Assembly (NCBI RefSeq): GCF_000429945.1
Contig: NZ_AUCV01000045.1
Location: forward strand, 1-52,151
Direction: 5' to 3'
Origin: Desulfogranum japonicum DSM 18378
GTDB lineage: Bacteria; Desulfobacterota; Desulfobulbia; Desulfobulbales; Desulfobulbaceae
Length of the DNA: 52,151 bases
In this document: positions 1-52,151 of the stretch, piece after piece
How positions within the stretch are numbered: the first letter of the stretch is position 1
Layout of the letters: each line of letters starts with the position of its first letter
Program-made: the position numbers and the translations under genes
Notes under the pieces: generated by a model
What the model was told of the DNA's origin: nothing
The model's input: only the letters and a program-made list of their open reading frames with translations
The model's database searches: none

Positions 1-216
1 TCCCGGAATGCCGTTTGGAAGCTCTAAGAAATTGGAAAACCATTCCTGTTTGGCTTTCCCGAAAATCTCAATTTGTTCCCAACCTGATGCCCCACCAATT
101 ACACCGCAAATAGCGATGATAACGATATCATTGAGTAGATGCCGAGTCTTACCTTCAACTCTTGGATCTTTCAAGTTTTCGAAATGTGTAGCAATGTCTG
201 GATGTACTGTACTCAT
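1..216 (-). CDS. ISAs1-family transposase, N-terminal part (cut by window edge)
   Basis: The minus strand encodes 72 codons from an ATG at 214-216 and runs off the left edge. The translation starts MSTVHPDIATHFENLKDPRV and contains RHLLND, IAICGVIGGASGWEQIE and LPNGIPG. These are hallmarks of the N-terminal domain (DDE_Tnp_1-associated, H-repeat type) of ISAs1-family DDE transposases. This domain precedes the catalytic DDE domain, which lies outside the window, so intactness cannot be judged. The family assignment comes from recalled motifs and is fairly secure. The gene is the left-hand mobile boundary of the window. Confidence 0.85.
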   Translation of the reverse strand, partial: MSTVHPDIATHFENLKDPRVEGKTRHLLNDIVIIAICGVIGGASGWEQIEIFGKAKQEWFSNFLELPNGIPG

Positions 217-375
217 AACCCTTCTCTGTCTTGAGTTTTTTTTGAAGGGTGTGTATATAAACTATACGAACACAAGTGTATAACAATTTGATTTAATACG
301 ATTTATATTTAAGCGCAGCTTCCGGAATAAGGTCTTAAACACGCCTCACTGTGACATTTTCGTGCGCTTGCCCTG
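1..375 (-). mobile_element. ISAs1-type insertion sequence, 5' end
   Basis: The element holds the truncated transposase above plus about 160 bases of non-coding upstream sequence. A plausible outer end is at 375: read inward on the minus strand, the sequence begins CAGGGCAAGCGCACGAAAAT, resembling the CAGGG-starting ends of this IS family. The other end is outside the window, so neither the inverted repeat nor a target duplication can be confirmed. The boundary is inference. Confidence 0.5.
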
Positions 376-420
376 CCAGAAACATTTGGTTCAACTGCAC
401 ATTCGGCGCTATACGGAGTT

Positions 421-717
421 ATGAGTTACATTATCTTCACCTTATTAAGCGCAATACTTTTATTTGTAACATCAAGAAGAAATAGTGAAGTAAGACCAAA
501 CCTGATGAGAAAAATCATTACTCTCTTAATTCTTCTCAATATGAATCACGTTACAGTAATATTGTCATTTATGCTTATTTACGCATACCCTGCCGCTACT
601 ACAACAACTTACCCATTTGAAGGAGCACTTGTTTTGCTTGCAAATAGTATTTGGGGTGGGGTATTGGCTGCAATGCATAGAGAAGTGGCTGTTCCTGAAA
701 ACAGTAAAAAGATGTAA
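421..717 (+). CDS. small hypothetical membrane protein (98 aa)
   Basis: An ATG-started frame of 98 codons with hydrophobic stretches at about residues 2-18, 32-56 and 68-85, consistent with two or three membrane segments, and a short charged tail. No family is recognised. The purine-rich GGAG before the ATG is only two bases away, a poor ribosome-binding spacing. The frame lies between the ISAs1 end and a set of palindromic repeats, so it could be a small accessory gene or chance. A GCCTAAC just past the stop recalls an integron attC half-site, but no complete attC is visible. Confidence 0.35.
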   Translation: MSYIIFTLLSAILLFVTSRRNSEVRPNLMRKIITLLILLNMNHVTVILSFMLIYAYPAATTTTYPFEGALVLLANSIWGGVLAAMHREVAVPENSKKM

Positions 718-789
718 CTGGTGCCTAACCATACATGAAAATTTTCGTTCCGGGGCTAGGAGGCTGTCCAAGAATGTCATTTCCGCCCA

Positions 790-859
790 TATCTTCGTTA
801 AACCTGAAAAAATATCCTCGGAATATCATATATATGCCGAGGATAAAATGTTGAAGATA
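790..859. repeat. nested palindrome in non-coding DNA
   Basis: The outer arms TATCTTC (790-796) and GAAGATA (853-859) enclose inner arms TATCCTCGG (813-821) and CCGAGGATA (837-845) with a 15-base AT-rich loop. It lies between the small membrane ORF and a family 2 repeat fragment. It could be a decayed mobile-element end or a transcript hairpin. No T-tract follows the inner stem on either strand, so a simple intrinsic terminator is unlikely. Confidence 0.45.
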
Positions 860-879
860 ACGCAAAAATCTGGCAGGTG

Positions 880-920
880 AGCGACCAGAGGGAGACTCCG
901 TGGAGTCTGTGATCAGTTAC
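880..920 (-). repeat. family 2 repeat fragment (one end)
   Basis: Read on the minus strand this begins GTAACTGATCACAGACTCCA and continues through a GGTCGCTCACCT segment. It matches the end of the full-length family 2 copy at 50048-50197, which has GTAACTGGTCACAGGGACTC followed by GGTCGCTTACCT. The other end is absent. The fragment lies immediately downstream of the panB-linked membrane gene. Confidence 0.6.
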
Positions 921-921
921 A

Positions 922-1287
922 TCACTGTCGAGCCGTCAACGGATTACAATCCTTGATGGTCACTCTCCCCTGCAGGAGGTTACCTTTAGAGTATTCGCTG
1001 AAATAACAGGTGTTTGTTTTAGGGTCGTAATTTTCCACCCAAAGGTTGTCATCCTTCCAGGTTGCGGTAATATGTTGCTGCCCTTCAGGAACATGGATAG
1101 TCATTACTCCTCCATAACGCTTGACAAACACCTGCTGGAGACGAAAATAATACGTTCCCCAGCCGATAATAAAAACAATAATACCCAGAACAGCACCCAC
1201 CTTCCAGTTATTCCCTTTAAATCCAAAACCGAATACCAGGGCACCGACAATAGTGACGACAGCTGCCCAGTAGATATATGTGACCAT
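922..1287 (-). CDS. hypothetical two-TM membrane protein downstream of panB
   Basis: A 121-residue protein with two hydrophobic helices (about residues 4-22 and 31-49). A roughly 70-residue hydrophilic domain follows, containing TIHVPEGQQHITATWKDDNL and two cysteines (about 94 and 114). The start has AAGGA seven bases upstream, and the gene begins 20 bases after the panB stop on the same strand, so the two are probably cotranscribed. The soluble part looks beta-rich and probably sits on one face of the inner membrane. No family was recognised and no role in pantothenate synthesis is implied beyond position. Confidence 0.7.
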   Translation of the reverse strand: MVTYIYWAAVVTIVGALVFGFGFKGNNWKVGAVLGIIVFIIGWGTYYFRLQQVFVKRYGGVMTIHVPEGQQHITATWKDDNLWVENYDPKTNTCYFSEYSKGNLLQGRVTIKDCNPLTARQ

Positions 1288-1307
1288 ATACGTTCCTTAA
1301 AAGTTTC

Positions 1308-2147
1308 CTATTGCAGTTTCTTGAGCTTCTCCATCTCTTCTTCCCGCATGGTGAAGCTGTGCTCCACACCTGGGAAATCAGATGTTTCCACCTCTTTGAT
1401 ATATTGTCTAACAGCATCGACAATCTGACCACGAACCCGTGTATACTGCTTCACGAATTTGGGGGTAAACCCATCAAACAATCCAACCATGTCATGACTG
1501 ACCAGTACCTGTCCGTCACAGTCTTTGCCTGCACCAATGCCAATGGTCGGTATCTGCACAGCCTCTGTTATCAAGGCAGCTATGGGCGCAGGTATGGCCT
1601 CCAGCACAATGGAAAAACATCCTGATTCTTCAAGAGCTACTGCATCATCCAGAAGCTTCTGTGCGGCCTCAGCACTTTTTCCCTGCACCTTGAAGCCCCC
1701 GAGGGAAGTGGCAGTCTGAGGCGTCAACCCTATATGTCCCTGCACGGGTATGCCGGCACGGACAATGGCCTGAACGGTTTCAGCCATATTCACACCACCT
1801 TCAAGTTTGACAGCATCCGCCTTTGCCTCTTTCAGAAATCGGGTAGCATTTTCGATGGCGACAGGAATGGAACTGTTGTAGGAACCAAAGGGCATATCGG
1901 CCACCACCAGGGCTCGTGACACTCCCCTGGACACTGCCCGGGTATGGTGGAGCATCTCTTCCATGGTCACACAAACCGTGCTTTCATGTCCCAGTACGAC
2001 CATGGCAAGGGAATCTCCAACCAAGGCTATATCAATGCCAGCCTCATCAGCTATTCTGGCCCAGGGATAATCGTACGCTGTGAGTTCGGAAATTTTTTCT
2101 CCGTTGGCTTTTTTGGCAACAATATCAGGTATGGTTAATTTACGCAT
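1308..2147 (-). CDS. panB: 3-methyl-2-oxobutanoate hydroxymethyltransferase PanB
   Basis: PanB transfers a hydroxymethyl group from 5,10-methylene-THF to 2-oxoisovalerate to give ketopantoate, the first committed step to pantothenate and CoA, in the cytosol. The 279-residue sequence shows the TIM-barrel signatures of the family: AYDYPWARIAD, VGDSLAMVVLGHE with Asp45, VADMPFGSY with Asp84 (the usual Mg2+ ligands), KLEGG, GHIGLTPQ and IPTIGIGAGKDCDGQVLV. A charged C-terminal tail makes it slightly longer than the usual 260-265 residues. PanE, the next enzyme, is encoded 148 bases upstream on the same strand, so this is a pantothenate operon. Confidence 0.97.
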   Translation of the reverse strand: MRKLTIPDIVAKKANGEKISELTAYDYPWARIADEAGIDIALVGDSLAMVVLGHESTVCVTMEEMLHHTRAVSRGVSRALVVADMPFGSYNSSIPVAIENATRFLKEAKADAVKLEGGVNMAETVQAIVRAGIPVQGHIGLTPQTATSLGGFKVQGKSAEAAQKLLDDAVALEESGCFSIVLEAIPAPIAALITEAVQIPTIGIGAGKDCDGQVLVSHDMVGLFDGFTPKFVKQYTRVRGQIVDAVRQYIKEVETSDFPGVEHSFTMREEEMEKLKKLQ

Positions 2148-2295
2148 GGCTCCCCCTGGCCTGTAATGCTCATGACAATGTTTATTCTTTGTAGAATCAG
2201 CTGCAACGTGGCGCGACAGACACTACGTAATGTGAATCCCTTTGAGCAGCTGGCAGACTTCATAATTCTGCTGGCTGCAGAGAAACAAGACTTTT

Positions 2296-3213
2296 TCAAA
2301 CTTGCTGTGAATAGGTCTCTTCCAATGCATGGATCAGTTGAACAATCATGGTATTGACTGGTGTGGGCACACCAACTTCAGCACCCTTCTTCACAATAGC
2401 ACCATTGATTACATCAATTTCCGTAAGAGCACCACGTAAAATATCCTGTAACATACTGGAACGATTACGGGAAGTATTGTGGCAAACAGTTACCACCTGT
2501 TCAAGAGGATCTTGAAACGGAAGCTCCACACCTTGAGCCCGGGCAACAGAAACAGCTTCCCTCACCAGCTGCCTCATCAAATCCATTGAAGCGGCATGGT
2601 GTGGCAGGGCACCGTTTGGCACGCGCAGGAGTGCCGTCAATCCATTGATTCCAACATTGACAACAAGCTTACCCCAAATCAAACTATCGACATTATCATG
2701 GCGGGACGTTGCTATACCGGCACGGTTAAACATTCGGACAATCTTGTCAAGTCCGGCATGCTCACCTCCCATGTATGTGGGACCTTCACCGGCATGGCGA
2801 ACCAGGCCGGGGGACAGCACGGTTGCAGCCTGTGACGTTACCCCCGCAATTACCCTTGATGCCCCGAGGGCAGCACAGAGAACGTCATAATTGCCCAAGC
2901 CGTTTTGCAGGGATAAGACATACCCATTGGGTTGAAGAAAATCAGAAGCCGCGCCAACGGCTATTTCAGTTGCGCGTGACTTGGTGCACATCAGTGCCAG
3001 ATCAGCCCACTGCTCATAGCCCAGGGAAGAGGTGACCGCCGGGATTGAATATGTGACCTGTTCCCCACCCAGTTCAGCAATACGAATCCCGTGGCGGTTG
3101 ATTATATCCACCACTGATTGATTGATATTATAGAGTACGACTTCGCAAACCCGGCACAGTCTAGCTGCAAGCAGACAGCCCATGGCACCTGTCCCTACGA
3201 TAACAACGCGCAC
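2296..3213 (-). CDS. panE: 2-dehydropantoate 2-reductase (ketopantoate reductase)
   Basis: NADPH-dependent reduction of ketopantoate to pantoate, the step after PanB. The 305-residue protein opens with a Rossmann fold (MRVVIVGTGAMGCLLAARL). It then has a CTKSRAT segment holding the family lysine, LQNGLGN, and a C-terminal helical domain with WGKLVVNVGINGLTALL and SSMLQDILRGALTEIDVING. The last block is the ApbA/PanE C-terminal signature with its substrate-contacting Ser and Glu. Length is normal. It lies between the sensor kinase (45 bases upstream) and panB on the same strand. ApbA-family reductases for other 2-oxoacids exist, but the panB linkage makes pantoate the obvious product. Confidence 0.95.
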   Translation of the reverse strand: MRVVIVGTGAMGCLLAARLCRVCEVVLYNINQSVVDIINRHGIRIAELGGEQVTYSIPAVTSSLGYEQWADLALMCTKSRATEIAVGAASDFLQPNGYVLSLQNGLGNYDVLCAALGASRVIAGVTSQAATVLSPGLVRHAGEGPTYMGGEHAGLDKIVRMFNRAGIATSRHDNVDSLIWGKLVVNVGINGLTALLRVPNGALPHHAASMDLMRQLVREAVSVARAQGVELPFQDPLEQVVTVCHNTSRNRSSMLQDILRGALTEIDVINGAIVKKGAEVGVPTPVNTMIVQLIHALEETYSQQV

Positions 3214-3258
3214 TTTATTCAGCCTCCTTTCATGCTGCCACGCATGGGATAGCCCTGA

Positions 3259-6200
3259 CTATTCCTGATACAATCCCATCAAGGCTGCCTGAACACTTTC
3301 CCCGAACTTTGCAACAGAATATGGTTTTTTCAGATAAAGTAAAACCCCGGCCTGCAGTGCTTCCGCTATACGATCATCTTCAGAAAATCCGCTGGCAATG
3401 ATAACTCGTTGATCAGGATACTTCAACCTGATAGCCTTGTGGGTTTCCAGTCCATCCATTCCCGGGTCCATGATCATATCGAGAATGACCAGGTCCACAC
3501 GCTTACCCTCCAGATATTTGATAGCCTCTTCACCGCTGGTTGCTGTTGCCACCTCATATCCAAGCTGTGAAAGGATGCGTGAACCTATCTCCAATTGCTC
3601 TTCCATATCGTCAACAAGAAGCAGCCTTTCCCCATGTCCCATTAAGGTACTGAAATCTGCATCAGCTTTCTTCAACCCTTTCCCGTTGCGGAAAATTGGA
3701 AAATAGATGGTAAAGGTGGTTCCTTTGCCAACCGTGCTCTGACAATCAATATAGCCGTTATGGTCTCGCACGGCACCCCAGACAACAGCCATTCCCAGGC
3801 CTGTACCACTTCGCCCCCCCATCTTCTTGGTAGTGAAAAAGGGTTCAAACATCCGATCCATATCTTCTCGTTTTATACCCACGCCAGTATCTTTCACTGT
3901 CAGTGTGACGTACTCACCGGCCTTCACCTTTTCATACAACTCCAGGGGCGTATCCAGAAAACGGTTTTCTGTTATTATGGTCAGCGTCCCCCCATTGGGC
4001 ATGGATTCGACAGCATTGACCACCAGGTTCATCACAGTTTTACTGATGTGAACCTCTGAACCCAGGGTTGGCATGGCATCTTCAGCCAACTGCAGATCAA
4101 CCTGCAACCCTGTTTGCTCATAGTACATTTTGGAATATTCAGGACTTTCAAGGTACTGTAGAACCACCTCGTTCAAATCGACTTCATTGGCAACCCGAAC
4201 ACCTCGCCTAGCCATTGTGAGCAGATCCTGCACAATTGCCGCAGCCTTTTCTCCGGAACGTTTTATGGTGCGCAAAGGTTCATAACGGGGGTCGCTCTTT
4301 TCAAGCCCTAAAAGCAAAAGATCCGGATAGGTCATAATCCCTGAAAGAATGTTGTTGAGATCATGGGCCACCCCACCGGCTAACGTACCAATGGCTTCCA
4401 TTTTTTCTGCCTGTCTCAGGCGATGTTCCAGCTGCAGCTTATCTTCTTCAACCTGTCTGCGTTCTTTCATTTCAGATTCCAGCTCGTTGGTTCGTTTGGC
4501 GACCATTTCCTCCAGGTTATCACGATGGGCAGCCAGTTCTTCCTCTGCTCTTTTGCGTACCTTTACTTCGGCAACAAGCTGTTTATTGGCCTCTTCAGTT
4601 GCATTTTTAGCCTGCTCCATGGCTGTCAGCGCTTTTTGAATGTCGTCGGCCATCTGGTTGAAATTTTCTGCCAGGTCTCCCATTTCATCGGAAGATTCTA
4701 CGTCAAGACGATGCTGCATATCCCCTTGCTGAAAACGGTTCATACCGCGAATAATCTGGGTTATTCGCCTTGTCATGACCGAGGCCATCCAGATGGCAAT
4801 AATGATGACCAGCACGGCCATTGCCAGGGTATATGCTGTCAAATCCCATGTGGTATTATGCAGGGTAGTTTTTAAAAAATTGAGATTTTCTTCATTCTGG
4901 GCAGTGAGATTTTCTACATAGGTCTGCTCCAGGTCAGCAATGCGCTCTGCGGTCACCATGGCAGACTTGTGAAATTCATCCACATTGGCGCCGATGGTCA
5001 CAAAACCAAACCCCTGGGGTGAATGCCCATATCTTCCGGTATAATAAGGAATTGCCGCGGCTGTAGTCAGTTTCCACAGCCCACTCCAGAATATAAGAAA
5101 AGATCCTGAGCCGCCAAATTCTGTCAGGGTATTCCAGCCCTGGCACTGTGGCGCAAAATTGAGATAACGGCAATCCAGGCCGACAGTTCCCTGGAGTTGC
5201 TGTTGATACGATGGTTGTTTGGAAAGAGCCTGCTCCCGGAATGGCTCCAATTTCTGCAGGTACTGCTCAATGGGCTCACCGCTCTGCCGCCATTTTTCAT
5301 AAACCCCTTCATCGAGCCAGGGCTCCACGACATTGCCTGTTTCGGGGTCATACCCAACAATAAAGTAGTCCCGGGCGTGGGAGATATTCCGACTTTTGTA
5401 ATCCCATATAAACGCATAATTCCCACTGCCCCCATCCGATACCACGGTAAAACGTTCCGGAGTGGGCATAATATGATCTGTAAACTCCATAACATGGGTA
5501 TGATCCAGGGCAAGGGTAACGTACCCTGCTACGGCTCCATCCTTGACCACAGGTTTAGCCCAACGTATTATCCCTTGAAAACGTTTCCCCACAGGGTTCT
5601 CTTTCCCTGCATAGGCGGAATTTTCCGGGTCAAATGTAACTCCTAGTTCAGCCGCCCGCTTCCTGCTGTATGTACCAATCATATGTGTTTTCTGGTATGC
5701 CCCGATAACCTCGGAAACATAGATCTGATCGGGCTCCAGTTTCTGTAAATCGGCAAAATATGTCTCCGCCTTACAGAAAGTGTTTTCTCTTTTTGAAACA
5801 TCCAGCAATTCAGAAGGCACAAGGTCTGACGTGGTCACCTTGATCTGCTCCCGGCCACGGGTATCAAGAAAAGTCATCTCCAGATAGAGTGGCTTCTCTA
5901 CAACAACACCCTCATTCCTTGGCGGTCTTGAATGAAATTCTTTTGCGTTGTCTGCGTTCTTGGACTGGACAATGGGGCCTTCAACAGTCAGGTCGTCAAG
6001 AACCCAACGCTCTCCCTCAACATCCATACGCATTTCATGGTGGTAGATAACCTTTTTATGCCTGGCATCCAGAAATTTTGCAAACATCTCCCTGGATGGT
6101 GGAAGCTGAGCAGCCAGATCGATATCCTGATCACGCTCATAAAGGAATTGGGCTACGGCTGAGGCCGTATCTGTTGTAAGCCGTTCTATCGCCTCCCGTG

Positions 6201-6426
6201 ACTTTTGATCCAGTGCCCGAATTGAACTCTCGGTGGCAAGTTGCGTAACAGTTCCTGTCACCTTCTGGCTGGCTTGCGATGCCTCCTGAAAATGCGTCTT
6301 TACAACCTCAACAAGACTGGTAATTTCATCCCAGGAAAACCATGCCATGACCACCAAAGGCAATATTTTGATGACCACAAAAATGGAAATCAGTTTGTTA
6401 CGTATGCCAAAGGTGTGTTTATTCAT
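3259..6426 (-). CDS. hybrid sensor histidine kinase with large extracytoplasmic sensor and C-terminal receiver
   Basis: A 1055-residue membrane kinase. An N-terminal membrane helix (about 12-33) is followed by a periplasmic region of roughly 490 residues, probably Cache-like. Then come a second helix (about 530-552), a HAMP linker, a coiled coil rich in Glu and Lys, and a HisKA domain with the phosphorylated His near residue 688 in GGVAHDLNNILSG. The HATPase domain shows NLVVNAVESMP, DTGVGI and GTGLGMAVVWG. A receiver domain follows with its phosphoacceptor Asp near residue 983 (LVILDMIMDPGMDG) and the terminal Lys in YLKKPYS. The ligand is unknown. A hybrid kinase ending in a receiver needs a phosphotransfer partner or output regulator, and none is adjacent. 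It lies between the dehydrogenase gene (9 bases upstream) and panE. Confidence 0.93.
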   Translation of the reverse strand: MNKHTFGIRNKLISIFVVIKILPLVVMAWFSWDEITSLVEVVKTHFQEASQASQKVTGTVTQLATESSIRALDQKSREAIERLTTDTASAVAQFLYERDQDIDLAAQLPPSREMFAKFLDARHKKVIYHHEMRMDVEGERWVLDDLTVEGPIVQSKNADNAKEFHSRPPRNEGVVVEKPLYLEMTFLDTRGREQIKVTTSDLVPSELLDVSKRENTFCKAETYFADLQKLEPDQIYVSEVIGAYQKTHMIGTYSRKRAAELGVTFDPENSAYAGKENPVGKRFQGIIRWAKPVVKDGAVAGYVTLALDHTHVMEFTDHIMPTPERFTVVSDGGSGNYAFIWDYKSRNISHARDYFIVGYDPETGNVVEPWLDEGVYEKWRQSGEPIEQYLQKLEPFREQALSKQPSYQQQLQGTVGLDCRYLNFAPQCQGWNTLTEFGGSGSFLIFWSGLWKLTTAAAIPYYTGRYGHSPQGFGFVTIGANVDEFHKSAMVTAERIADLEQTYVENLTAQNEENLNFLKTTLHNTTWDLTAYTLAMAVLVIIIAIWMASVMTRRITQIIRGMNRFQQGDMQHRLDVESSDEMGDLAENFNQMADDIQKALTAMEQAKNATEEANKQLVAEVKVRKRAEEELAAHRDNLEEMVAKRTNELESEMKERRQVEEDKLQLEHRLRQAEKMEAIGTLAGGVAHDLNNILSGIMTYPDLLLLGLEKSDPRYEPLRTIKRSGEKAAAIVQDLLTMARRGVRVANEVDLNEVVLQYLESPEYSKMYYEQTGLQVDLQLAEDAMPTLGSEVHISKTVMNLVVNAVESMPNGGTLTIITENRFLDTPLELYEKVKAGEYVTLTVKDTGVGIKREDMDRMFEPFFTTKKMGGRSGTGLGMAVVWGAVRDHNGYIDCQSTVGKGTTFTIYFPIFRNGKGLKKADADFSTLMGHGERLLLVDDMEEQLEIGSRILSQLGYEVATATSGEEAIKYLEGKRVDLVILDMIMDPGMDGLETHKAIRLKYPDQRVIIASGFSEDDRIAEALQAGVLLYLKKPYSVAKFGESVQAALMGLYQE

Positions 6427-6435
6427 GTGTTCCTT

Positions 6436-7458
6436 TTAACGGCCCATCATGGCCATGGTAGTGTCAAGCATCCGGTTTGCGTACCCCCACTCATTATCAA
6501 ACCATGCCATCACATTCACCAGACAGTCACCACTGACGCTGGTTTGAGAGCTGTCAACAATAGCCGACCGGGAATCATGGTTGAAATCACAGGAGACGAG
6601 AGGCAGATCTGTATAGCCGAGAATACCTTGCAATGGTCCCATGGCTGCCTCTTTGAACAAGCCATTGAGTTCCTTGGCATCAACCCTGGAGGCCACCTGG
6701 GCGGTCAACTGCATAAGGGAAACATTCATGGTCGGCACACGCAGGGAGATCGCCTGAAAACAACCGCGCAGTCCGGGAAAAATACGTTCGAGCCCCCTGG
6801 CCAGCCCTGTGTCAACAGGGATAATGGAATTTCCGGAACTCCTGTTTTTTCTCAGATCGGGGTTGTGATACGCATCAATAACCGGCTGATCATTCATCAT
6901 GGAATGCGTGGTGGTTATGGTACCACATTCTATGGTACATGTGTTGTGCAGCAATTGAATGATGTGGGCAATACAGTTTGTGGTACACGAGGCATTGGAT
7001 ACGATGGTATGTTCCGGGCGCAGTTGGTGATGATTCAACCCATACACCACAGTGGCATCCACATCAGGCAATGCCGGGCAGGAAAAAAGAACCTTGCCGG
7101 CTCCGCTTTCCAGATGCTGCTCCGCCATGTCCCGTTCAACGTAGCTGCCGCTGCATTCCAACACCAGGTCTATGCCGATCTCATCCCAGGGCAGCAGGGC
7201 AATATCAGGTTCGCATAACATGCGAATGCAGTCTCCGTTGACAAGCAGATTTTTCCCATCACATCCAACATCACCACGAAACTGACCGTGAATCGAATCA
7301 AATTGCGTCAGGTGAGCAATGGAAGACAGATTAGCCAGCTCATTGATGGCAACAATCTCTATTTTTTCTCTTTTTCCGGTTTCATACAGTGCTCGTAAAA
7401 TACATCGACCTATGCGGCCATAACCATTAATGGCAATACGTATACTCATGGGATACAA
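6436..7458 (-). CDS. epd: erythrose-4-phosphate / glyceraldehyde-3-phosphate dehydrogenase (Epd-like)
   Basis: NAD-dependent phosphorylating aldehyde dehydrogenase of the GapA/Epd family, 340 residues. The Rossmann motif INGYGRIGRCILRAL opens the protein. The catalytic Cys is in SNASCTTNC, and the catalytic His is in the TTTHSMMNDQPVIDAYH block. SIIPVDTGLARGLERIFPG and AWFDNEWGYANRMLDTT also fit the family. The SMMNDQPVIDAYHNPDLR and IIPVDT blocks look closer to Epd of pyridoxal-phosphate synthesis than to GapA, but Desulfobacterota proteins of this kind may serve as GAPDH. A GAGG precedes both a TTG (7458) and the internal ATG (7449), so the start is ambiguous. It is the first gene of the run leading to panB. 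Confidence 0.85.
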   Translation of the reverse strand: MYPMSIRIAINGYGRIGRCILRALYETGKREKIEIVAINELANLSSIAHLTQFDSIHGQFRGDVGCDGKNLLVNGDCIRMLCEPDIALLPWDEIGIDLVLECSGSYVERDMAEQHLESGAGKVLFSCPALPDVDATVVYGLNHHQLRPEHTIVSNASCTTNCIAHIIQLLHNTCTIECGTITTTHSMMNDQPVIDAYHNPDLRKNRSSGNSIIPVDTGLARGLERIFPGLRGCFQAISLRVPTMNVSLMQLTAQVASRVDAKELNGLFKEAAMGPLQGILGYTDLPLVSCDFNHDSRSAIVDSSQTSVSGDCLVNVMAWFDNEWGYANRMLDTTMAMMGR

Positions 7459-7749
7459 ACAACCTCGCTATTCCTCTACGTCACAGAAACTGCTCATTTC
7501 TCTTCTCCTGCAACGATTTTCCCCTACACTTGTGCATTATATCGCAAAGTGCACAGATAATCAGCCACGGATGGTGACAAAATACAAAAAAATACCCAGT
7601 CAGATACCATAACGCCCCTGCAATAACAATGTTCATCCCAACCTATCTACAATTCCTTACTGTGCCTTGTACCTCCAAGCATATTGCACTACACTGTAAT
7701 CATAAATAATTTCCCTCTCAACCAGTACACCCTGACAGAGGAATGCCCC

Positions 7750-7992
7750 ATGAACATCTATCTCTGGCAACACAGCACCACATTTTCCAGTTGGTCCATG
7801 CTCGATGAACCACAAATACACGCCAGCCGTTATAATCGAGCAGAGGTTGCGGTCCTGGCAAATTCCAAAGAGGAAGCTCTCAACATCCTTGATGGCACCG
7901 GACAGTGGAACCGCGAAGAACTCGAACGAATTGAACCCGAAGTTATCACCCTGGAGTCCCCCCGTATTATCAGCTGCTGTGTTCAGCAGTAA
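7750..7992 (+). CDS. small hypothetical protein (80 aa)
   Basis: Translation from the ATG at 7750 gives 80 residues beginning MNIYLWQHSTTFSSWSMLDE and ending ESPRIISCCVQQ. AGAGGA seven bases before this ATG favours it over upstream starts. The middle, with VAVLANSKEEALNILDGTG, looks like a small alpha/beta fold. No family is recognised. It is divergent from the dehydrogenase operon and precedes the epimerase pair by about 140 bases. A possible promoter (TTGCAC at 7684, TAATTT at 7707, 17-base spacer) lies just upstream. Confidence 0.7.
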   Translation: MNIYLWQHSTTFSSWSMLDEPQIHASRYNRAEVAVLANSKEEALNILDGTGQWNREELERIEPEVITLESPRIISCCVQQ

Positions 7993-8132
7993 TATGCGTA
8001 GCGGTATATGCGCTGATGCATGCAATACCTCTTGAAATATCATGGTAAATTTCAAGAAACATATTACTTTAATTCACATACAGCAGTGTTCTGTCACGAT
8101 CTCTCTCCACATACTCAACAGAGGAGGCGTAT

Positions 8133-9032
8133 ATGAAGATATTCATCACAGGAGGCACCGGTTTTGTCGGCTCTGCCATTACAACCTCTCTACTGGAACT
8201 GGGACATGACGTCACGGTGATCGGCAGCAGTTCCAGATGCCGCCTCCCTGCCCACAACCACCTGCAGTATATTTCAGCAAACACTACCCGACCCGGTCAG
8301 TGGCAAGAGCGGGTTGCCGACCACGAGGCCTTTATTAATCTTGCAGGGAGATCTGTTTTCAATCTATGGACCGAAAAGTACAAACAAACAATTTACGACA
8401 GCCGCATCCTGACGACAAGAAACCTGGTGGAGGCAATGCCATCGGGCAATACCATTCTACTCAGTGCTTCGGCTGCCGGTTACTACGGCCATGGCGGAGA
8501 TAGTGAAAAACGTGAAACCGCCGAAAGCGGTGATGATTTTCTTGCCAGGGTGTGCGTTGACTGGGAACAGGAAGCCTACAAGGCCGAGGCAAAAGGCTCA
8601 CGGGTGGCGACAACGCGCTTTGGCGTGGTGCTCGGCAGGAACGGAGGTGCGATCAGCACTATGAAGCTCCCCTTCAAGCTTGGCCTGGGTGGCCCCATAG
8701 GCTCGGGTAAACAATGGTTCCCCTGGGTGCATATTGAAGATGTGGTCAAGGCAGCCCAGCACATTCTGCTTGGTGACAGTATACATGGCCCATTCAACTT
8801 TACAGCCCCCAAAACCGTTCGCCAGAAAGAGTTTGCAAAAACGATGGCCGCGGTTCTCAACCGGCCTGCCCTGCTGCCCACGCCGGCCTTTGTCATGAAA
8901 ACAGTTTTAGGAGAGTTTGGCAGGTCTCTCTTACAGGGACAAAAAACAGTTCCGGAAGCCTTGGAGACAAATGGTTTTATCTTTTCCTACCCGGAATTGA
9001 AGCCAGCTTTGCAAGAGATCCTCAATGACTGA
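8133..9032 (+). CDS. TIGR01777-family NAD-dependent epimerase/dehydratase-like protein
   Basis: A 299-residue atypical short-chain dehydrogenase. The N-terminus has the nucleotide motif ITGGTGFVGSAI, followed by FINLAGRSVFNLWTEKYKQ and SASAAGYYG in place of the usual YxxxK region. The C-terminus (about 245-299) matches the DUF1731 domain typical of the YfcH/SulA-like family. GAGGAGG six bases before the ATG is a strong ribosome-binding site. The stop overlaps the start of the next gene by eight bases, so translation is probably coupled. The substrate is unknown in this family. Confidence 0.88.
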   Translation: MKIFITGGTGFVGSAITTSLLELGHDVTVIGSSSRCRLPAHNHLQYISANTTRPGQWQERVADHEAFINLAGRSVFNLWTEKYKQTIYDSRILTTRNLVEAMPSGNTILLSASAAGYYGHGGDSEKRETAESGDDFLARVCVDWEQEAYKAEAKGSRVATTRFGVVLGRNGGAISTMKLPFKLGLGGPIGSGKQWFPWVHIEDVVKAAQHILLGDSIHGPFNFTAPKTVRQKEFAKTMAAVLNRPALLPTPAFVMKTVLGEFGRSLLQGQKTVPEALETNGFIFSYPELKPALQEILND

Positions 9033-10404
9033 AAACCATATCTTCACCTACAGCTCAGTTTTTCCATGCTCACCGGAAACGCTCTACACCTGGCACAGTC
9101 GTCAGGGAGCACTGGAGCGTCTTCTTCCTCCATGGGAAGACACTTCTGTACTTTCGCGCAAAGGCGGGATTGCACCTGGCGGTGAAGTATTGCTGAAAAT
9201 GCATGCAGGCCCGTTTCCGTATACCTGGCATGCAAGGCACATAGAAGATCAACCGGGCATCATGTTCAGGGACATACAGCACAAAGGCCCTTTTTCCACC
9301 TGGATACATACCCATATATTTTCAGCAGAAGGAACCGACTGCCGCCTGGAAGATCAGATAGAGTTCGCCTTGCCCGGACACAGCATACTTCCAGCCTTTG
9401 CAAATACACTGGTCGATGCCAGGCTGGAACGTATTTTCACCTACCGCCATAACACCTTGCGGCAGGACATCCAACTGCATAACCAATACAGCCAAAAGCC
9501 GCTGCGTATTCTTATCACAGGCAGTAGCGGTATTCTGGGCAGTGCACTGAAACCTCTGCTGACAACAGGAGGCCATGAAGTGTGGTCACTGGTGCGAAAA
9601 AAACCGGCACCGGAGGCACTGGAAATATATTGGAATCCGGAAGAAAATGAAATTGACACGACATCCTTTCCTGAATTCGACGGAATTATCCACCTGGCCG
9701 GCGATAATATTGGAGAGGGACGCTGGACAGACAACAAAAAACAACGGGTTATTGACAGCCGGGTTCAGGGAACAGGGCTCATTGCCCGCACTGTGGCCAA
9801 CATGTCTCCCAGACCGAAAGTTTTTCTCTCTGCATCGGCAGTCGGTTTTTACGGTAACTGTGAGGACTGCTGCATGCGCGAGGAAGATCAGTCAGGGCTT
9901 GATTTCATCTCTGATGTCTGTTCTCTTTGGGAACAGGCTGCCCGCCCCGCTGAAAAAGCTGGGATACGTACCGTATTCATGCGCATTGGCGTGGTGCTCA
10001 GCCCCAAAGGGGGAGCACTGCAACGACTGCTCAGCACGGCAAACATTGGTTTTGCCAAAAGTTTTGGCCGTGGAGAACAATACATCAGCTGGATATCCAT
10101 TGACGATATGATCAGCGTGATTCTGCATGCGCTGAAAACGGAGAGTATGCATGGACCAGTCAACATCGCGGCACCGACACCGGTAACCAACAGAGAACTG
10201 ATGCAAGCCCTGGCCCACGTTGTTAAACGTCCCCTGCTCCCCTCCATTCCAGCTGGATTTCTGGAAAAGATTTATGGCCAGATGGCCACAGAAGTACTCC
10301 TGTCCGGATGCAGGGTCTCCACGGATAAATTGCAGCAGTCAGGCTACCGATTTCGACACCCCGATCTGGTACAGGCTCTGCAGACCCTTTTAGGCAAACA
10401 CTAA
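9025..10404 (+). CDS. SRPBCC domain fused to TIGR01777-family epimerase
   Basis: A 459-residue two-domain protein. Residues 1-150 form a START/SRPBCC-like ligand-binding domain (FTYSSVFPCSPETLYTWHSR, EVLLKMHAGPFPYTWHARH, CRLEDQIEFALPG). From about residue 156 a second TIGR01777 epimerase begins with ILITGSSGILGSALKPLL and HLAGDNIGEGRW, then SASAVGFYG and the DUF1731 tail. It is paralogous to the overlapping upstream gene but has this extra N-terminal domain, an arrangement known in the family. The pair suggests processing of a lipid-like or aromatic ligand, but that is inference. Confidence 0.88.
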   Translation: MTENHIFTYSSVFPCSPETLYTWHSRQGALERLLPPWEDTSVLSRKGGIAPGGEVLLKMHAGPFPYTWHARHIEDQPGIMFRDIQHKGPFSTWIHTHIFSAEGTDCRLEDQIEFALPGHSILPAFANTLVDARLERIFTYRHNTLRQDIQLHNQYSQKPLRILITGSSGILGSALKPLLTTGGHEVWSLVRKKPAPEALEIYWNPEENEIDTTSFPEFDGIIHLAGDNIGEGRWTDNKKQRVIDSRVQGTGLIARTVANMSPRPKVFLSASAVGFYGNCEDCCMREEDQSGLDFISDVCSLWEQAARPAEKAGIRTVFMRIGVVLSPKGGALQRLLSTANIGFAKSFGRGEQYISWISIDDMISVILHALKTESMHGPVNIAAPTPVTNRELMQALAHVVKRPLLPSIPAGFLEKIYGQMATEVLLSGCRVSTDKLQQSGYRFRHPDLVQALQTLLGKH

Positions 10405-10408
10405 ACTC

Positions 10409-10571
10409 AGGGCTGCGGAAAAAATACATTATCCAATCTTGTTTCTCTCTCAACTCATTCTCATGACGGTTTCAATGGATCAATACAGCCAGCATGGAAC
10501 CACTGAAACAGTCATGAGAATGAGCCGATATCCTGCGCAATTTTTGGATAAGTATTATTTTCCACGCCCCT
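10409..10571 (-). repeat. family 1 MITE-like palindromic element, copy A (163 bp)
   Basis: The element starts AGGGCTGCGGAAAA and ends near CCACGCCCCT, the degenerate terminal inverted repeats of family 1. It is in the opposite orientation to the copies at 20124 and 33136. Inner arms CTCATTCTCATGAC (10454-10467) and GTCATGAGAATGAG (10511-10524) pair perfectly. They are continued by GTTTCA/TGAAAC around a central CAATACAGCCAGCATGG. The arm sequence differs from other copies but stays self-complementary. It sits between the epimerase gene and the next co-directional gene and supplies no ORF. Confidence 0.8.
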
Positions 10572-10590
10572 TACTTCCGGAGTTATTCAC

Positions 10591-11739
10591 GTGAGTTGGA
10601 GATTTAAGGCCCTTTTACTGGTCATTATGACCATGGCTCTTACATTTGGCTTCATGCATCATCTGGTAGATCCAGAACAAATGAATTTTGAACGTCTGCA
10701 TATCTTTCTTTTCAATCTGTGCAGCGGCGGTACCCTGCTGGTCTATTTCACAGAAGACGAACGTAAGCTCTCTTTACGGGGAAGGGTATTTCTGCTTCTG
10801 GCGCTCCTCTTCGCCCTGGCTGCCTTCTGCCACTGGTATGTTGCTGCCATGATTATCCCCCTGTGCCTGGCGGGTATTATCGAACGGGTCCGAATACAAC
10901 ACTTCGGGTACATATTTCCCAAAAGTCTTTTCAACAGCTCAGAACCCGTTGCCCGCAAATTTCACCAGGCTGCCCTGCTCTGCCTCAGTATAGGCCTGGC
11001 CATGTCCGCGCCTGTTATCCTGAACGCGGAATTCGGGCACTGGCTACAAATAGAAAAACTTAAACTGGACACATTTTTCCTGGGATTTTCCTTTCCCATC
11101 TCCCTGATCAGCATGTCTGTTATTTTCAACCTGATGAAAAAAAAGGTCAGTGAGCCAACCCAGATCATGAAAGAAGCGGCATTCTGGGTCATTAACCTGG
11201 GAGTGATCATCTTTTTTCTTTTCATTCTAGCTGAAGTTTTCATGCCGCAGGTCGTTATTGCCACCACATTGTTTTTAGCTGTCGCCTTTATCCTCTACCT
11301 CTATTGGCGTCATGGCATTCGCCTGCAACAAAAAACATTTCTCACCTCAGGCATCCTGTTCCTGCTTTTTACCTCTATAACAGGTATCCTCTACATCCTG
11401 CTCTCTTTCAGTCCCTACTACATACCTGAAATCAGCCATCCACTCCTGCGGTTGCATGCCTTTACAGCACTCTATGGATGGAACCTGAGCGGCCTGGCTG
11501 TCATAAGCAGGCATGGTGATTTTCCAATCCAGCTCCATTCCAAACAGGTCATCCTGCTGCACTGGGTAACGGTTCTGATACTCTGTCCCCTGGGATATTT
11601 TATCCCACTCTTTGCCATTGCTGCGGTGGCCTGCTATTGCCTGCTGCTATTCACTTTGCTTTTCAAGCATGGCATGGTTGATGAACGCCTTGTATCTGTG
11701 GAACATGAGACGCTCATCCCCACAAGCAGGATACCTTGA
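10591..11739 (+). CDS. polytopic inner-membrane protein of unknown function (382 aa)
   Basis: A GTG-started frame with CGGAG eight bases upstream. The 382 residues form about ten or eleven hydrophobic helices with short loops (for example LLVIMTMALTFGFM, FLLLALLFALAAFCHWYV and VTVLILCPLGYFIPLFAI). Several intramembrane His and Trp residues occur (FGFMHHLVD, CHWYVAAM, LHAFTALYGWNLSG), which recalls haem- or quinone-linked membrane proteins, but no family could be named. It is the gene immediately upstream of the selenopeptide and reads in the same direction. The gap of about 237 bases with its own promoter argues against strict cotranscription. Confidence 0.8.
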   Translation: MSWRFKALLLVIMTMALTFGFMHHLVDPEQMNFERLHIFLFNLCSGGTLLVYFTEDERKLSLRGRVFLLLALLFALAAFCHWYVAAMIIPLCLAGIIERVRIQHFGYIFPKSLFNSSEPVARKFHQAALLCLSIGLAMSAPVILNAEFGHWLQIEKLKLDTFFLGFSFPISLISMSVIFNLMKKKVSEPTQIMKEAAFWVINLGVIIFFLFILAEVFMPQVVIATTLFLAVAFILYLYWRHGIRLQQKTFLTSGILFLLFTSITGILYILLSFSPYYIPEISHPLLRLHAFTALYGWNLSGLAVISRHGDFPIQLHSKQVILLHWVTVLILCPLGYFIPLFAIAAVACYCLLLFTLLFKHGMVDERLVSVEHETLIPTSRIP

Positions 11740-11877
11740 AAAAAACGTATGGCCCACCAGTACGCAGCACACCTGCTTGCGAATATTTCAGCCTCCATGT
11801 AACCAGTTACTAGCACATTCTCCTTCTGTATAAGGACTACAAAAAAACCAAAAAACGCGCATAAAGATGCTATTTCC

Positions 11878-11906
11878 TTGACACACGCCAACGTGATATA
11901 TAAAAA
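11878..11906 (+). promoter_or_regulatory. putative promoter of the selenopeptide gene
   Basis: A consensus TTGACA (11878-11883) is followed by the AT-rich block GATATATAAAAATTTTATAT. Candidate -10 hexamers are TATAAA (15-base spacer) or TAAAAA (17-base spacer). The block itself is nearly palindromic (about 11897-11915) and could bind a regulator or melt easily. The distance to the peptide start is about 70 bases. Confidence 0.5.
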
Positions 11907-11976
11907 TTTTATATACCCAAGCAGTGTAATATAGGGCAAAGCTATACTGTACCCCCCAAATCCACAGGAGGACATG

Positions 11977-12297
11977 ATGCGTAACAAGGAGCTGAAAAAA
12001 TTTCTTGCAGGCCTGGGTGTGGCCGGACTTATCAGTGCTGGCGGCATAACCCTGCCAGGTGCGGCCCATTCTTCAGGTAGTGGCTGAGGAGGACATACCA
12101 GCACAGGTGGTGCTGAAAAGGCTGCAGAGGCTTCCGGCAGCAGTTGAGGCGGTCATAAAAGCAGCGTAGGTGACGCTGCAAAAGAACAGGCCCAAGAAGC
12201 GACAGAAGACGCCACACAAAAAATTGAGAATGAAGCAGGCGAACAGGTTGACGACGCTCCTCCTGAAAAAGCTGCTGGAAAAAGTGGCTGAAGCTGA
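11977..12297 (+). CDS. sbtA: selenobiotic-type precursor peptide with three selenocysteine (UGA) codons
   Basis: Read through three UGA codons (12085, 12145, 12289) the frame is 106 codons and stops at the UGA at 12295-12297. AGGAGG at 11966-11971 suits the ATG at 11977 better than the one at 11974. The N-terminus is a leader of basic residues and a hydrophobic helix (MRNKELKKFLAGLGVAGLIS, then TLPGAAHS). Sec37 and Sec57 lie in near-repeats SGSGUGGHTS and SGSSUGGHKS, and Sec105 in GKSGUS at the C-terminus. Between them is a long acidic Ala/Glu segment. Each UGA has a SECIS-like hairpin 17, 20 or 18 bases downstream. The radical SAM/SPASM gene next door matches the predicted selenobiotic peptide family (SbtA/SbtM, names from memory). 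The product and its bioactivity are unknown. A standard gene caller would stop at codon 36. Confidence 0.88.
12099..12115 (+). promoter_or_regulatory. SECIS-like hairpin for the first UGA
   Basis: The stem CAGCAC (12099-12104) pairs with GTGCTG (12110-12115) around loop AGGTG. Seventeen bases separate the UGA at 12085-12087 from the loop. Bacterial SECIS elements are short hairpins with a GG or GU in a small apical loop, located about 16-37 bases after UGA, where SelB binds. The hairpin lies within the coding sequence. Confidence 0.85.
12161..12179 (+). promoter_or_regulatory. SECIS-like hairpin for the second UGA
   Basis: A seven-pair stem GCAGCGT (12161-12167) / ACGCTGC (12173-12179) carries the same AGGTG loop as the first hairpin. 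Twenty bases separate the UGA at 12145-12147 from the loop. The stem sequence differs from the first hairpin while the loop is identical, as expected for a selected SelB-binding structure. Confidence 0.87.
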
Positions 12298-12303
12298 CAA
12301 CTC

Positions 12304-12320
12304 ATGTGCAGTTGGCACAT
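12304..12320 (+). promoter_or_regulatory. SECIS-like hairpin for the third UGA, located after the stop codon
   Basis: The stem ATGTGC (12304-12309) / GCACAT (12315-12320) has loop AGTTG. Eighteen bases separate it from the UGA at 12289-12291, matching the other two. It lies only 12 bases after the UGA at 12295-12297, too close for the usual SECIS spacing. This supports Sec at the first UGA of the pair and termination at the second. The hairpin is in the 3' untranslated region. Confidence 0.78.
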
Positions 12321-12335
12321 TCTCCCGTGATATGA

Positions 12336-12370
12336 ACGGTTGGTAACCATGGTGTTGCCGACCGTTTTTT
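12336..12370 (+). terminator. intrinsic terminator or attenuator between precursor and maturase genes
   Basis: ACGGTTGGTAAC (12336-12347) pairs with GTTGCCGACCGT (12354-12365), twelve pairs including two G-U, around a six-base loop. It is followed by T-rich sequence (TTTTTCTCTTTTC). It lies 38 bases after the peptide stop and 22 bases before the maturase ATG. Partial termination here would give far more precursor than maturase transcript, a usual RiPP arrangement. Confidence 0.82.
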
Positions 12371-12392
12371 CTCTTTTCAACTAACCGCTGCC

Positions 12393-13955
12393 ATGCCCCA
12401 TATAGCAGAAATCTATCCTGTCTGTTACAGGCTTCTGGGTAACACTATTCCACAGGGAAATACGAATGACCTTGCCCGATACCTCGCCAGGCATCCACAC
12501 CTCTGTACAGCCCACCCTTACCTCCCGGACTTGGCTCAACTGGAGGCCGCCCTCCATGAAGCACGTCAGAAACAGCCTCGCCTCCCTGATTCCGTTACGG
12601 AACGTACAGTCAACCCATCAGTGGAGCTGTTGCCCCTTAACTGGCAATTTCTTCCAGACTGTCTCGGCAATCAGCAATGCAAGCCGGTTCCAGAAAAAGA
12701 TCGGGTGCTCATCTGGTATCATCCTACAGAAAAAAAATGGATATGTCGCAGTGCAACCGGGCACGATCTGCTGGCCATGAAAATGGCCTGGGAACATCTG
12801 GACAGCAGAGAAGTTGCTGTAGAGTCGCAACTGACACTGGGAGCGGTAGACAACATACTCTTTGCAGCCCAGGCAAACGGTCTGCTTCTGGCCCCAGGCT
12901 CGCGGCTCACACGCCCAACCAGCTTTTCCCGAGAAAAATTTTCAGATAATCGCCTCTTTACAGCTCAAACCTTTACCCTGCAGTGGCACATCACCCAGAT
13001 CTGTGACCTACACTGCCGCCATTGTTACGACAGAAGCGAACGGGTTCCCTTGTCCCTTGAGCAAGGTATCCATATTCTGGATGAATTATATGCATTCTGT
13101 AATGCGCACCATGTCTATGCCCAGGTCAGCTTTACAGGTGGTAATCCTTTCCTTTACCCGCATTTTGACATCCTGTATCAGGAGGCTGCAGACCGTGGAT
13201 TCCTCACGGCTATTCTCGGCAATCCCGTTCCGCAAAACCGCCTTGAAAAAATCCTCGCCATACAGAAACCGGAATTTTTTCAGATTAGCCTTGAGGGACT
13301 GGAACCACATAACGACTATATCCGGGGACAGGGACATTTTCAGCGCTCTCTGCAATTTCTCGAATTACTGGCCGACCTGGACATCTTTTCCATGGTCATG
13401 CTTACCCTTACCCGCGCCAACCAGGGACAGGTTCTTGCCCTCGCACAGTTCCTGCAAGACAGAACGAATCTGTTTACCTTTAATCGGCTGGCACAGGTTG
13501 GAGAGGGAGCAGCTCTGGAATCTGTGCCCATCAGCACCTATGAAGCCTTTCTGCACAGCTATATTGAAGCGGCAGCAAAAAGCCCTCGCATACGACTCAA
13601 GGACAATTTATTCAACCTGGCATGCCCCCCTGTTAACCAGCCCATCACAGCCGGATGCGCAGGTCATGGATGTGGTGCAGCGTTTAATTTCCTCGCTCTT
13701 CTACCTGACGGCGAAATCCATGCCTGCAGAAAGCTGCCTTCAAAACTGGGCAACATATATGAAAGTTCGTTAAGCAGTATTTACCATTCACCGTTGGCAG
13801 AGCAATACCGAAATGGTCCTGCTGAATGCAGAGGCTGTACGCTGTATCCTATCTGCAGAGGATGCCTGGCAGTAGCCTACGGTTTTGACCTGGATATTTT
13901 CCAGCAGCGAGATCCCTACTGCTTCATCAATGAACGGAGAAACACTGTTGAATAA
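12393..13955 (+). CDS. sbtM: radical SAM/SPASM peptide maturase, selenobiotic family
   Basis: A 520-residue enzyme predicted to modify the upstream selenopeptide. The first 190 residues form an N-terminal domain that may bind the precursor leader. The radical SAM core starts at CDLHCRHC (Cys204, 208 and 211 ligate the SAM cluster), followed by QVSFTGGNPFLYP, the GGxP-type SAM contact. The C-terminal SPASM region provides cysteines for auxiliary [4Fe-4S] clusters: GCAGHGCG (from 422), HACRKLP (445), then CRGCTLYPICRGC and DPYC near the end. SPASM maturases typically form thioether or other Cys-linked bonds; a selenoether is inference here. No clear ribosome-binding site precedes the ATG. It converges with the acyltransferase gene, leaving seven bases between stops. 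Confidence 0.92.
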   Translation: MPHIAEIYPVCYRLLGNTIPQGNTNDLARYLARHPHLCTAHPYLPDLAQLEAALHEARQKQPRLPDSVTERTVNPSVELLPLNWQFLPDCLGNQQCKPVPEKDRVLIWYHPTEKKWICRSATGHDLLAMKMAWEHLDSREVAVESQLTLGAVDNILFAAQANGLLLAPGSRLTRPTSFSREKFSDNRLFTAQTFTLQWHITQICDLHCRHCYDRSERVPLSLEQGIHILDELYAFCNAHHVYAQVSFTGGNPFLYPHFDILYQEAADRGFLTAILGNPVPQNRLEKILAIQKPEFFQISLEGLEPHNDYIRGQGHFQRSLQFLELLADLDIFSMVMLTLTRANQGQVLALAQFLQDRTNLFTFNRLAQVGEGAALESVPISTYEAFLHSYIEAAAKSPRIRLKDNLFNLACPPVNQPITAGCAGHGCGAAFNFLALLPDGEIHACRKLPSKLGNIYESSLSSIYHSPLAEQYRNGPAECRGCTLYPICRGCLAVAYGFDLDIFQQRDPYCFINERRNTVE

Positions 13956-13962
13956 CCACTTT

Positions 13963-15012
13963 TCACCAGCCTATGACATAGACGCTGCGCTTGCCCAGAA
14001 CCTGTTTTATAATCCAGGCTATTCCCATGGTTACCGCAGTAACCATGATGACGGCCAAAGGCAACAGTACCCCTGCATGCAGACGGATATGGTACATACG
14101 CATCCAGGTGCCAAACAGGTGCAGCACAAAGGGGTGTAGAAAAAAAATGGCAAAGCTCATGCTGGCCACTTGATTCAAAATGCGGTTTGGAACCTGATCG
14201 AAACGTCGCAAAAACAGATAGCACCCCATTACCAGCGCCATTTTCTGACCAACCATAAAATCTATACCCTTCCATTGCAGGGGGAGCTTGTGATAGTTGC
14301 CAAACCGATGCTGTAACACAACCTCTAGCACAGCAAAGAGCACAGCAATACTGAAAAACAACCACTCTTTCCCAGATAGCCGACGCTGTATGGTGTCGGC
14401 ATTTTGAGAACACAGTATCCCCATGAGATAGAAAGGTGAAAAATACAAAACAGACTGAAAATTAGACAAATTATATAACGGACGGTGCATGAACATAGCC
14501 ACCATGGCTAACATCAACAGAATGCCCAACTGCCGGTTAACAGGCAGATGAACATATCGTATATGCAGGGGGGACAAGGCAAAGGTAAGCATTATAAAGG
14601 GGATGTACCAATAAGGATATGAAAGCGCACCATACCAATAATATTGCATAATGGGCCAGACATGCGCATGCCAGAGGTCAGTCTGTCCTGTGTATAACTG
14701 ATCTTTGTACGGTGGATGTTGCAAGAAATAGACAGTATACAACAAGGCAATCATACTGAGGATACAGTACGGCAATAGCACAGCCAGGCTTTTTTTTCGC
14801 ATAAAATCCCGATATTCAAAGCGGGAATAGAACACAAAGTGGAAAAAAAATCCGGAAATAAAAACAAACATTCCCGTGGCCCCTGTCAAGAGGGAAGCCA
14901 GAATCCGGTCTGGAACAGAATCTATTTTCCAACCAACAAGACCATAACAATGGCCGGCCACAATAAGAAGAATGGCGATGGCCCGAAAATGGCCAAACGA
15001 ATGTAAATACAT
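13963..15012 (-). CDS. acyltransferase 3 family membrane protein
   Basis: A 349-residue protein with about ten membrane helices and the features of the Acyl_transf_3 / OafA-type family. They are the N-terminal AIAILLIVAGHCYGLVGW with the conserved His, GATGMFVFISGFFF in the second helix with Arg/Lys in the following loop, WYIPFIMLTFALSPL, and a late SFAIFFLHPFVLHLFG helix. Family members transfer O-acyl groups to sugars or lipids at the inner membrane. The gene converges on the maturase gene. Linkage to the selenopeptide may be coincidental. No strong ribosome-binding site was seen before the ATG. Confidence 0.88.
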   Translation of the reverse strand: MYLHSFGHFRAIAILLIVAGHCYGLVGWKIDSVPDRILASLLTGATGMFVFISGFFFHFVFYSRFEYRDFMRKKSLAVLLPYCILSMIALLYTVYFLQHPPYKDQLYTGQTDLWHAHVWPIMQYYWYGALSYPYWYIPFIMLTFALSPLHIRYVHLPVNRQLGILLMLAMVAMFMHRPLYNLSNFQSVLYFSPFYLMGILCSQNADTIQRRLSGKEWLFFSIAVLFAVLEVVLQHRFGNYHKLPLQWKGIDFMVGQKMALVMGCYLFLRRFDQVPNRILNQVASMSFAIFFLHPFVLHLFGTWMRMYHIRLHAGVLLPLAVIMVTAVTMGIAWIIKQVLGKRSVYVIGW

Positions 15013-15113
15013 ACTTTGATAACAGACAACTTGCTTCTTTATGGTTCATCTGAAAACAAAAAAGGAGCCAGACTTCACACATCAATATCAGTGAGCTGTC
15101 ATACCTTTAAGAC

Positions 15114-15125
15114 GAACACGTGTTC
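15114..15125. promoter_or_regulatory. perfect palindrome GAACACGTGTTC, operator candidate
   Basis: A 12-base perfect dyad about 100 bases upstream of the acyltransferase start and 255 bases upstream of the GNAT start. Such dyads commonly bind dimeric helix-turn-helix regulators. The binding protein is unknown. Confidence 0.35.
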
Positions 15126-15222
15126 AAGAATACATGCATACAACAGACAAGACCTGCCAGCATATGCCATGCCCACAAAACGCCTCTCTACACTTGCAAT
15201 CAATGCGCCAGCCATTAACCAT

Positions 15223-15248
15223 AAAAAAACAGATCTACCTGTTTTTTT
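15223..15248. terminator. AT-rich hairpin AAAAAAACAG / CTGTTTTTTT
   Basis: A perfect ten-pair inverted repeat with a six-base loop (ATCTAC) and a T-run on the plus strand, mirrored as A-run to T-run on the minus strand. The stem has low GC, so termination efficiency is doubtful. Its position between divergent genes is unexpected for a terminator. Confidence 0.3.
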
Positions 15249-15380
15249 CGTTGCATCCGGTTGTAAAAAATCTTACTGATTCATTCATAAAAAGGCTATG
15301 CCGATTCCGGCGCAAATCAACAGCTTGTACAGGCAACGGATACTCCACCTCAGTTATCATTCCATATTACTAGTCACCCC

Positions 15381-15938
15381 ATGTTACACCATCGAATTCG
15401 CAGGGCAGTTTCCGATGACCTGCTGTTTTTACTTGATCTTGAACAACAGTGCTTTCCCGAACATCGACGTAGCACCAGGCAAGGTTTAAAAACGAGCCTG
15501 AAAAGTCATGCCCAGGAAGTTTATATACTGGAGCAAATACACGGTTCACAGCCAAATCCCGTAGGAGCCGTCGTCCTGTTGAAATACAAACGGACCGTAC
15601 GAATCTTTTCCCTGGCTTTATTCCCACAAGTACAAGGATTGGGACTGGGAAGCAAACTGATCCAATTTACCATGGACAGGGCTGCAGCAAAGGGATTTGA
15701 ACGTGTATCACTGGAAGCAGACAGCGCCAATAGCAGGCTCATTCAGTGGTACCAACACGCCGGGTTTCATAGAATAGAGCACCTGCCTGATTATTATGCT
15801 CCAGGGGAAGATGCTTTCCGAATGGCAAAAAAAGTTCAGGCAGCGGAAGACATGGCATTACCTGATGACTTGTTGGTCCAGGAGCTTCCAAATGGGTGGA
15901 CAGGCTCCATGGGAGGTACTGACAACATGCAGATATAA
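15381..15938 (+). CDS. GNAT-family N-acetyltransferase (RimI-like)
   Basis: A 185-residue acetyltransferase. The fold elements are visible: an N-terminal IRRAVSDDLLFLLDLEQQCF helix region, VGAVVLLKYKRTVRIFSLAL strands, the acetyl-CoA pyrophosphate loop QVQGLGLGSKL (Q/RxxGxG/A), and a C-terminal ADSANSRLIQWYQHAGFHRI segment. This resembles RimI-type amine acetyltransferases, with a roughly 30-residue C-terminal extension. The substrate is not predictable. No strong ribosome-binding site is visible before the ATG. It converges with the DUF1287 gene. Confidence 0.88.
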   Translation: MLHHRIRRAVSDDLLFLLDLEQQCFPEHRRSTRQGLKTSLKSHAQEVYILEQIHGSQPNPVGAVVLLKYKRTVRIFSLALFPQVQGLGLGSKLIQFTMDRAAAKGFERVSLEADSANSRLIQWYQHAGFHRIEHLPDYYAPGEDAFRMAKKVQAAEDMALPDDLLVQELPNGWTGSMGGTDNMQI

Positions 15939-15942
15939 TCAA

Positions 15943-16593
15943 TCAGGAACCTGGAAGATACCTGTAATGCCCTGTAATGGGATAGATAAAAAGCATATCA
16001 TCAAGCTTTGGCCCCATGCCGATATTATGGACTATCAAGGGATTTTTGGTGGCAGGATCGTACTGATCAGAAACAATGCCTATATGGGGTAAATTGCCGG
16101 GGAGATGCCAGGTCACAAGATCTCCTGGCTGGAAGTCTGACGGATTATCTGTAATTGTGAGTTGCTCACCATGACGGGAAAAGAAAACCTGCAGATTAGG
16201 AACTCTCCTGTGGTCAATATTAGAATCTGGCTTGTGCAATCCCCAGATCCGTTGAGAAGGGTACAGGGTAAAATGCTTTTGCATGTCTACATGGACCAAC
16301 TTCTGTAAGTCTATCCCCATGGCTCGATAAGACCTGACAACCACATCTGTGCATACTCCTGTATGGCTGGGTACATCCCCTCCAGGGTATGAAATGGAGC
16401 GATAACTGCCATCATATGTTACCTGATGGCGAGTTCTCTCCAGAGCGGCTTGAACCAGTTCTTTGGCAGATAGAGCCCATCCTGTCCCTGGGTACGCGAG
16501 CAGACTCAATAGTATCAAGGGAAGTGGATTTACCAGACGAGTACGACTCAACCAGCCGCAATATTGAACAAAACAGTGCATATGATAGTCCAA
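15943..16593 (-). CDS. DUF1287 family secreted protein (YijF-like, NlpC/P60-like fold)
   Basis: A 216-residue exported protein. A hydrophobic segment at about residues 22-40 (PLPLILLSLLAYPGTGWA) looks like a signal peptide, and an earlier stretch may mean the true start is internal. The mature part has the DUF1287 signature: SYPGGDVPSHTGVCTDVVVR with the putative catalytic Cys, GIDLQKLVHVDM, NIDHRRVPNLQVFF with the His, and GDLVTWHLPGNLPHIGIVSD. The Cys-His arrangement suggests a papain-like amidase in the periplasm. Its substrate is unknown. Confidence 0.9.
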   Translation of the reverse strand: MDYHMHCFVQYCGWLSRTRLVNPLPLILLSLLAYPGTGWALSAKELVQAALERTRHQVTYDGSYRSISYPGGDVPSHTGVCTDVVVRSYRAMGIDLQKLVHVDMQKHFTLYPSQRIWGLHKPDSNIDHRRVPNLQVFFSRHGEQLTITDNPSDFQPGDLVTWHLPGNLPHIGIVSDQYDPATKNPLIVHNIGMGPKLDDMLFIYPITGHYRYLPGS

Positions 16594-16922
16594 GAGAAAT
16601 CATTATTACGAACTCAAATCACTAGCTTCCATAGAAATAAAAAGAAACTCCATAATATGCAAACTATTTGGTAGCTGATCACAGATCCCCCACGAAGTTT
16701 CCCGCATAGATAGCCTACCGGAGTTTTCGCTTACCTGCGATAAACCGCGCTTGCCCAAACCTGAAGCACCTGCGACCAGTTACAATTCACAAATGAATGA
16801 AACCAAGGTGTTATATCTCCCGTGATCAGGTGTATTCTTCCCCCTATTAGGGCTCGCAAAAAGCGCTTGGGCATGTTACCTACACCTTCGTTGCATATAA
16901 AAAGGAATAAAAAGGAAATAAC
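16594..16922. other. repeat-containing intergenic region
   Basis: These 329 bases lie between divergent genes. They contain a complete short family 2 element (16671-16783), listed separately. After it, AT-rich sequence leads to a good ribosome-binding site (AAGGAAATAAC) before the ATG at 16923. No further gene is seen. Confidence 0.6.
16671..16783 (+). repeat. family 2 palindrome-bounded element (113 bp)
   Basis: Starts GTAGCTGATCACAGATCCCC and ends CACCTGCGACCAGTTAC. The interior TTTCCCGCATAGATAGCCTA and CTTCGC/TTACCTGCG-type segments match the copies at 19887-20071 and 50048-50197. The ends are imperfect inverted repeats. This copy lacks the stretch between CACGAAGTTTCCCGC and the longer copies' spacer. 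Confidence 0.75.
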
Positions 16923-18233
16923 ATGAGAAGCATAAAAATGATTATGCCGTTGTCAGTATTCTGCCTAACTTCTTTTGGATGCCTGACAGACTCTCAAGCA
17001 TTTGAAAACGTCATGGAATCAAAGCCCTCAGTGGCAATTATCTCGGAAAACAACTCTTGCATGTTATCTGAAACAATCCATTTTGATCTAGGGCCTGAGG
17101 TAGCCATAAAACTACCTCCTGATACAGACATAAAAAGTATAAGGATACTTTCAGAAGGAAAAGAAATCAAAAACAAAGTCATCGAAAAAAAAACAAAACT
17201 CGAGGCTGTAGATGTTGAACAAAAAGTGAATGGCGAACTTGTTATAACAAAAAAAGAAAATGAAATAACAGAATGCTATTATTTGCGTGTCACTTCAAAA
17301 CTTCCTGTTAAAAGTGGATTCACACTTGAATATATGGTGTCTGGCATCTCATGGCAACCAAGCCTTACTGCTACGATAGCAGACGATCAAGCCCTCCTTA
17401 TTTTCAACGCTTTAGTGACAAACACTTCTTTAGACCTTAACAACACAGATATTCTTCTTGTCTCTTCACCTTACAAAAATATTTCTGAGACAGAGAAAAA
17501 TCGTTCATTCCATTACGACAAACATAACATTGATCAGCGTCCTGATAAATACGCTCCTATTCCACCTGCACCTCTCTCAAAAAGAGACCAAGTCATTTAC
17601 AAAGCAGGCCACCTCTCTATAGTAAACGATAAAAACTCAACGACTCTTGTCAATATCGACACGGCAAGCGCAACCACTTTAAGGCATATATATTTATGGC
17701 AAACTGATGATGAGTTTGTTCGCGATATACTCTTTGTGAAGAATCCGTTTCCCTTTACCATTTGCAATACGGTAAACACCATCATACACAATGGTTCAGT
17801 CATTGATATGTACCAAACAGACTGGACGGCCCCAGGTGGAGACATGGTTTTATACGAAGATACAGAAAAAAATATTCAATGCGAATCGTCTGTAGAAGTT
17901 GTAGAAGATCTGGAGAAAAAAAATCGATACCACAGTAGAAATGTGAGAGAGCCCGGTGATGAACTTTACTATAATCACTCCTACGAATTTTCATGTTTTA
18001 CTGCTTCTGACAGCAAGAAGGATTTGCATGTTGTTTTCAAGAAAAAATATGGGCGATGGTCAAAATCAATATATCACTTTGAACAAGAGCCAAAAGAAAG
18101 CCCGAGCTGGTGGCATATATGGGAAACCGAGTTAACAAAGCGTCGACCATACATCCTGAAATTTAACATAGATTCCGATGTAGAAACTTTTCAGGAATAT
18201 AAAAAATACAAAAGAGCGCTGGAAGGTTGCTAA
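16923..18233 (+). CDS. exported DUF4139-like protein (436 aa)
   Basis: A signal peptide with a lipobox-like LTSFGC (residues 1-20) suggests an envelope protein, perhaps a lipoprotein. The centre contains LEYMVSGISWQPSLTATIAD, LLIFNALVTNTSLDLNNTDI and LLVSSPY. This is the pattern of the C-terminal DUF4139 beta domain of MuiA-like proteins (Y-x-V-xx-xxW-xP, then N-x-T/S-x-D-L-x-x-x-x-LxLxS). The N-terminal half is shorter than usual, and the coiled-coil DUF4140 part is not evident. Codon choice is strongly AT-rich compared with the flanking core genes, suggesting acquisition. AAGGAAATAAC precedes the ATG. The function is unknown. Confidence 0.65.
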   Translation: MRSIKMIMPLSVFCLTSFGCLTDSQAFENVMESKPSVAIISENNSCMLSETIHFDLGPEVAIKLPPDTDIKSIRILSEGKEIKNKVIEKKTKLEAVDVEQKVNGELVITKKENEITECYYLRVTSKLPVKSGFTLEYMVSGISWQPSLTATIADDQALLIFNALVTNTSLDLNNTDILLVSSPYKNISETEKNRSFHYDKHNIDQRPDKYAPIPPAPLSKRDQVIYKAGHLSIVNDKNSTTLVNIDTASATTLRHIYLWQTDDEFVRDILFVKNPFPFTICNTVNTIIHNGSVIDMYQTDWTAPGGDMVLYEDTEKNIQCESSVEVVEDLEKKNRYHSRNVREPGDELYYNHSYEFSCFTASDSKKDLHVVFKKKYGRWSKSIYHFEQEPKESPSWWHIWETELTKRRPYILKFNIDSDVETFQEYKKYKRALEGC

Positions 18234-18380
18234 AAAGCGTTCAATCGTAACTGATCACAGTGCAGTCAGTTTCTCTGCGATCAGTCTGGAATATGTGTTG
18301 ACCCAATATGCCGCGTCAGCCTGTGTATTCACAGGGAGTTGTCACTTTAATCAATCTCCCCCATGAGTAGTCACTGAATA

Positions 18381-18471
18381 AGGTCGCGGATACTAATAAA
18401 TATCCAAAAATTGCGTAGGGTATCGGTTTGGTAACGTCATAGCGTCAATGGTTCCATACTGGCCGTATTGA
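18381..18471 (+). repeat. family 1 MITE-like element, copy B (left half only)
   Basis: Begins AGGTCGCGGATACTAATAAA and runs through ATCGGTTTGGTAACGTCATA and GCGTCAATGGTTCC to the central CATACTGGCCGTATTGA, then stops. The right arm is missing. Directly after the centre lies a family 2-like dyad beginning GTAACTGATCACGG. Confidence 0.75.
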
Positions 18472-18472
18472 G

Positions 18473-18503
18473 GTAACTGATCACGGACTTCAGAATCAGT
18501 TAC
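18473..18503. repeat. dyad GTAACTGAT / ATCAGTTAC, miniature family 2 element
   Basis: Nine-base perfect inverted repeats (18473-18481 and 18495-18503) with a 13-base loop. The ends are identical to family 2 termini, and the dyad abuts the truncated family 1 copy B. Confidence 0.55.
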
Positions 18504-18554
18504 ATTGAGTAACCAAACAATACATTTACTATTTTTAATCTTTAGAAGACGACA

Positions 18555-19436
18555 ATGGAAATCCACGAATTAATACAATCACTTGAAATTTTCGACAAAA
18601 AATACAAACGCGAAGAAATCGATGAAGCATTGCGTAAACGTGATGAAATCACCCCTCACTTAATACATTTATTGGAGAATGTTCTTCAAAATTCGGAAAA
18701 ATATGCGGCTCGTGATAGTAAATATTGGGGACATATATATGCGTTTATGCTGCTAGGGTATTTTGGTGAAACCAAAGCCCATGATGTTATAGTTAACCTG
18801 TTCAGCCTTCCAAACGAACAGCCAGAATACTTATTCGGAGATTCTGTCACAGAGGGTCTGCCTATTGTGCTTCTCAGAACATGTGGAGGGAATGTTGAAA
18901 AAATCAAGGAATTGATTTTAAATAAAGAAGCATATGACTATTGCAGAGGATCTGCACTCCGAGCTTTATCTTATGCACTCATCGAGGGCTACATAACCCG
19001 TGAGGAAATTCTTACATTCTACAGAGAATTATTTTCTGTAGAGCCAACATCGCCTGACTCGGCCTTTCATGATTTACTGGCTAGCTGCATCCATGACATT
19101 TTTCCTGAAGAATTAATGGACGTTATTGAAAACGCATACAATGAAGAACTGATTGACCCTTTCTTCATTTCTTATAAAGACTTCACAGACGTGCTAATGG
19201 TCGGCAAGGAAAAATGCCTGGATAATCTTAGGAGGAAGATAGAAAGGAGCCAAATATACAACATTCACGACAGTATGTCTACGTGGGCATGTTTTGACCA
19301 GCCAGAAAAGAAAATGTCAAAAAACACACCAACCGGCTTATTACAAAACAAAAAAAAGCCAAATCCAAAGATCAAGAAATCAAAGAGAAAACAGTCCAAA
19401 GCGTCGAAAAAAGCAAATCGGAAAAAAAAGAAATAG
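18555..19436 (+). CDS. DUF1186 family protein with lysine-rich tail (293 aa)
   Basis: Residues 1-235 are helical and match the pattern of DUF1186 (HEAT-like) proteins: IHELIQSLEIF, EITPHLIHLLENVL, IYAFMLLGYFGE, LFGDSVTEGLPIVLLRTCGG and SALRALSYALIEGYITREEILTFYRELF. The last 40 or so residues are extremely basic (KKKPNPKIKKSKRKQSKAS and beyond), which suggests nucleic-acid or membrane-surface contact. The gene is AT-rich like its neighbours. The small recombinase-like gene begins 13 bases after its stop, so they probably form an operon. The function is unknown. Confidence 0.75.
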   Translation: MEIHELIQSLEIFDKKYKREEIDEALRKRDEITPHLIHLLENVLQNSEKYAARDSKYWGHIYAFMLLGYFGETKAHDVIVNLFSLPNEQPEYLFGDSVTEGLPIVLLRTCGGNVEKIKELILNKEAYDYCRGSALRALSYALIEGYITREEILTFYRELFSVEPTSPDSAFHDLLASCIHDIFPEELMDVIENAYNEELIDPFFISYKDFTDVLMVGKEKCLDNLRRKIERSQIYNIHDSMSTWACFDQPEKKMSKNTPTGLLQNKKKPNPKIKKSKRKQSKASKKANRKKKK

Positions 19437-19449
19437 TCGAGTATATGAA

Positions 19450-19884
19450 ATGGATGATTACGAAAAATACGAAAAAGATTGTAAAAAAATCAGGAAAGCT
19501 AATGAAAGATTACTCAGTGAATTTGAAGATTGGCTGAAGGCTTCTGAACTATCGGAAAAAACGATAGACAATCATTTTTTCAACATTGATTTCTATATCA
19601 ACGAATACCTGCTTTACGAAGAAATAACTAAAGCACAAGATGGTATTGATGATGTTGATATGTTTTTCGGTTATTGGTTTATCAAAAAGGCTGGGTGGGC
19701 GAGCCAATCAAGCATTAAGAGCAATGCAGCTAGCCTGAAAAAATTCTACACGTTCATGCATCAAAAAGGTTTGATAGATGCAGACGATCTGAGTGAGTTA
19801 AAGAAAACAATACAAGAACAAATGCCGGAATGGTTAGCCACTCTTAAGCGTTATGATGATCCATACATTGAAGAAGTCTGGTAA
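19450..19884 (+). CDS. recombinase-like protein: integrase core-binding domain without catalytic domain (144 aa)
   Basis: From ATG 19450 the 144-residue product begins MDDYEKYEKDCKKIRKANER. It contains FEDWLKASELSEKTIDNHFF, YFINEYLLYEE-type helices, FGYWFIKKAGWASQSSIKSN and ASLKKFYTFMHQKGLID. This is the SAM-like N-terminal (core-binding) domain of tyrosine recombinases. No catalytic Arg...HxxR...Tyr domain follows. Stand-alone proteins of this kind are known beside metal-binding or DUF genes in accessory regions. An in-frame upstream extension overlaps the DUF1186 tail and is less likely to be translated. The gene may be a DNA-binding accessory factor. Confidence 0.7.
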   Translation: MDDYEKYEKDCKKIRKANERLLSEFEDWLKASELSEKTIDNHFFNIDFYINEYLLYEEITKAQDGIDDVDMFFGYWFIKKAGWASQSSIKSNAASLKKFYTFMHQKGLIDADDLSELKKTIQEQMPEWLATLKRYDDPYIEEVW

Positions 19885-19886
19885 GG

Positions 19887-20071
19887 GTAACTGATCACAG
19901 GTACCCCACGAAGTCTCCCGCTGGTCATTTATCTGTTTTCACGATCGCGGTTTCCCGCACAGATAGCCTACCGGAGTCTTCGCTTACCTGCGAGAAACCG
20001 CGCTTTTCCAAATCTGAAGCACCTGCTAACAATCCGGCGTATGCACCTATGAGGCATCTGTGATCAGTGAC
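19887..20071 (+). repeat. family 2 element, longest copy (185 bp)
   Basis: Starts GTAACTGATCACAGGTACCC and ends ATCTGTGATCAGTGAC, an imperfect inverted repeat. The interior has GATCGCGGTTTCCCGC and GCGAGAAACCGCGC, which can pair, flanking CAGATAGCCTACCGGAGTCT. It begins three bases after the recombinase-like stop codon. Confidence 0.78.
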
Positions 20072-20123
20072 AAATACAGGGAAGTTGCTAGGCTTAGTCA
20101 CTTACCCTATGAGTAGTGCAATG

Positions 20124-20286
20124 AGGGTCGCGGAAAAGAATAAATATCCAAAAATTGCGTAAGATATCGGTTTGGTAGTGCCTTCACGTCAATGGTTCTA
20201 TACTGGCCGTATTGAGCCATTGATGCGACGACCTTACCGAGTTGAGAGATAAGCAAGGTTCGATAATTTATTTTTTCCGTGACCCT
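20124..20286 (+). repeat. family 1 MITE-like element, copy C (163 bp)
   Basis: Begins AGGGTCGCGGAAAAGAATAA and ends TTTTTTCCGTGACCCT. Terminal repeats are AGGGTCGCGGAAAA / TTTTCCGTGACCCT with one mismatch. The inner arms around CATACTGGCCGTATTGA-type sequence (GTCAATGGTTC...GAGCCATTGATGC) are imperfectly paired in this copy. No ORF is present. Confidence 0.82.
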
Positions 20287-20385
20287 TAACCATTGGTGCA
20301 GGATAACGCGCTTTTATGGCCCTGTAATACCGTTTTCACAATTTATTGAAGCTGACGACGATGGGTTTCGGCCATTTCCAATCAC

Positions 20386-20547
20386 TTATTCCAAAGCCTT
20401 TTCAATAGCCATCTTGAACCGTGTTGAGGAAAAAGGCCGGCAGCAGGCGGTGCAGGATTTGCCTGGTGTCTTAAAATAACTGAGTTTTTCAGTGATTTTG
20501 GAACCACATTTAGGGCAGGTAACGGTTATCGTCTTGTCTTCTTGCAT
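20386..20547 (-). CDS. small zinc-ribbon protein (53 aa)
   Basis: The ATG at 20547 has GGAGG eight bases upstream and gives 53 residues starting MQEDKTITVTCPKCGSKI. CPKCG and CTACC supply four cysteines for a zinc ribbon. The C-terminus SSTRFKMAIEKALE is helical. Longer upstream starts lack a ribosome-binding site. It is the last gene of the minus-strand group 20386-21426. The function is unknown. Confidence 0.7.
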   Translation of the reverse strand: MQEDKTITVTCPKCGSKITEKLSYFKTPGKSCTACCRPFSSTRFKMAIEKALE

Positions 20548-20626
20548 AATGGATCCTCCATTGAAAAAAGAATTATAAACCTTCTCAAAACACACCAACT
20601 CTAACCCGGATTTCTCCATTCCCCTT

Positions 20627-20956
20627 TTATTCAATCAATGCTGAAATGCTCTGATACTCTCTCCTGATCTGCTGAATATGCTTATCATAACTTCGCATTT
20701 TCAATATGGACCTGCTGATAAGATAGCTACCAAGAATGACCAGGCAAAAATTCAGTATACTGAGCGGAATGATAAAGTGTAAAACATGTAAGACATCATA
20801 ATATTTCGACGTGGCGATCAGCACGCTGACCACAGATAAAGGTAAAGCCAAAACTGCAATTCCAGTACGCAGCACTGCTAGGGAAGTCCGTTTTTCTGCC
20901 AAAAGGAGCTGGACTTCATTTATTGCAATTGCATCAATCTTCCCCGGAGTCTCCAT
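20627..20956 (-). CDS. DUF202-like small membrane protein
   Basis: From ATG 20956 the product has 109 residues: a short cytoplasmic N-terminus, the block LLLAEKRTSLAVLRTGIAVL typical of DUF202 proteins (AxERTxLAxxRT), two hydrophobic helices (about 33-52 and 62-82) and a basic tail. A start further upstream would overlap the preceding gene, whose stop is at 20968-20970. The two are probably cotranscribed. The role is unknown. Confidence 0.72.
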   Translation of the reverse strand: METPGKIDAIAINEVQLLLAEKRTSLAVLRTGIAVLALPLSVVSVLIATSKYYDVLHVLHFIIPLSILNFCLVILGSYLISRSILKMRSYDKHIQQIRREYQSISALIE

Positions 20957-20967
20957 ATCATCACAGG

Positions 20968-21426
20968 CTAACGGCGACGCCAGCCACTCCAAACAGGAAA
21001 CCCTCCTGCATCACGGAGCACCAGTACCTTGTCTCCTTTTTTCAACTCTGCAGCAATCAAAACAGGCTTCCCATCCAAGGTAACACGGGAACCTTTGATT
21101 TCTATTTTATCAGCAGCCGCTATTTGTACATCCTGGTTTTCCAGATACCAGGCTGGGCCGAGATGCACAGAGATTGTTTCTGTCTCTGTTTGCAGCGTGA
21201 GATGCATGCCATAATTCATGCCCTGCATGGGAATAATCTTTTCAATCGAGACGACCTCTCCATTGACCGTTTCAACGCTCTGCGGATTATACATACGAGC
21301 ATACGGCGCTTGTGCGCCCCAGCCTCCGCTTCCCTTCCAATTCATTCCCTGTTGGGCTAATGCCGATGCGGTAAATGAAAAACAAAGCAAAGTCAGCACA
21401 GCAAATATCAGAATCTTTTGTTGCAT
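20968..21426 (-). CDS. periplasmic protein, small OB/beta domain (152 aa)
   Basis: A signal peptide (MQQKILIFAVLTLLCFSFTA, cleaved near ASALAQ) is followed by about 125 residues. The segment VETVNGEVVSIEKIIPM repeats the pattern of envelope proteins related to MamS/MamX or DUF5666-like beta domains: GxVxxIE, then a VHLGPAWYLENQDVQIAAAD strand set and KIEIKGSRV. Methionines and Gly/Trp cluster in the N-terminal mature region, which might bind metal. It heads a three-gene minus-strand group. The function is unknown. Confidence 0.75.
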   Translation of the reverse strand: MQQKILIFAVLTLLCFSFTASALAQQGMNWKGSGGWGAQAPYARMYNPQSVETVNGEVVSIEKIIPMQGMNYGMHLTLQTETETISVHLGPAWYLENQDVQIAAADKIEIKGSRVTLDGKPVLIAAELKKGDKVLVLRDAGGFPVWSGWRRR

Positions 21427-21453
21427 CTTTCTGTCCTCCTTTCACTTTTTCAG

Positions 21454-21563
21454 GTAACTGGTTACAGAGCACCTGATCTTTCCGCATTCAGCCGGGCTTA
21501 CGTATGACTCAATACTCAGCACACCCTCCTTGCGAAAACCTCAGGCACCCTGCAGCCAGTTAT
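21454..21563 (+). repeat. family 2 element, divergent copy
   Basis: Starts GTAACTGGTTACAGAGCACC and ends CCTGCAGCCAGTTATA. The interior keeps GCTTACG and CTTGCGAAAACC blocks of the family but is otherwise divergent. It is followed by a GGGAG/CTCCC hairpin (21570-21597) and TGTGAGTAGTCAC (21599-21611), which reaches into the stop of the next gene. Confidence 0.5.
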
Positions 21564-21607
21564 AAATAAGGGAGACTTTCAAGCGTATCCGCCTCCCCTG
21601 TGAGTAG

Positions 21608-22690
21608 TCACGTATTCTGTTTTATTTTTGAAACTCCGGGAATTAAGGTTTGGGTACTTCTTACCCCTTTAAGGGTACGCATGGCCCGTTGGGTGAACTC
21701 AGAGATCAACTCTGCATCCGAGGCAAGCAAATCCCGCTGCAAAGTCACTTTCACAACCATGTCAATGGAACCGTGCACAGAATGGATCTCATCCACTTCG
21801 GGCTGCGCATACAGTTTGTCCATAATCTGGTCTTCATAACGCCCCTCCACATTCATGAGCACGAAAAAGGTAATCTCACGCTTCATATCCGGATACTGTG
21901 CTTCTGTACGGTCAATCATGAGCTCCCGAAAAGCCTCCATATTTTGAGGAATAAGTCTATCAATTCCAATGCCATAATTTCGGGCTGCGCCTTTTTCCCA
22001 CTGGTATGTGGAGATGTAGAGATAGAGATCATCAACGGTCCTGCCAGGAAATGAGTGGACAAGCCCACTCTTTTCTATCATGGCTTTCAAGGGGCGATAG
22101 ATAGTTCTTGACCAGTCTGCTGCAGCCTGCTTAAAGGTGAAATCCTGGGCTTCATGATCCTTAAGAAATTGTTGATGATCCTGAATTTGTTTTTCCAGAT
22201 GGACAAACTGACCGGGCTCCGTAAGCTCTAGAGTTTCAGTCTGTCCGGATTTATCTCTGAAAGAAATTTTTTCCAGATACAGCCGGTTCTCCAGACTGTC
22301 TGCACCAGGCAACAATTCCACAATACATGCTCGAATATGGGTGTGCCCTAACTCTCGGGCCGCTGCTACACGATGATGCCCATCAAGAATGAAATAATCC
22401 TCCTTGATCTGATACAGGGAAACGGGCGGCATGAGGCGACCTTTCACCATGGCTCGCCTGATACCATCCAATCGACTGTTTTCACCTTCCCGTTTGGGCC
22501 GGAACTGGTTATCGAAATCATGATATCGCCCAACGGTACCCACAATCTGCAGCAGGGGTATTTCACGTACACCACGGTGAATGGATTCATATGCCTGCTC
22601 GCTTTGCTGTACAGTATCAAAAAGCTGCAGATTATTCTCAGCTTTTTCCTTACGCAGACAGGTGATGAAACATTTTAAGGTATCAAACAT
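21608..22690 (-). CDS. ParB/Srx-domain protein with C-terminal AsnC/Lrp-type RAM domain (360 aa)
   Basis: Residues about 40-150 look like a ParB/sulfiredoxin nuclease-like domain (REIPLLQIVGTVGRYHDFDN, MPPVSLYQIKEDYFILDGHH, RVAAARELGHTHIRACIV). A helical middle follows (TFKQAAADWSRTIYRPLKAM). Residues about 275-355 resemble the ligand-binding RAM domain of Lrp/AsnC regulators (TFFVLMNVEGRYEDQIMDKL, VDEIHSVHGSIDMVVKVTLQ). No Lrp helix-turn-helix is visible. The ParB-like domain may act as an NTP-dependent switch or kinase rather than on DNA. It overlaps the phosphoesterase gene by eight bases, so translation is probably coupled. Confidence 0.78.
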   Translation of the reverse strand: MFDTLKCFITCLRKEKAENNLQLFDTVQQSEQAYESIHRGVREIPLLQIVGTVGRYHDFDNQFRPKREGENSRLDGIRRAMVKGRLMPPVSLYQIKEDYFILDGHHRVAAARELGHTHIRACIVELLPGADSLENRLYLEKISFRDKSGQTETLELTEPGQFVHLEKQIQDHQQFLKDHEAQDFTFKQAAADWSRTIYRPLKAMIEKSGLVHSFPGRTVDDLYLYISTYQWEKGAARNYGIGIDRLIPQNMEAFRELMIDRTEAQYPDMKREITFFVLMNVEGRYEDQIMDKLYAQPEVDEIHSVHGSIDMVVKVTLQRDLLASDAELISEFTQRAMRTLKGVRSTQTLIPGVSKIKQNT

Positions 22691-23276
22691 GGAGAATATA
22701 GTACCCGAAGCAGTTCACTATCAAAGTATTTTTCAGCCAGCTTTTACGATCATCATCTTTACGGAATTCTTTGTGAATATGCCCATGCAAAAAATAGGCT
22801 GGCCGATATCGCTCTATGAGTCGCCGAAAACAGAGGAACCCTCTATGACAGGGATCTTCCGCGTCACCTACTCCCCTTGGAGGTGCATGGGTAACCACAA
22901 TGTCAACCCCCTTGTGCAGGAGAAGTGAAAACCATATCCCCCGTAAAAAAAGACTCATCTGGGACTCCTTATACTGGTTGGGCCCTCCATTGTACCATTG
23001 CGACCCGCCCAGCCCTAAAAAGCTGACATTATTAAACGTCTGAATATGGCGATGAATATTCTGGCATCCGGGGATATTCAGGTTCGCATGACGAATGTCA
23101 TGGTTTCCCAACACATAAAACACAGGTGCACCTGTTTTCCTAGACAGGAAAGAGAGAAACTCCGGAGGCAGGTCTCCACAGGAAAGAACCAGGTCAACGC
23201 CATTAACAATATCAGCCTGCAATCCCTTTTCTGTTAACTCAGGCGCTATAATGTCAGCAACGACAAGTATTTTCAT
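22683..23276 (-). CDS. metallophosphoesterase
   Basis: From ATG 23276 the product has 197 residues with calcineurin-like motifs: VLSCGDLPPEFL (GD), VLGNHDIRH (GNHD), VTHAPPRGVGD and FLHGHIHKEF (GHxH). The first motif, normally DxH, reads VADIIAPEL, so one usual metal-ligand His is absent. Some members of the family tolerate this. An upstream in-frame start would add 18 residues that look unlike the family. The stop overlaps the ParB-like gene. Likely a cytosolic phosphodiesterase or phosphatase of unknown substrate. Confidence 0.88.
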   Translation of the reverse strand: MKILVVADIIAPELTEKGLQADIVNGVDLVLSCGDLPPEFLSFLSRKTGAPVFYVLGNHDIRHANLNIPGCQNIHRHIQTFNNVSFLGLGGSQWYNGGPNQYKESQMSLFLRGIWFSLLLHKGVDIVVTHAPPRGVGDAEDPCHRGFLCFRRLIERYRPAYFLHGHIHKEFRKDDDRKSWLKNTLIVNCFGYYILHV

Positions 23277-23460
23277 AGATACATCATTATGGGTTAATAT
23301 ACATTTTTTTGCCGATATCCCGCCATCCACGATTGCATTTTATCATAAAACCATCTCTTTATCTTCATATCTCCTGTTCAGCAAAAAAATGATCCCAGCT
23401 GCTTAAAAAGGCTGGCAGGCACGATTGTCGCCACAGTTACATTGTTGCGACATCGGTAGG

Positions 23461-23472
23461 CTTGCATGCAAG
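23461..23472. promoter_or_regulatory. perfect palindrome CTTGCATGCAAG
   Basis: A 12-base perfect dyad about 350 bases upstream of livK and 185 bases upstream of the phosphoesterase start. It is an operator candidate only by symmetry. Confidence 0.3.
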
Positions 23473-23724
23473 AAACATAACATCTTGTCATAATTCCAAT
23501 TTGTTGCCACCGTTGAACACCAATCAACTCCCCGAATCAACATATAATGATAAGGCTACATATAATAACAGACTCGATAATGCATGTACACGACTTGCCA
23601 AAAAGCACTTTCCATTTCACCACAACAATGTATAATCCACAGGGCCAAGCATACATTTTATTACTTTTTTGAAAGTTTTTTCTGTTTAGCGGAGTCATGT
23701 GAACATTTCCCTGAAAATCCTGTT

Positions 23725-23752
23725 TTGACTCTGTGTAAAAAATTGGTATGGT
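23725..23752 (+). promoter_or_regulatory. putative sigma-70 promoter of livK
   Basis: TTGACT (23725-23730) and TATGGT (23747-23752) are separated by 16 bases. The start codon is about 60 bases downstream behind a strong AAAGGAGG ribosome-binding site (about 23802-23809). Confidence 0.5.
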
Positions 23753-23814
23753 CTATTTTTTGAAAATGCAGCCCTACACGTTCACCACTCTCGACTCAAA
23801 TAAAGGAGGAGTCC

Positions 23815-24981
23815 ATGAAGAGAACATTGGCAACAGCTGTACTATCATGTTCTGCGCTGCTTTTGGCAGGCTCAGCCCTGGCAGCGGATACCATCAAGAT
23901 TGGGTACAACATTCCGCTTACCGGGGATATCCCTAAAGTTGGCGAATCCTCAAAACTTTCTGCCGAAATGCTCAAAGAAGACATTAACGGTGCCGGCGGT
24001 CTTGAGGTAGGTGGCAAAAAGTACATGCTTGATTTTATCTATGAAGACAATGAATCCAAAGCTGAATCTGCGGTTACCACTGCGCTGAAACTCATTGAAA
24101 AAGATCAGGTTTTAGCCATGATCGGCCCCAACTCCAGCAAGCAGGCTGTTCCTGCTGGCCAGATTGCCGACGACAACCAGACAGTCATGGTCTCTCCATG
24201 GTCAACCAACCCTGATACCACCAAAGACAGACCATGGGTTTTCCGCGCTGCATTTCTTGACCCATTCCAGGGACCTGTTGCAGTAAATTTCTCAGCAAAA
24301 ACCTTTAATGCCAAAACTGCAGCGGTTCTGTACGACCTGTCCAATGACTATTCCAAAGGGCTTGCAGAAATTTTTAAGGAAGAGTTTGAGAAAAAAATGG
24401 GCGCTGGCAGTGTCGTTGCCTTTGAAAGCCACGGCACCAAGGATCAGGATTTTTCAGCACAGCTGACCAAGATTACAAGTGCCAAGCCGGACTTCATCTT
24501 TGTACCAGATAACTACAACCAGGTAGCCCTTATCGTAAAACAAGCCCACCAGCTGGGTTACAAAGGTCCCTTCATGGGTTCAGATGCCTGGGGTTCTTCA
24601 GAACTGATGACCCTGTGTGGCGATGACTGTAAGGGTCTCTACTTCTCTACCCATTATGCAGCAGCCGGGGCCACAGGCGCAACCAAAGAATTTATTGATC
24701 GCTACACCAAAAAGTATGGTTATGTACCAGATGATGTTGCAGCATTGACCTGGGACGCAACCCGTATCGTTCTTCAGGCTATCCAGGATACCGAAGGCCT
24801 TAGCGGAAAAATACGTAAAGATCGCAAAGCTGTTCGTGACGCCATGTCTGAAATTCCATCTTTTGAAGGAATAACAGGTGCCATGAAGTTCGATGAGGAA
24901 GGTGATCCCCTCAAATGTGCGGTCGTGGTACGCATAAGTGACAGCGGTGAATTCGAATTCACAGAATCCGTTTGCCCCTGA
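23815..24981 (+). CDS. livK: branched-chain amino acid ABC transporter, periplasmic binding protein
   Basis: A 388-residue type I periplasmic binding protein. The signal peptide MKRTLATAVLSCSALLLAGS is cleaved near ALAAD. The mature start TIKIGYNIPLTGDIPKVGES and the IGPNSSKQAVPAGQIADDN and NDYSKGLAEIFKEEFEKKMG blocks are typical Peripla_BP_6/LivJ sequence. It delivers ligand to the LivHM permease encoded downstream. The ligand is probably Leu/Ile/Val, but this family also binds other amino acids, amides or urea. A terminator-like hairpin just after it probably makes it the most abundant product of the operon. Confidence 0.93.
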   Translation: MKRTLATAVLSCSALLLAGSALAADTIKIGYNIPLTGDIPKVGESSKLSAEMLKEDINGAGGLEVGGKKYMLDFIYEDNESKAESAVTTALKLIEKDQVLAMIGPNSSKQAVPAGQIADDNQTVMVSPWSTNPDTTKDRPWVFRAAFLDPFQGPVAVNFSAKTFNAKTAAVLYDLSNDYSKGLAEIFKEEFEKKMGAGSVVAFESHGTKDQDFSAQLTKITSAKPDFIFVPDNYNQVALIVKQAHQLGYKGPFMGSDAWGSSELMTLCGDDCKGLYFSTHYAAAGATGATKEFIDRYTKKYGYVPDDVAALTWDATRIVLQAIQDTEGLSGKIRKDRKAVRDAMSEIPSFEGITGAMKFDEEGDPLKCAVVVRISDSGEFEFTESVCP

Positions 24982-25010
24982 ACAACCTCCTGAAATAGAT
25001 GAAAAATTCC

Positions 25011-25047
25011 AAGAGCAGGTCAGACCGGCAGTCTGGCCTGCTCTTTT
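25011..25047 (+). terminator. terminator/attenuator between livK and livH
   Basis: AAGAGCAGGTCAGAC (25011-25025) pairs with GTCTGGCCTGCTCTT (25031-25045), with one G-U, around loop CGGCA, followed by TTTT. It lies 30 bases after the livK stop. It fits partial termination that sets binding protein above permease. Confidence 0.85.
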
Positions 25048-25262
25048 CTACTTTGTGTCTACTTCAAGATGAAGCGTTTGTCCGAACATAAGGTATGAAA
25101 TAGTATATGCCCCAGGCATCCACATCTTTTGAACATAATCAGTGATCACAAAAGCAAGATACCCAAGACCACTCGTTGAGATAGACACGGCCCAAGCGCC
25201 TCCTGTTGCAACGTAGCAATAATTCAACCTGCCCGAAAAGCAGGATAAAACTACTTGAGTCA

Positions 25263-26177
25263 ATGAGCACAGCAAGTTTAATCCAAAACATAATCAACGC
25301 ACTGCAATGGGGGAGCTTTTATGCACTCATTGCTCTGGGATACACCATGGTTTACGGTGTTCTGGTGCTGATCAACTTCGCCCATGGCGACATTTTCATG
25401 ATAGGCGCATACGTCGCTTTTTTTGCTGCCACCTTTATTCTCTCCACGTTGGGACTGCCAGGATGGGCTGCACTGGCCCTGACCATTCCCATCACCATGA
25501 TCGTGACCTCATTGGTTGGTGTCTCCATTGAACGTATAGCCTACAGGCCCCTCAGACGTAAAGGTGCCCACAGGCTTTATGTGGTTATCACCGCCCTCAT
25601 GTGTGGCCTGATCCTTGAGAATGGTAACCTGGCTCTTCTTGGCGCAAGCCGTAAGGCTTTTCCCTCACTTATTTCCGAACATGTGTATACCATTGGTGGA
25701 GTCAGCTTTACCAACCTGAAAATAGCGGTTATTGTCACAGCCTTTATCTGTTTTTTCATTCTTCACTGGATTGTGACGAAAACCAAAGTAGGCATGGCCA
25801 TGCGGGCTATTTCCTACGACAAATTTGCAGTTCCCCTCATGGGCATTCCCATTGACAACATTATTGTTGTAACGTTTGTCCTGGGTTCCTCCTTTGCAGC
25901 CCTTGCTGGACTTCTCTTTGCCATGAGTTATCCAATACTGGAACCTTATATGGGCGCTCTTATCGGTTGGAAAGCCTTTATCGCTGCAGTGGTCGGCGGC
26001 ATAGGTGATATCCGGGGTGCGTTTATTGGTGGCTTTCTGCTTGGCGCAGTGGAAATCATGGTTGTGGCCTTCTTTCCCTCAACATACCGGGATCTGATAG
26101 CCTTTACCGTTCTGCTGGTTATCCTGTCGTTTAAGCCAACAGGTCTGTTCGGCATAGCCAAGACCACCAAGATTTAA
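25263..26177 (+). CDS. livH: branched-chain amino acid ABC transporter, permease LivH
   Basis: From ATG 25263 the product has 304 residues and about eight membrane helices. Signature blocks are NALQWGSFYALIALGYTMVY, GVLVLINFAHGDIFMIGAYV, RRKGAHRLYVVITALMCGLI, GMAMRAISYDKFAVPLMGIP (the ATPase-coupling EAA-like loop) and GWKAFIAAVVGGIGDIRGAF. The upstream in-frame extension has no membrane or family character. It pairs with LivM. The gap of about 280 bases after livK contains the terminator. No strong ribosome-binding site precedes the ATG. Confidence 0.93.
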   Translation: MSTASLIQNIINALQWGSFYALIALGYTMVYGVLVLINFAHGDIFMIGAYVAFFAATFILSTLGLPGWAALALTIPITMIVTSLVGVSIERIAYRPLRRKGAHRLYVVITALMCGLILENGNLALLGASRKAFPSLISEHVYTIGGVSFTNLKIAVIVTAFICFFILHWIVTKTKVGMAMRAISYDKFAVPLMGIPIDNIIVVTFVLGSSFAALAGLLFAMSYPILEPYMGALIGWKAFIAAVVGGIGDIRGAFIGGFLLGAVEIMVVAFFPSTYRDLIAFTVLLVILSFKPTGLFGIAKTTKI

Positions 26178-26192
26178 GGGGAGAGTACGATC

Positions 26193-27257
26193 ATGCAGAG
26201 ATATTCCGTTCAACTCATCCTCATCGCTCTTGGCGGTCTTATTACCTATCTGGCCTACGAAGAAGCCATCGACCTCTACATTATTTCTGTACTCATGTTC
26301 ATGGGTGTTAACATTATTATGTCCACCAGTCTTAACCTGGTAAATGGAAACATGGGTGAATTCTCCTGCGGCCATGCTGGCTTCATGTGCGTGGGAGCCT
26401 ATGTTTCCTCTGTTCTTGGGGTACTGTTATTCAGTAAAAACAAGATACTGGCAGCCCCTCTGCTTAATCCGGAAATGGCAGTGTACTTTTTCCCTTTTAT
26501 CATCATTGCAGGAGGGTTGGCAGCAGCCCTGACCGGCCTCTTGGTAGCTATTCCCTCATACAGAACCCGCGGAGACTATCTGGCCATCATCACCATAGCA
26601 GCCAACTACATTATCATTTCTGCCATTGAAAACATGAATATTATCGGTGGTTCACGGGGATTCATGGGTATGAAACGAGTTGTCAACTCCATGGAGGATG
26701 TTCTTTATCTTCCCTGGATGGTCATATGGGTTTTTGTGTTCACCATCGGTACAGTATGGCTCTTACGGCGTTATACTTCTTCCACTTTTGGCAAGGGAGT
26801 GAATGCCATCTGTCAGGACGAGGTGGCTGCTGAAATAATGAGTGTAAACACCAATAAGATGAAAACCATCACCTTCATGCTTTCCTCCGGCCTGGCCGGT
26901 GTTGCAGGTGGCCTGTTTGCATATATTATCGGTTATGTTAATCCTGGAAGTTTTAACATACTCAAATCCACAGAAGCAATGGTCATGGTCTATCTTGGTG
27001 GTATGGGCTCCCTCAGCGGGGCCGTAATAGCGGCTGTACTTTTCACCTTACTCACCGAAGGATTACGTTTCGCAGATGTATTACTGCACTATCTCTGGTT
27101 TGTTCCAGACAGCTGGCATTACAGCCAGGTTTGGAAATGGGTTATCATCCCGCTTATACTCATTATTCTCATGCAGTTCAGACCAGAAGGCATCATGGGC
27201 AACCGTGAACTGAGCGACCTCTTTCCAGGCCTTAAACGATTTTACAAGTTCAAATAA
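26193..27257 (+). CDS. livM: branched-chain amino acid ABC transporter, permease LivM
   Basis: A 354-residue polytopic protein with LivM-family signatures: SLNLVNGNMGEFSCGHAGFM, VGAYVSSVLGVL, PSYRTRGDYLAIITIAANYI, GKGVNAICQDEVAAEIMSVN (coupling loop) and FMLSSGLAGVAGGLFAYIIG. It forms the heterodimeric channel with LivH. It begins 15 bases after livH with a purine-rich ribosome-binding site (AAGGGGAGAG) and ends two bases before livG. Confidence 0.94.
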   Translation: MQRYSVQLILIALGGLITYLAYEEAIDLYIISVLMFMGVNIIMSTSLNLVNGNMGEFSCGHAGFMCVGAYVSSVLGVLLFSKNKILAAPLLNPEMAVYFFPFIIIAGGLAAALTGLLVAIPSYRTRGDYLAIITIAANYIIISAIENMNIIGGSRGFMGMKRVVNSMEDVLYLPWMVIWVFVFTIGTVWLLRRYTSSTFGKGVNAICQDEVAAEIMSVNTNKMKTITFMLSSGLAGVAGGLFAYIIGYVNPGSFNILKSTEAMVMVYLGGMGSLSGAVIAAVLFTLLTEGLRFADVLLHYLWFVPDSWHYSQVWKWVIIPLILIILMQFRPEGIMGNRELSDLFPGLKRFYKFK

Positions 27258-27259
27258 CC

Positions 27260-28054
27260 ATGCAGAACACACAAGCTCCATCATCAACGTCTGTTCTTGA
27301 AATCCGCAATATGACCCAGCGGTTCGGCGGTCTGGTTGCGGTCTCCGACTTCAGCATTAACCTGGGCAAGAATCAGCTCTATGGACTCATAGGTCCCAAT
27401 GGCGCAGGCAAGACAACAGTCTTTAATCTGATCAGCGGCTTTTATCAGCCAAGTCAGGGACGGATATTTATCAACGGCAGGCCCACCGCCGGTCTCAAAC
27501 CCCACAAGGTTACCGCCCTGGGCGTTGCCAGAACCTTTCAGAACATCCGGCTCTGGAACGACATGTCGGTTCTGGACAACATCCGGGTGGCCCAGCACGG
27601 TGCCCTGGATTACGGCTTCTTGCAAGCCGTATTACGAACCCGCTCATATAGAGATTGCGAGGCACGCATAGAAAAGGAAGCTAGGGAACTGCTCACCTTT
27701 TTTGAACTGGACCAATATGCCAATGAACTGCCCACCAACCTCCCCTACGGCCTGCAGCGAAAGCTGGAAATTGTTCGCGCTTTGTCTGAAAAGCCTAAGC
27801 TCCTGCTGCTGGATGAACCTGCTGCCGGGTTGAACTCAGTAGATGCCATCGAACTGATTCGCCTTGTTAAATGGATCCATGAAAATTTTGATATCTCCAT
27901 CCTGTTGATCGAACACCACATGGATGTAGTCATGGAACTGTGCTCACAGATCAAGGTGATTGACTTCGGCCAAACCATAGCCGAAGGCGATCCGGAAGAA
28001 ATCCGCAATAATCCTGCTGTAATTTCTGCCTACTTGGGAGATGATACAATCTGA
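27260..28054 (+). CDS. livG: branched-chain amino acid ABC transporter, ATPase LivG
   Basis: A 264-residue ABC ATPase. Walker A is GPNGAGKTT, followed by the Q-loop region RTFQNIRLWNDMSVLDNI. The signature is the LivG variant LPYGLQRKLEIVRAL, Walker B is KLLLLDEPAAGLN, and the switch His is in LLIEHHMDVVMEL. The long insertion between Walker A and the signature is typical of LivG. It starts two bases after livM and its stop overlaps the livF start. Confidence 0.94.
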   Translation: MQNTQAPSSTSVLEIRNMTQRFGGLVAVSDFSINLGKNQLYGLIGPNGAGKTTVFNLISGFYQPSQGRIFINGRPTAGLKPHKVTALGVARTFQNIRLWNDMSVLDNIRVAQHGALDYGFLQAVLRTRSYRDCEARIEKEARELLTFFELDQYANELPTNLPYGLQRKLEIVRALSEKPKLLLLDEPAAGLNSVDAIELIRLVKWIHENFDISILLIEHHMDVVMELCSQIKVIDFGQTIAEGDPEEIRNNPAVISAYLGDDTI

Positions 28055-28779
28055 TGCTACTCTCAGTTGAAAATCTAGTTGTTAAATACGGGAATATTCA
28101 GGCCCTGCACGGTATCTCCTTCCAGGTGGCCAAGGGTGAAATCGTAACCCTGATCGGTGCAAACGGTGCAGGTAAAACAACCAGTCTCTATTCTATCACC
28201 CGCCTGCCTCCTCCTGAATCTCCCCGCGTTGTCGGCGGCGACATCCTCTATGAAGGAGAATCGATTCTGAAGACACCGCCTGACAAAGTCGTCAAAGATC
28301 TGAAGCTGGCTCTGGTACCTGAAGGTCGCCATATTTTTGGTAACCTGACTGTCATGGAGAACCTGATCCTGGGCACCTATAGCAGGGAGAAAGGGACCGA
28401 CTTCAGTGAAGAATACCAAAGGATCTTTGATCTGTTCCCCCGCCTGGAGGAACGTAAACACCAGCGCAGCGAATCCCTTTCCGGGGGCGAACAGCAGATG
28501 CTCGCCGTTGGTCGTGCCCTGATGACCGGATGTAACTTTCTGTTGCTGGACGAGCCCTCCATGGGACTTGCACCTGTACTCAAATACGAGCTGTTCAGAA
28601 CCCTGAAAAAGCTCAACGAAGAAGGCATGACAATCCTTCTCATCGAGCAGAATGCCAATCTTGCCCTACACCTTGCCCATCGAGGATATGTGCTGGATAC
28701 GGGAGAAATCGTTGCTCAGGGAACCGCAGACGAACTCCTGGCTAATCCCGAACTTAAGAAGGCCTACCTGGGCGGATAA
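28054..28779 (+). CDS. livF: branched-chain amino acid ABC transporter, ATPase LivF
   Basis: A 241-residue ABC ATPase with Walker A GANGAGKTT, Q-loop LVPEGRHIFGNLTVMENL, signature LSGGEQQMLAVGRAL, Walker B FLLLDEPSMGLAP and switch His/Gln region ILLIEQNANLALHLAHRGYV. This is the typical LivF pattern. It overlaps livG by one base, so the two ATPases are cotranslated, and it ends the liv operon. Confidence 0.94.
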   Translation: MLLSVENLVVKYGNIQALHGISFQVAKGEIVTLIGANGAGKTTSLYSITRLPPPESPRVVGGDILYEGESILKTPPDKVVKDLKLALVPEGRHIFGNLTVMENLILGTYSREKGTDFSEEYQRIFDLFPRLEERKHQRSESLSGGEQQMLAVGRALMTGCNFLLLDEPSMGLAPVLKYELFRTLKKLNEEGMTILLIEQNANLALHLAHRGYVLDTGEIVAQGTADELLANPELKKAYLGG

Positions 28780-28997
28780 GTCACAGACACAAGTTTTTCC
28801 GGCTTTATATAGCTATCACCATTTCCTTTTCTGCCAGGCCCATCGTTTATATTGGCCATCTGGTTCATACAACAGATGGCCACCTCTCCTACCACTCTCC
28901 TGATCTGTTTTTAATACTATCATAATGATATACGGGTACTTTTGATGCCAGATATATCAAGATATACGTATTTCAATGATTCAAAAAGGAGTTGGAA

Positions 28998-30515
28998 ATG
29001 CATAAAACTTTGTCTCGTCTGGCCATGGTTTCCATGCTTGGCGCCTCCACATTTGCTGCGGTGCAAACCCAGGCTGCAGAAGAAGAACGTCTGTTTTCCC
29101 TTAACGATCCCATGGCGGCCTTTCTGGAGACCCGTGCCTATGCAGAACGTATGGGAGCAACCGCTGAATTTCGTAAAATGGAAGGTGTGGCTCTGGATGA
29201 AAAAAACGGCAAAATCTACATTGCCATGAGCGCCATTGAAAAAACAATGAGCGATGACAAGGGTGACATCCAGCTGCCAAAAAACAAATGCGGTATCGTG
29301 TATGAGGGTAAGCTCGATTCCAACTATAACATCAGCGAGCTCAAACCTGCTGTGATTGGCGGGCCTTACAACAAAGAGGTTACCTCAGAATATGGGAGTG
29401 GTTTTGCTGACAAATGCGATCCCGACAACATTGCCAATCCTGACGGGTTATATGCTGACAAACATGGCAACCTGTGGATTTCAGAAGACACCAGCAGCCA
29501 CGTAAACAATGCTATCTGGCGATGGGATGGCAAAGAGCTGAAACGCTTTGCAACCGTCCCCACAGGTGCGGAGATTACCGGCGTGCATGTTACTGCCAAC
29601 GATGAACTCTTCTTTAACGTCCAGCATCCCTCTGCAATGAGCAAATTTCCCTACAACCGTGGTGTTGTGGGGACGGTAAATGGGTTTAAGAGTAACGACT
29701 CATTTACATCCGTGGATGTACCAAAGGGCGATGATGTATTTGATGTCAAGATTGCCAAAGGCGCATACCAGGTACTTGCCCGCGTGGGTGAGCCCATCCC
29801 CAACGACATCTATAATCAACGTTTTGGCCAGATCAATACGATGGCCGGCGATTTGAAAGAGATCTGCAATCACCCTGACGGCAATATGTTCCTGCCAATA
29901 GCTGAAGACGGTTCCTATGGTTACCTCTACACCAATTACGAATGCAGGCCGGGCACTGTCGGCAAAATCTACATTGAAAAAGACGGAGACAGCTGGAAAA
30001 TTCTTGATGGCGAGAACGTCAGCTTTGCCGCAGTGGGTGGAACCTGGAACAACTGTAATGCCAGCGTAACCCCCTGGAACACCGGCCTGAGTAGTGAAGA
30101 ATACGAACCAATGGCTTCCAAAACCGGATGGAAAAAAAATGTAGTGGATATGTCCATCTACCTGGGTGAGCAGGCTAATCCATACAACTATGGATATCTG
30201 GTTGAACTGTTGCCAGATACCAACGGTGATTTTGCAGGAACCCATGTGGTCAAACATTATGCCATGGGACGGCTCAGCTATGAGATGGGTCGAGTCATGC
30301 CTGACATGAAAACCGTGTACAGCGGAGACGACGGCACCGGGGTTATCCTGGCAAAATTCGTTGCCGACACACCTAAAGAACTGAGTGCTGGCACGATTTA
30401 TGCTGCAAAAATCAAACAGAACAGTGACGAAAGCCTGGCCATCACCTGGATTGAACTTGGTCGCAGTACCGATGCTGACGTTTATGATGCCATTCAATCT
30501 GTCAGCATGAAATAA
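28998..30515 (+). CDS. PhoX-like DUF839 family exported protein
   Basis: From ATG 28998 (AAGGAG six bases upstream) the protein has 505 residues with a signal peptide (HKTLSRLAMVSMLGASTFAA, then QTQAAEE). The body is a beta-propeller-type DUF839 domain: FRKMEGVALDEKNGKIYIAM, ANPDGLYADKHGNLWISEDT, VPTGAEITGVHVTANDELFF, FNVQHP, and MGRLSYEMGRVMPDMKTVYS near the C-terminus. The family includes the Ca2+/Fe3+-dependent alkaline phosphatase PhoX, but many members are untested. No Tat twin-arginine motif is visible in the signal, unlike classical PhoX. It is monocistronic with its own terminator. Confidence 0.8.
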   Translation: MHKTLSRLAMVSMLGASTFAAVQTQAAEEERLFSLNDPMAAFLETRAYAERMGATAEFRKMEGVALDEKNGKIYIAMSAIEKTMSDDKGDIQLPKNKCGIVYEGKLDSNYNISELKPAVIGGPYNKEVTSEYGSGFADKCDPDNIANPDGLYADKHGNLWISEDTSSHVNNAIWRWDGKELKRFATVPTGAEITGVHVTANDELFFNVQHPSAMSKFPYNRGVVGTVNGFKSNDSFTSVDVPKGDDVFDVKIAKGAYQVLARVGEPIPNDIYNQRFGQINTMAGDLKEICNHPDGNMFLPIAEDGSYGYLYTNYECRPGTVGKIYIEKDGDSWKILDGENVSFAAVGGTWNNCNASVTPWNTGLSSEEYEPMASKTGWKKNVVDMSIYLGEQANPYNYGYLVELLPDTNGDFAGTHVVKHYAMGRLSYEMGRVMPDMKTVYSGDDGTGVILAKFVADTPKELSAGTIYAAKIKQNSDESLAITWIELGRSTDADVYDAIQSVSMK

Positions 30516-30586
30516 TCCTACCCACGTGTCTGGCCTGAACAGCTCTGACACTTTTTCATAAATCCCGCCTCTCCTCTCCTCTTCCC

Positions 30587-30634
30587 GCCGCTGGAGCAAA
30601 CACAGTCCTTGTGATTTCTCCAGCGGCTTCTTTT
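30587..30634 (+). terminator. intrinsic terminator after the PhoX-like gene
   Basis: GCCGCTGGAG (30587-30596) pairs with CTCCAGCGGC (30618-30627), enclosing a 21-base loop that can form an inner CACA/TGTG stem. It is followed by TTCTTTTT. It lies about 70 bases after the stop codon. Confidence 0.75.
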
Positions 30635-30673
30635 TCGGTGATTACCCTGCCGGCTCTCCGGAGTCCATTTGAC

Positions 30674-30762
30674 GAAACTGATCACAGACACTGCACGGGA
30701 TCTCCCGTTGGTTGCTTATCTCGTTGAACGATGCGATTGCACGCATAGATAGGCTTTGCGGT
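30674..30762 (+). repeat. family 2 element, truncated
   Basis: Starts GAAACTGATCACAGACACTG and keeps GGTTGCTTATCTCGTT and CGCATAGATAGGCTT of the family, then ends at the stop codon of the converging TPR gene. The second terminus is absent. Confidence 0.6.
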
Positions 30763-33080
30763 CAGTCGCAGCCATAGCAGGAATTACTGTCTTGTTGATG
30801 CTTTTTTTTAATGTATGCCAGGTTCTGCATGGCAGCCTGAATCTGGTTTTCTTCGCCAATGCCAGATGCAATTACGCTCTCAAAATTCCCTGCGGCACGG
30901 GCATACTGTTTTTCTTTCATCGCTGAATAGGCTGCTTTCATCAGAATACCCGTATTAACAGCATCACAGCTCTCTGCGGCCTGCTCATAGGCCAGGCAAC
31001 TCGCTTCATATCGATGTAGAGCATAATAGATATCCCCCAGAACCTCCAAACTTTCAGCTGTTTTTGTCTGTTCGGCAACCTCACAGGCTATTTTCAAGGC
31101 ATCTTCATACATACTGCCGCTTTGATAAATATCAACCAAATGATTCAATTGCTCAATGGTCGGTTTTTTACCAATGGTACGACGGTATACATGAGCCGAT
31201 TGCTGAGGAACACCGGCAAGGAGATACAGTCTGCTGAGATCGTTCAGGTGTTTCTTTTCATCAAACTCAAAATGAAAAACAATTTCCTTGGCAGCCACGG
31301 CTGCAATATAGTCTCCCTTTTGCAGGGTAAACCATACCGCCAATTTCCACGACTTCACCTGGGATGGATACCTGCTAAGAATCTTATCCAAGACCTGCTC
31401 TGCCTCTTTCTCCTTGCCCAGTTCAACACAATTTTTTACCAGAGAACTCATCCATGAATATCTGGGCTCATCGGCACCCACCAGAATCTTTAATAATGGA
31501 TAGGCACTTTTCGGTTCCTGCAGCTCCAGCCAGATCACCACCCCGCGATAGCGCAATTGGTTGGAAACTTTGTCGTCTGCAAGATTTGTTCGCTCCATGA
31601 CTGATTTGACTTCGCTCTCCTGATTTGCAGCCAGTAGAACAGAAGCCAGATCAACCAGCCAGAGTTGCTCAACCTTCTTACCGACGACACTCTTTTTCAA
31701 CAACTTAATGGATTTTTCCTGTTTGCCCTCAACCAGCCACAACATGCCGGCCTGATGATAGAGCTTCCCCTCACCTGAAATATTAGCCGCCCACTCAATA
31801 TAGGTAGCTCCTTTGGCATAATTTTCCTTCAGGAGCCATGCATTTGCTAAAGCCACCAACCACTCTTTCCTGGGCTGTTTACGTTCTGCTAAAGGGCTCA
31901 GGAGATTAATAGCTCTGTCAACCTGTTTAAGCTGCAGCCTGAGCGTACCGGCCTGATACATATGCTGCGATTTCTTGCTGATGGACGCTGCCTCCTCCAT
32001 GGCATCGGCTGCCTTTGCAATATTTTCCTTTATCAGCCACGCCTGTGCCATGGCAACCAGCCAGTCGGCTTTCAGTGGCTGGATATCTGCTAGACGAAGA
32101 AGATTCTGCAAGGCCTTGTCCGGCTGCTCAGCCTGCAGCCATAACACTCCGCAATTGTAGAGGTAATCCGGGGCAGGATCTATTTCGATGACTCGCTCAA
32201 AGGCCATTGCAGCATTAGCATGCTGATCAAGGGTGTTATAAACAGCGGCCATAAGCAAAAAACAATTTTTTCCAGGATCCTTTTGCTCTGCCAGGATTTT
32301 GAGCAGGGGCAAGGCCCTTTTGGGTTTATCCAGTTCATTCCACAAATAGGCTGCATGAAACAACAGTTCCGGGTTATTTCCCACCCTGGCAGCCTTTTCC
32401 ATGGCTTCTGCTGTTTTCTCGGAGTTTTTCAAAGCTTTTAACGCCTCAGACAAGCCAACCAGCCACTCTTCCTTGGGAGCTTTTCTTTTGCTTAAATCCT
32501 CCAGAATGCTCAGGGCTGTCTTGGGCTTTTCTGCTTCCAGCCAAAGCATGGCACATTGATAGAGCAGATCATCATCTTTTGAAAACACATACGCTTTATC
32601 CATGGCCATGGCGCTGCTTTGCATGGCATAAATTCTTTTCGTTTTTTCCTGTTTGTCTTCCTTGGAATATGCACTGCCGCTTTCCTGCCAGGCAAGGGAA
32701 AGGAGCTGCCAGGCATCTTTAAACTCAGGAGCAATCTCCACGGTTTTTTTCAAATTGGAGATTGCTGCATTGATATTGCCAGCTTTATATGCAAAATACC
32801 CCAGTTCATAATAGAGAAGAGGATGGGTTTCAGCCGGATGAGCAGAGGCATAGGTTTCAAGTTTTGCCTGAGCCTTATGAAACTGCCCTTTATCAGAAAA
32901 CGATTCAGCCTCACCCAACGCGGTGTGCAATAGCGGAGGCGGCTCTCTGAATTCCTTGATGCCGTTTTTCAAATCATGGGCATGGAGCAAAGAGGGTAGG
33001 ACAAGAAAAAAAACTATAATTCCACCAAGCAGTCGAATGAACGAGCTTCTCTGTATGTACTGTTTCTCTGATTTGCGCAT
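30762..33080 (-). CDS. TPR-repeat protein of the TonB2/TtpC-type operon (772 aa)
   Basis: A secreted or membrane-anchored protein. A hydrophobic N-terminus (FIRLLGGIIVFFLVLPSLLHA) is followed by about 700 residues of degenerate TPR-like units with recurring patterns such as GVLWLQAEQPDKALQNLLRL, WLVAMAQAWLIKENIAKAAD and WLVALANAWLLKENYAKGAT. It ends SNSCYGCD with two late cysteines. Large TPR proteins of this kind close the Vibrio TonB2-type operon and are thought to scaffold the energy-transducing complex in the periplasm. AGAGG precedes the ATG. A family 1 element separates it from tonB, so expression may differ from the rest of the operon. Confidence 0.83.
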   Translation of the reverse strand: MRKSEKQYIQRSSFIRLLGGIIVFFLVLPSLLHAHDLKNGIKEFREPPPLLHTALGEAESFSDKGQFHKAQAKLETYASAHPAETHPLLYYELGYFAYKAGNINAAISNLKKTVEIAPEFKDAWQLLSLAWQESGSAYSKEDKQEKTKRIYAMQSSAMAMDKAYVFSKDDDLLYQCAMLWLEAEKPKTALSILEDLSKRKAPKEEWLVGLSEALKALKNSEKTAEAMEKAARVGNNPELLFHAAYLWNELDKPKRALPLLKILAEQKDPGKNCFLLMAAVYNTLDQHANAAMAFERVIEIDPAPDYLYNCGVLWLQAEQPDKALQNLLRLADIQPLKADWLVAMAQAWLIKENIAKAADAMEEAASISKKSQHMYQAGTLRLQLKQVDRAINLLSPLAERKQPRKEWLVALANAWLLKENYAKGATYIEWAANISGEGKLYHQAGMLWLVEGKQEKSIKLLKKSVVGKKVEQLWLVDLASVLLAANQESEVKSVMERTNLADDKVSNQLRYRGVVIWLELQEPKSAYPLLKILVGADEPRYSWMSSLVKNCVELGKEKEAEQVLDKILSRYPSQVKSWKLAVWFTLQKGDYIAAVAAKEIVFHFEFDEKKHLNDLSRLYLLAGVPQQSAHVYRRTIGKKPTIEQLNHLVDIYQSGSMYEDALKIACEVAEQTKTAESLEVLGDIYYALHRYEASCLAYEQAAESCDAVNTGILMKAAYSAMKEKQYARAAGNFESVIASGIGEENQIQAAMQNLAYIKKKHQQDSNSCYGCD

Positions 33081-33135
33081 AAATGAGCCTCTTTCAGAAC
33101 GCCCCGCATCTCTCTCATCTCGTGTTATTCTTTTT

Positions 33136-33299
33136 AGGGTCGCGGAAAATAATAACTATCCAAAAAATGCGTAGGATATCGGTTTGGTAACCTCGTAGCG
33201 TCAATGATCCCATAATGGCCGTATTGATCCATTGACGCTACGACATTACCGAGTTGAGAGACAAGCAAGATTGGATAATTTATTGTTTCCGTGCCCCCT
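33136..33299 (+). repeat. family 1 MITE-like element, copy D (about 164 bp)
   Basis: Begins AGGGTCGCGGAAAATAATAA and ends TTTCCGTGCCCCCT. Inner arms CGTAGCGTCAATG and CATTGACGCTACG pair perfectly around the ATCCCATAATGGCCGTATTGATC centre region. It lies between tonB (ends 33333) and the TPR gene (starts 33080) and probably is transcribed within the operon. Confidence 0.83.
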
Positions 33300-33332
33300 T
33301 AATCGAAACAAAATGTTGATGAGAGGTGCGAG

Positions 33333-34064
33333 CTAATCCAGTTTAAATTCAATAACGGTTTCAACCCAGGCCTCCACCACACTGCCATTTTTGATTGCCG
33401 GCTTAAACTTCCAGCTCTTCACCGTCTTTTCCACTGCCTGCTCAAACTCTCCTGGAGGCTTTGCTGCAATGACTTTGAAGAGATCAGTTCTGCCGGATTT
33501 ATTCACCAGAAATCGTATATGAACAGATCCTTCAAATCCCTGTCGTTTGGCTCTATAGGGATACATGGGCTGAGGGGTGGCCACAGCCTGAGGCATCTTA
33601 TCCACCTCATCGGAATTGAATCTGGTACGAGGCGGCCCATGTTTGGGCAAAGCCGGCATTGACCCTTTCTTCAGGGTTTGGTTAAACTGTTGAGCAGAAA
33701 TTTTTATTCCTTTAACTCCAAGATCGGTTAAGCTTGGTATCTGCACCATGCTGCCAAAGGCCGCTCCTGTCGATTCATACGAAGTCTGCGGAACTTCAAT
33801 TTCCGGCATGTCTATTTCCGGCATCTCCATTTCAGGTGGTTCCGGTTTATCAGGCTCTGGCGGCGGCTCCGGCTCCTCTTCCATTTCATCGCTTTCCAGA
33901 AGTTCTTCTTCCTGCATGGCGATAAGCCGTATCTTGTCCAACTGGACATGTTCGCCATCAAAAGAGGCTTGCCGCAGCAGTGTGGGAGCAAGTGCCAAAA
34001 TGAAGAGACCAGCAGCAAAGCCGGTCACAGACAAGAAAAAGTTTCTCAACAACAACCCGTTCAT
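33333..34064 (-). CDS. tonB: TonB energy transducer
   Basis: From ATG 34064 the product has 243 residues. There is one N-terminal membrane helix (LFILALAPTLL region), then a Glu/Pro-rich linker (EEEPEPPPEPDKPEPPEMEM) with Pro-Glu-Met/Ile repeats. The C-terminal TonB domain contains ATPQPMYPYRAKRQGFEGSV, HIRFLVNKSGRTDLFKVIAA and VKSWKFKPAIKNGS. It spans the periplasm to energise receptors such as the two encoded at 43-48 kb. The acidic rather than Lys-rich linker resembles TonB2 types. The start lies within the exbD stop (TGATATG), implying translational coupling. Confidence 0.93.
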   Translation of the reverse strand: MNGLLLRNFFLSVTGFAAGLFILALAPTLLRQASFDGEHVQLDKIRLIAMQEEELLESDEMEEEPEPPPEPDKPEPPEMEMPEIDMPEIEVPQTSYESTGAAFGSMVQIPSLTDLGVKGIKISAQQFNQTLKKGSMPALPKHGPPRTRFNSDEVDKMPQAVATPQPMYPYRAKRQGFEGSVHIRFLVNKSGRTDLFKVIAAKPPGEFEQAVEKTVKSWKFKPAIKNGSVVEAWVETVIEFKLD

Positions 34065-34065
34065 A

Positions 34066-34497
34066 TCATCCCTTTGGCTTACTGGCTGAAACAGCAATAT
34101 TTTCTGCACCTGCTAAACGACACTGATCCAGAACGGCAATCAATTTTGACGTAGGGCATTCACCATCGGCGTCAATGATTACACCTCCGTCACTGTTTTC
34201 AGTTAAGAATATTTCCACCAGCCCTCGAACCCGCCTGAGCTCCACCTGGTTTCGATCAATGAACACATAGCCTTCCGGGGTGATACCAATGATCATGCCT
34301 GTGGCCTCCTTCATTTCAGCAGAGGCTGCTTCAGGACGATTGACCTCAATTCCGGATTCCTTAACAAAACTCGCGGTCACCAAAAAGAAAATCAACAGAA
34401 TAAAAATCATGTCGATCAGTGGCATCATGTCAATTTCAATATCGCTTCGATCGGAATCCAAACCATAAGATCCCCTTAAAGATCCAAGTCTGTTCAT
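34066..34497 (-). CDS. exbD: biopolymer transporter ExbD
   Basis: A 143-residue protein with a cytoplasmic N-terminus and a single membrane helix carrying the essential Asp at residue 29 (MMPLIDMIFILLIFFLVTA). The periplasmic domain has GIEVNRPEAASAEM, TPEGYVFIDRNQVEL and DADGECPTSKLIAVLDQCR. It works with ExbB to couple the proton gradient to TonB. It overlaps the exbB stop by four bases and the tonB start by coupling. Confidence 0.95.
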   Translation of the reverse strand: MNRLGSLRGSYGLDSDRSDIEIDMMPLIDMIFILLIFFLVTASFVKESGIEVNRPEAASAEMKEATGMIIGITPEGYVFIDRNQVELRRVRGLVEIFLTENSDGGVIIDADGECPTSKLIAVLDQCRLAGAENIAVSASKPKG

Positions 34498-35111
34498 AGT
34501 TCACACTCCTTGTCCAGCCATTGGACAATACCCCGTTGAAAAACGAGAAGGTCTTGCTGGATATTGTTGGCCTTTTTTTTCAACACCTGACCGATAAAAA
34601 TTCCAGGTATGGCAACCAGCAGCCCGGCCTGGGTGGTAATCATGGCCTCCTTAATGCCTGATGCCATAGCCTGGGCGTTTCCCATGCCGTACATGCCGAT
34701 AACCTTGAAGGTCTCCACCATTCCGGACACCGTACCAAACAGACCTAAAAGCGGGGCAACGGCTGCCAGGATAATAATGGTTGGAATATATTTCTGGATA
34801 GCACCAGCCTGTTTCCTGATCGCAGCATCAAACAACAACTTGTCAGCATCCTTATTCTGGCAGCGAGTGCCATTGTCGGTGGTCATGAAATGATTTATGG
34901 CCAAGGCTCGAGGGCTGTTTGAGGGACTTACTTGCCCTGATTTCAGGCAAATCATGGCATCAGAAAGACTGATCTGATCCCGACCTGTTCGCCAGACCCA
35001 ATCCGCTTTCAAGGCGATCAGGCCCCAGAGCCAGCCAGAAACGAGAAAAATGGGGATCATTACAGGCCCGCCAACCTCGATCAGCATCCAAAGATTTTCT
35101 AATATCTCCAT
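34494..35111 (-). CDS. exbB: MotA/TolQ/ExbB proton channel protein (ExbB2-like)
   Basis: A 205-residue protein with three membrane helices. The N-terminal helix is VGGPVMIPIFLVSGWLWGL, and the conserved pair later is IIILAAVAPLLGLFGTVSGM and EAMITTQAGLLVAIPGIFIG. The AAVAPLLGLFGTVSGM block is the MotA/TolQ/ExbB signature. It forms the proton-conducting pentamer with ExbD. It starts three bases after the TtpC-like gene. Confidence 0.94.
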   Translation of the reverse strand: MEILENLWMLIEVGGPVMIPIFLVSGWLWGLIALKADWVWRTGRDQISLSDAMICLKSGQVSPSNSPRALAINHFMTTDNGTRCQNKDADKLLFDAAIRKQAGAIQKYIPTIIILAAVAPLLGLFGTVSGMVETFKVIGMYGMGNAQAMASGIKEAMITTQAGLLVAIPGIFIGQVLKKKANNIQQDLLVFQRGIVQWLDKECEL

Positions 35112-35114
35112 GAC

Positions 35115-36518
35115 TTATGCCTGCGCACCATTATGCTTTAAAATTGCACCCATCAGAGCGATACCTTTTTCCTCCATATCCCGGGCCAGATTCTTAACCC
35201 TGCCGCCAAGAAAAGAAGCCACCATCATAATGGGGATTGCCACGGCAAGACCAACCTGGGTTGTTACCATGGCTTCTGAGATACCACCTGCCATGAGCCG
35301 GGGATCACCGGTACCGTGGGTGGTGATGACCTGAAAAGTGTTAATCATGCCGGTAACGGTTCCGAGCAGCCCCAGCAGTGGGGCCACAGCTGCCAGTACT
35401 TTGAGAGCCCCTATAAAACGCTCAAGCCTGGGGATTTGCGTCAGAATCGCCTCGGAGATGACACTTTCAATCACCTCCTGCTTCTCGTTTTTATGCTCAA
35501 GTCCGGCCATGAGGACCTTACCGGTGGGCCTGCTCTTGTGCGGTTGCGTCGTTTCCAGGGCTGCATCAAAGTTCCCCTGGAAAACCAGTTTCGTTACTTT
35601 GGTCATCAGGGCATCGGTATTGGAACGAACCTTGGAGAGAAAAAAGACCCGCTCAAGAGCAATGATTATTGCTGCAAGCCCAACCAGAAGAATCGGGATG
35701 ACCAATACCCCACCACTTCTCAGCCGCTCTTCCAGCGTTTCTTTCCTGGACAGTTTGCTGATGGCAACTCCACCGGAAATATCCAGGGGAGTAATGTCCT
35801 GCTTCCCGTCATAAAAAGCAGTGATGTTCCTTGAGAGAAAATACCCCGGATCACCACTCATAAGCAGACGATTGGAGCCAGGGCTGAAGGTAAGAAAACC
35901 ATTGCTGTTACCGTCGCTAAACAATGCCCCCATATGACCAAGCCTGATGATATCGGCATTTCTATCCTCACCGCTTCGATCAAGTATTGAGCCCTGGTAG
36001 CGGACATTATGTTTTCCAACATCAATATCATCGAAATACATGGAGAACAGGCCTTTCATGTCATCAAGATCAGCGATCCGTTTCCCGGTCAGATAGTCAT
36101 TCAAGCTCTCCATTCGCTGCGGCTGCTGGCTGGAATATGGAGATTTTTCAGAAATGGAAAGGAAGTTGCGGATATGATCAAGAAAGATATTATCCAGTTC
36201 TTCCTTGCTGGCCAGTCTGGTGGCAATCTCATGCTGGAGCTTATCCCGTTCATCGGCAAGGGATTTTACGACAGTTTTGTCTGTGGTCAGTTTTTCCTGT
36301 TCTGCTGTTACGGTGCCTTTGAGCTGAGCAATTTTCTGCAGTAAGTACTGACGTTTTTTTTCAATATCGGAACGTTGTTGCCGCTGCTCTGATACCGCCC
36401 GATCATGTCGTTTATGCACTTCCCTGGAAGCACTGTTGATATCCTGGGCCAGGACACTGGTCGTCCAGGACACGAGCAGGCAGAAAGCTGCAAAAAAGAT
36501 GTTTCTTATAGTATTCAT
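35115..36518 (-). CDS. TtpC-like ExbB-family protein with large periplasmic N-terminal domain (467 aa)
   Basis: A signal peptide (FFAAFCLLVSWTTSVLA) is followed by a coiled coil (about 30-130, with DIEKKRQYLLQKIAQLKGTV) and a soluble domain. From about residue 275 comes a full MotA/TolQ/ExbB domain (VLVIPILLVGLAAIIIALER, LAAVAPLLGLLGTVTGMINT, SEAMVTTQVGLAVAIPIMMV). This matches TtpC, the extra component of Vibrio TonB2 systems, which helps TonB2 reach receptors. Two ExbB-type proteins in tandem (this and the next gene) are characteristic of that operon. Confidence 0.87.
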   Translation of the reverse strand: MNTIRNIFFAAFCLLVSWTTSVLAQDINSASREVHKRHDRAVSEQRQQRSDIEKKRQYLLQKIAQLKGTVTAEQEKLTTDKTVVKSLADERDKLQHEIATRLASKEELDNIFLDHIRNFLSISEKSPYSSQQPQRMESLNDYLTGKRIADLDDMKGLFSMYFDDIDVGKHNVRYQGSILDRSGEDRNADIIRLGHMGALFSDGNSNGFLTFSPGSNRLLMSGDPGYFLSRNITAFYDGKQDITPLDISGGVAISKLSRKETLEERLRSGGVLVIPILLVGLAAIIIALERVFFLSKVRSNTDALMTKVTKLVFQGNFDAALETTQPHKSRPTGKVLMAGLEHKNEKQEVIESVISEAILTQIPRLERFIGALKVLAAVAPLLGLLGTVTGMINTFQVITTHGTGDPRLMAGGISEAMVTTQVGLAVAIPIMMVASFLGGRVKNLARDMEEKGIALMGAILKHNGAQA

Positions 36519-36534
36519 TGTGCAGCAATCCCCT

Positions 36535-37332
36535 CTACTTTTGTGTTTCAGGCCGGGTAACAGGCAATTTACTTAAACCCACCAGGCGAATGCCCTCTGC
36601 CATCTCAATGGCATCACGAATGGAGGAAGTATCATTCTCCATGATCTGCCATCCCGAACTGCTCCCTTGCCAATGGTAGGCCATTTCACTGTCAAGGGTC
36701 ATGGCATAGAGACCCACACGTCCCACTTGAAGTATCTTGACCCTGCGGCCTTGCCCACCGATCTCAATCTCATTTTCAAATACCTGCACACGGTGACCAA
36801 GATCAACTTCCCTGGCCACTGCATCAAGTACTGCCCTGGCCTTATCAAGTAGGCCCATGTCATAGTCATTGAGCACCAGGCTGGCATGGTGAATGGATTT
36901 ACGACGCTCTGTCATGTTACAGGGGAGATCAACATCAAGACTCTCCTGCAGTTTTGCCAGGTTTTTCTCCAGAATCGGCAGCAATTTCAAATTGACGGCT
37001 TCCATGGCCTTTGTCTTTTCCTTCAGTGCAATTATCTTGTGTTCCAGATCACCTTTATAGATTTCAAGTTTCTTTCGCTGCCACTGGATATGATCCAGCA
37101 GGTTCTCCAGATCCTCAATCTCTCCCAAAAGCCGATGCTCTTCCTCTATCCAGGATTCATGAATGTGCTGGGATGCAATCCCCACCTCAACCGCTTTTTC
37201 TGAAACCTTTTTCACCTCAGTCGCACTGGTTGCCCAAGATGCTTGCGCCACGACCAGAATTGCCATACACAGCACCAACGCCAGCCCCCACTGCACAACC
37301 TGGCCGGATTTAGCTGATTGATTACTTGTCAC
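36535..37332 (-). CDS. DUF3450 family periplasmic coiled-coil protein
   Basis: A 265-residue product with a start GTG overlapping the stop of the 49-codon ORF. A hydrophobic signal (WGLALVLCMAILVVAQASWA) is followed by a coiled coil (about 40-115, EIEDLENLLDHIQWQRKKLE-like) and a C-terminal domain with CNMTERRKSIHHA, EIGGQGRRVKILQVGRVGLY and WQIMENDTSSIRDAIEMAEG. DUF3450 proteins precede ttpC in Vibrio-type TonB2 operons. A structural role in the periplasm is inferred from context. Confidence 0.83.
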   Translation of the reverse strand: MTSNQSAKSGQVVQWGLALVLCMAILVVAQASWATSATEVKKVSEKAVEVGIASQHIHESWIEEEHRLLGEIEDLENLLDHIQWQRKKLEIYKGDLEHKIIALKEKTKAMEAVNLKLLPILEKNLAKLQESLDVDLPCNMTERRKSIHHASLVLNDYDMGLLDKARAVLDAVAREVDLGHRVQVFENEIEIGGQGRRVKILQVGRVGLYAMTLDSEMAYHWQGSSSGWQIMENDTSSIRDAIEMAEGIRLVGLSKLPVTRPETQK

Positions 37333-37478
37333 CCTTTCACCTCTTCTTTTTCAAAAACGACCTTGATAGTATAAGCCTTGGATATTTGAGATAAACTATA
37401 CATCAACCGGCTAAGAACAAATTCCCGCGCAGCAACATCTCTAAACAGGTTAATTACAATCTCAACGTCTATAATCAT
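37329..37478 (-). CDS. short ORF (49 aa) leading the TonB operon
   Basis: From ATG 37478 the product is 49 residues, starting MIIDVEIVINLFRDVAAREF and ending VVFEKEEVKG. A GGGGG-containing ribosome-binding site sits eight bases upstream but inside the 3' arm of a hairpin (37481-37505). The stop overlaps the GTG start of the DUF3450 gene, implying translational coupling. No family is recognised. It could be a real small protein or a regulatory leader. Confidence 0.5.
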   Translation of the reverse strand: MIIDVEIVINLFRDVAAREFVLSRLMYSLSQISKAYTIKVVFEKEEVKG

Positions 37479-37480
37479 GT

Positions 37481-37505
37481 GATTGCCCCCTGCCGCTGGG
37501 CAATC
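37481..37505 (-). promoter_or_regulatory. ribosome-binding-site hairpin before the TonB operon leader ORF
   Basis: On the minus strand GATTGCCC pairs with GGGCAATC around a nine-base loop AGCGGCAGG, and the ATG follows two bases after the 3' arm. The G-rich ribosome-binding site is within the loop and 3' arm, so folding would hide it. This is a candidate for translational control. Confidence 0.45.
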
Positions 37506-37585
37506 ACCAAAGATGGTTGCTGTCAAGCCACTCCTCCCACATGCCCCCACCAGTCATCACACCGTCATTTCAATACAAGAGCCAC

Positions 37586-37645
37586 GTAATACCATTAAAA
37601 GAATTTTCACTAACACCAGCGTCCATGACAATGACACTTAATTCT
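37586..37645 (-). promoter_or_regulatory. AraC-type promoter of the TonB operon
   Basis: On the minus strand the box GGACGCTGGTGTTAG (37610-37624) overlaps a -35 GTTAGT (37609-37614). Exactly 17 bases later is TATTAC (37586-37591). A weak second half-site AGAATTAAGTG lies 21 bases upstream (37635-37645). The 15-base box is identical to those at the two receptors and at 50.5 kb. Confidence 0.7.
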
Positions 37646-37819
37646 TAAAAATATTACAGGCAAATAGAACACGAAACGAATATATGCCACAGCTTAAAAA
37701 GTTTGACACCTCTAAAAACATACGCTCAAAGAAATTTCACCCGGCTTTATAAAACAAAACACATAAAGCAGAGACAAACAGATGAAAATATTCCATTCAA
37801 CGCCCAGGCCAACGACAAC

Positions 37820-37866
37820 CTAACTGATCACAGACACTTCATCTTTTACCGATCACGGATCACGAT
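37820..37866 (+). repeat. family 2 end fragment
   Basis: CTAACTGATCACAGACACTT is followed by a GATCACGGATCACG stretch. It abuts the truncated family 1 copy E, mirroring the junction at 18472. Confidence 0.5.
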
Positions 37867-37872
37867 TTGCCG

Positions 37873-37956
37873 CATACTGGCCGTATTGAACCATTGACGC
37901 TACGACGTTACCGAGTTGAGAGACAAGCAAGATTGGATATTTTTTTCCGTAACTCT
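37873..37956 (+). repeat. family 1 MITE-like element, copy E (right half only)
   Basis: Starts at the family centre CATACTGGCCGTATTGAACC and runs through CATTGACGCTACGACGTTAC and GAGTTGAGAGACAAGCAAGA to a degenerate end TTTTTTCCGTAACTCT. The left half is missing. Confidence 0.75.
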
Positions 37957-38049
37957 AAATCTGATGTTAATTGTCCCTGGTTGTTACAACGTCTAACACA
38001 ATGGTGCTTCCTGAGCAGTTTGCGGCAAACAGCCGCCGGAGGTTCTCAT

Positions 38050-39828
38050 TTAAGCCCCACCCAATACCTCCTCATCGTTTCCTGATCTCATCTGCCAACT
38101 GCGGGCAGTCATTCGTTTTGTCCATAATTGATGATAAATACCCTGTTGTTCAAGCAGGTCTTCATGTTTACCGGTTTCAACTATCCGTCCCTTGTCTATG
38201 ACCAGAATCTGGTCCGCCCGCCGAATTGTGGACAGCCGATGGGCAATGACAATCAGTGTCTTGTTTTTAACCAGTTCTGAAATGGCCTCCTGGATATATT
38301 TTTCATTGTCAGGGTCAATGCTTGCCGTGGCTTCGTCCAAAAGGACAATGGGGGCGTCTTTGAGGATGGCTCGGGCAATGGAAATTCGTTGTTTTTCACC
38401 GCCGGAAAGAGAGCTTCCCGATTCAGTGACCATGGTATCATACCCATCTGGCAGCGCGCTGATAAACTCATGGCACCGGGCCTGACTAGCTGCGGCCATG
38501 ATCTCCTCGTCTGTGGCATCTGGCTTTCCAAAGCGGATATTGTTTTTTATGGTGTCATTGAACAGATAAACCCTCTGGAACACCATGCTGATATTGCTGA
38601 GCAGGCAATCGCTGGTCATATCCATGATGTCTGTACCACCTAAAGTGATGCTTCCCCGCTTTGGATCCCAGAATCTGACAATGAGATTGGCAATGGTGGT
38701 TTTCCCGGAACCGGACTGGCCAGCAAGAGCTGTCATGGTGCCAGGTTTTGCTGTAAAGCTGACATCCTTGAGCACCATTGTATCCTCAGCGTTATCACCA
38801 TAGGAAAAGCTGACATCATGAAATTGTATTTCATGGTTAGCGAGTTTTGTTTCCTGGCCGTTCACTCCCATCAAAGGGTGATTTTGCAATTCTTCGTAGC
38901 GGTTGAGCCCGGCCTTTCCCACTAAAAAGGTAACAATGGCTCCCCCCAGATTGATGGCCGGCAGAAACACATAAAGGGCAAAGATCACAAAAATCAGGGC
39001 AAACTCAATGCCGAGTTTTCCCTGTTTGTACAGGATCAGGCTTGTCCACACCATCAGTGCCGTTGCCGTACAAAAGGCGGCTTTGTAGACAAAGGCTGGC
39101 GGGATGAACCGTTTTTCAAAACGGATACTGCCCTCTTTTGTTTCCTGGATTTCATTTTTCAGGGTTGCCGCTTTATCACCGGCAAGATTAAAGGCCTTGA
39201 TCACCGAAATGCCCATGGCGTATTCCAGTATGGCTTCTGTGAGTTTGCCCTGCTGCTCCTGCCTGAGAACAGCTTCCGTCCGGCAGGCACTCTCTATCCA
39301 TTTGGAAAGAAAAATGGCTGACACCGACACCACAACGGCAATCAGACCAATGCGGATATCGGCAATACAGAGCATGGTGCAGCCGATGGTTGTCATGGCT
39401 ACTGCATTGATCATGATATCCAGATCGCGTACGGATTTTTCCTCAACAAAGGTAAGATCAATGGAAATGATCGCAGCAACCCTGCCAAGGTTTCCCTTGG
39501 TAAAAAATCCCATGGGAAAATAACGAAACCGGTCACCAATGCTCAGCCGCTCTCTTTCACATGCATTGTAAATGGAAAGATACATGCAGTTGTCAATGAC
39601 CCAGGCCAGTACCACTCTCACAAGAACCGCCACCAGCATCACGACAAAAACGGTAGTAATATCGCTTGGAATGAATGTTCCTCCCGCAAGCTTGGCAAAA
39701 GCATATAAAAGCATGGCCACCGGAATATTTGCGAAAATGCTTTCAAAAAAGGCCAGTACAATTCCCAGTTGAACCCGTTTTTTATCCTTGCCCAGAAAGG
39801 CCATGATGTGCTTGTAATAATCGATCAT
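38050..39828 (-). CDS. ABC transporter, fused TMD-NBD, siderophore importer type (YbtP/YbtQ-like)
   Basis: From ATG 39828 the product has 592 residues. Residues 1-310 form a six-helix exporter-fold TMD. The ATPase has Walker A GQSGSGKTT, Q-loop SNISMVFQRVYLFNDTIKNN, signature LSGGEKQR, Walker B PIVLLDEATASID and switch His in VIAHRLSTI. It pairs with the adjacent homologue. Heterodimers of this kind beside a YbtX-like MFS gene resemble YbtPQ of yersiniabactin uptake, which import ferric siderophore despite the exporter fold. The ATG overlaps the stop of the upstream gene (TGATG), with GGAGGAG ahead. The substrate is inferred from context. Confidence 0.87.
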   Translation of the reverse strand: MIDYYKHIMAFLGKDKKRVQLGIVLAFFESIFANIPVAMLLYAFAKLAGGTFIPSDITTVFVVMLVAVLVRVVLAWVIDNCMYLSIYNACERERLSIGDRFRYFPMGFFTKGNLGRVAAIISIDLTFVEEKSVRDLDIMINAVAMTTIGCTMLCIADIRIGLIAVVVSVSAIFLSKWIESACRTEAVLRQEQQGKLTEAILEYAMGISVIKAFNLAGDKAATLKNEIQETKEGSIRFEKRFIPPAFVYKAAFCTATALMVWTSLILYKQGKLGIEFALIFVIFALYVFLPAINLGGAIVTFLVGKAGLNRYEELQNHPLMGVNGQETKLANHEIQFHDVSFSYGDNAEDTMVLKDVSFTAKPGTMTALAGQSGSGKTTIANLIVRFWDPKRGSITLGGTDIMDMTSDCLLSNISMVFQRVYLFNDTIKNNIRFGKPDATDEEIMAAASQARCHEFISALPDGYDTMVTESGSSLSGGEKQRISIARAILKDAPIVLLDEATASIDPDNEKYIQEAISELVKNKTLIVIAHRLSTIRRADQILVIDKGRIVETGKHEDLLEQQGIYHQLWTKRMTARSWQMRSGNDEEVLGGA

Positions 39829-41591
39829 CAGATCTCTCCTCCAACGGCGATACTCCACCCGGCAATATTATTATGGGCATCCCACAGTTGTTGATAAATC
39901 GGGCTGGTTTCCACCAGTTCCCGGTGTGTTCCTGTTGTGTGCACTTTGCCTTTGTCCAGCACCACAATCTGATCTGCATGGACAATGGTGGATAAACGAT
40001 GGGCAATAACAATAACGGTTTTCCCGCAGATTAATTCATTTAAGGCAGACTGGAGCTTGTCCTCATTTTCAGGATCGGTAAAGGAGGTCGCCTCGTCCAG
40101 GATAACAATGGGGGCATCTTTAATAATGGCCCGGGCAATGGTTATTCTTTGCCGTTCCCCGCCCGACAGCGTGGCACCGGAAGCGGTGACAACGGTATCA
40201 TAGCCCTTGGGCGCCTCCATTATAAAATCATGGCAACACGCTGCTTTTGCCGCCTTGATGATCTCATCCCTGGTGGCGTTGGGCTTGCCCAGGCGGATGT
40301 TCTCTTCAATGGACATTTGAAACAAAAAGTTATCCTGGGACACATAGCTGATGCACTGCATCAAATGGTCAAAGGAAATATCTTTAAGGGCGATCCCGCC
40401 AATTTTTATTTCCCCGGCCTGATATTCCCAGAAGCGCATCACAAGCATGGCCAGGGTGCTTTTCCCGGCACCAGATTCCCCCACAAGTGCGGTTAGGCTG
40501 TTTTGGGAAAATGAGAGATTGATATCCTCCAGGACATTGTTGTCGATATAGGCAAAAGAGAGATTGGCAATATCAATATCATAGTGTTCCGGCAGTTCCG
40601 GGCTACTGCTCTGCTGCAGTTCCTCTTCCTTGAGAACTGCCGTGATGTGTGAAGATTTTTCAAGCAACATGGCGACAGACGGGGCAAAGGCCATTAACCT
40701 GAGAAGCGGGACGCCCATGCTCAAAGCCAGCATGACGCAAAGAACCAGCGCGCCGATGCTTAACTGGCCATTCATATAAAGGTTCAACCCTAAAGGCAGG
40801 GAAAATAATAGGGGAGAGGTCATGATAGCCTTGTAAACAGCCGTGTACTTCCACGATGATTTTGCCCAGTCCGCCGTATAGACTTTGAAATCAGTGACTG
40901 AATCGCCATATTTTTTGTAGGAGGAGGCGGTCTGGTTGAACACCTTGATCACCTCCATGCCGTTGATATAGTCAATAATGTTGTTGTTCATGTTTCTTGA
41001 AGAGGCATAGTAGGCTTTAAGCTTTTTAACCCCTTGCATAAACATGAGCATAAAGGCGGCCATGCCGATGATGACCACGCCAAGCACTGCCAAAGTCATT
41101 TTAAAACTGACTGCCAAAAGGACAGCAAAGGCCACTGCCAGCGATGCAAAGTTGCCAATGCCCTCGGGAATCATGTGGGCAAGAAGCATTTCCATTTCTT
41201 CCACATTATCCACAAAAATTTTCTTAATATCCCCATGTCCTCTTTTACGAACATTGCCCATGGGTATTTTTAAAAGCTTTTGGGCAAGGGCCTGTCTTAA
41301 ATCAGCCAGGATGTTGAAGGCCACAATGTGAGAATGATTGAGCCCCATATATTCCAGCGCGTTTTTCAGCAGCAAAAAAGTCACAACAAGCAGCGCTGCA
41401 AAAGATATATACGCTGAGGTTAAAGAAGAGTGGGCAAATATTTTTGTAAAGATATCAGCCACGACAAGATAAACTGCAATATTTGCCGCGCCGCTTAAAA
41501 GAAGTTCAAAGACACAGAGAATGAATGTTCTCCGGTAAGGCCGGGCAAAGCGGAGTATCCCGGTTGGTTTCTGTAGTATTTTTTCCATCAC
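39828..41591 (-). CDS. ABC transporter, fused TMD-NBD, siderophore importer type (YbtP/YbtQ-like)
   Basis: A 587-residue half transporter. The TMD (about 20-310) has LELLLSGAANIAVYLVVADI-type helices. The NBD has Walker A GESGAGKST, Q-loop ISYVSQDNFLFQMSIEENIR, signature LSGGERQR, Walker B PIVILDEATSFTD and switch VIAHRLSTIVHADQ. It starts at the stop of the MFS gene (four-base overlap) and is translationally coupled to the second ABC gene. The three proteins probably act as one inner-membrane import module. Confidence 0.87.
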   Translation of the reverse strand: MMEKILQKPTGILRFARPYRRTFILCVFELLLSGAANIAVYLVVADIFTKIFAHSSLTSAYISFAALLVVTFLLLKNALEYMGLNHSHIVAFNILADLRQALAQKLLKIPMGNVRKRGHGDIKKIFVDNVEEMEMLLAHMIPEGIGNFASLAVAFAVLLAVSFKMTLAVLGVVIIGMAAFMLMFMQGVKKLKAYYASSRNMNNNIIDYINGMEVIKVFNQTASSYKKYGDSVTDFKVYTADWAKSSWKYTAVYKAIMTSPLLFSLPLGLNLYMNGQLSIGALVLCVMLALSMGVPLLRLMAFAPSVAMLLEKSSHITAVLKEEELQQSSSPELPEHYDIDIANLSFAYIDNNVLEDINLSFSQNSLTALVGESGAGKSTLAMLVMRFWEYQAGEIKIGGIALKDISFDHLMQCISYVSQDNFLFQMSIEENIRLGKPNATRDEIIKAAKAACCHDFIMEAPKGYDTVVTASGATLSGGERQRITIARAIIKDAPIVILDEATSFTDPENEDKLQSALNELICGKTVIVIAHRLSTIVHADQIVVLDKGKVHTTGTHRELVETSPIYQQLWDAHNNIAGWSIAVGGEI

Positions 41592-42967
41592 ATTCCTCTG
41601 GCTGTTTCCTGTAGTTTATCCTGCATAAAAACAGGGGTAACCGCCTTTTTGTTTCCCTCGGTCAGTGAGGGGTTAAAACAAAGTGAAAGTAAAAGTGCCA
41701 GACATGCAACAAGCCATGCCATAAGCACTACGGCAAGGTATCCGGCCAAACCGGCTAAAGCCACAGCACCCGATGCTGTTGCAATCCTTACAAGTGAGTA
41801 AACACTGAACTGGAGGGTAAAATCGGTGGCAGGACTGCTCTTTGCAGCACGATCCATCATCATTGTGCTCATCAAGGTTATGAAAGCTCCATGGACAATA
41901 AAAGGGGCCATCACCGCACAACACATGGTCCAAGCCCCTCGGGGGCCGACAAGGGGCAGTGCCAGCATTGGCAGAGCAATCACCTGGGCCGCAGCAACAG
42001 TGATCAGCACAGAGGAACGGCTCCGCCAGCGAAGCAGCCGGCTTGTACAAAGTGAAGACAGGGCAGCGACGGCAGACCCCAAAATGTTTAAAACCAGGCC
42101 AATGTGCTCCATGGACCAGCCAAGATCAAGCATCATGGGTGCTGATATGGCGTAGGCAATGCCGCATCCCGCAGGATAGACCAGTAATAACAACAGCCAT
42201 TTTCCGTGTCCCGGAACTTTCCAGAAGGTTAAAAGTCTTTTCAGCGACAAGGAGGTGTTCAGTGTGTCGGTTTTACAGGTTGTTTCCCGGAAACAGAGCA
42301 CCTGTACCCAGCAGACCAGGGTGCAGGATGCCATCACCAGCATACTACCTTTCCAACCGATATGGGGATATGCCATCAGGACGACACCCCCACCAAGTAT
42401 ATTGCCAACCATCCCGCCGGCAAATTGAATCCCACTGCCAAGTCCCCGTTCTTTTCTGGACAGCAGACGGCAGGCCAGCCCGTCTGCGGCAATGTCCTGG
42501 GTAGAGGAGAAAAAGGCCAGCACCATGCATCCAGCCAGGACCGTCCCAAACTGCGTTGCAATGTCCAGAAAGCTGATAACGACCAGACTCAGCACCATGC
42601 CGGTCTGGGTCAACAGCAGCCAGCCCCGGTAATGGCCCATCCGCTTTATGCCAAAGCGGTCCACCAGGGGAGCCCACAGAAACTTGACAACCCAGAACAT
42701 TCCCAGAAGATATATCCCCCCCAATTGCTCAAGCGGCATTCCCTGCCGCCGCATGATCACCACCAGCGCGATCATGAAAAAACTGACCCCCATAAACTGG
42801 GTCATGTACAGGCTTGCCAGCAGCAGCCAGGTGCTCAGTGGTTTGCGTTGAGCGTGTTCTGCTACCGGTATCCCCGTATAAACATCATCAGTCGGATTAT
42901 GTTTTACTCCCGACATCGCCTGTATTCCAGTTTGTATATTCTCACCAGGTGTCAAAGGGAACCCCAT
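41588..42967 (-). CDS. MFS transporter of the YbtX/RhtX-FptX siderophore group
   Basis: A 459-residue (442 from the internal ATG 42916) twelve-helix transporter. Typical blocks are LYMTQFMGVSFFMIALVVIM, LGMFWVVKFLWAPLVDRFGI with the cytoplasmic RFGIKRMGHYRGWLLLTQ loop, and FFSSTQDIAADGLACRLL. This resembles AmpG-related siderophore importers (YbtX, RhtX, FptX). The start is uncertain: the first ATG is immediately next to family 1 copy F and has no ribosome-binding site. It lies between the receptor gene and the ABC pair. A partial copy of this gene survives at 45505-45625. Confidence 0.87.
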   Translation of the reverse strand: MGFPLTPGENIQTGIQAMSGVKHNPTDDVYTGIPVAEHAQRKPLSTWLLLASLYMTQFMGVSFFMIALVVIMRRQGMPLEQLGGIYLLGMFWVVKFLWAPLVDRFGIKRMGHYRGWLLLTQTGMVLSLVVISFLDIATQFGTVLAGCMVLAFFSSTQDIAADGLACRLLSRKERGLGSGIQFAGGMVGNILGGGVVLMAYPHIGWKGSMLVMASCTLVCWVQVLCFRETTCKTDTLNTSLSLKRLLTFWKVPGHGKWLLLLLVYPAGCGIAYAISAPMMLDLGWSMEHIGLVLNILGSAVAALSSLCTSRLLRWRSRSSVLITVAAAQVIALPMLALPLVGPRGAWTMCCAVMAPFIVHGAFITLMSTMMMDRAAKSSPATDFTLQFSVYSLVRIATASGAVALAGLAGYLAVVLMAWLVACLALLLSLCFNPSLTEGNKKAVTPVFMQDKLQETARGM

Positions 42968-42970
42968 ATA

Positions 42971-43133
42971 AGGGTCACGGAAAAAATGAATTATTCAATC
43001 TTGCTTGTCTCTCAATTCGGTAAAGTCGTCGCCTCAATGGCTCAATACGGCCAGTATGGAACCATTGAGACAACAACATTACCAAACCGATATCCTACGC
43101 AATTTTTGGATATTTATTCTTTTCCGCGACCCT
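42971..43133 (-). repeat. family 1 MITE-like element, copy F (163 bp)
   Basis: Begins AGGGTCACGGAAAAAATGAA and ends CTTTTCCGCGACCCT, in the same orientation as copy A. Inner arms GCCTCAATGG and CCATTGAGAC pair around CTCAATACGGCCAGTATGGAA. It occupies the gap between the receptor gene (ends 43177) and the MFS gene, four bases from the latter's possible start. Confidence 0.83.
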
Positions 43134-43176
43134 AAAGTCAGACTTTTATATTTTTAAGGCAGCTCACACAAAACAA

Positions 43177-45228
43177 CTAAAATCGGTAATTTAGCTGAAA
43201 ACCAACCTCGCCGGGATTACTGTAAATGGTGTAAAAACCGCTGTAGTAGCCATAGGAATCGTATTCCTCGTCAAATATATTCTTGCCGTACAGATAAAGA
43301 TCAAAATGTTCTGTCTCATATCCGATTTTGGCGTTAACAATCTGGTAGGGATCCCGTTTGTATTTGTTGGCCTTGTCAAAATACATTTCACCATAACCAA
43401 TCAGATCAGCCCTGGCATAGAAACCGTTTTCCCAACGATACTGGCCACCAATATTAAAGGTATATTCAGGCGAATACGTCGTTTTATTTCCTGCATAATC
43501 CCCTGAGGCATCGTTAAAATCATCAAATTCAAAGTTGGTATAACCGAAACCGGCCGTCACGCTCAGGCCACGGGTTATCCTGCCCGTCAATTCCAACTCA
43601 ACCCCTTTACCGGTTGCTTCGGCTGCGTTGGTTACATACGATGATGCCGATGAAATAGTTTCCGACACCTGCATGTCGGAAATATCCATCAGGTAAACAC
43701 TGGCGTTCGCGATCAACCGGTTATCAAAAAAGGTGTTTTTCACCCCTATTTCATAGGACCAGAGTTCCTCTTCATCAAAGGTGTAATACGCTGAATCCGT
43801 GGCTTGAAAATTATATCCACCGGAACGATATCCTTTGGATACGCTCAGGTACGTCATAACTTCGGGCAACGGACGGTATTCCAGGGCAAGTTTGGGAGTT
43901 ATGGCATCCCATGAATCATCGGACTGCCTTGCGTTGATATGATCTTCAAAGTCCTTTTGGGTTGTCTCGTAGCGCAACCCGCCGACAAGACTGAATTGTT
44001 GGGACAGGGGATAAGTAAGATTGGTAAAAACAGCATAGGTGTTTCCATCAATATCCCTGTCAGTAACACTGGGCGTGCTCCCGGAAACCGACTTAAAATC
44101 AAAATTTGCCTCATCCTTATCGCCATATATGCCTGCAATCCACCTGATGCCGTCATTTTCATAGCTCAAGCGCAGTTCCTGAGACAGTGTAGAGTATTGA
44201 TTGTCTTTATACATATGAGACAAGGTTGCGCTGGTGAAATCAAAATCACTGATAGCCTCATCATCATAGACTCTTCTCGACGTAACAGATGTCAATACAA
44301 AGGCGTCGTTAATTTCATAATTGACTTTAAGGGCTTGCGTTTGATCTGAGCTTGTGTTTTCCCCCTCTAAATTGGAAGTTACCTTGCGATAATCGGGCAA
44401 AGGCACACCATATAAAAATGCTGCATATTCCCCCAGGTTTTCACGTGCCCCGTCATGGTCATTTTGGAGTTGTGTTGCAATAAGAGAGATGTCCAATTGA
44501 TCTGTGGGGATCCAGCGCAGATGGGCCCTGCCAAACCAGTCTTCCCTGTCATCGGCAGCATCGTCGGTTACCGTATTTTTGACAATACCGTCTTGCTGAG
44601 TAAATTTTCCGGCAATTCCCAAAAAGAGTTTGTCTTTCTGAAGAGGACCACTGATCTTGACAGTATACGTTTGCGTCAAGCTGTCATCATTCTCTGAAGA
44701 GAGCCATGTACCGATATCGGCGGACACGCTGCCTCTAAAATCATTGTCCGGTTGGCGGGTAATAATGTTGATTACACCTGCTTCGGTGTTTTTCCCGTAC
44801 AGGGTACCCTGCGGCCCCCTGAGTACCTCCACCCGTTCAATGTCAACAAATGTACTCTCAAACCCGGCCAATGACTGGAACGGAACACCGTCTATGAAAA
44901 GTCCCGTGGAAAGCGTGAGGGTTTCAAAGGGTGCATGAATTCCTCTTAAAGATGGGGTATTCATACCGGCAGAGCCGTGGCTAAACAGCATTAAACCAGG
45001 AGAATAATCCGCCAAATCAGACAAAGATTCAATTTTTGCGTCCTCAATCTCCTGTCCCGTGAATGCGATAACCGCCATGGATACATCCTGAATGCTTTCC
45101 TCCCGCTTCTGAGCAGTTACAACAATGGGTTCCAGGGTGGTTTCTGTAGTTTCTTCAGCCTGGATAAACTCCACCCCAAAAAAGCTCCCGGTGGCGACCA
45201 GGCAAACAAAAATTTCTCTCACTCTCAT
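43177..45228 (-). CDS. TonB-dependent outer-membrane receptor 1 (FyuA-like)
   Basis: A 683-residue receptor with a signal peptide (IFVCLVATGSFFGVEFIQA), a TonB box (EPIVVTAQKREESIQDVSMA) and a plug domain containing SLSDLADYSPGLML, TGLFIDGVPFQ and VEVLRGPQGTLYGKNTEAG. A 22-strand-type barrel ends in the terminal Phe of LNYRF. It matches the ferric-siderophore receptor group of FyuA type. The neighbouring YbtPQX-like genes point to a phenolate or related siderophore. It is about as long as receptor 2 and highly similar, especially in the last 250 residues, and has its own copy of the AraC-type promoter. Confidence 0.92.
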   Translation of the reverse strand: MRVREIFVCLVATGSFFGVEFIQAEETTETTLEPIVVTAQKREESIQDVSMAVIAFTGQEIEDAKIESLSDLADYSPGLMLFSHGSAGMNTPSLRGIHAPFETLTLSTGLFIDGVPFQSLAGFESTFVDIERVEVLRGPQGTLYGKNTEAGVINIITRQPDNDFRGSVSADIGTWLSSENDDSLTQTYTVKISGPLQKDKLFLGIAGKFTQQDGIVKNTVTDDAADDREDWFGRAHLRWIPTDQLDISLIATQLQNDHDGARENLGEYAAFLYGVPLPDYRKVTSNLEGENTSSDQTQALKVNYEINDAFVLTSVTSRRVYDDEAISDFDFTSATLSHMYKDNQYSTLSQELRLSYENDGIRWIAGIYGDKDEANFDFKSVSGSTPSVTDRDIDGNTYAVFTNLTYPLSQQFSLVGGLRYETTQKDFEDHINARQSDDSWDAITPKLALEYRPLPEVMTYLSVSKGYRSGGYNFQATDSAYYTFDEEELWSYEIGVKNTFFDNRLIANASVYLMDISDMQVSETISSASSYVTNAAEATGKGVELELTGRITRGLSVTAGFGYTNFEFDDFNDASGDYAGNKTTYSPEYTFNIGGQYRWENGFYARADLIGYGEMYFDKANKYKRDPYQIVNAKIGYETEHFDLYLYGKNIFDEEYDSYGYYSGFYTIYSNPGEVGFQLNYRF

Positions 45229-45282
45229 TTTATTACCCTTGTCTAAATAAATAGCACTAGCCTATCAGCAAAATTACCCCAT

Positions 45283-45342
45283 TAAATACTAAAGAAAAAA
45301 ATATGGCTAACACCAGCGTCCAGAATACAGGCACAACTGTCC
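45283..45342 (-). promoter_or_regulatory. AraC-type promoter of receptor 1
   Basis: On the minus strand, half-sites GGACAGTTGTG (45332-45342) and GGACGCTGGTG (45311-45321) start 21 bp apart. The second runs into a -35 GTTAGC (45306-45311), and after 17 bases comes -10 TATTTA (45283-45288). The start codon is about 55 bases further. Confidence 0.78.
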
Positions 45343-45387
45343 AATTATTAGAGAGTACACTCCTGCATTCTATGAAAAGAAGGAGAA

Positions 45388-45499
45388 TCAGATTACGTTG
45401 TGAGGAGGAATACAGAACTCGGCGAGAAACAATTTTGCAAAATAACCGAGATTATTATACCCAACCGTATAGGCAGCTCCGGTAACAGTATGTCTTTCC
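45388..45499 (-). pseudogene. fragment of the AraC-type regulator gene (3' end)
   Basis: The minus strand encodes RHTVTGAAYTVGYNNLGYFA ending in HNVI and a stop. It corresponds to the last 35 or so residues of the regulator at 47875-48861 (RHNVTEAAYTVGYNNLGYFA ... HKVI). The homology stops abruptly near 45499, where an MFS-gene fragment begins. It is a duplication relic. Confidence 0.88.
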
Positions 45500-45504
45500 T
45501 GAGC

Positions 45505-45625
45505 AGTCACCATGCCGGTCTGGGTCAATAGCAGCCAGCCTCGATAATGCGCCACGCACTTAATGCCGAAGCGGCCCACCAACGGTGCCCACAGGGACTT
45601 GACAATCCAGACAATCCCAGCAGAT
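45505..45625 (-). pseudogene. fragment of the YbtX-like MFS gene
   Basis: The minus strand encodes GIVWIVKSLWAPLVGRFGIK and HYRGWLLLTQTGMV, matching GMFWVVKFLWAPLVDRFGIK and HYRGWLLLTQTGMV of the MFS gene (DNA near 42590-42710). It is read in frame with the adjoining AraC fragment, forming a chimeric 91-codon ORF (45388-45663) that is unlikely to be functional. Confidence 0.87.
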
Positions 45626-45663
45626 CCCCCACTCATAAGATTCAGACAGTTCATGCAAAACAT

Positions 45664-47715
45664 TTAAAATCGGTAAGTCAGCTGAACACCAACCTCGCCT
45701 GGATTACTATAAATGGTGTAAAAACCGCTGTAGTAGCCGTAGGAATCGTATTCCTCGTCAAGAATATTCTTGCCGTACAGATAAAGATCAAAATGTTCTG
45801 TCTCGTATCCGATTTTAGCGTTAACAATCTGGTAGGGATCCCGTTTGTATTTGTTGGCCTTGTCAAAATACATTTCACCATAACCAATCAGATCAGCCCT
45901 GGCATAGAAGCCGTTTTCCCAACGATACTGGCCACCAATATTAAAAGTATATTCAGGAGAATACGTAGTTGTATTTCCTTCGTAATCTCCTGAGACATCT
46001 TTGAAATCATCAAATTCAATGTCGGTATAACCAAGACCGGCCGTCACACTCAGGCCGCTGGTTAACTTGGCCATCAACTCCAACTCAACCCCTTTACCGG
46101 TTGCTTTGCCTGCGTTGGTTACATATGATGATATTGCTGAAATATTTTCCGATACCTGCATGTCGGAAATATCCATCAGGTAAACACTGGCGTTCGCGAT
46201 CAGTCGGTTATTAAAAAAGGTATTTTTCACCCCCAGTTCATAGGACCAGAGTTGCTCTTCATCAAAGGTATAGTATGCTGAGTCCGTAGCTTGAAAATTG
46301 AATCCCCCTGAACGGTACCCTTTAGATACACTCAGATAAGTCATAGTTTCGGGCACCGGACGGTATTCAAGGGCAAGCTTGGGTGTTATGGCATCCCATG
46401 AATCATCGGCCTGCTTCGTGCTGACATGGTCTTGAAGCTCCTTTTCTGTCGACTCGTAGCGTAATCCACCCACAAGGCTGAACTGTTGTGATAATGGATA
46501 GGTAAGGTTGGTAAAAACAGCATAGGTATTCCCATCGATGTCCCTGTCAGTGACACTGGTCATGCTGCCATAATCCATGTTAATATTCCAATTTGCCTCA
46601 TCTTTGTCACCATATATGCCTGTAAGCCATTTCACGCCGCCATTGTCATAGCTTAAACGCAGTTCCTGGGACAATGTGGTAAACTTGCTGTCTTTTTTTG
46701 TATGCATCAAGGTTGCACTGGTAAAATCAAAATCACTGACGGCCTCGTCATTATAGACTCTTCTCGACGTAACAGAGGTCAATGCAAAAGCATCGTTGAT
46801 CTCATAATCGACTTTAAGGGATTGGGATTGATCTGAGCTGTTGTTCTCCCCCTGTAAATTGGAAGAGACTTTGCGATAGGCTGGGGCAGGCAGATTGTAA
46901 TGCTGGGCACCATATTCTCCCATGTTCATAAACGCCGCGCCGTTATTATATTGAAGCTGTGTTGCAATAAAGGACACGTCCATTTGACCTGTGGGTGTCC
47001 AGCGAAGATGCGCTCTGCCGAACCATTTCTCCCTGTCATCGGCAGCCTCCCCGGTGAAGGTGTTTTCTATGATGCCATCATTTTGGCTGAATTTTCCGGC
47101 AATCCCGATAAATAGCTTATCTTTCAGAATAGGGCCGCTGAGCTTTACCGTATAAGCCTGGGTTAAACTATCATCGTTTTCACTGGATAGCCATGTACCG
47201 ATATTGGCGGACAGGCTGCCTTGAAAATCATTGCCCGGTTGCCTGGTAATAATATTGATTACACCTGCCTCCGTGTTTTTTCCGTACAGTGTGCCCTGGG
47301 GGCCCCTGAGCACTTCTACCCGTTCAATATCAAGAAAGGTATTCTCAAATCCGAGAACCGACTGGACCGGAACACCGTCAATAAAAAGTCCTGTGGATAA
47401 CGTCAGCGTGTCATAAGGCGCATGAAGCCCTCTCAGGGATGGTGTATTCATGCCGGGACCGCCTTCATTAAATACCATTAAGCCGGGGACAAGATCTGCC
47501 AGATCGCTTAGGGACTCAATTTGTGCGTCCTCAACTATCTGGCCTGTGAATGCGCTGATCCCCATTGATACCTCCTGAATGCTTTCCTCGCGCTTTTGGG
47601 CAGTTACAACAATGGGTTCCAGGGTGGTTTCCGTAGTTTCTTCTGCCTGGATAAACTCCGCCCCAAAAAAGCTCCCGGTGGCGACCAGACAAACAAAAAT
47701 TCTCTTTACTCTCAT
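45664..47715 (-). CDS. TonB-dependent outer-membrane receptor 2 (FyuA-like)
   Basis: A 683-residue paralogue of receptor 1 with the same architecture: signal peptide IFVCLVATGSFFGAEFIQA, TonB box EPIVVTAQKREESIQEVSMG, plug with VEVLRGPQGTLYGKNTEAG and TGLFIDGVPVQ, and a barrel ending LTYRF. Differences concentrate in the plug apex (GLMVFNEGGPGMN against GLMLFSHGSAGMN) and in several barrel loops, for example GEYGAQHYNLPAPAYRK against GEYAAFLYGVPLPDYRK. The periplasm-facing and C-terminal barrel parts are almost identical. Divergent ligand-facing residues suggest different ligand preference. It lies directly downstream of the regulator gene. Confidence 0.92.
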   Translation of the reverse strand: MRVKRIFVCLVATGSFFGAEFIQAEETTETTLEPIVVTAQKREESIQEVSMGISAFTGQIVEDAQIESLSDLADLVPGLMVFNEGGPGMNTPSLRGLHAPYDTLTLSTGLFIDGVPVQSVLGFENTFLDIERVEVLRGPQGTLYGKNTEAGVINIITRQPGNDFQGSLSANIGTWLSSENDDSLTQAYTVKLSGPILKDKLFIGIAGKFSQNDGIIENTFTGEAADDREKWFGRAHLRWTPTGQMDVSFIATQLQYNNGAAFMNMGEYGAQHYNLPAPAYRKVSSNLQGENNSSDQSQSLKVDYEINDAFALTSVTSRRVYNDEAVSDFDFTSATLMHTKKDSKFTTLSQELRLSYDNGGVKWLTGIYGDKDEANWNINMDYGSMTSVTDRDIDGNTYAVFTNLTYPLSQQFSLVGGLRYESTEKELQDHVSTKQADDSWDAITPKLALEYRPVPETMTYLSVSKGYRSGGFNFQATDSAYYTFDEEQLWSYELGVKNTFFNNRLIANASVYLMDISDMQVSENISAISSYVTNAGKATGKGVELELMAKLTSGLSVTAGLGYTDIEFDDFKDVSGDYEGNTTTYSPEYTFNIGGQYRWENGFYARADLIGYGEMYFDKANKYKRDPYQIVNAKIGYETEHFDLYLYGKNILDEEYDSYGYYSGFYTIYSNPGEVGVQLTYRF

Positions 47716-47769
47716 TTTATTTCCCTTGTCTAAATAAGTAACACTAGCCTATCGGCCAAATTACCCCAT

Positions 47770-47829
47770 TAAATACTAAAGAAAAAAATATGGCTAACAC
47801 CAGCGTCCAGAATACAGGCACAACTGTCC
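47770..47829 (-). promoter_or_regulatory. AraC-type promoter of receptor 2
   Basis: Same architecture as receptor 1: GGACAGTTGTG (47819-47829), GGACGCTGGTG (47798-47808) 21 bp downstream, -35 GTTAGC (47793-47798), a 17-base spacer and -10 TATTTA (47770-47775). It lies between the regulator stop (47875) and the receptor start (47715). Confidence 0.78.
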
Positions 47830-47874
47830 AATTATCAGAGAGTGCAATTCTGTTTTCTATGAAAAGAAGAAGAA

Positions 47875-48861
47875 TCAGATTACTTTGTGAGGAGGAATAC
47901 CGAACTCGGCGAGAAACAATTTTGCAAAATAACCGAGATTATTATACCCAACGGTATAGGCAGCTTCGGTAACATTATGTCTTCCCTGCTGCAATAAATC
48001 CTTGGCTATTCGTAAACGATGACGTCGGAGATGATCCAAAGGGGAATGGCCATAAACAATTTTAAAGCATTGATAGAGTTTGCTTCTGCTCATGCCAACC
48101 TTGCTTGCGAGAGTGGAAATATCAGGAGGATCGGCAGGGGCGATGGCCAAAAGCTCCGCCGCATAATGTATCCGTTCAACATCTATTGTCTTGATTCGGG
48201 GCTGTGCGTTTCGCTTTGCTCCATCCCCCTTTAATTGCTCAAGCCTGTGGGCCAGTAGTTCCATGGCTTTGCCCTCCAAAAAGAGGGCACGGGTTTTCCC
48301 GGAGTACGGGCACGCAATAAGCTGATTTACGGCCTGAGACATCTGAGGCAGAATTTTCCCCTGACTAGACATAAAAACCTGCTCACGAAGCCCCTTCAGA
48401 AAGGGTAGAAAGGTTTCTTCGTCTTCATTGGCCATGTTCAGCAACGTTTTTGTGTCAAAGAGAACACAAACTTTCAATTTGTGCCGTGACAGAATATCCT
48501 CTTCTATCTCTTTAAAATCAGGAATAATAAAATGGCCGCTCATACCAGGATCAAGCGATACAGATGGTGCGAAATCCGAGGTACGGGACTGTGAGTGACC
48601 TATGATACTGAAACCTACACCAAAACTCCAACCATCTACTCTCCCGATGAGAGTGATTGGCTTATGAGGCTTCATATCCATATACAACAAACGCAATCCA
48701 GAAGAAAAATTATCAATCCGTATAATGCCACAACCAAGCCTTTGGGGGAGCTTATAGACAAGCTGTTCAGGGGTATCTTGAGATAGTGAATGTGCAGGAT
48801 GAACAATTTCCATGGCGGTATGTTGTAATTGCAAATGTTGAAATTGCGCAGGTTGCGCCAA
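47875..48861 (-). CDS. AraC-family regulator (PchR/YbtA-like)
   Basis: A product of up to 328 residues (TTG start; ATG 48813 would give 312). The N-terminal about 220 residues form a sensory domain of PchR-type with GVGFSIIGHSQ and CVLFDTKTLLNMAN. The C-terminal AraC HTH has DISTLASKVGMSRSKLYQCF, KIVYGHSPLDHLRRHRLRIA and NVTEAAYTVGYNNLGYFAKL (second helix-turn-helix). Such regulators bind the siderophore or its iron complex and activate uptake genes. It is immediately upstream of receptor 2, and 21-bp-spaced half-sites occur at both receptor promoters, at the TonB operon and near 50.5 kb. No clear ribosome-binding site was found. Confidence 0.9.
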   Translation of the reverse strand: MAQPAQFQHLQLQHTAMEIVHPAHSLSQDTPEQLVYKLPQRLGCGIIRIDNFSSGLRLLYMDMKPHKPITLIGRVDGWSFGVGFSIIGHSQSRTSDFAPSVSLDPGMSGHFIIPDFKEIEEDILSRHKLKVCVLFDTKTLLNMANEDEETFLPFLKGLREQVFMSSQGKILPQMSQAVNQLIACPYSGKTRALFLEGKAMELLAHRLEQLKGDGAKRNAQPRIKTIDVERIHYAAELLAIAPADPPDISTLASKVGMSRSKLYQCFKIVYGHSPLDHLRRHRLRIAKDLLQQGRHNVTEAAYTVGYNNLGYFAKLFLAEFGIPPHKVI

Positions 48862-49143
48862 ATCCTAGAAAAAGGAAAAACATCGAGTTGGCTAAGTCTA
48901 ACCCAAAATAAGTTTTATGCAATTTATTTAGAACAAACTAACTACACAAATTACATCAAAGCTCGTCTGTTTTCAACGTATTTACCAAATAACACGTCGT
49001 ATCTTTGAGAAATAACATATAAAAATCTGAAGTCGTGGAGTAAATTGCAAAGCTATTACAGTGCAAAAACACTGTGCTCTGCTGATCGCCCATCATCTGG
49101 GAACCATCCCTTCCCCCTCCTCCGCCAAACCGGCAAAAAAACC

Positions 49144-49851
49144 TTACTGACTTTTATCTGCCTGGAAATACACTATCCCGCCGTTGGTATCACACAGACG
49201 AAACCGAATTCCGGCCTGCTTACAAGCATTTTCAATGTCAGATACAGTAAGGGAATGGAGGGAATGTTTGGCTGCCATCTTTTTCCAGGTGGTATCAAAT
49301 TCCGGATGGATTCCAACCGCAGGCGTACCGCACACAAAGGTACCTTCCTTCACTAGAACGCGCGATATTTCCATGATTGCCTCCTGATAGTTCGGAATCA
49401 TGTGCATAGCGGTATCCATCAGCACACAATCAAAGGATTCGTCTTCAAAGAGCAATTTTTCGGCGTTTCCCTGGATAAGCCGAAAGGATTTAAATGATTT
49501 CTTATTTCCCTTTTTAGCTGCCTGCTTCAGCATACCATAGGCAATATCAAGCCCGGTATAGTCATTGCTTTCATGAAAATGGACAATGGCACATCCGGTA
49601 CCGCAGGCAACATCAAGAACTGTGGCCTCTTGTACCGGTGCTATCAGGTTAGCCAGAATTTCCCGATGTCGTCTGGGGTCTGCTTTGTGCACACATGGTC
49701 GTGTAAAATGTTCATGGATGAAATCATAAAATAGCGCAAAAACATTGAACTTTTTGCTAAAAGGCGCATTCACATTACTTGTTTCGCCATTTTGAGACGG
49801 GACGATACCGTATTTATCAGGCAGGGCAGCCATTATTTCCTCCGGGTTCAT
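49144..49851 (-). CDS. class I SAM-dependent methyltransferase
   Basis: From ATG 49851 (GGAGG eight bases upstream) the product has 235 residues. Motif I is ATVLDVACGTGCAIVHF, followed by YTGLDIAYGMLKQA, LIQGNAEKLLFEDESFDCVL and TAMHMIPNYQEAIMEISRVL with the usual post-motif pattern. Residues 1-60 contain KKFNVFALFYDFIHEHF, as in UbiE/menaquinone-type and small-molecule methyltransferases. The substrate is unknown. It lies upstream of the regulator on the same strand and may belong to the transcription unit starting at the 50.5-kb promoter. Confidence 0.88.
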   Translation of the reverse strand: MNPEEIMAALPDKYGIVPSQNGETSNVNAPFSKKFNVFALFYDFIHEHFTRPCVHKADPRRHREILANLIAPVQEATVLDVACGTGCAIVHFHESNDYTGLDIAYGMLKQAAKKGNKKSFKSFRLIQGNAEKLLFEDESFDCVLMDTAMHMIPNYQEAIMEISRVLVKEGTFVCGTPAVGIHPEFDTTWKKMAAKHSLHSLTVSDIENACKQAGIRFRLCDTNGGIVYFQADKSQ

Positions 49852-50047
49852 GTTCATTTCCTCCGAAAAGGACAAAAAGCGATTCAACAGCACAGGCATG
49901 ATACAATAATCAGCTATCAGTACCGCCAAAATACCAACCGAGACAAGACGTCCCTGGCTAACGATTTTGGACTGTGAGCCCAGACAGGCTGAAAAAGATA
50001 CCTGATCAAGGGGCTAACAACACTGATATTTCAATTCGTGCGGTGCC

Positions 50048-50197
50048 GTAACTGGCCACAGGTGCTTCAGATTTGTGCAAACGCGGTTTTTCGTGGGTAA
50101 GCGAAGACTTCGGCAAGCTATCTATGCGGGAAACCGCGATCGTACAAAGAGGTAAGCGACCATTGGAAGACGCCGTAGAGTCCCTGTGACCAGTTAC
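50048..50197 (-). repeat. family 2 element, full copy (150 bp)
   Basis: Ends are GTAACTGGCCACAGGTGCTT and CCCTGTGACCAGTTAC, an imperfect inverted repeat. The interior, on the minus strand, has CGATCGCGGTTTCCCGCATA, GATAGCTTGCCGAAGTCTTC and GAAAAACCGCGTTT, aligning with 19887-20071 and 16671-16783. Confidence 0.78.
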
Positions 50198-50206
50198 AAG
50201 GAACCA

Positions 50207-50400
50207 GCATGAAAGAGAGCAGCGTGGCAATGGTGGTCACGGCCCTGAACAGGAGTGGCCTGCCGGCAAATCACCTTGCATCATGTCTCAAGGTCAAGCC
50301 AATGACGAAACTCAGTACAGTAAAACAACAGAGCAATGAGATCAAAACCAAACGCCAAGACCACCTGTGCTCTGAGCTCCTGAACGCAATCCTTTTATGA
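50207..50400 (-). pseudogene. decayed membrane-protein fragment with in-frame TGA
   Basis: The minus strand frame reads RLVLISLLCCFTVLSFVIGL, then TLRHDAR, a TGA at 50271-50273, then FAGRPLLFRAVTTIATLLSF and MLVPCN before entering the family 2 repeat. Two hydrophobic helices flanking RHDAR-stop-FAGRP are reminiscent of the N-terminus of bile-acid/sodium-symporter-like permeases, but this is weak. It looks like a gene inactivated by a nonsense change and truncated by the repeat. Confidence 0.4.
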
Positions 50401-50501
50401 CTCTTTAGTGTATTTCCTGATAATGCAATATCCCTAACATGCCCGTTATAGATACCGATACGCCCTCGTTTATGAATTGCGGTAATTATATTAAAGGACA
50501 T

Positions 50502-50561
50502 TAAATACAAAAACGCAGAATTCTGCTAACACCAGCGTCCAGAATATTGACACTGTTGTCC
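50502..50561 (-). promoter_or_regulatory. fourth AraC-type promoter copy
   Basis: Half-sites GGACAACAGTG (50551-50561) and GGACGCTGGTG (50530-50540) are 21 bp apart. Then come -35 GTTAGC (50525-50530), a 17-base spacer and -10 TATTTA (50502-50507). It reads leftward toward the decayed membrane ORF and the methyltransferase. Spacer sequences differ from the receptor promoters while the boxes are conserved. Confidence 0.68.
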
Positions 50562-50742
50562 ATAATTCTGCTAATCGTCCTTGCTTTCGACTAGTATTTA
50601 TGTTCCTGTAATCAAGATAGTAAAGACTTTACATACAGGGGAGTTACAGTTGCCCATGCCAGGTGTAACATGCCGCTCTTCTTCATGATTCGGCGTACAT
50701 ATGATTTCATCTCGCAAACACTATGTGAAGAGGATCTCATTT

Positions 50743-51606
50743 ATGAAATTCATATATCTACGAATGATCTTGCTATGCATCATCTTCATTTTGTCAGCGA
50801 TATCTGCCTATTGCTTATCAACGTCTACAGTGGAAATCCCCATATCTTTTGACCGTGCAAACCTTCCCATAGTAGAAATGGAACTCGACAAACACCATGT
50901 ACAATTCTATTTGGATACAGGCGCCAAAGGGCTACACTTGCCAAAACGAATTGCTGATACTATTCACGGAGTCAAATTGACAGGCCGCACAGTAAAAAGT
51001 GTCGACCTGGCTGGGAAAATCCGCGAAGATGCGGAGTTCATGATTCCTGAATTGCAGATGAATGATATGTTATTTAGCAATGTCACCGGGCAACATTTGT
51101 CTGACTGGGGATTGGGAAAATCCCAATTCCAATTGCCCGTCATTGGGTTTGATGTACTTCAACAAAAAGAACTCGTCATCGATTTTCCACGGAAGAGGAT
51201 ATTGTTGAGCGATGCCCCAATTGACGTCGACAAGCTCTACCACTCTGCACGGGATCTTCAATTCAAGCGTGCGGACGAAGGGCTCGTCATATCTGCTCAT
51301 ATTGGCAGGAACGAGTGGTCTTTTGTATTGGATTGTGCAGCCAGTATTTCGATCGTAAGGTCTTCCGCAAAGATTGATAAAAACTTAATTACTCCTTGCA
51401 CGATTAATCTGCCAGGTGGACTTTGTGAAGCGGTGAGTGGTCATGTGCATTGTGGAGAAAAGAAAATTCCTCTGCAATTGATTCGAATGTCTTTACCAGA
51501 GCAGTTCAAACCAATGGGAGTGGTCGGGTATGATTTCTTCAGTCGATGTGCTCTTTATTTGAGCAAAGATTTCGATACGATGAAAATTGCCTGCACAGAC
51601 GGGTAA
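50743..51606 (+). CDS. exported retropepsin-like aspartyl protease-fold protein (287 aa)
   Basis: From ATG 50743 (GAGG nine bases upstream) the protein starts with a signal or anchor helix (RMILLCIIFILSAISAYCLS). The body resembles clan AA aspartic proteases: FYLDTGAKGLHLPKRI carries the DTG motif (residues about 57-59), a second lobe has SFVLDCAASISIVR where DTG/DSG would be expected, and GVVGYDFFSRCALYL is the GxxxL/F-type strand. The first Asp is intact, but the second reads DCA, so activity is uncertain. The gene is single with no obvious partner. Confidence 0.72.
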   Translation: MKFIYLRMILLCIIFILSAISAYCLSTSTVEIPISFDRANLPIVEMELDKHHVQFYLDTGAKGLHLPKRIADTIHGVKLTGRTVKSVDLAGKIREDAEFMIPELQMNDMLFSNVTGQHLSDWGLGKSQFQLPVIGFDVLQQKELVIDFPRKRILLSDAPIDVDKLYHSARDLQFKRADEGLVISAHIGRNEWSFVLDCAASISIVRSSAKIDKNLITPCTINLPGGLCEAVSGHVHCGEKKIPLQLIRMSLPEQFKPMGVVGYDFFSRCALYLSKDFDTMKIACTDG

Positions 51607-51772
51607 CAGTTAATGTAGAAAGGTCTTTTAGCTTTACACAGAAAATACGTTTTCTGATGCTTTAGAAACTGAGTGGGTGTGCTTTCAACGAAAGTATACA
51701 TATGCCGAACAAGCCTTTTGCAGCGAACCGTAAAAAAGCAGCGGCCTCTGAAAAGTACGTTGGATTTAAACA

Positions 51773-51868
51773 ATGAAGATAATAACGAAATATTTCATTT
51801 TATGCTGTTTATTTGTAGCTTTTAATGCAAATACTGCGCAGGCTGGGGGTGCAGCCGATCTCCCATAA
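51773..51868 (+). pseudogene. signal-peptide stub of a gene cut at the insertion-sequence end
   Basis: The ATG at 51773 encodes 31 residues, a perfect-looking signal peptide (KIITKYFILCCLFVAFNANT, then AQAGGAADLP) that stops at once. The next bases belong to the region of the ISKra4-type element. It is probably the 5' remnant of an exported protein gene interrupted by the element. Confidence 0.5.
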
Positions 51869-51878
51869 AGCATAAAAT

Positions 51879-52151
51879 TCACGCAGCCTTTGGTAGTTCC
51901 AACGGTTTACTTGATCTCACCTGGATGTTTCTTTCTTCGCTTTGCATTCGCTTGACCCATTGGCCATATGCCCAGTCATAAAAATGATCCCAATCGCCGT
52001 TGAGTTCGATACACCTCAGGTGAAGCAACGCTTCAGCTCGTTCAGGTTTCCAACGCATCCCAGAACAATCCAGCCGTTCGCCGATTACATTACGAACGGC
52101 TCCCTCAACCATCCCGCTTCCAATCGGCAAATCCTCCTCGATATATTTTTG
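51879..52151 (-). CDS. ISKra4-type transposase, C-terminal part (cut by window edge)
   Basis: The minus frame is open to the right edge and reads LPIGSGMVEGAVRNVIGERL, then CSGMRWKPERAEALLHLRCI and ELNGDWDHFYDWAYGQW, ending at 51879. This IGSGxVEG...GMRW...NGDW pattern is the C-terminus of ISKra4-family (or closely allied) DDE transposases. The N-terminus lies outside the window. The family name is from recalled motifs. Confidence 0.8.
   Translation of the reverse strand, partial: QKYIEEDLPIGSGMVEGAVRNVIGERLDCSGMRWKPERAEALLHLRCIELNGDWDHFYDWAYGQWVKRMQSEERNIQVRSSKPLELPKAA

Follow-up and report, generated by a model that had tools for sequence, protein, structure and literature searches.

A further SbtA-family precursor gene with three predicted selenocysteine codons, next to an SbtM maturase gene in Desulfogranum japonicum

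Background

SbtA and SbtM, also referred to as a "selenobiotic" or "selenobacteriocin" system, pair a RiPP precursor with a radical SAM/SPASM maturase. Lewis et al. 2021, as described in the accessible part of PMC11002830, reported that an SbtM forms thio(seleno)oxazoles in vitro on Cys and Sec (selenocysteine, U) substrates. An inventory from 2026 (PMC13188914), which covers 119 families or subfamilies of prokaryotic selenoproteins, gives, in the sections available, the vast majority with one Sec and a small subset with two to three, the SbtA family being entered with two. No account of the function of SbtA peptides was found in a literature search of partial scope. Two other systems bear comparison. 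Bufferins consist of a precursor BufA, an MNIO enzyme BufB and a partner BufC, contain thiooxazoles and sequester copper in the periplasm; their precursors possess general-secretion signal peptides, with approximately 16% of one family predicted to carry lipoprotein signals (PMC12452194, available text). Thiooxazoles are reported to absorb near 305 nm (PMC12668002). DybA, a RiPP-lipoprotein hybrid of the MNIO (ChrH-type) group, uses the lipoprotein pathway for export and lipidation, and an MNIO RiPP was lipidated in E. coli (PMC12636315, available text).

The gene examined here lies within the window, the whole stretch of 52,151 nucleotides of Desulfogranum japonicum DSM 18378 that was analysed, and is a further precursor of the already known SbtA family. 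The leader profile, the SGUG-type core and the adjoining radical SAM/SPASM maturase are those of SbtA/SbtM. Set against that system as reviewed in 2026 with two Sec (PMC13188914, sections available), the window's precursor has three and that of a same-genus relative (G088) has four, and the window's gene ends in a UGA following its last Sec-UGA. The system resembles bufferins and other 5-thiooxazole RiPPs in its thiooxazole-type product and in a precursor whose leader looks like a signal peptide, by motif of lipoprotein type in a subset (PMC12452194, available text, for bufferins), but it employs a radical SAM maturase instead of an MNIO, and uses Sec where bufferins have Cys. A Pfam scan of 39 reading frames of the window reported neither MNIO nor DUF2063 domains. 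The likeness to DybA lies in a precursor that uses the lipoprotein pathway (PMC12636315, available text), lipidation of the SbtA relatives being predicted only, whereas enzyme and core are unlike those of the SbtA system.

The precursor gene, its maturase and the Sec machinery

All features of the locus described here lie on the forward strand. The sbtA gene (11977-12297) was assigned from its translation and its match to TIGR04081. It is an open frame of 106 codons from ATG 11977 if the UGA codons at 12085, 12145 and 12289 are read through; an alternative ATG is present at 11974, and a Shine-Dalgarno sequence AGGAGG was read at 11966-11971. This frame and its length had been put forward in a previous sequence-only reading, and re-reading of the sequence gave the same count. 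The three Sec codons were located at 12085-12087 (residue 37, SGUGGH), 12145-12147 (residue 57, SSUGGH) and 12289-12291 (residue 105, the penultimate residue, KSGUS), so that the core motifs with in-frame UGA are SGUGGH, SSUGGH and SGUS. The predicted product is MRNKELKKFLAGLGVAGLISAGGITLPGAAHSSGSGUGGHTSTGGAEKAAEASGSSUGGHKSSVGDAAKEQAQEATEDATQKIENEAGEQVDDAPPEKAAGKSGUS. A sigma-70-like promoter match (TTGACA, 18 nt, AAAAAT; 11878-11907) is weak, with one found and 0.9 expected by chance.

A profile search of the leader against TIGR04081 (SbtA thio(seleno)oxazole RiPP precursor), a 27-residue leader profile with a curated cut-off of 30.5 bits, gave 49 bits (3.7e-13) over 11977-12057, and nothing else in the genome exceeded the cut-off. 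The adjoining sbtM gene (12393-13955) encodes a radical SAM/SPASM maturase of 520 aa and was identified with TIGR04082 and Pfam. Its TIGR04082 match spans 12393-13952 with 653 bits (2.7e-196; cut-off 350), and Radical_SAM and SPASM domains, the motif CDLHCRHC at residues 204-211 and a Cys-rich C-terminal region were identified in the protein. Comparison with solved structures revealed distant homology, with three matches, the best being SkfB (4.6e-8). These profile matches bear out the earlier proposal of a selenobiotic RiPP precursor beside a radical SAM/SPASM maturase; the statement made with it, that the product of the family is not characterised, is contradicted by the in vitro thio(seleno)oxazole formation reported for an SbtM (PMC11002830, accessible part).

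Between sbtA and sbtM, a terminator-like 14-bp hairpin followed by a T run was found at 12334-12367 by pattern search and folding (-20.8 kcal/mol for the fold of 12326-12380), two intrinsic-terminator-like patterns being found in the region where 1.0 was expected. A strong terminator-like hairpin at this position would favour production of the precursor in excess of the maturase.

The genome was found to contain selC (tRNA-Sec, 75 bits), selB (360), selA (612) and selD (367), each above its cut-off. All four genes that the sequence-only reading had proposed to check are present, and the absence of selB or selC that it had named as counter-evidence did not appear. The finding of selB carries little discriminating weight, since 353 of the 395 sampled genomes have it. 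The selD of this genome (contig C27, L140:1441-1680) itself has an in-frame UGA and an SECIS-like hairpin of -13.5 kcal/mol, and is a selenoprotein-type gene.

SECIS-like hairpins of the window's gene

A hairpin search agreed exactly with the earlier note: the loops AGGTG, AGGTG and AGTTG lie 17, 20 and 18 nt downstream of their respective UGAs. Hairpin 1 (12099-12115) has 6 bp, hairpin 2 (12161-12179) has 7 bp, and hairpin 3 (12304-12320) has 6 bp and lies wholly past the stop codon. The bacterial SECIS model (PMC13188914, sections available) specifies an apical loop of 3-9 nt, an upper stem of 4-16 bp, a G at loop position 1 or 2, 16-37 nt from UGA to loop and a minimum free energy of at most -7.5 kcal/mol. 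All three hairpins agree with the model in loop size, stem length, G position and spacing. For 42-nt folds the minimum free energies were -10.2 kcal/mol at site 1 and -11.9 kcal/mol at site 2, both passing the -7.5 threshold, but at site 3 the minimum fold of the 42 nt from 12289 was another structure of -7.0 kcal/mol, above the threshold, hairpin 3 itself being weak at -6.1 kcal/mol.

Dinucleotide shuffling gave p = 0.042, 0.002 and 0.039 for sites 1, 2 and 3, and p = 1 for the UGA at 12295. Across both strands of the window, 62 of 2087 TGA trinucleotides, the three sites included, had a hairpin of -6.1 kcal/mol or lower, a cut set by hairpin 3 as the least stable of the three. With synonymous-codon shuffling, site 2 alone was individually significant (p 0.033; site 1, p 0.18), and the value for site 3 (p 0.36) comes from a test that is invalid there because the downstream sequence of this site lies past the stop. 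Nothing in an Rfam scan of the window reached the gathering score, so the SECIS elements were tested with a purpose-made hairpin rule. Taken by itself, the hairpin evidence from the window's gene is moderate, and the case for SECIS is made by the family.

SECIS hairpins across the family

The rule demands a perfect 6-bp stem with a loop of 3-5 starting 16-23 nt downstream, with no choice of a best fold. Such a hairpin was found at 93 of 113 Sec codons, as opposed to 5 and 4 of 113 when the interval was slid to 28-35 or 6-13 nt. Among the Sec sites having any hairpin, 109 of 110 have a G at loop position 1 or 2, compared with 262 of the 485 hairpin-bearing control codons from these genes (1086 control codons examined). 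Internal Sec sites averaged -8.8 kcal/mol versus -3.0 kcal/mol for synonymous recodings; 44 of 71 reached p <= 0.05 and nine p <= 0.01, in a set that omits G318 and sites with fewer than 16 downstream residues and includes the window's third site, whose downstream sequence is past the stop. Cys codons in similar context had no hairpin in 11 of 16 cases and one below -3 kcal/mol in four, two of the 16 being leader and not core Cys.

In an alignment of five internal sites from the window and G088, three of six pairs were changed on both sides and all 30 cells pair, as against at most 50% pairing and no double change in slid versions. The last hairpin shows a C-G to T-A exchange between the two (ATGTGC..GCACAT in the window, ACGTGC..GCACGT in G088). 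In L012 (Nitrospiria), with two nearby SbtA genes, three of five Sec codons, all internal, are without a model hairpin, and the C-terminal ones have one. The third core of a further precursor, L028 (G301), reads SGCSG with a Cys codon and keeps a G-loop hairpin of -8.4 kcal/mol 20 nt downstream, as if Sec had recently been replaced by Cys and the SECIS had persisted.

Distribution of the family and number of Sec

SbtM was identified in 39 of 395 genomes of the same phylum. An SbtA leader match was found in 37 of these 39, over the cut-off in 36, and tRNA-Sec over the cut-off in 37; it was not found over the cut-off in G047 and G194, which have SbtM and Sec-type precursors. Precursor and maturase lie on separate contigs in three of the 39 (G088, G339 and G376), where the precursor regions hold, by eye, housekeeping-type genes. 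Of the two SbtM genomes that gave no leader match, G289 has an incomplete SGUG peptide where a contig ends, and G129 (L066) has, near SbtM, a leader-like, Cys-rich protein in which all such positions are Cys and none is Sec.

A set of 48 distinct precursors was assembled from 38 genomes, the window included, with two named genomes (L011 and L012) added and with G128, G129 and G289 outside it. Four sequences (the window's, two of G318 and one of G282) were shortened to end at the UGA that was taken as their stop. No Sec was counted in three precursors, one in four, two in 17, three in 21 and four in three, giving 113 Sec codons in all and at least two Sec in 41 of 48. The residues preceding U were SG (70 of 113), SS (19), GS (13), TG (7), SA (3) and TS (1). 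In G088 the four Sec occur as SGUGAK, SGUGAK, SGUAGH and a C-terminal KSGUSG. Two Cys-rich SbtA-like proteins, L055 (G029) and L057 (G181), have a single C-terminal Sec among six and nine Cys, respectively.

With 21 of 48 precursors carrying three Sec, the commonest number, three Sec are ordinary for SbtA. The window's peptide had been described in the sequence-only reading as unusually Sec-rich, which holds in relation to selenoproteins in general (PMC13188914, sections available) but not within SbtA. Several Sec per precursor are the rule in this family, against an upper range of two to three in the available sections of that inventory. The comparison with homologues proposed in the sequence-only reading found that relatives have UGA at this motif, or more rarely Cys, and the ordinary stops or unrelated codons that would have spoken against Sec did not appear.

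Among relatives in the protein database, the four entries inspected for their ends (P0004, P0005, P0006 and P0009) break off after GSG, immediately short of the first UGA, and P0003 and P0012 have Trp stored at the Sec positions, best read as gene calls made with UGA as Trp. These Trp entries and truncations mean that database annotation would hide Sec residues of this family. Reassignment of UGA to Trp in the organism itself was considered and rejected, TGA being the commonest stop of the neighbouring ORFs (164 of 372, counted among mechanical ORFs of at least 150 aa).

C-terminal Sec beside the stop codon

In 32 precursors a Sec codon lies at most five residues from the end. The loop of the best hairpin was found past the stop codon in all 32, with 31 of these hairpins at -5 kcal/mol or lower, and the TAG or TAA is often inside the stem in the same register, as in GTAACGC/GCGTTAC (L051), GTAGCGC/GCGCTAC (L038) and ATAGTGC/GCACTAT (L012). 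Families with names ending in "-star" in the available sections of PMC13188914 (GUXX-star, UXPK-star and KCU-star) have, judged by their names, a Sec beside the stop, and we infer that the SECIS of these families would extend beyond the stop as well. The C-terminal Sec of the window's gene differs in being accompanied by other Sec and in lying within a RiPP core motif.

The stops of the 32 genes are TAG in 18, TAA in 13 and TGA in one, which is the window's. Read-through ends at TAA or TAG by construction, so that UGA stops become visible only as odd tails, four of which were noticed among 45 Sec genes. In the window's gene the stop UGA (12295-12297) follows one codon after the last Sec-UGA (UGA-AGC-UGA). 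UGA 12289 stands 18 nt and UGA 12295 only 12 nt before the loop of hairpin 3, and the hairpin search found no G-loop hairpin for 12295. G088 ends in GKSGUSG followed by TAA, and L054 and L056 end in SGUS followed by TAG; a MAFFT alignment does not settle whether the window's UGA is aligned with the TAA of G088. On account of the spacing, and of L054 and L056 also ending in SGUS, UGA 12295 is probably the stop. In the window's gene two UGAs, with one codon between them, would thus share one hairpin past the stop, and spacing alone would decide between Sec and termination, a rule which UGA-AGC-UGA makes directly testable in vivo.

Leader, export and gene neighbourhood

The SbtA leader (residues 1-32, 11977-12072) resembles a general-secretion signal and ends in AHS, the cleavage site having been placed by eye after inspection of motifs. 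It is built of Lys/Arg followed by a hydrophobic Gly/Ala/Leu stretch. Using simple motifs and not SignalP, a lipobox-like G-C was found to end the leader in 16 of 48 precursors, with the Cys at residues 23-29 (residue 29 in ten), and an AxA-type site at about the same place in 24; eight, including the window's, have neither.

Neighbours were compared in 43 regions, comprising 36 of the 39 SbtM genomes, four named loci and three regions around off-contig precursors (G240, G047 and G113 were omitted). SbtM was clustered in 31 of the regions, and the next cluster, of nine regions, is made up of ORFs lying opposite SbtM in antisense, so that 40 of 43 hold SbtM. No third gene recurring widely was found in the 43 regions, the widest other clusters covering eight and five regions, and the cluster of eight is by eye a sensor-kinase type protein. 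A metal P-type ATPase was considered as a partner and rejected, since by eye it lies approximately 4-5 kb from SbtM in only two regions (L113 and L137); the third member of its cluster (L120) looks like an antisense ORF.

Proposed pathway and alternative explanations

In the pathway that we propose, the three UGAs would be decoded as Sec by the SelA/B/C/D system predicted from the same genome, and SbtM would convert the Sec of SGU(G/S) motifs to selenooxazoles, as reported for another SbtM. The leader would double as a general-secretion signal, so that no dedicated protease or transporter would be needed to export the modified peptide, which in relatives bearing a lipobox would be lipid-anchored. 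Decoding as Sec is very likely, most of all for sites 1 and 2 and somewhat less so for site 3. Formation of selenooxazoles is likely by analogy with the SbtM studied in vitro, and export is rather favoured by the leader. Taken as a whole, the model of an SbtA precursor with three predicted Sec, selenooxazoles made by SbtM, a stop at UGA 12295 and export appears probable.

Were UGA 12085 an ordinary stop and the remainder non-coding, the four database relatives cut exactly before their first UGA would be correctly annotated, but the motif is conserved past the UGA across precursors, hairpins follow it and some relatives have Cys at the equivalent motif, which makes this scarcely credible. The third Sec could also be encoded by UGA 12295, or by both 12289 and 12295, with translation running to a later stop, as the frame is open beyond 12295 if that UGA is read through. 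The distance of just 12 nt to the loop, the lack of a G-loop hairpin found for 12295 and the TAA and TAG endings of G088, L054 and L056 argue against this, as does a read-through tail that by eye resembles no other precursor, and we regard it as very improbable that 12295 encodes Sec.

The remaining alternatives accept that Sec is encoded and concern its use. Inefficient reading of the UGAs would give a selenium-gated switch, producing a 36-residue leader without selenium and the full three-Sec peptide when selenium is plentiful. Three serial UGAs would multiply read-through losses, and two of 48 leader proteins (the second genes of L054 and L056) are without Sec and core motif, but such a switch would not need two to four conserved cores, and the motif is repeated and conserved on either side of each UGA with the maturase adjoining; we hold it to be improbable. 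Another explanation is a small exported redox selenoprotein of which SbtM modifies one site only, or Sec only incidentally. It would be in keeping with a leader like a secretion or lipoprotein signal, with the range of none to four Sec among relatives and with the separate contigs of maturase and precursor in three of 39 genomes. It is nonetheless unlikely given the precursor leader in 37 of 39 SbtM genomes and the in vitro chemistry of SbtM on both Cys and Sec (PMC11002830, accessible part).

For the proposed modified and exported peptide, the export- or lipobox-type leader and the two-gene system would point to metal or redox chemistry in the envelope rather than to a classical secreted antibiotic. 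From the leader type and the parallels with bufferins and MNIO lipoproteins, a tentative suggestion can be made that SbtA products are exported multi-selenooxazole peptides, one third of them lipid-anchored, which might hold soft metals (copper, mercury) in the envelope as a radical-SAM-built counterpart of bufferins. If this were true, precursors with mostly two to four Sec would place them among the most Sec-dense bacterial gene products.

Other features of the window

Two adjoining genes of TIGR01777-family oxidoreductases with an 8-base overlap were identified at 8133-10404, the second with an N-terminal polyketide-cyclase-like domain. A row of genes at 33333-37332 encodes TonB, ExbD, two ExbB-type and two DUF3450-containing proteins, one protein having both ExbB-type and DUF3450 domains. 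At 38050-48861 lies what looks like a cluster for metallophore uptake and export; it comprises a pair of ABC-transporter genes with a transmembrane region, one MFS gene, two TonB-dependent receptors of 683 aa in tandem and an AraC-type regulator.
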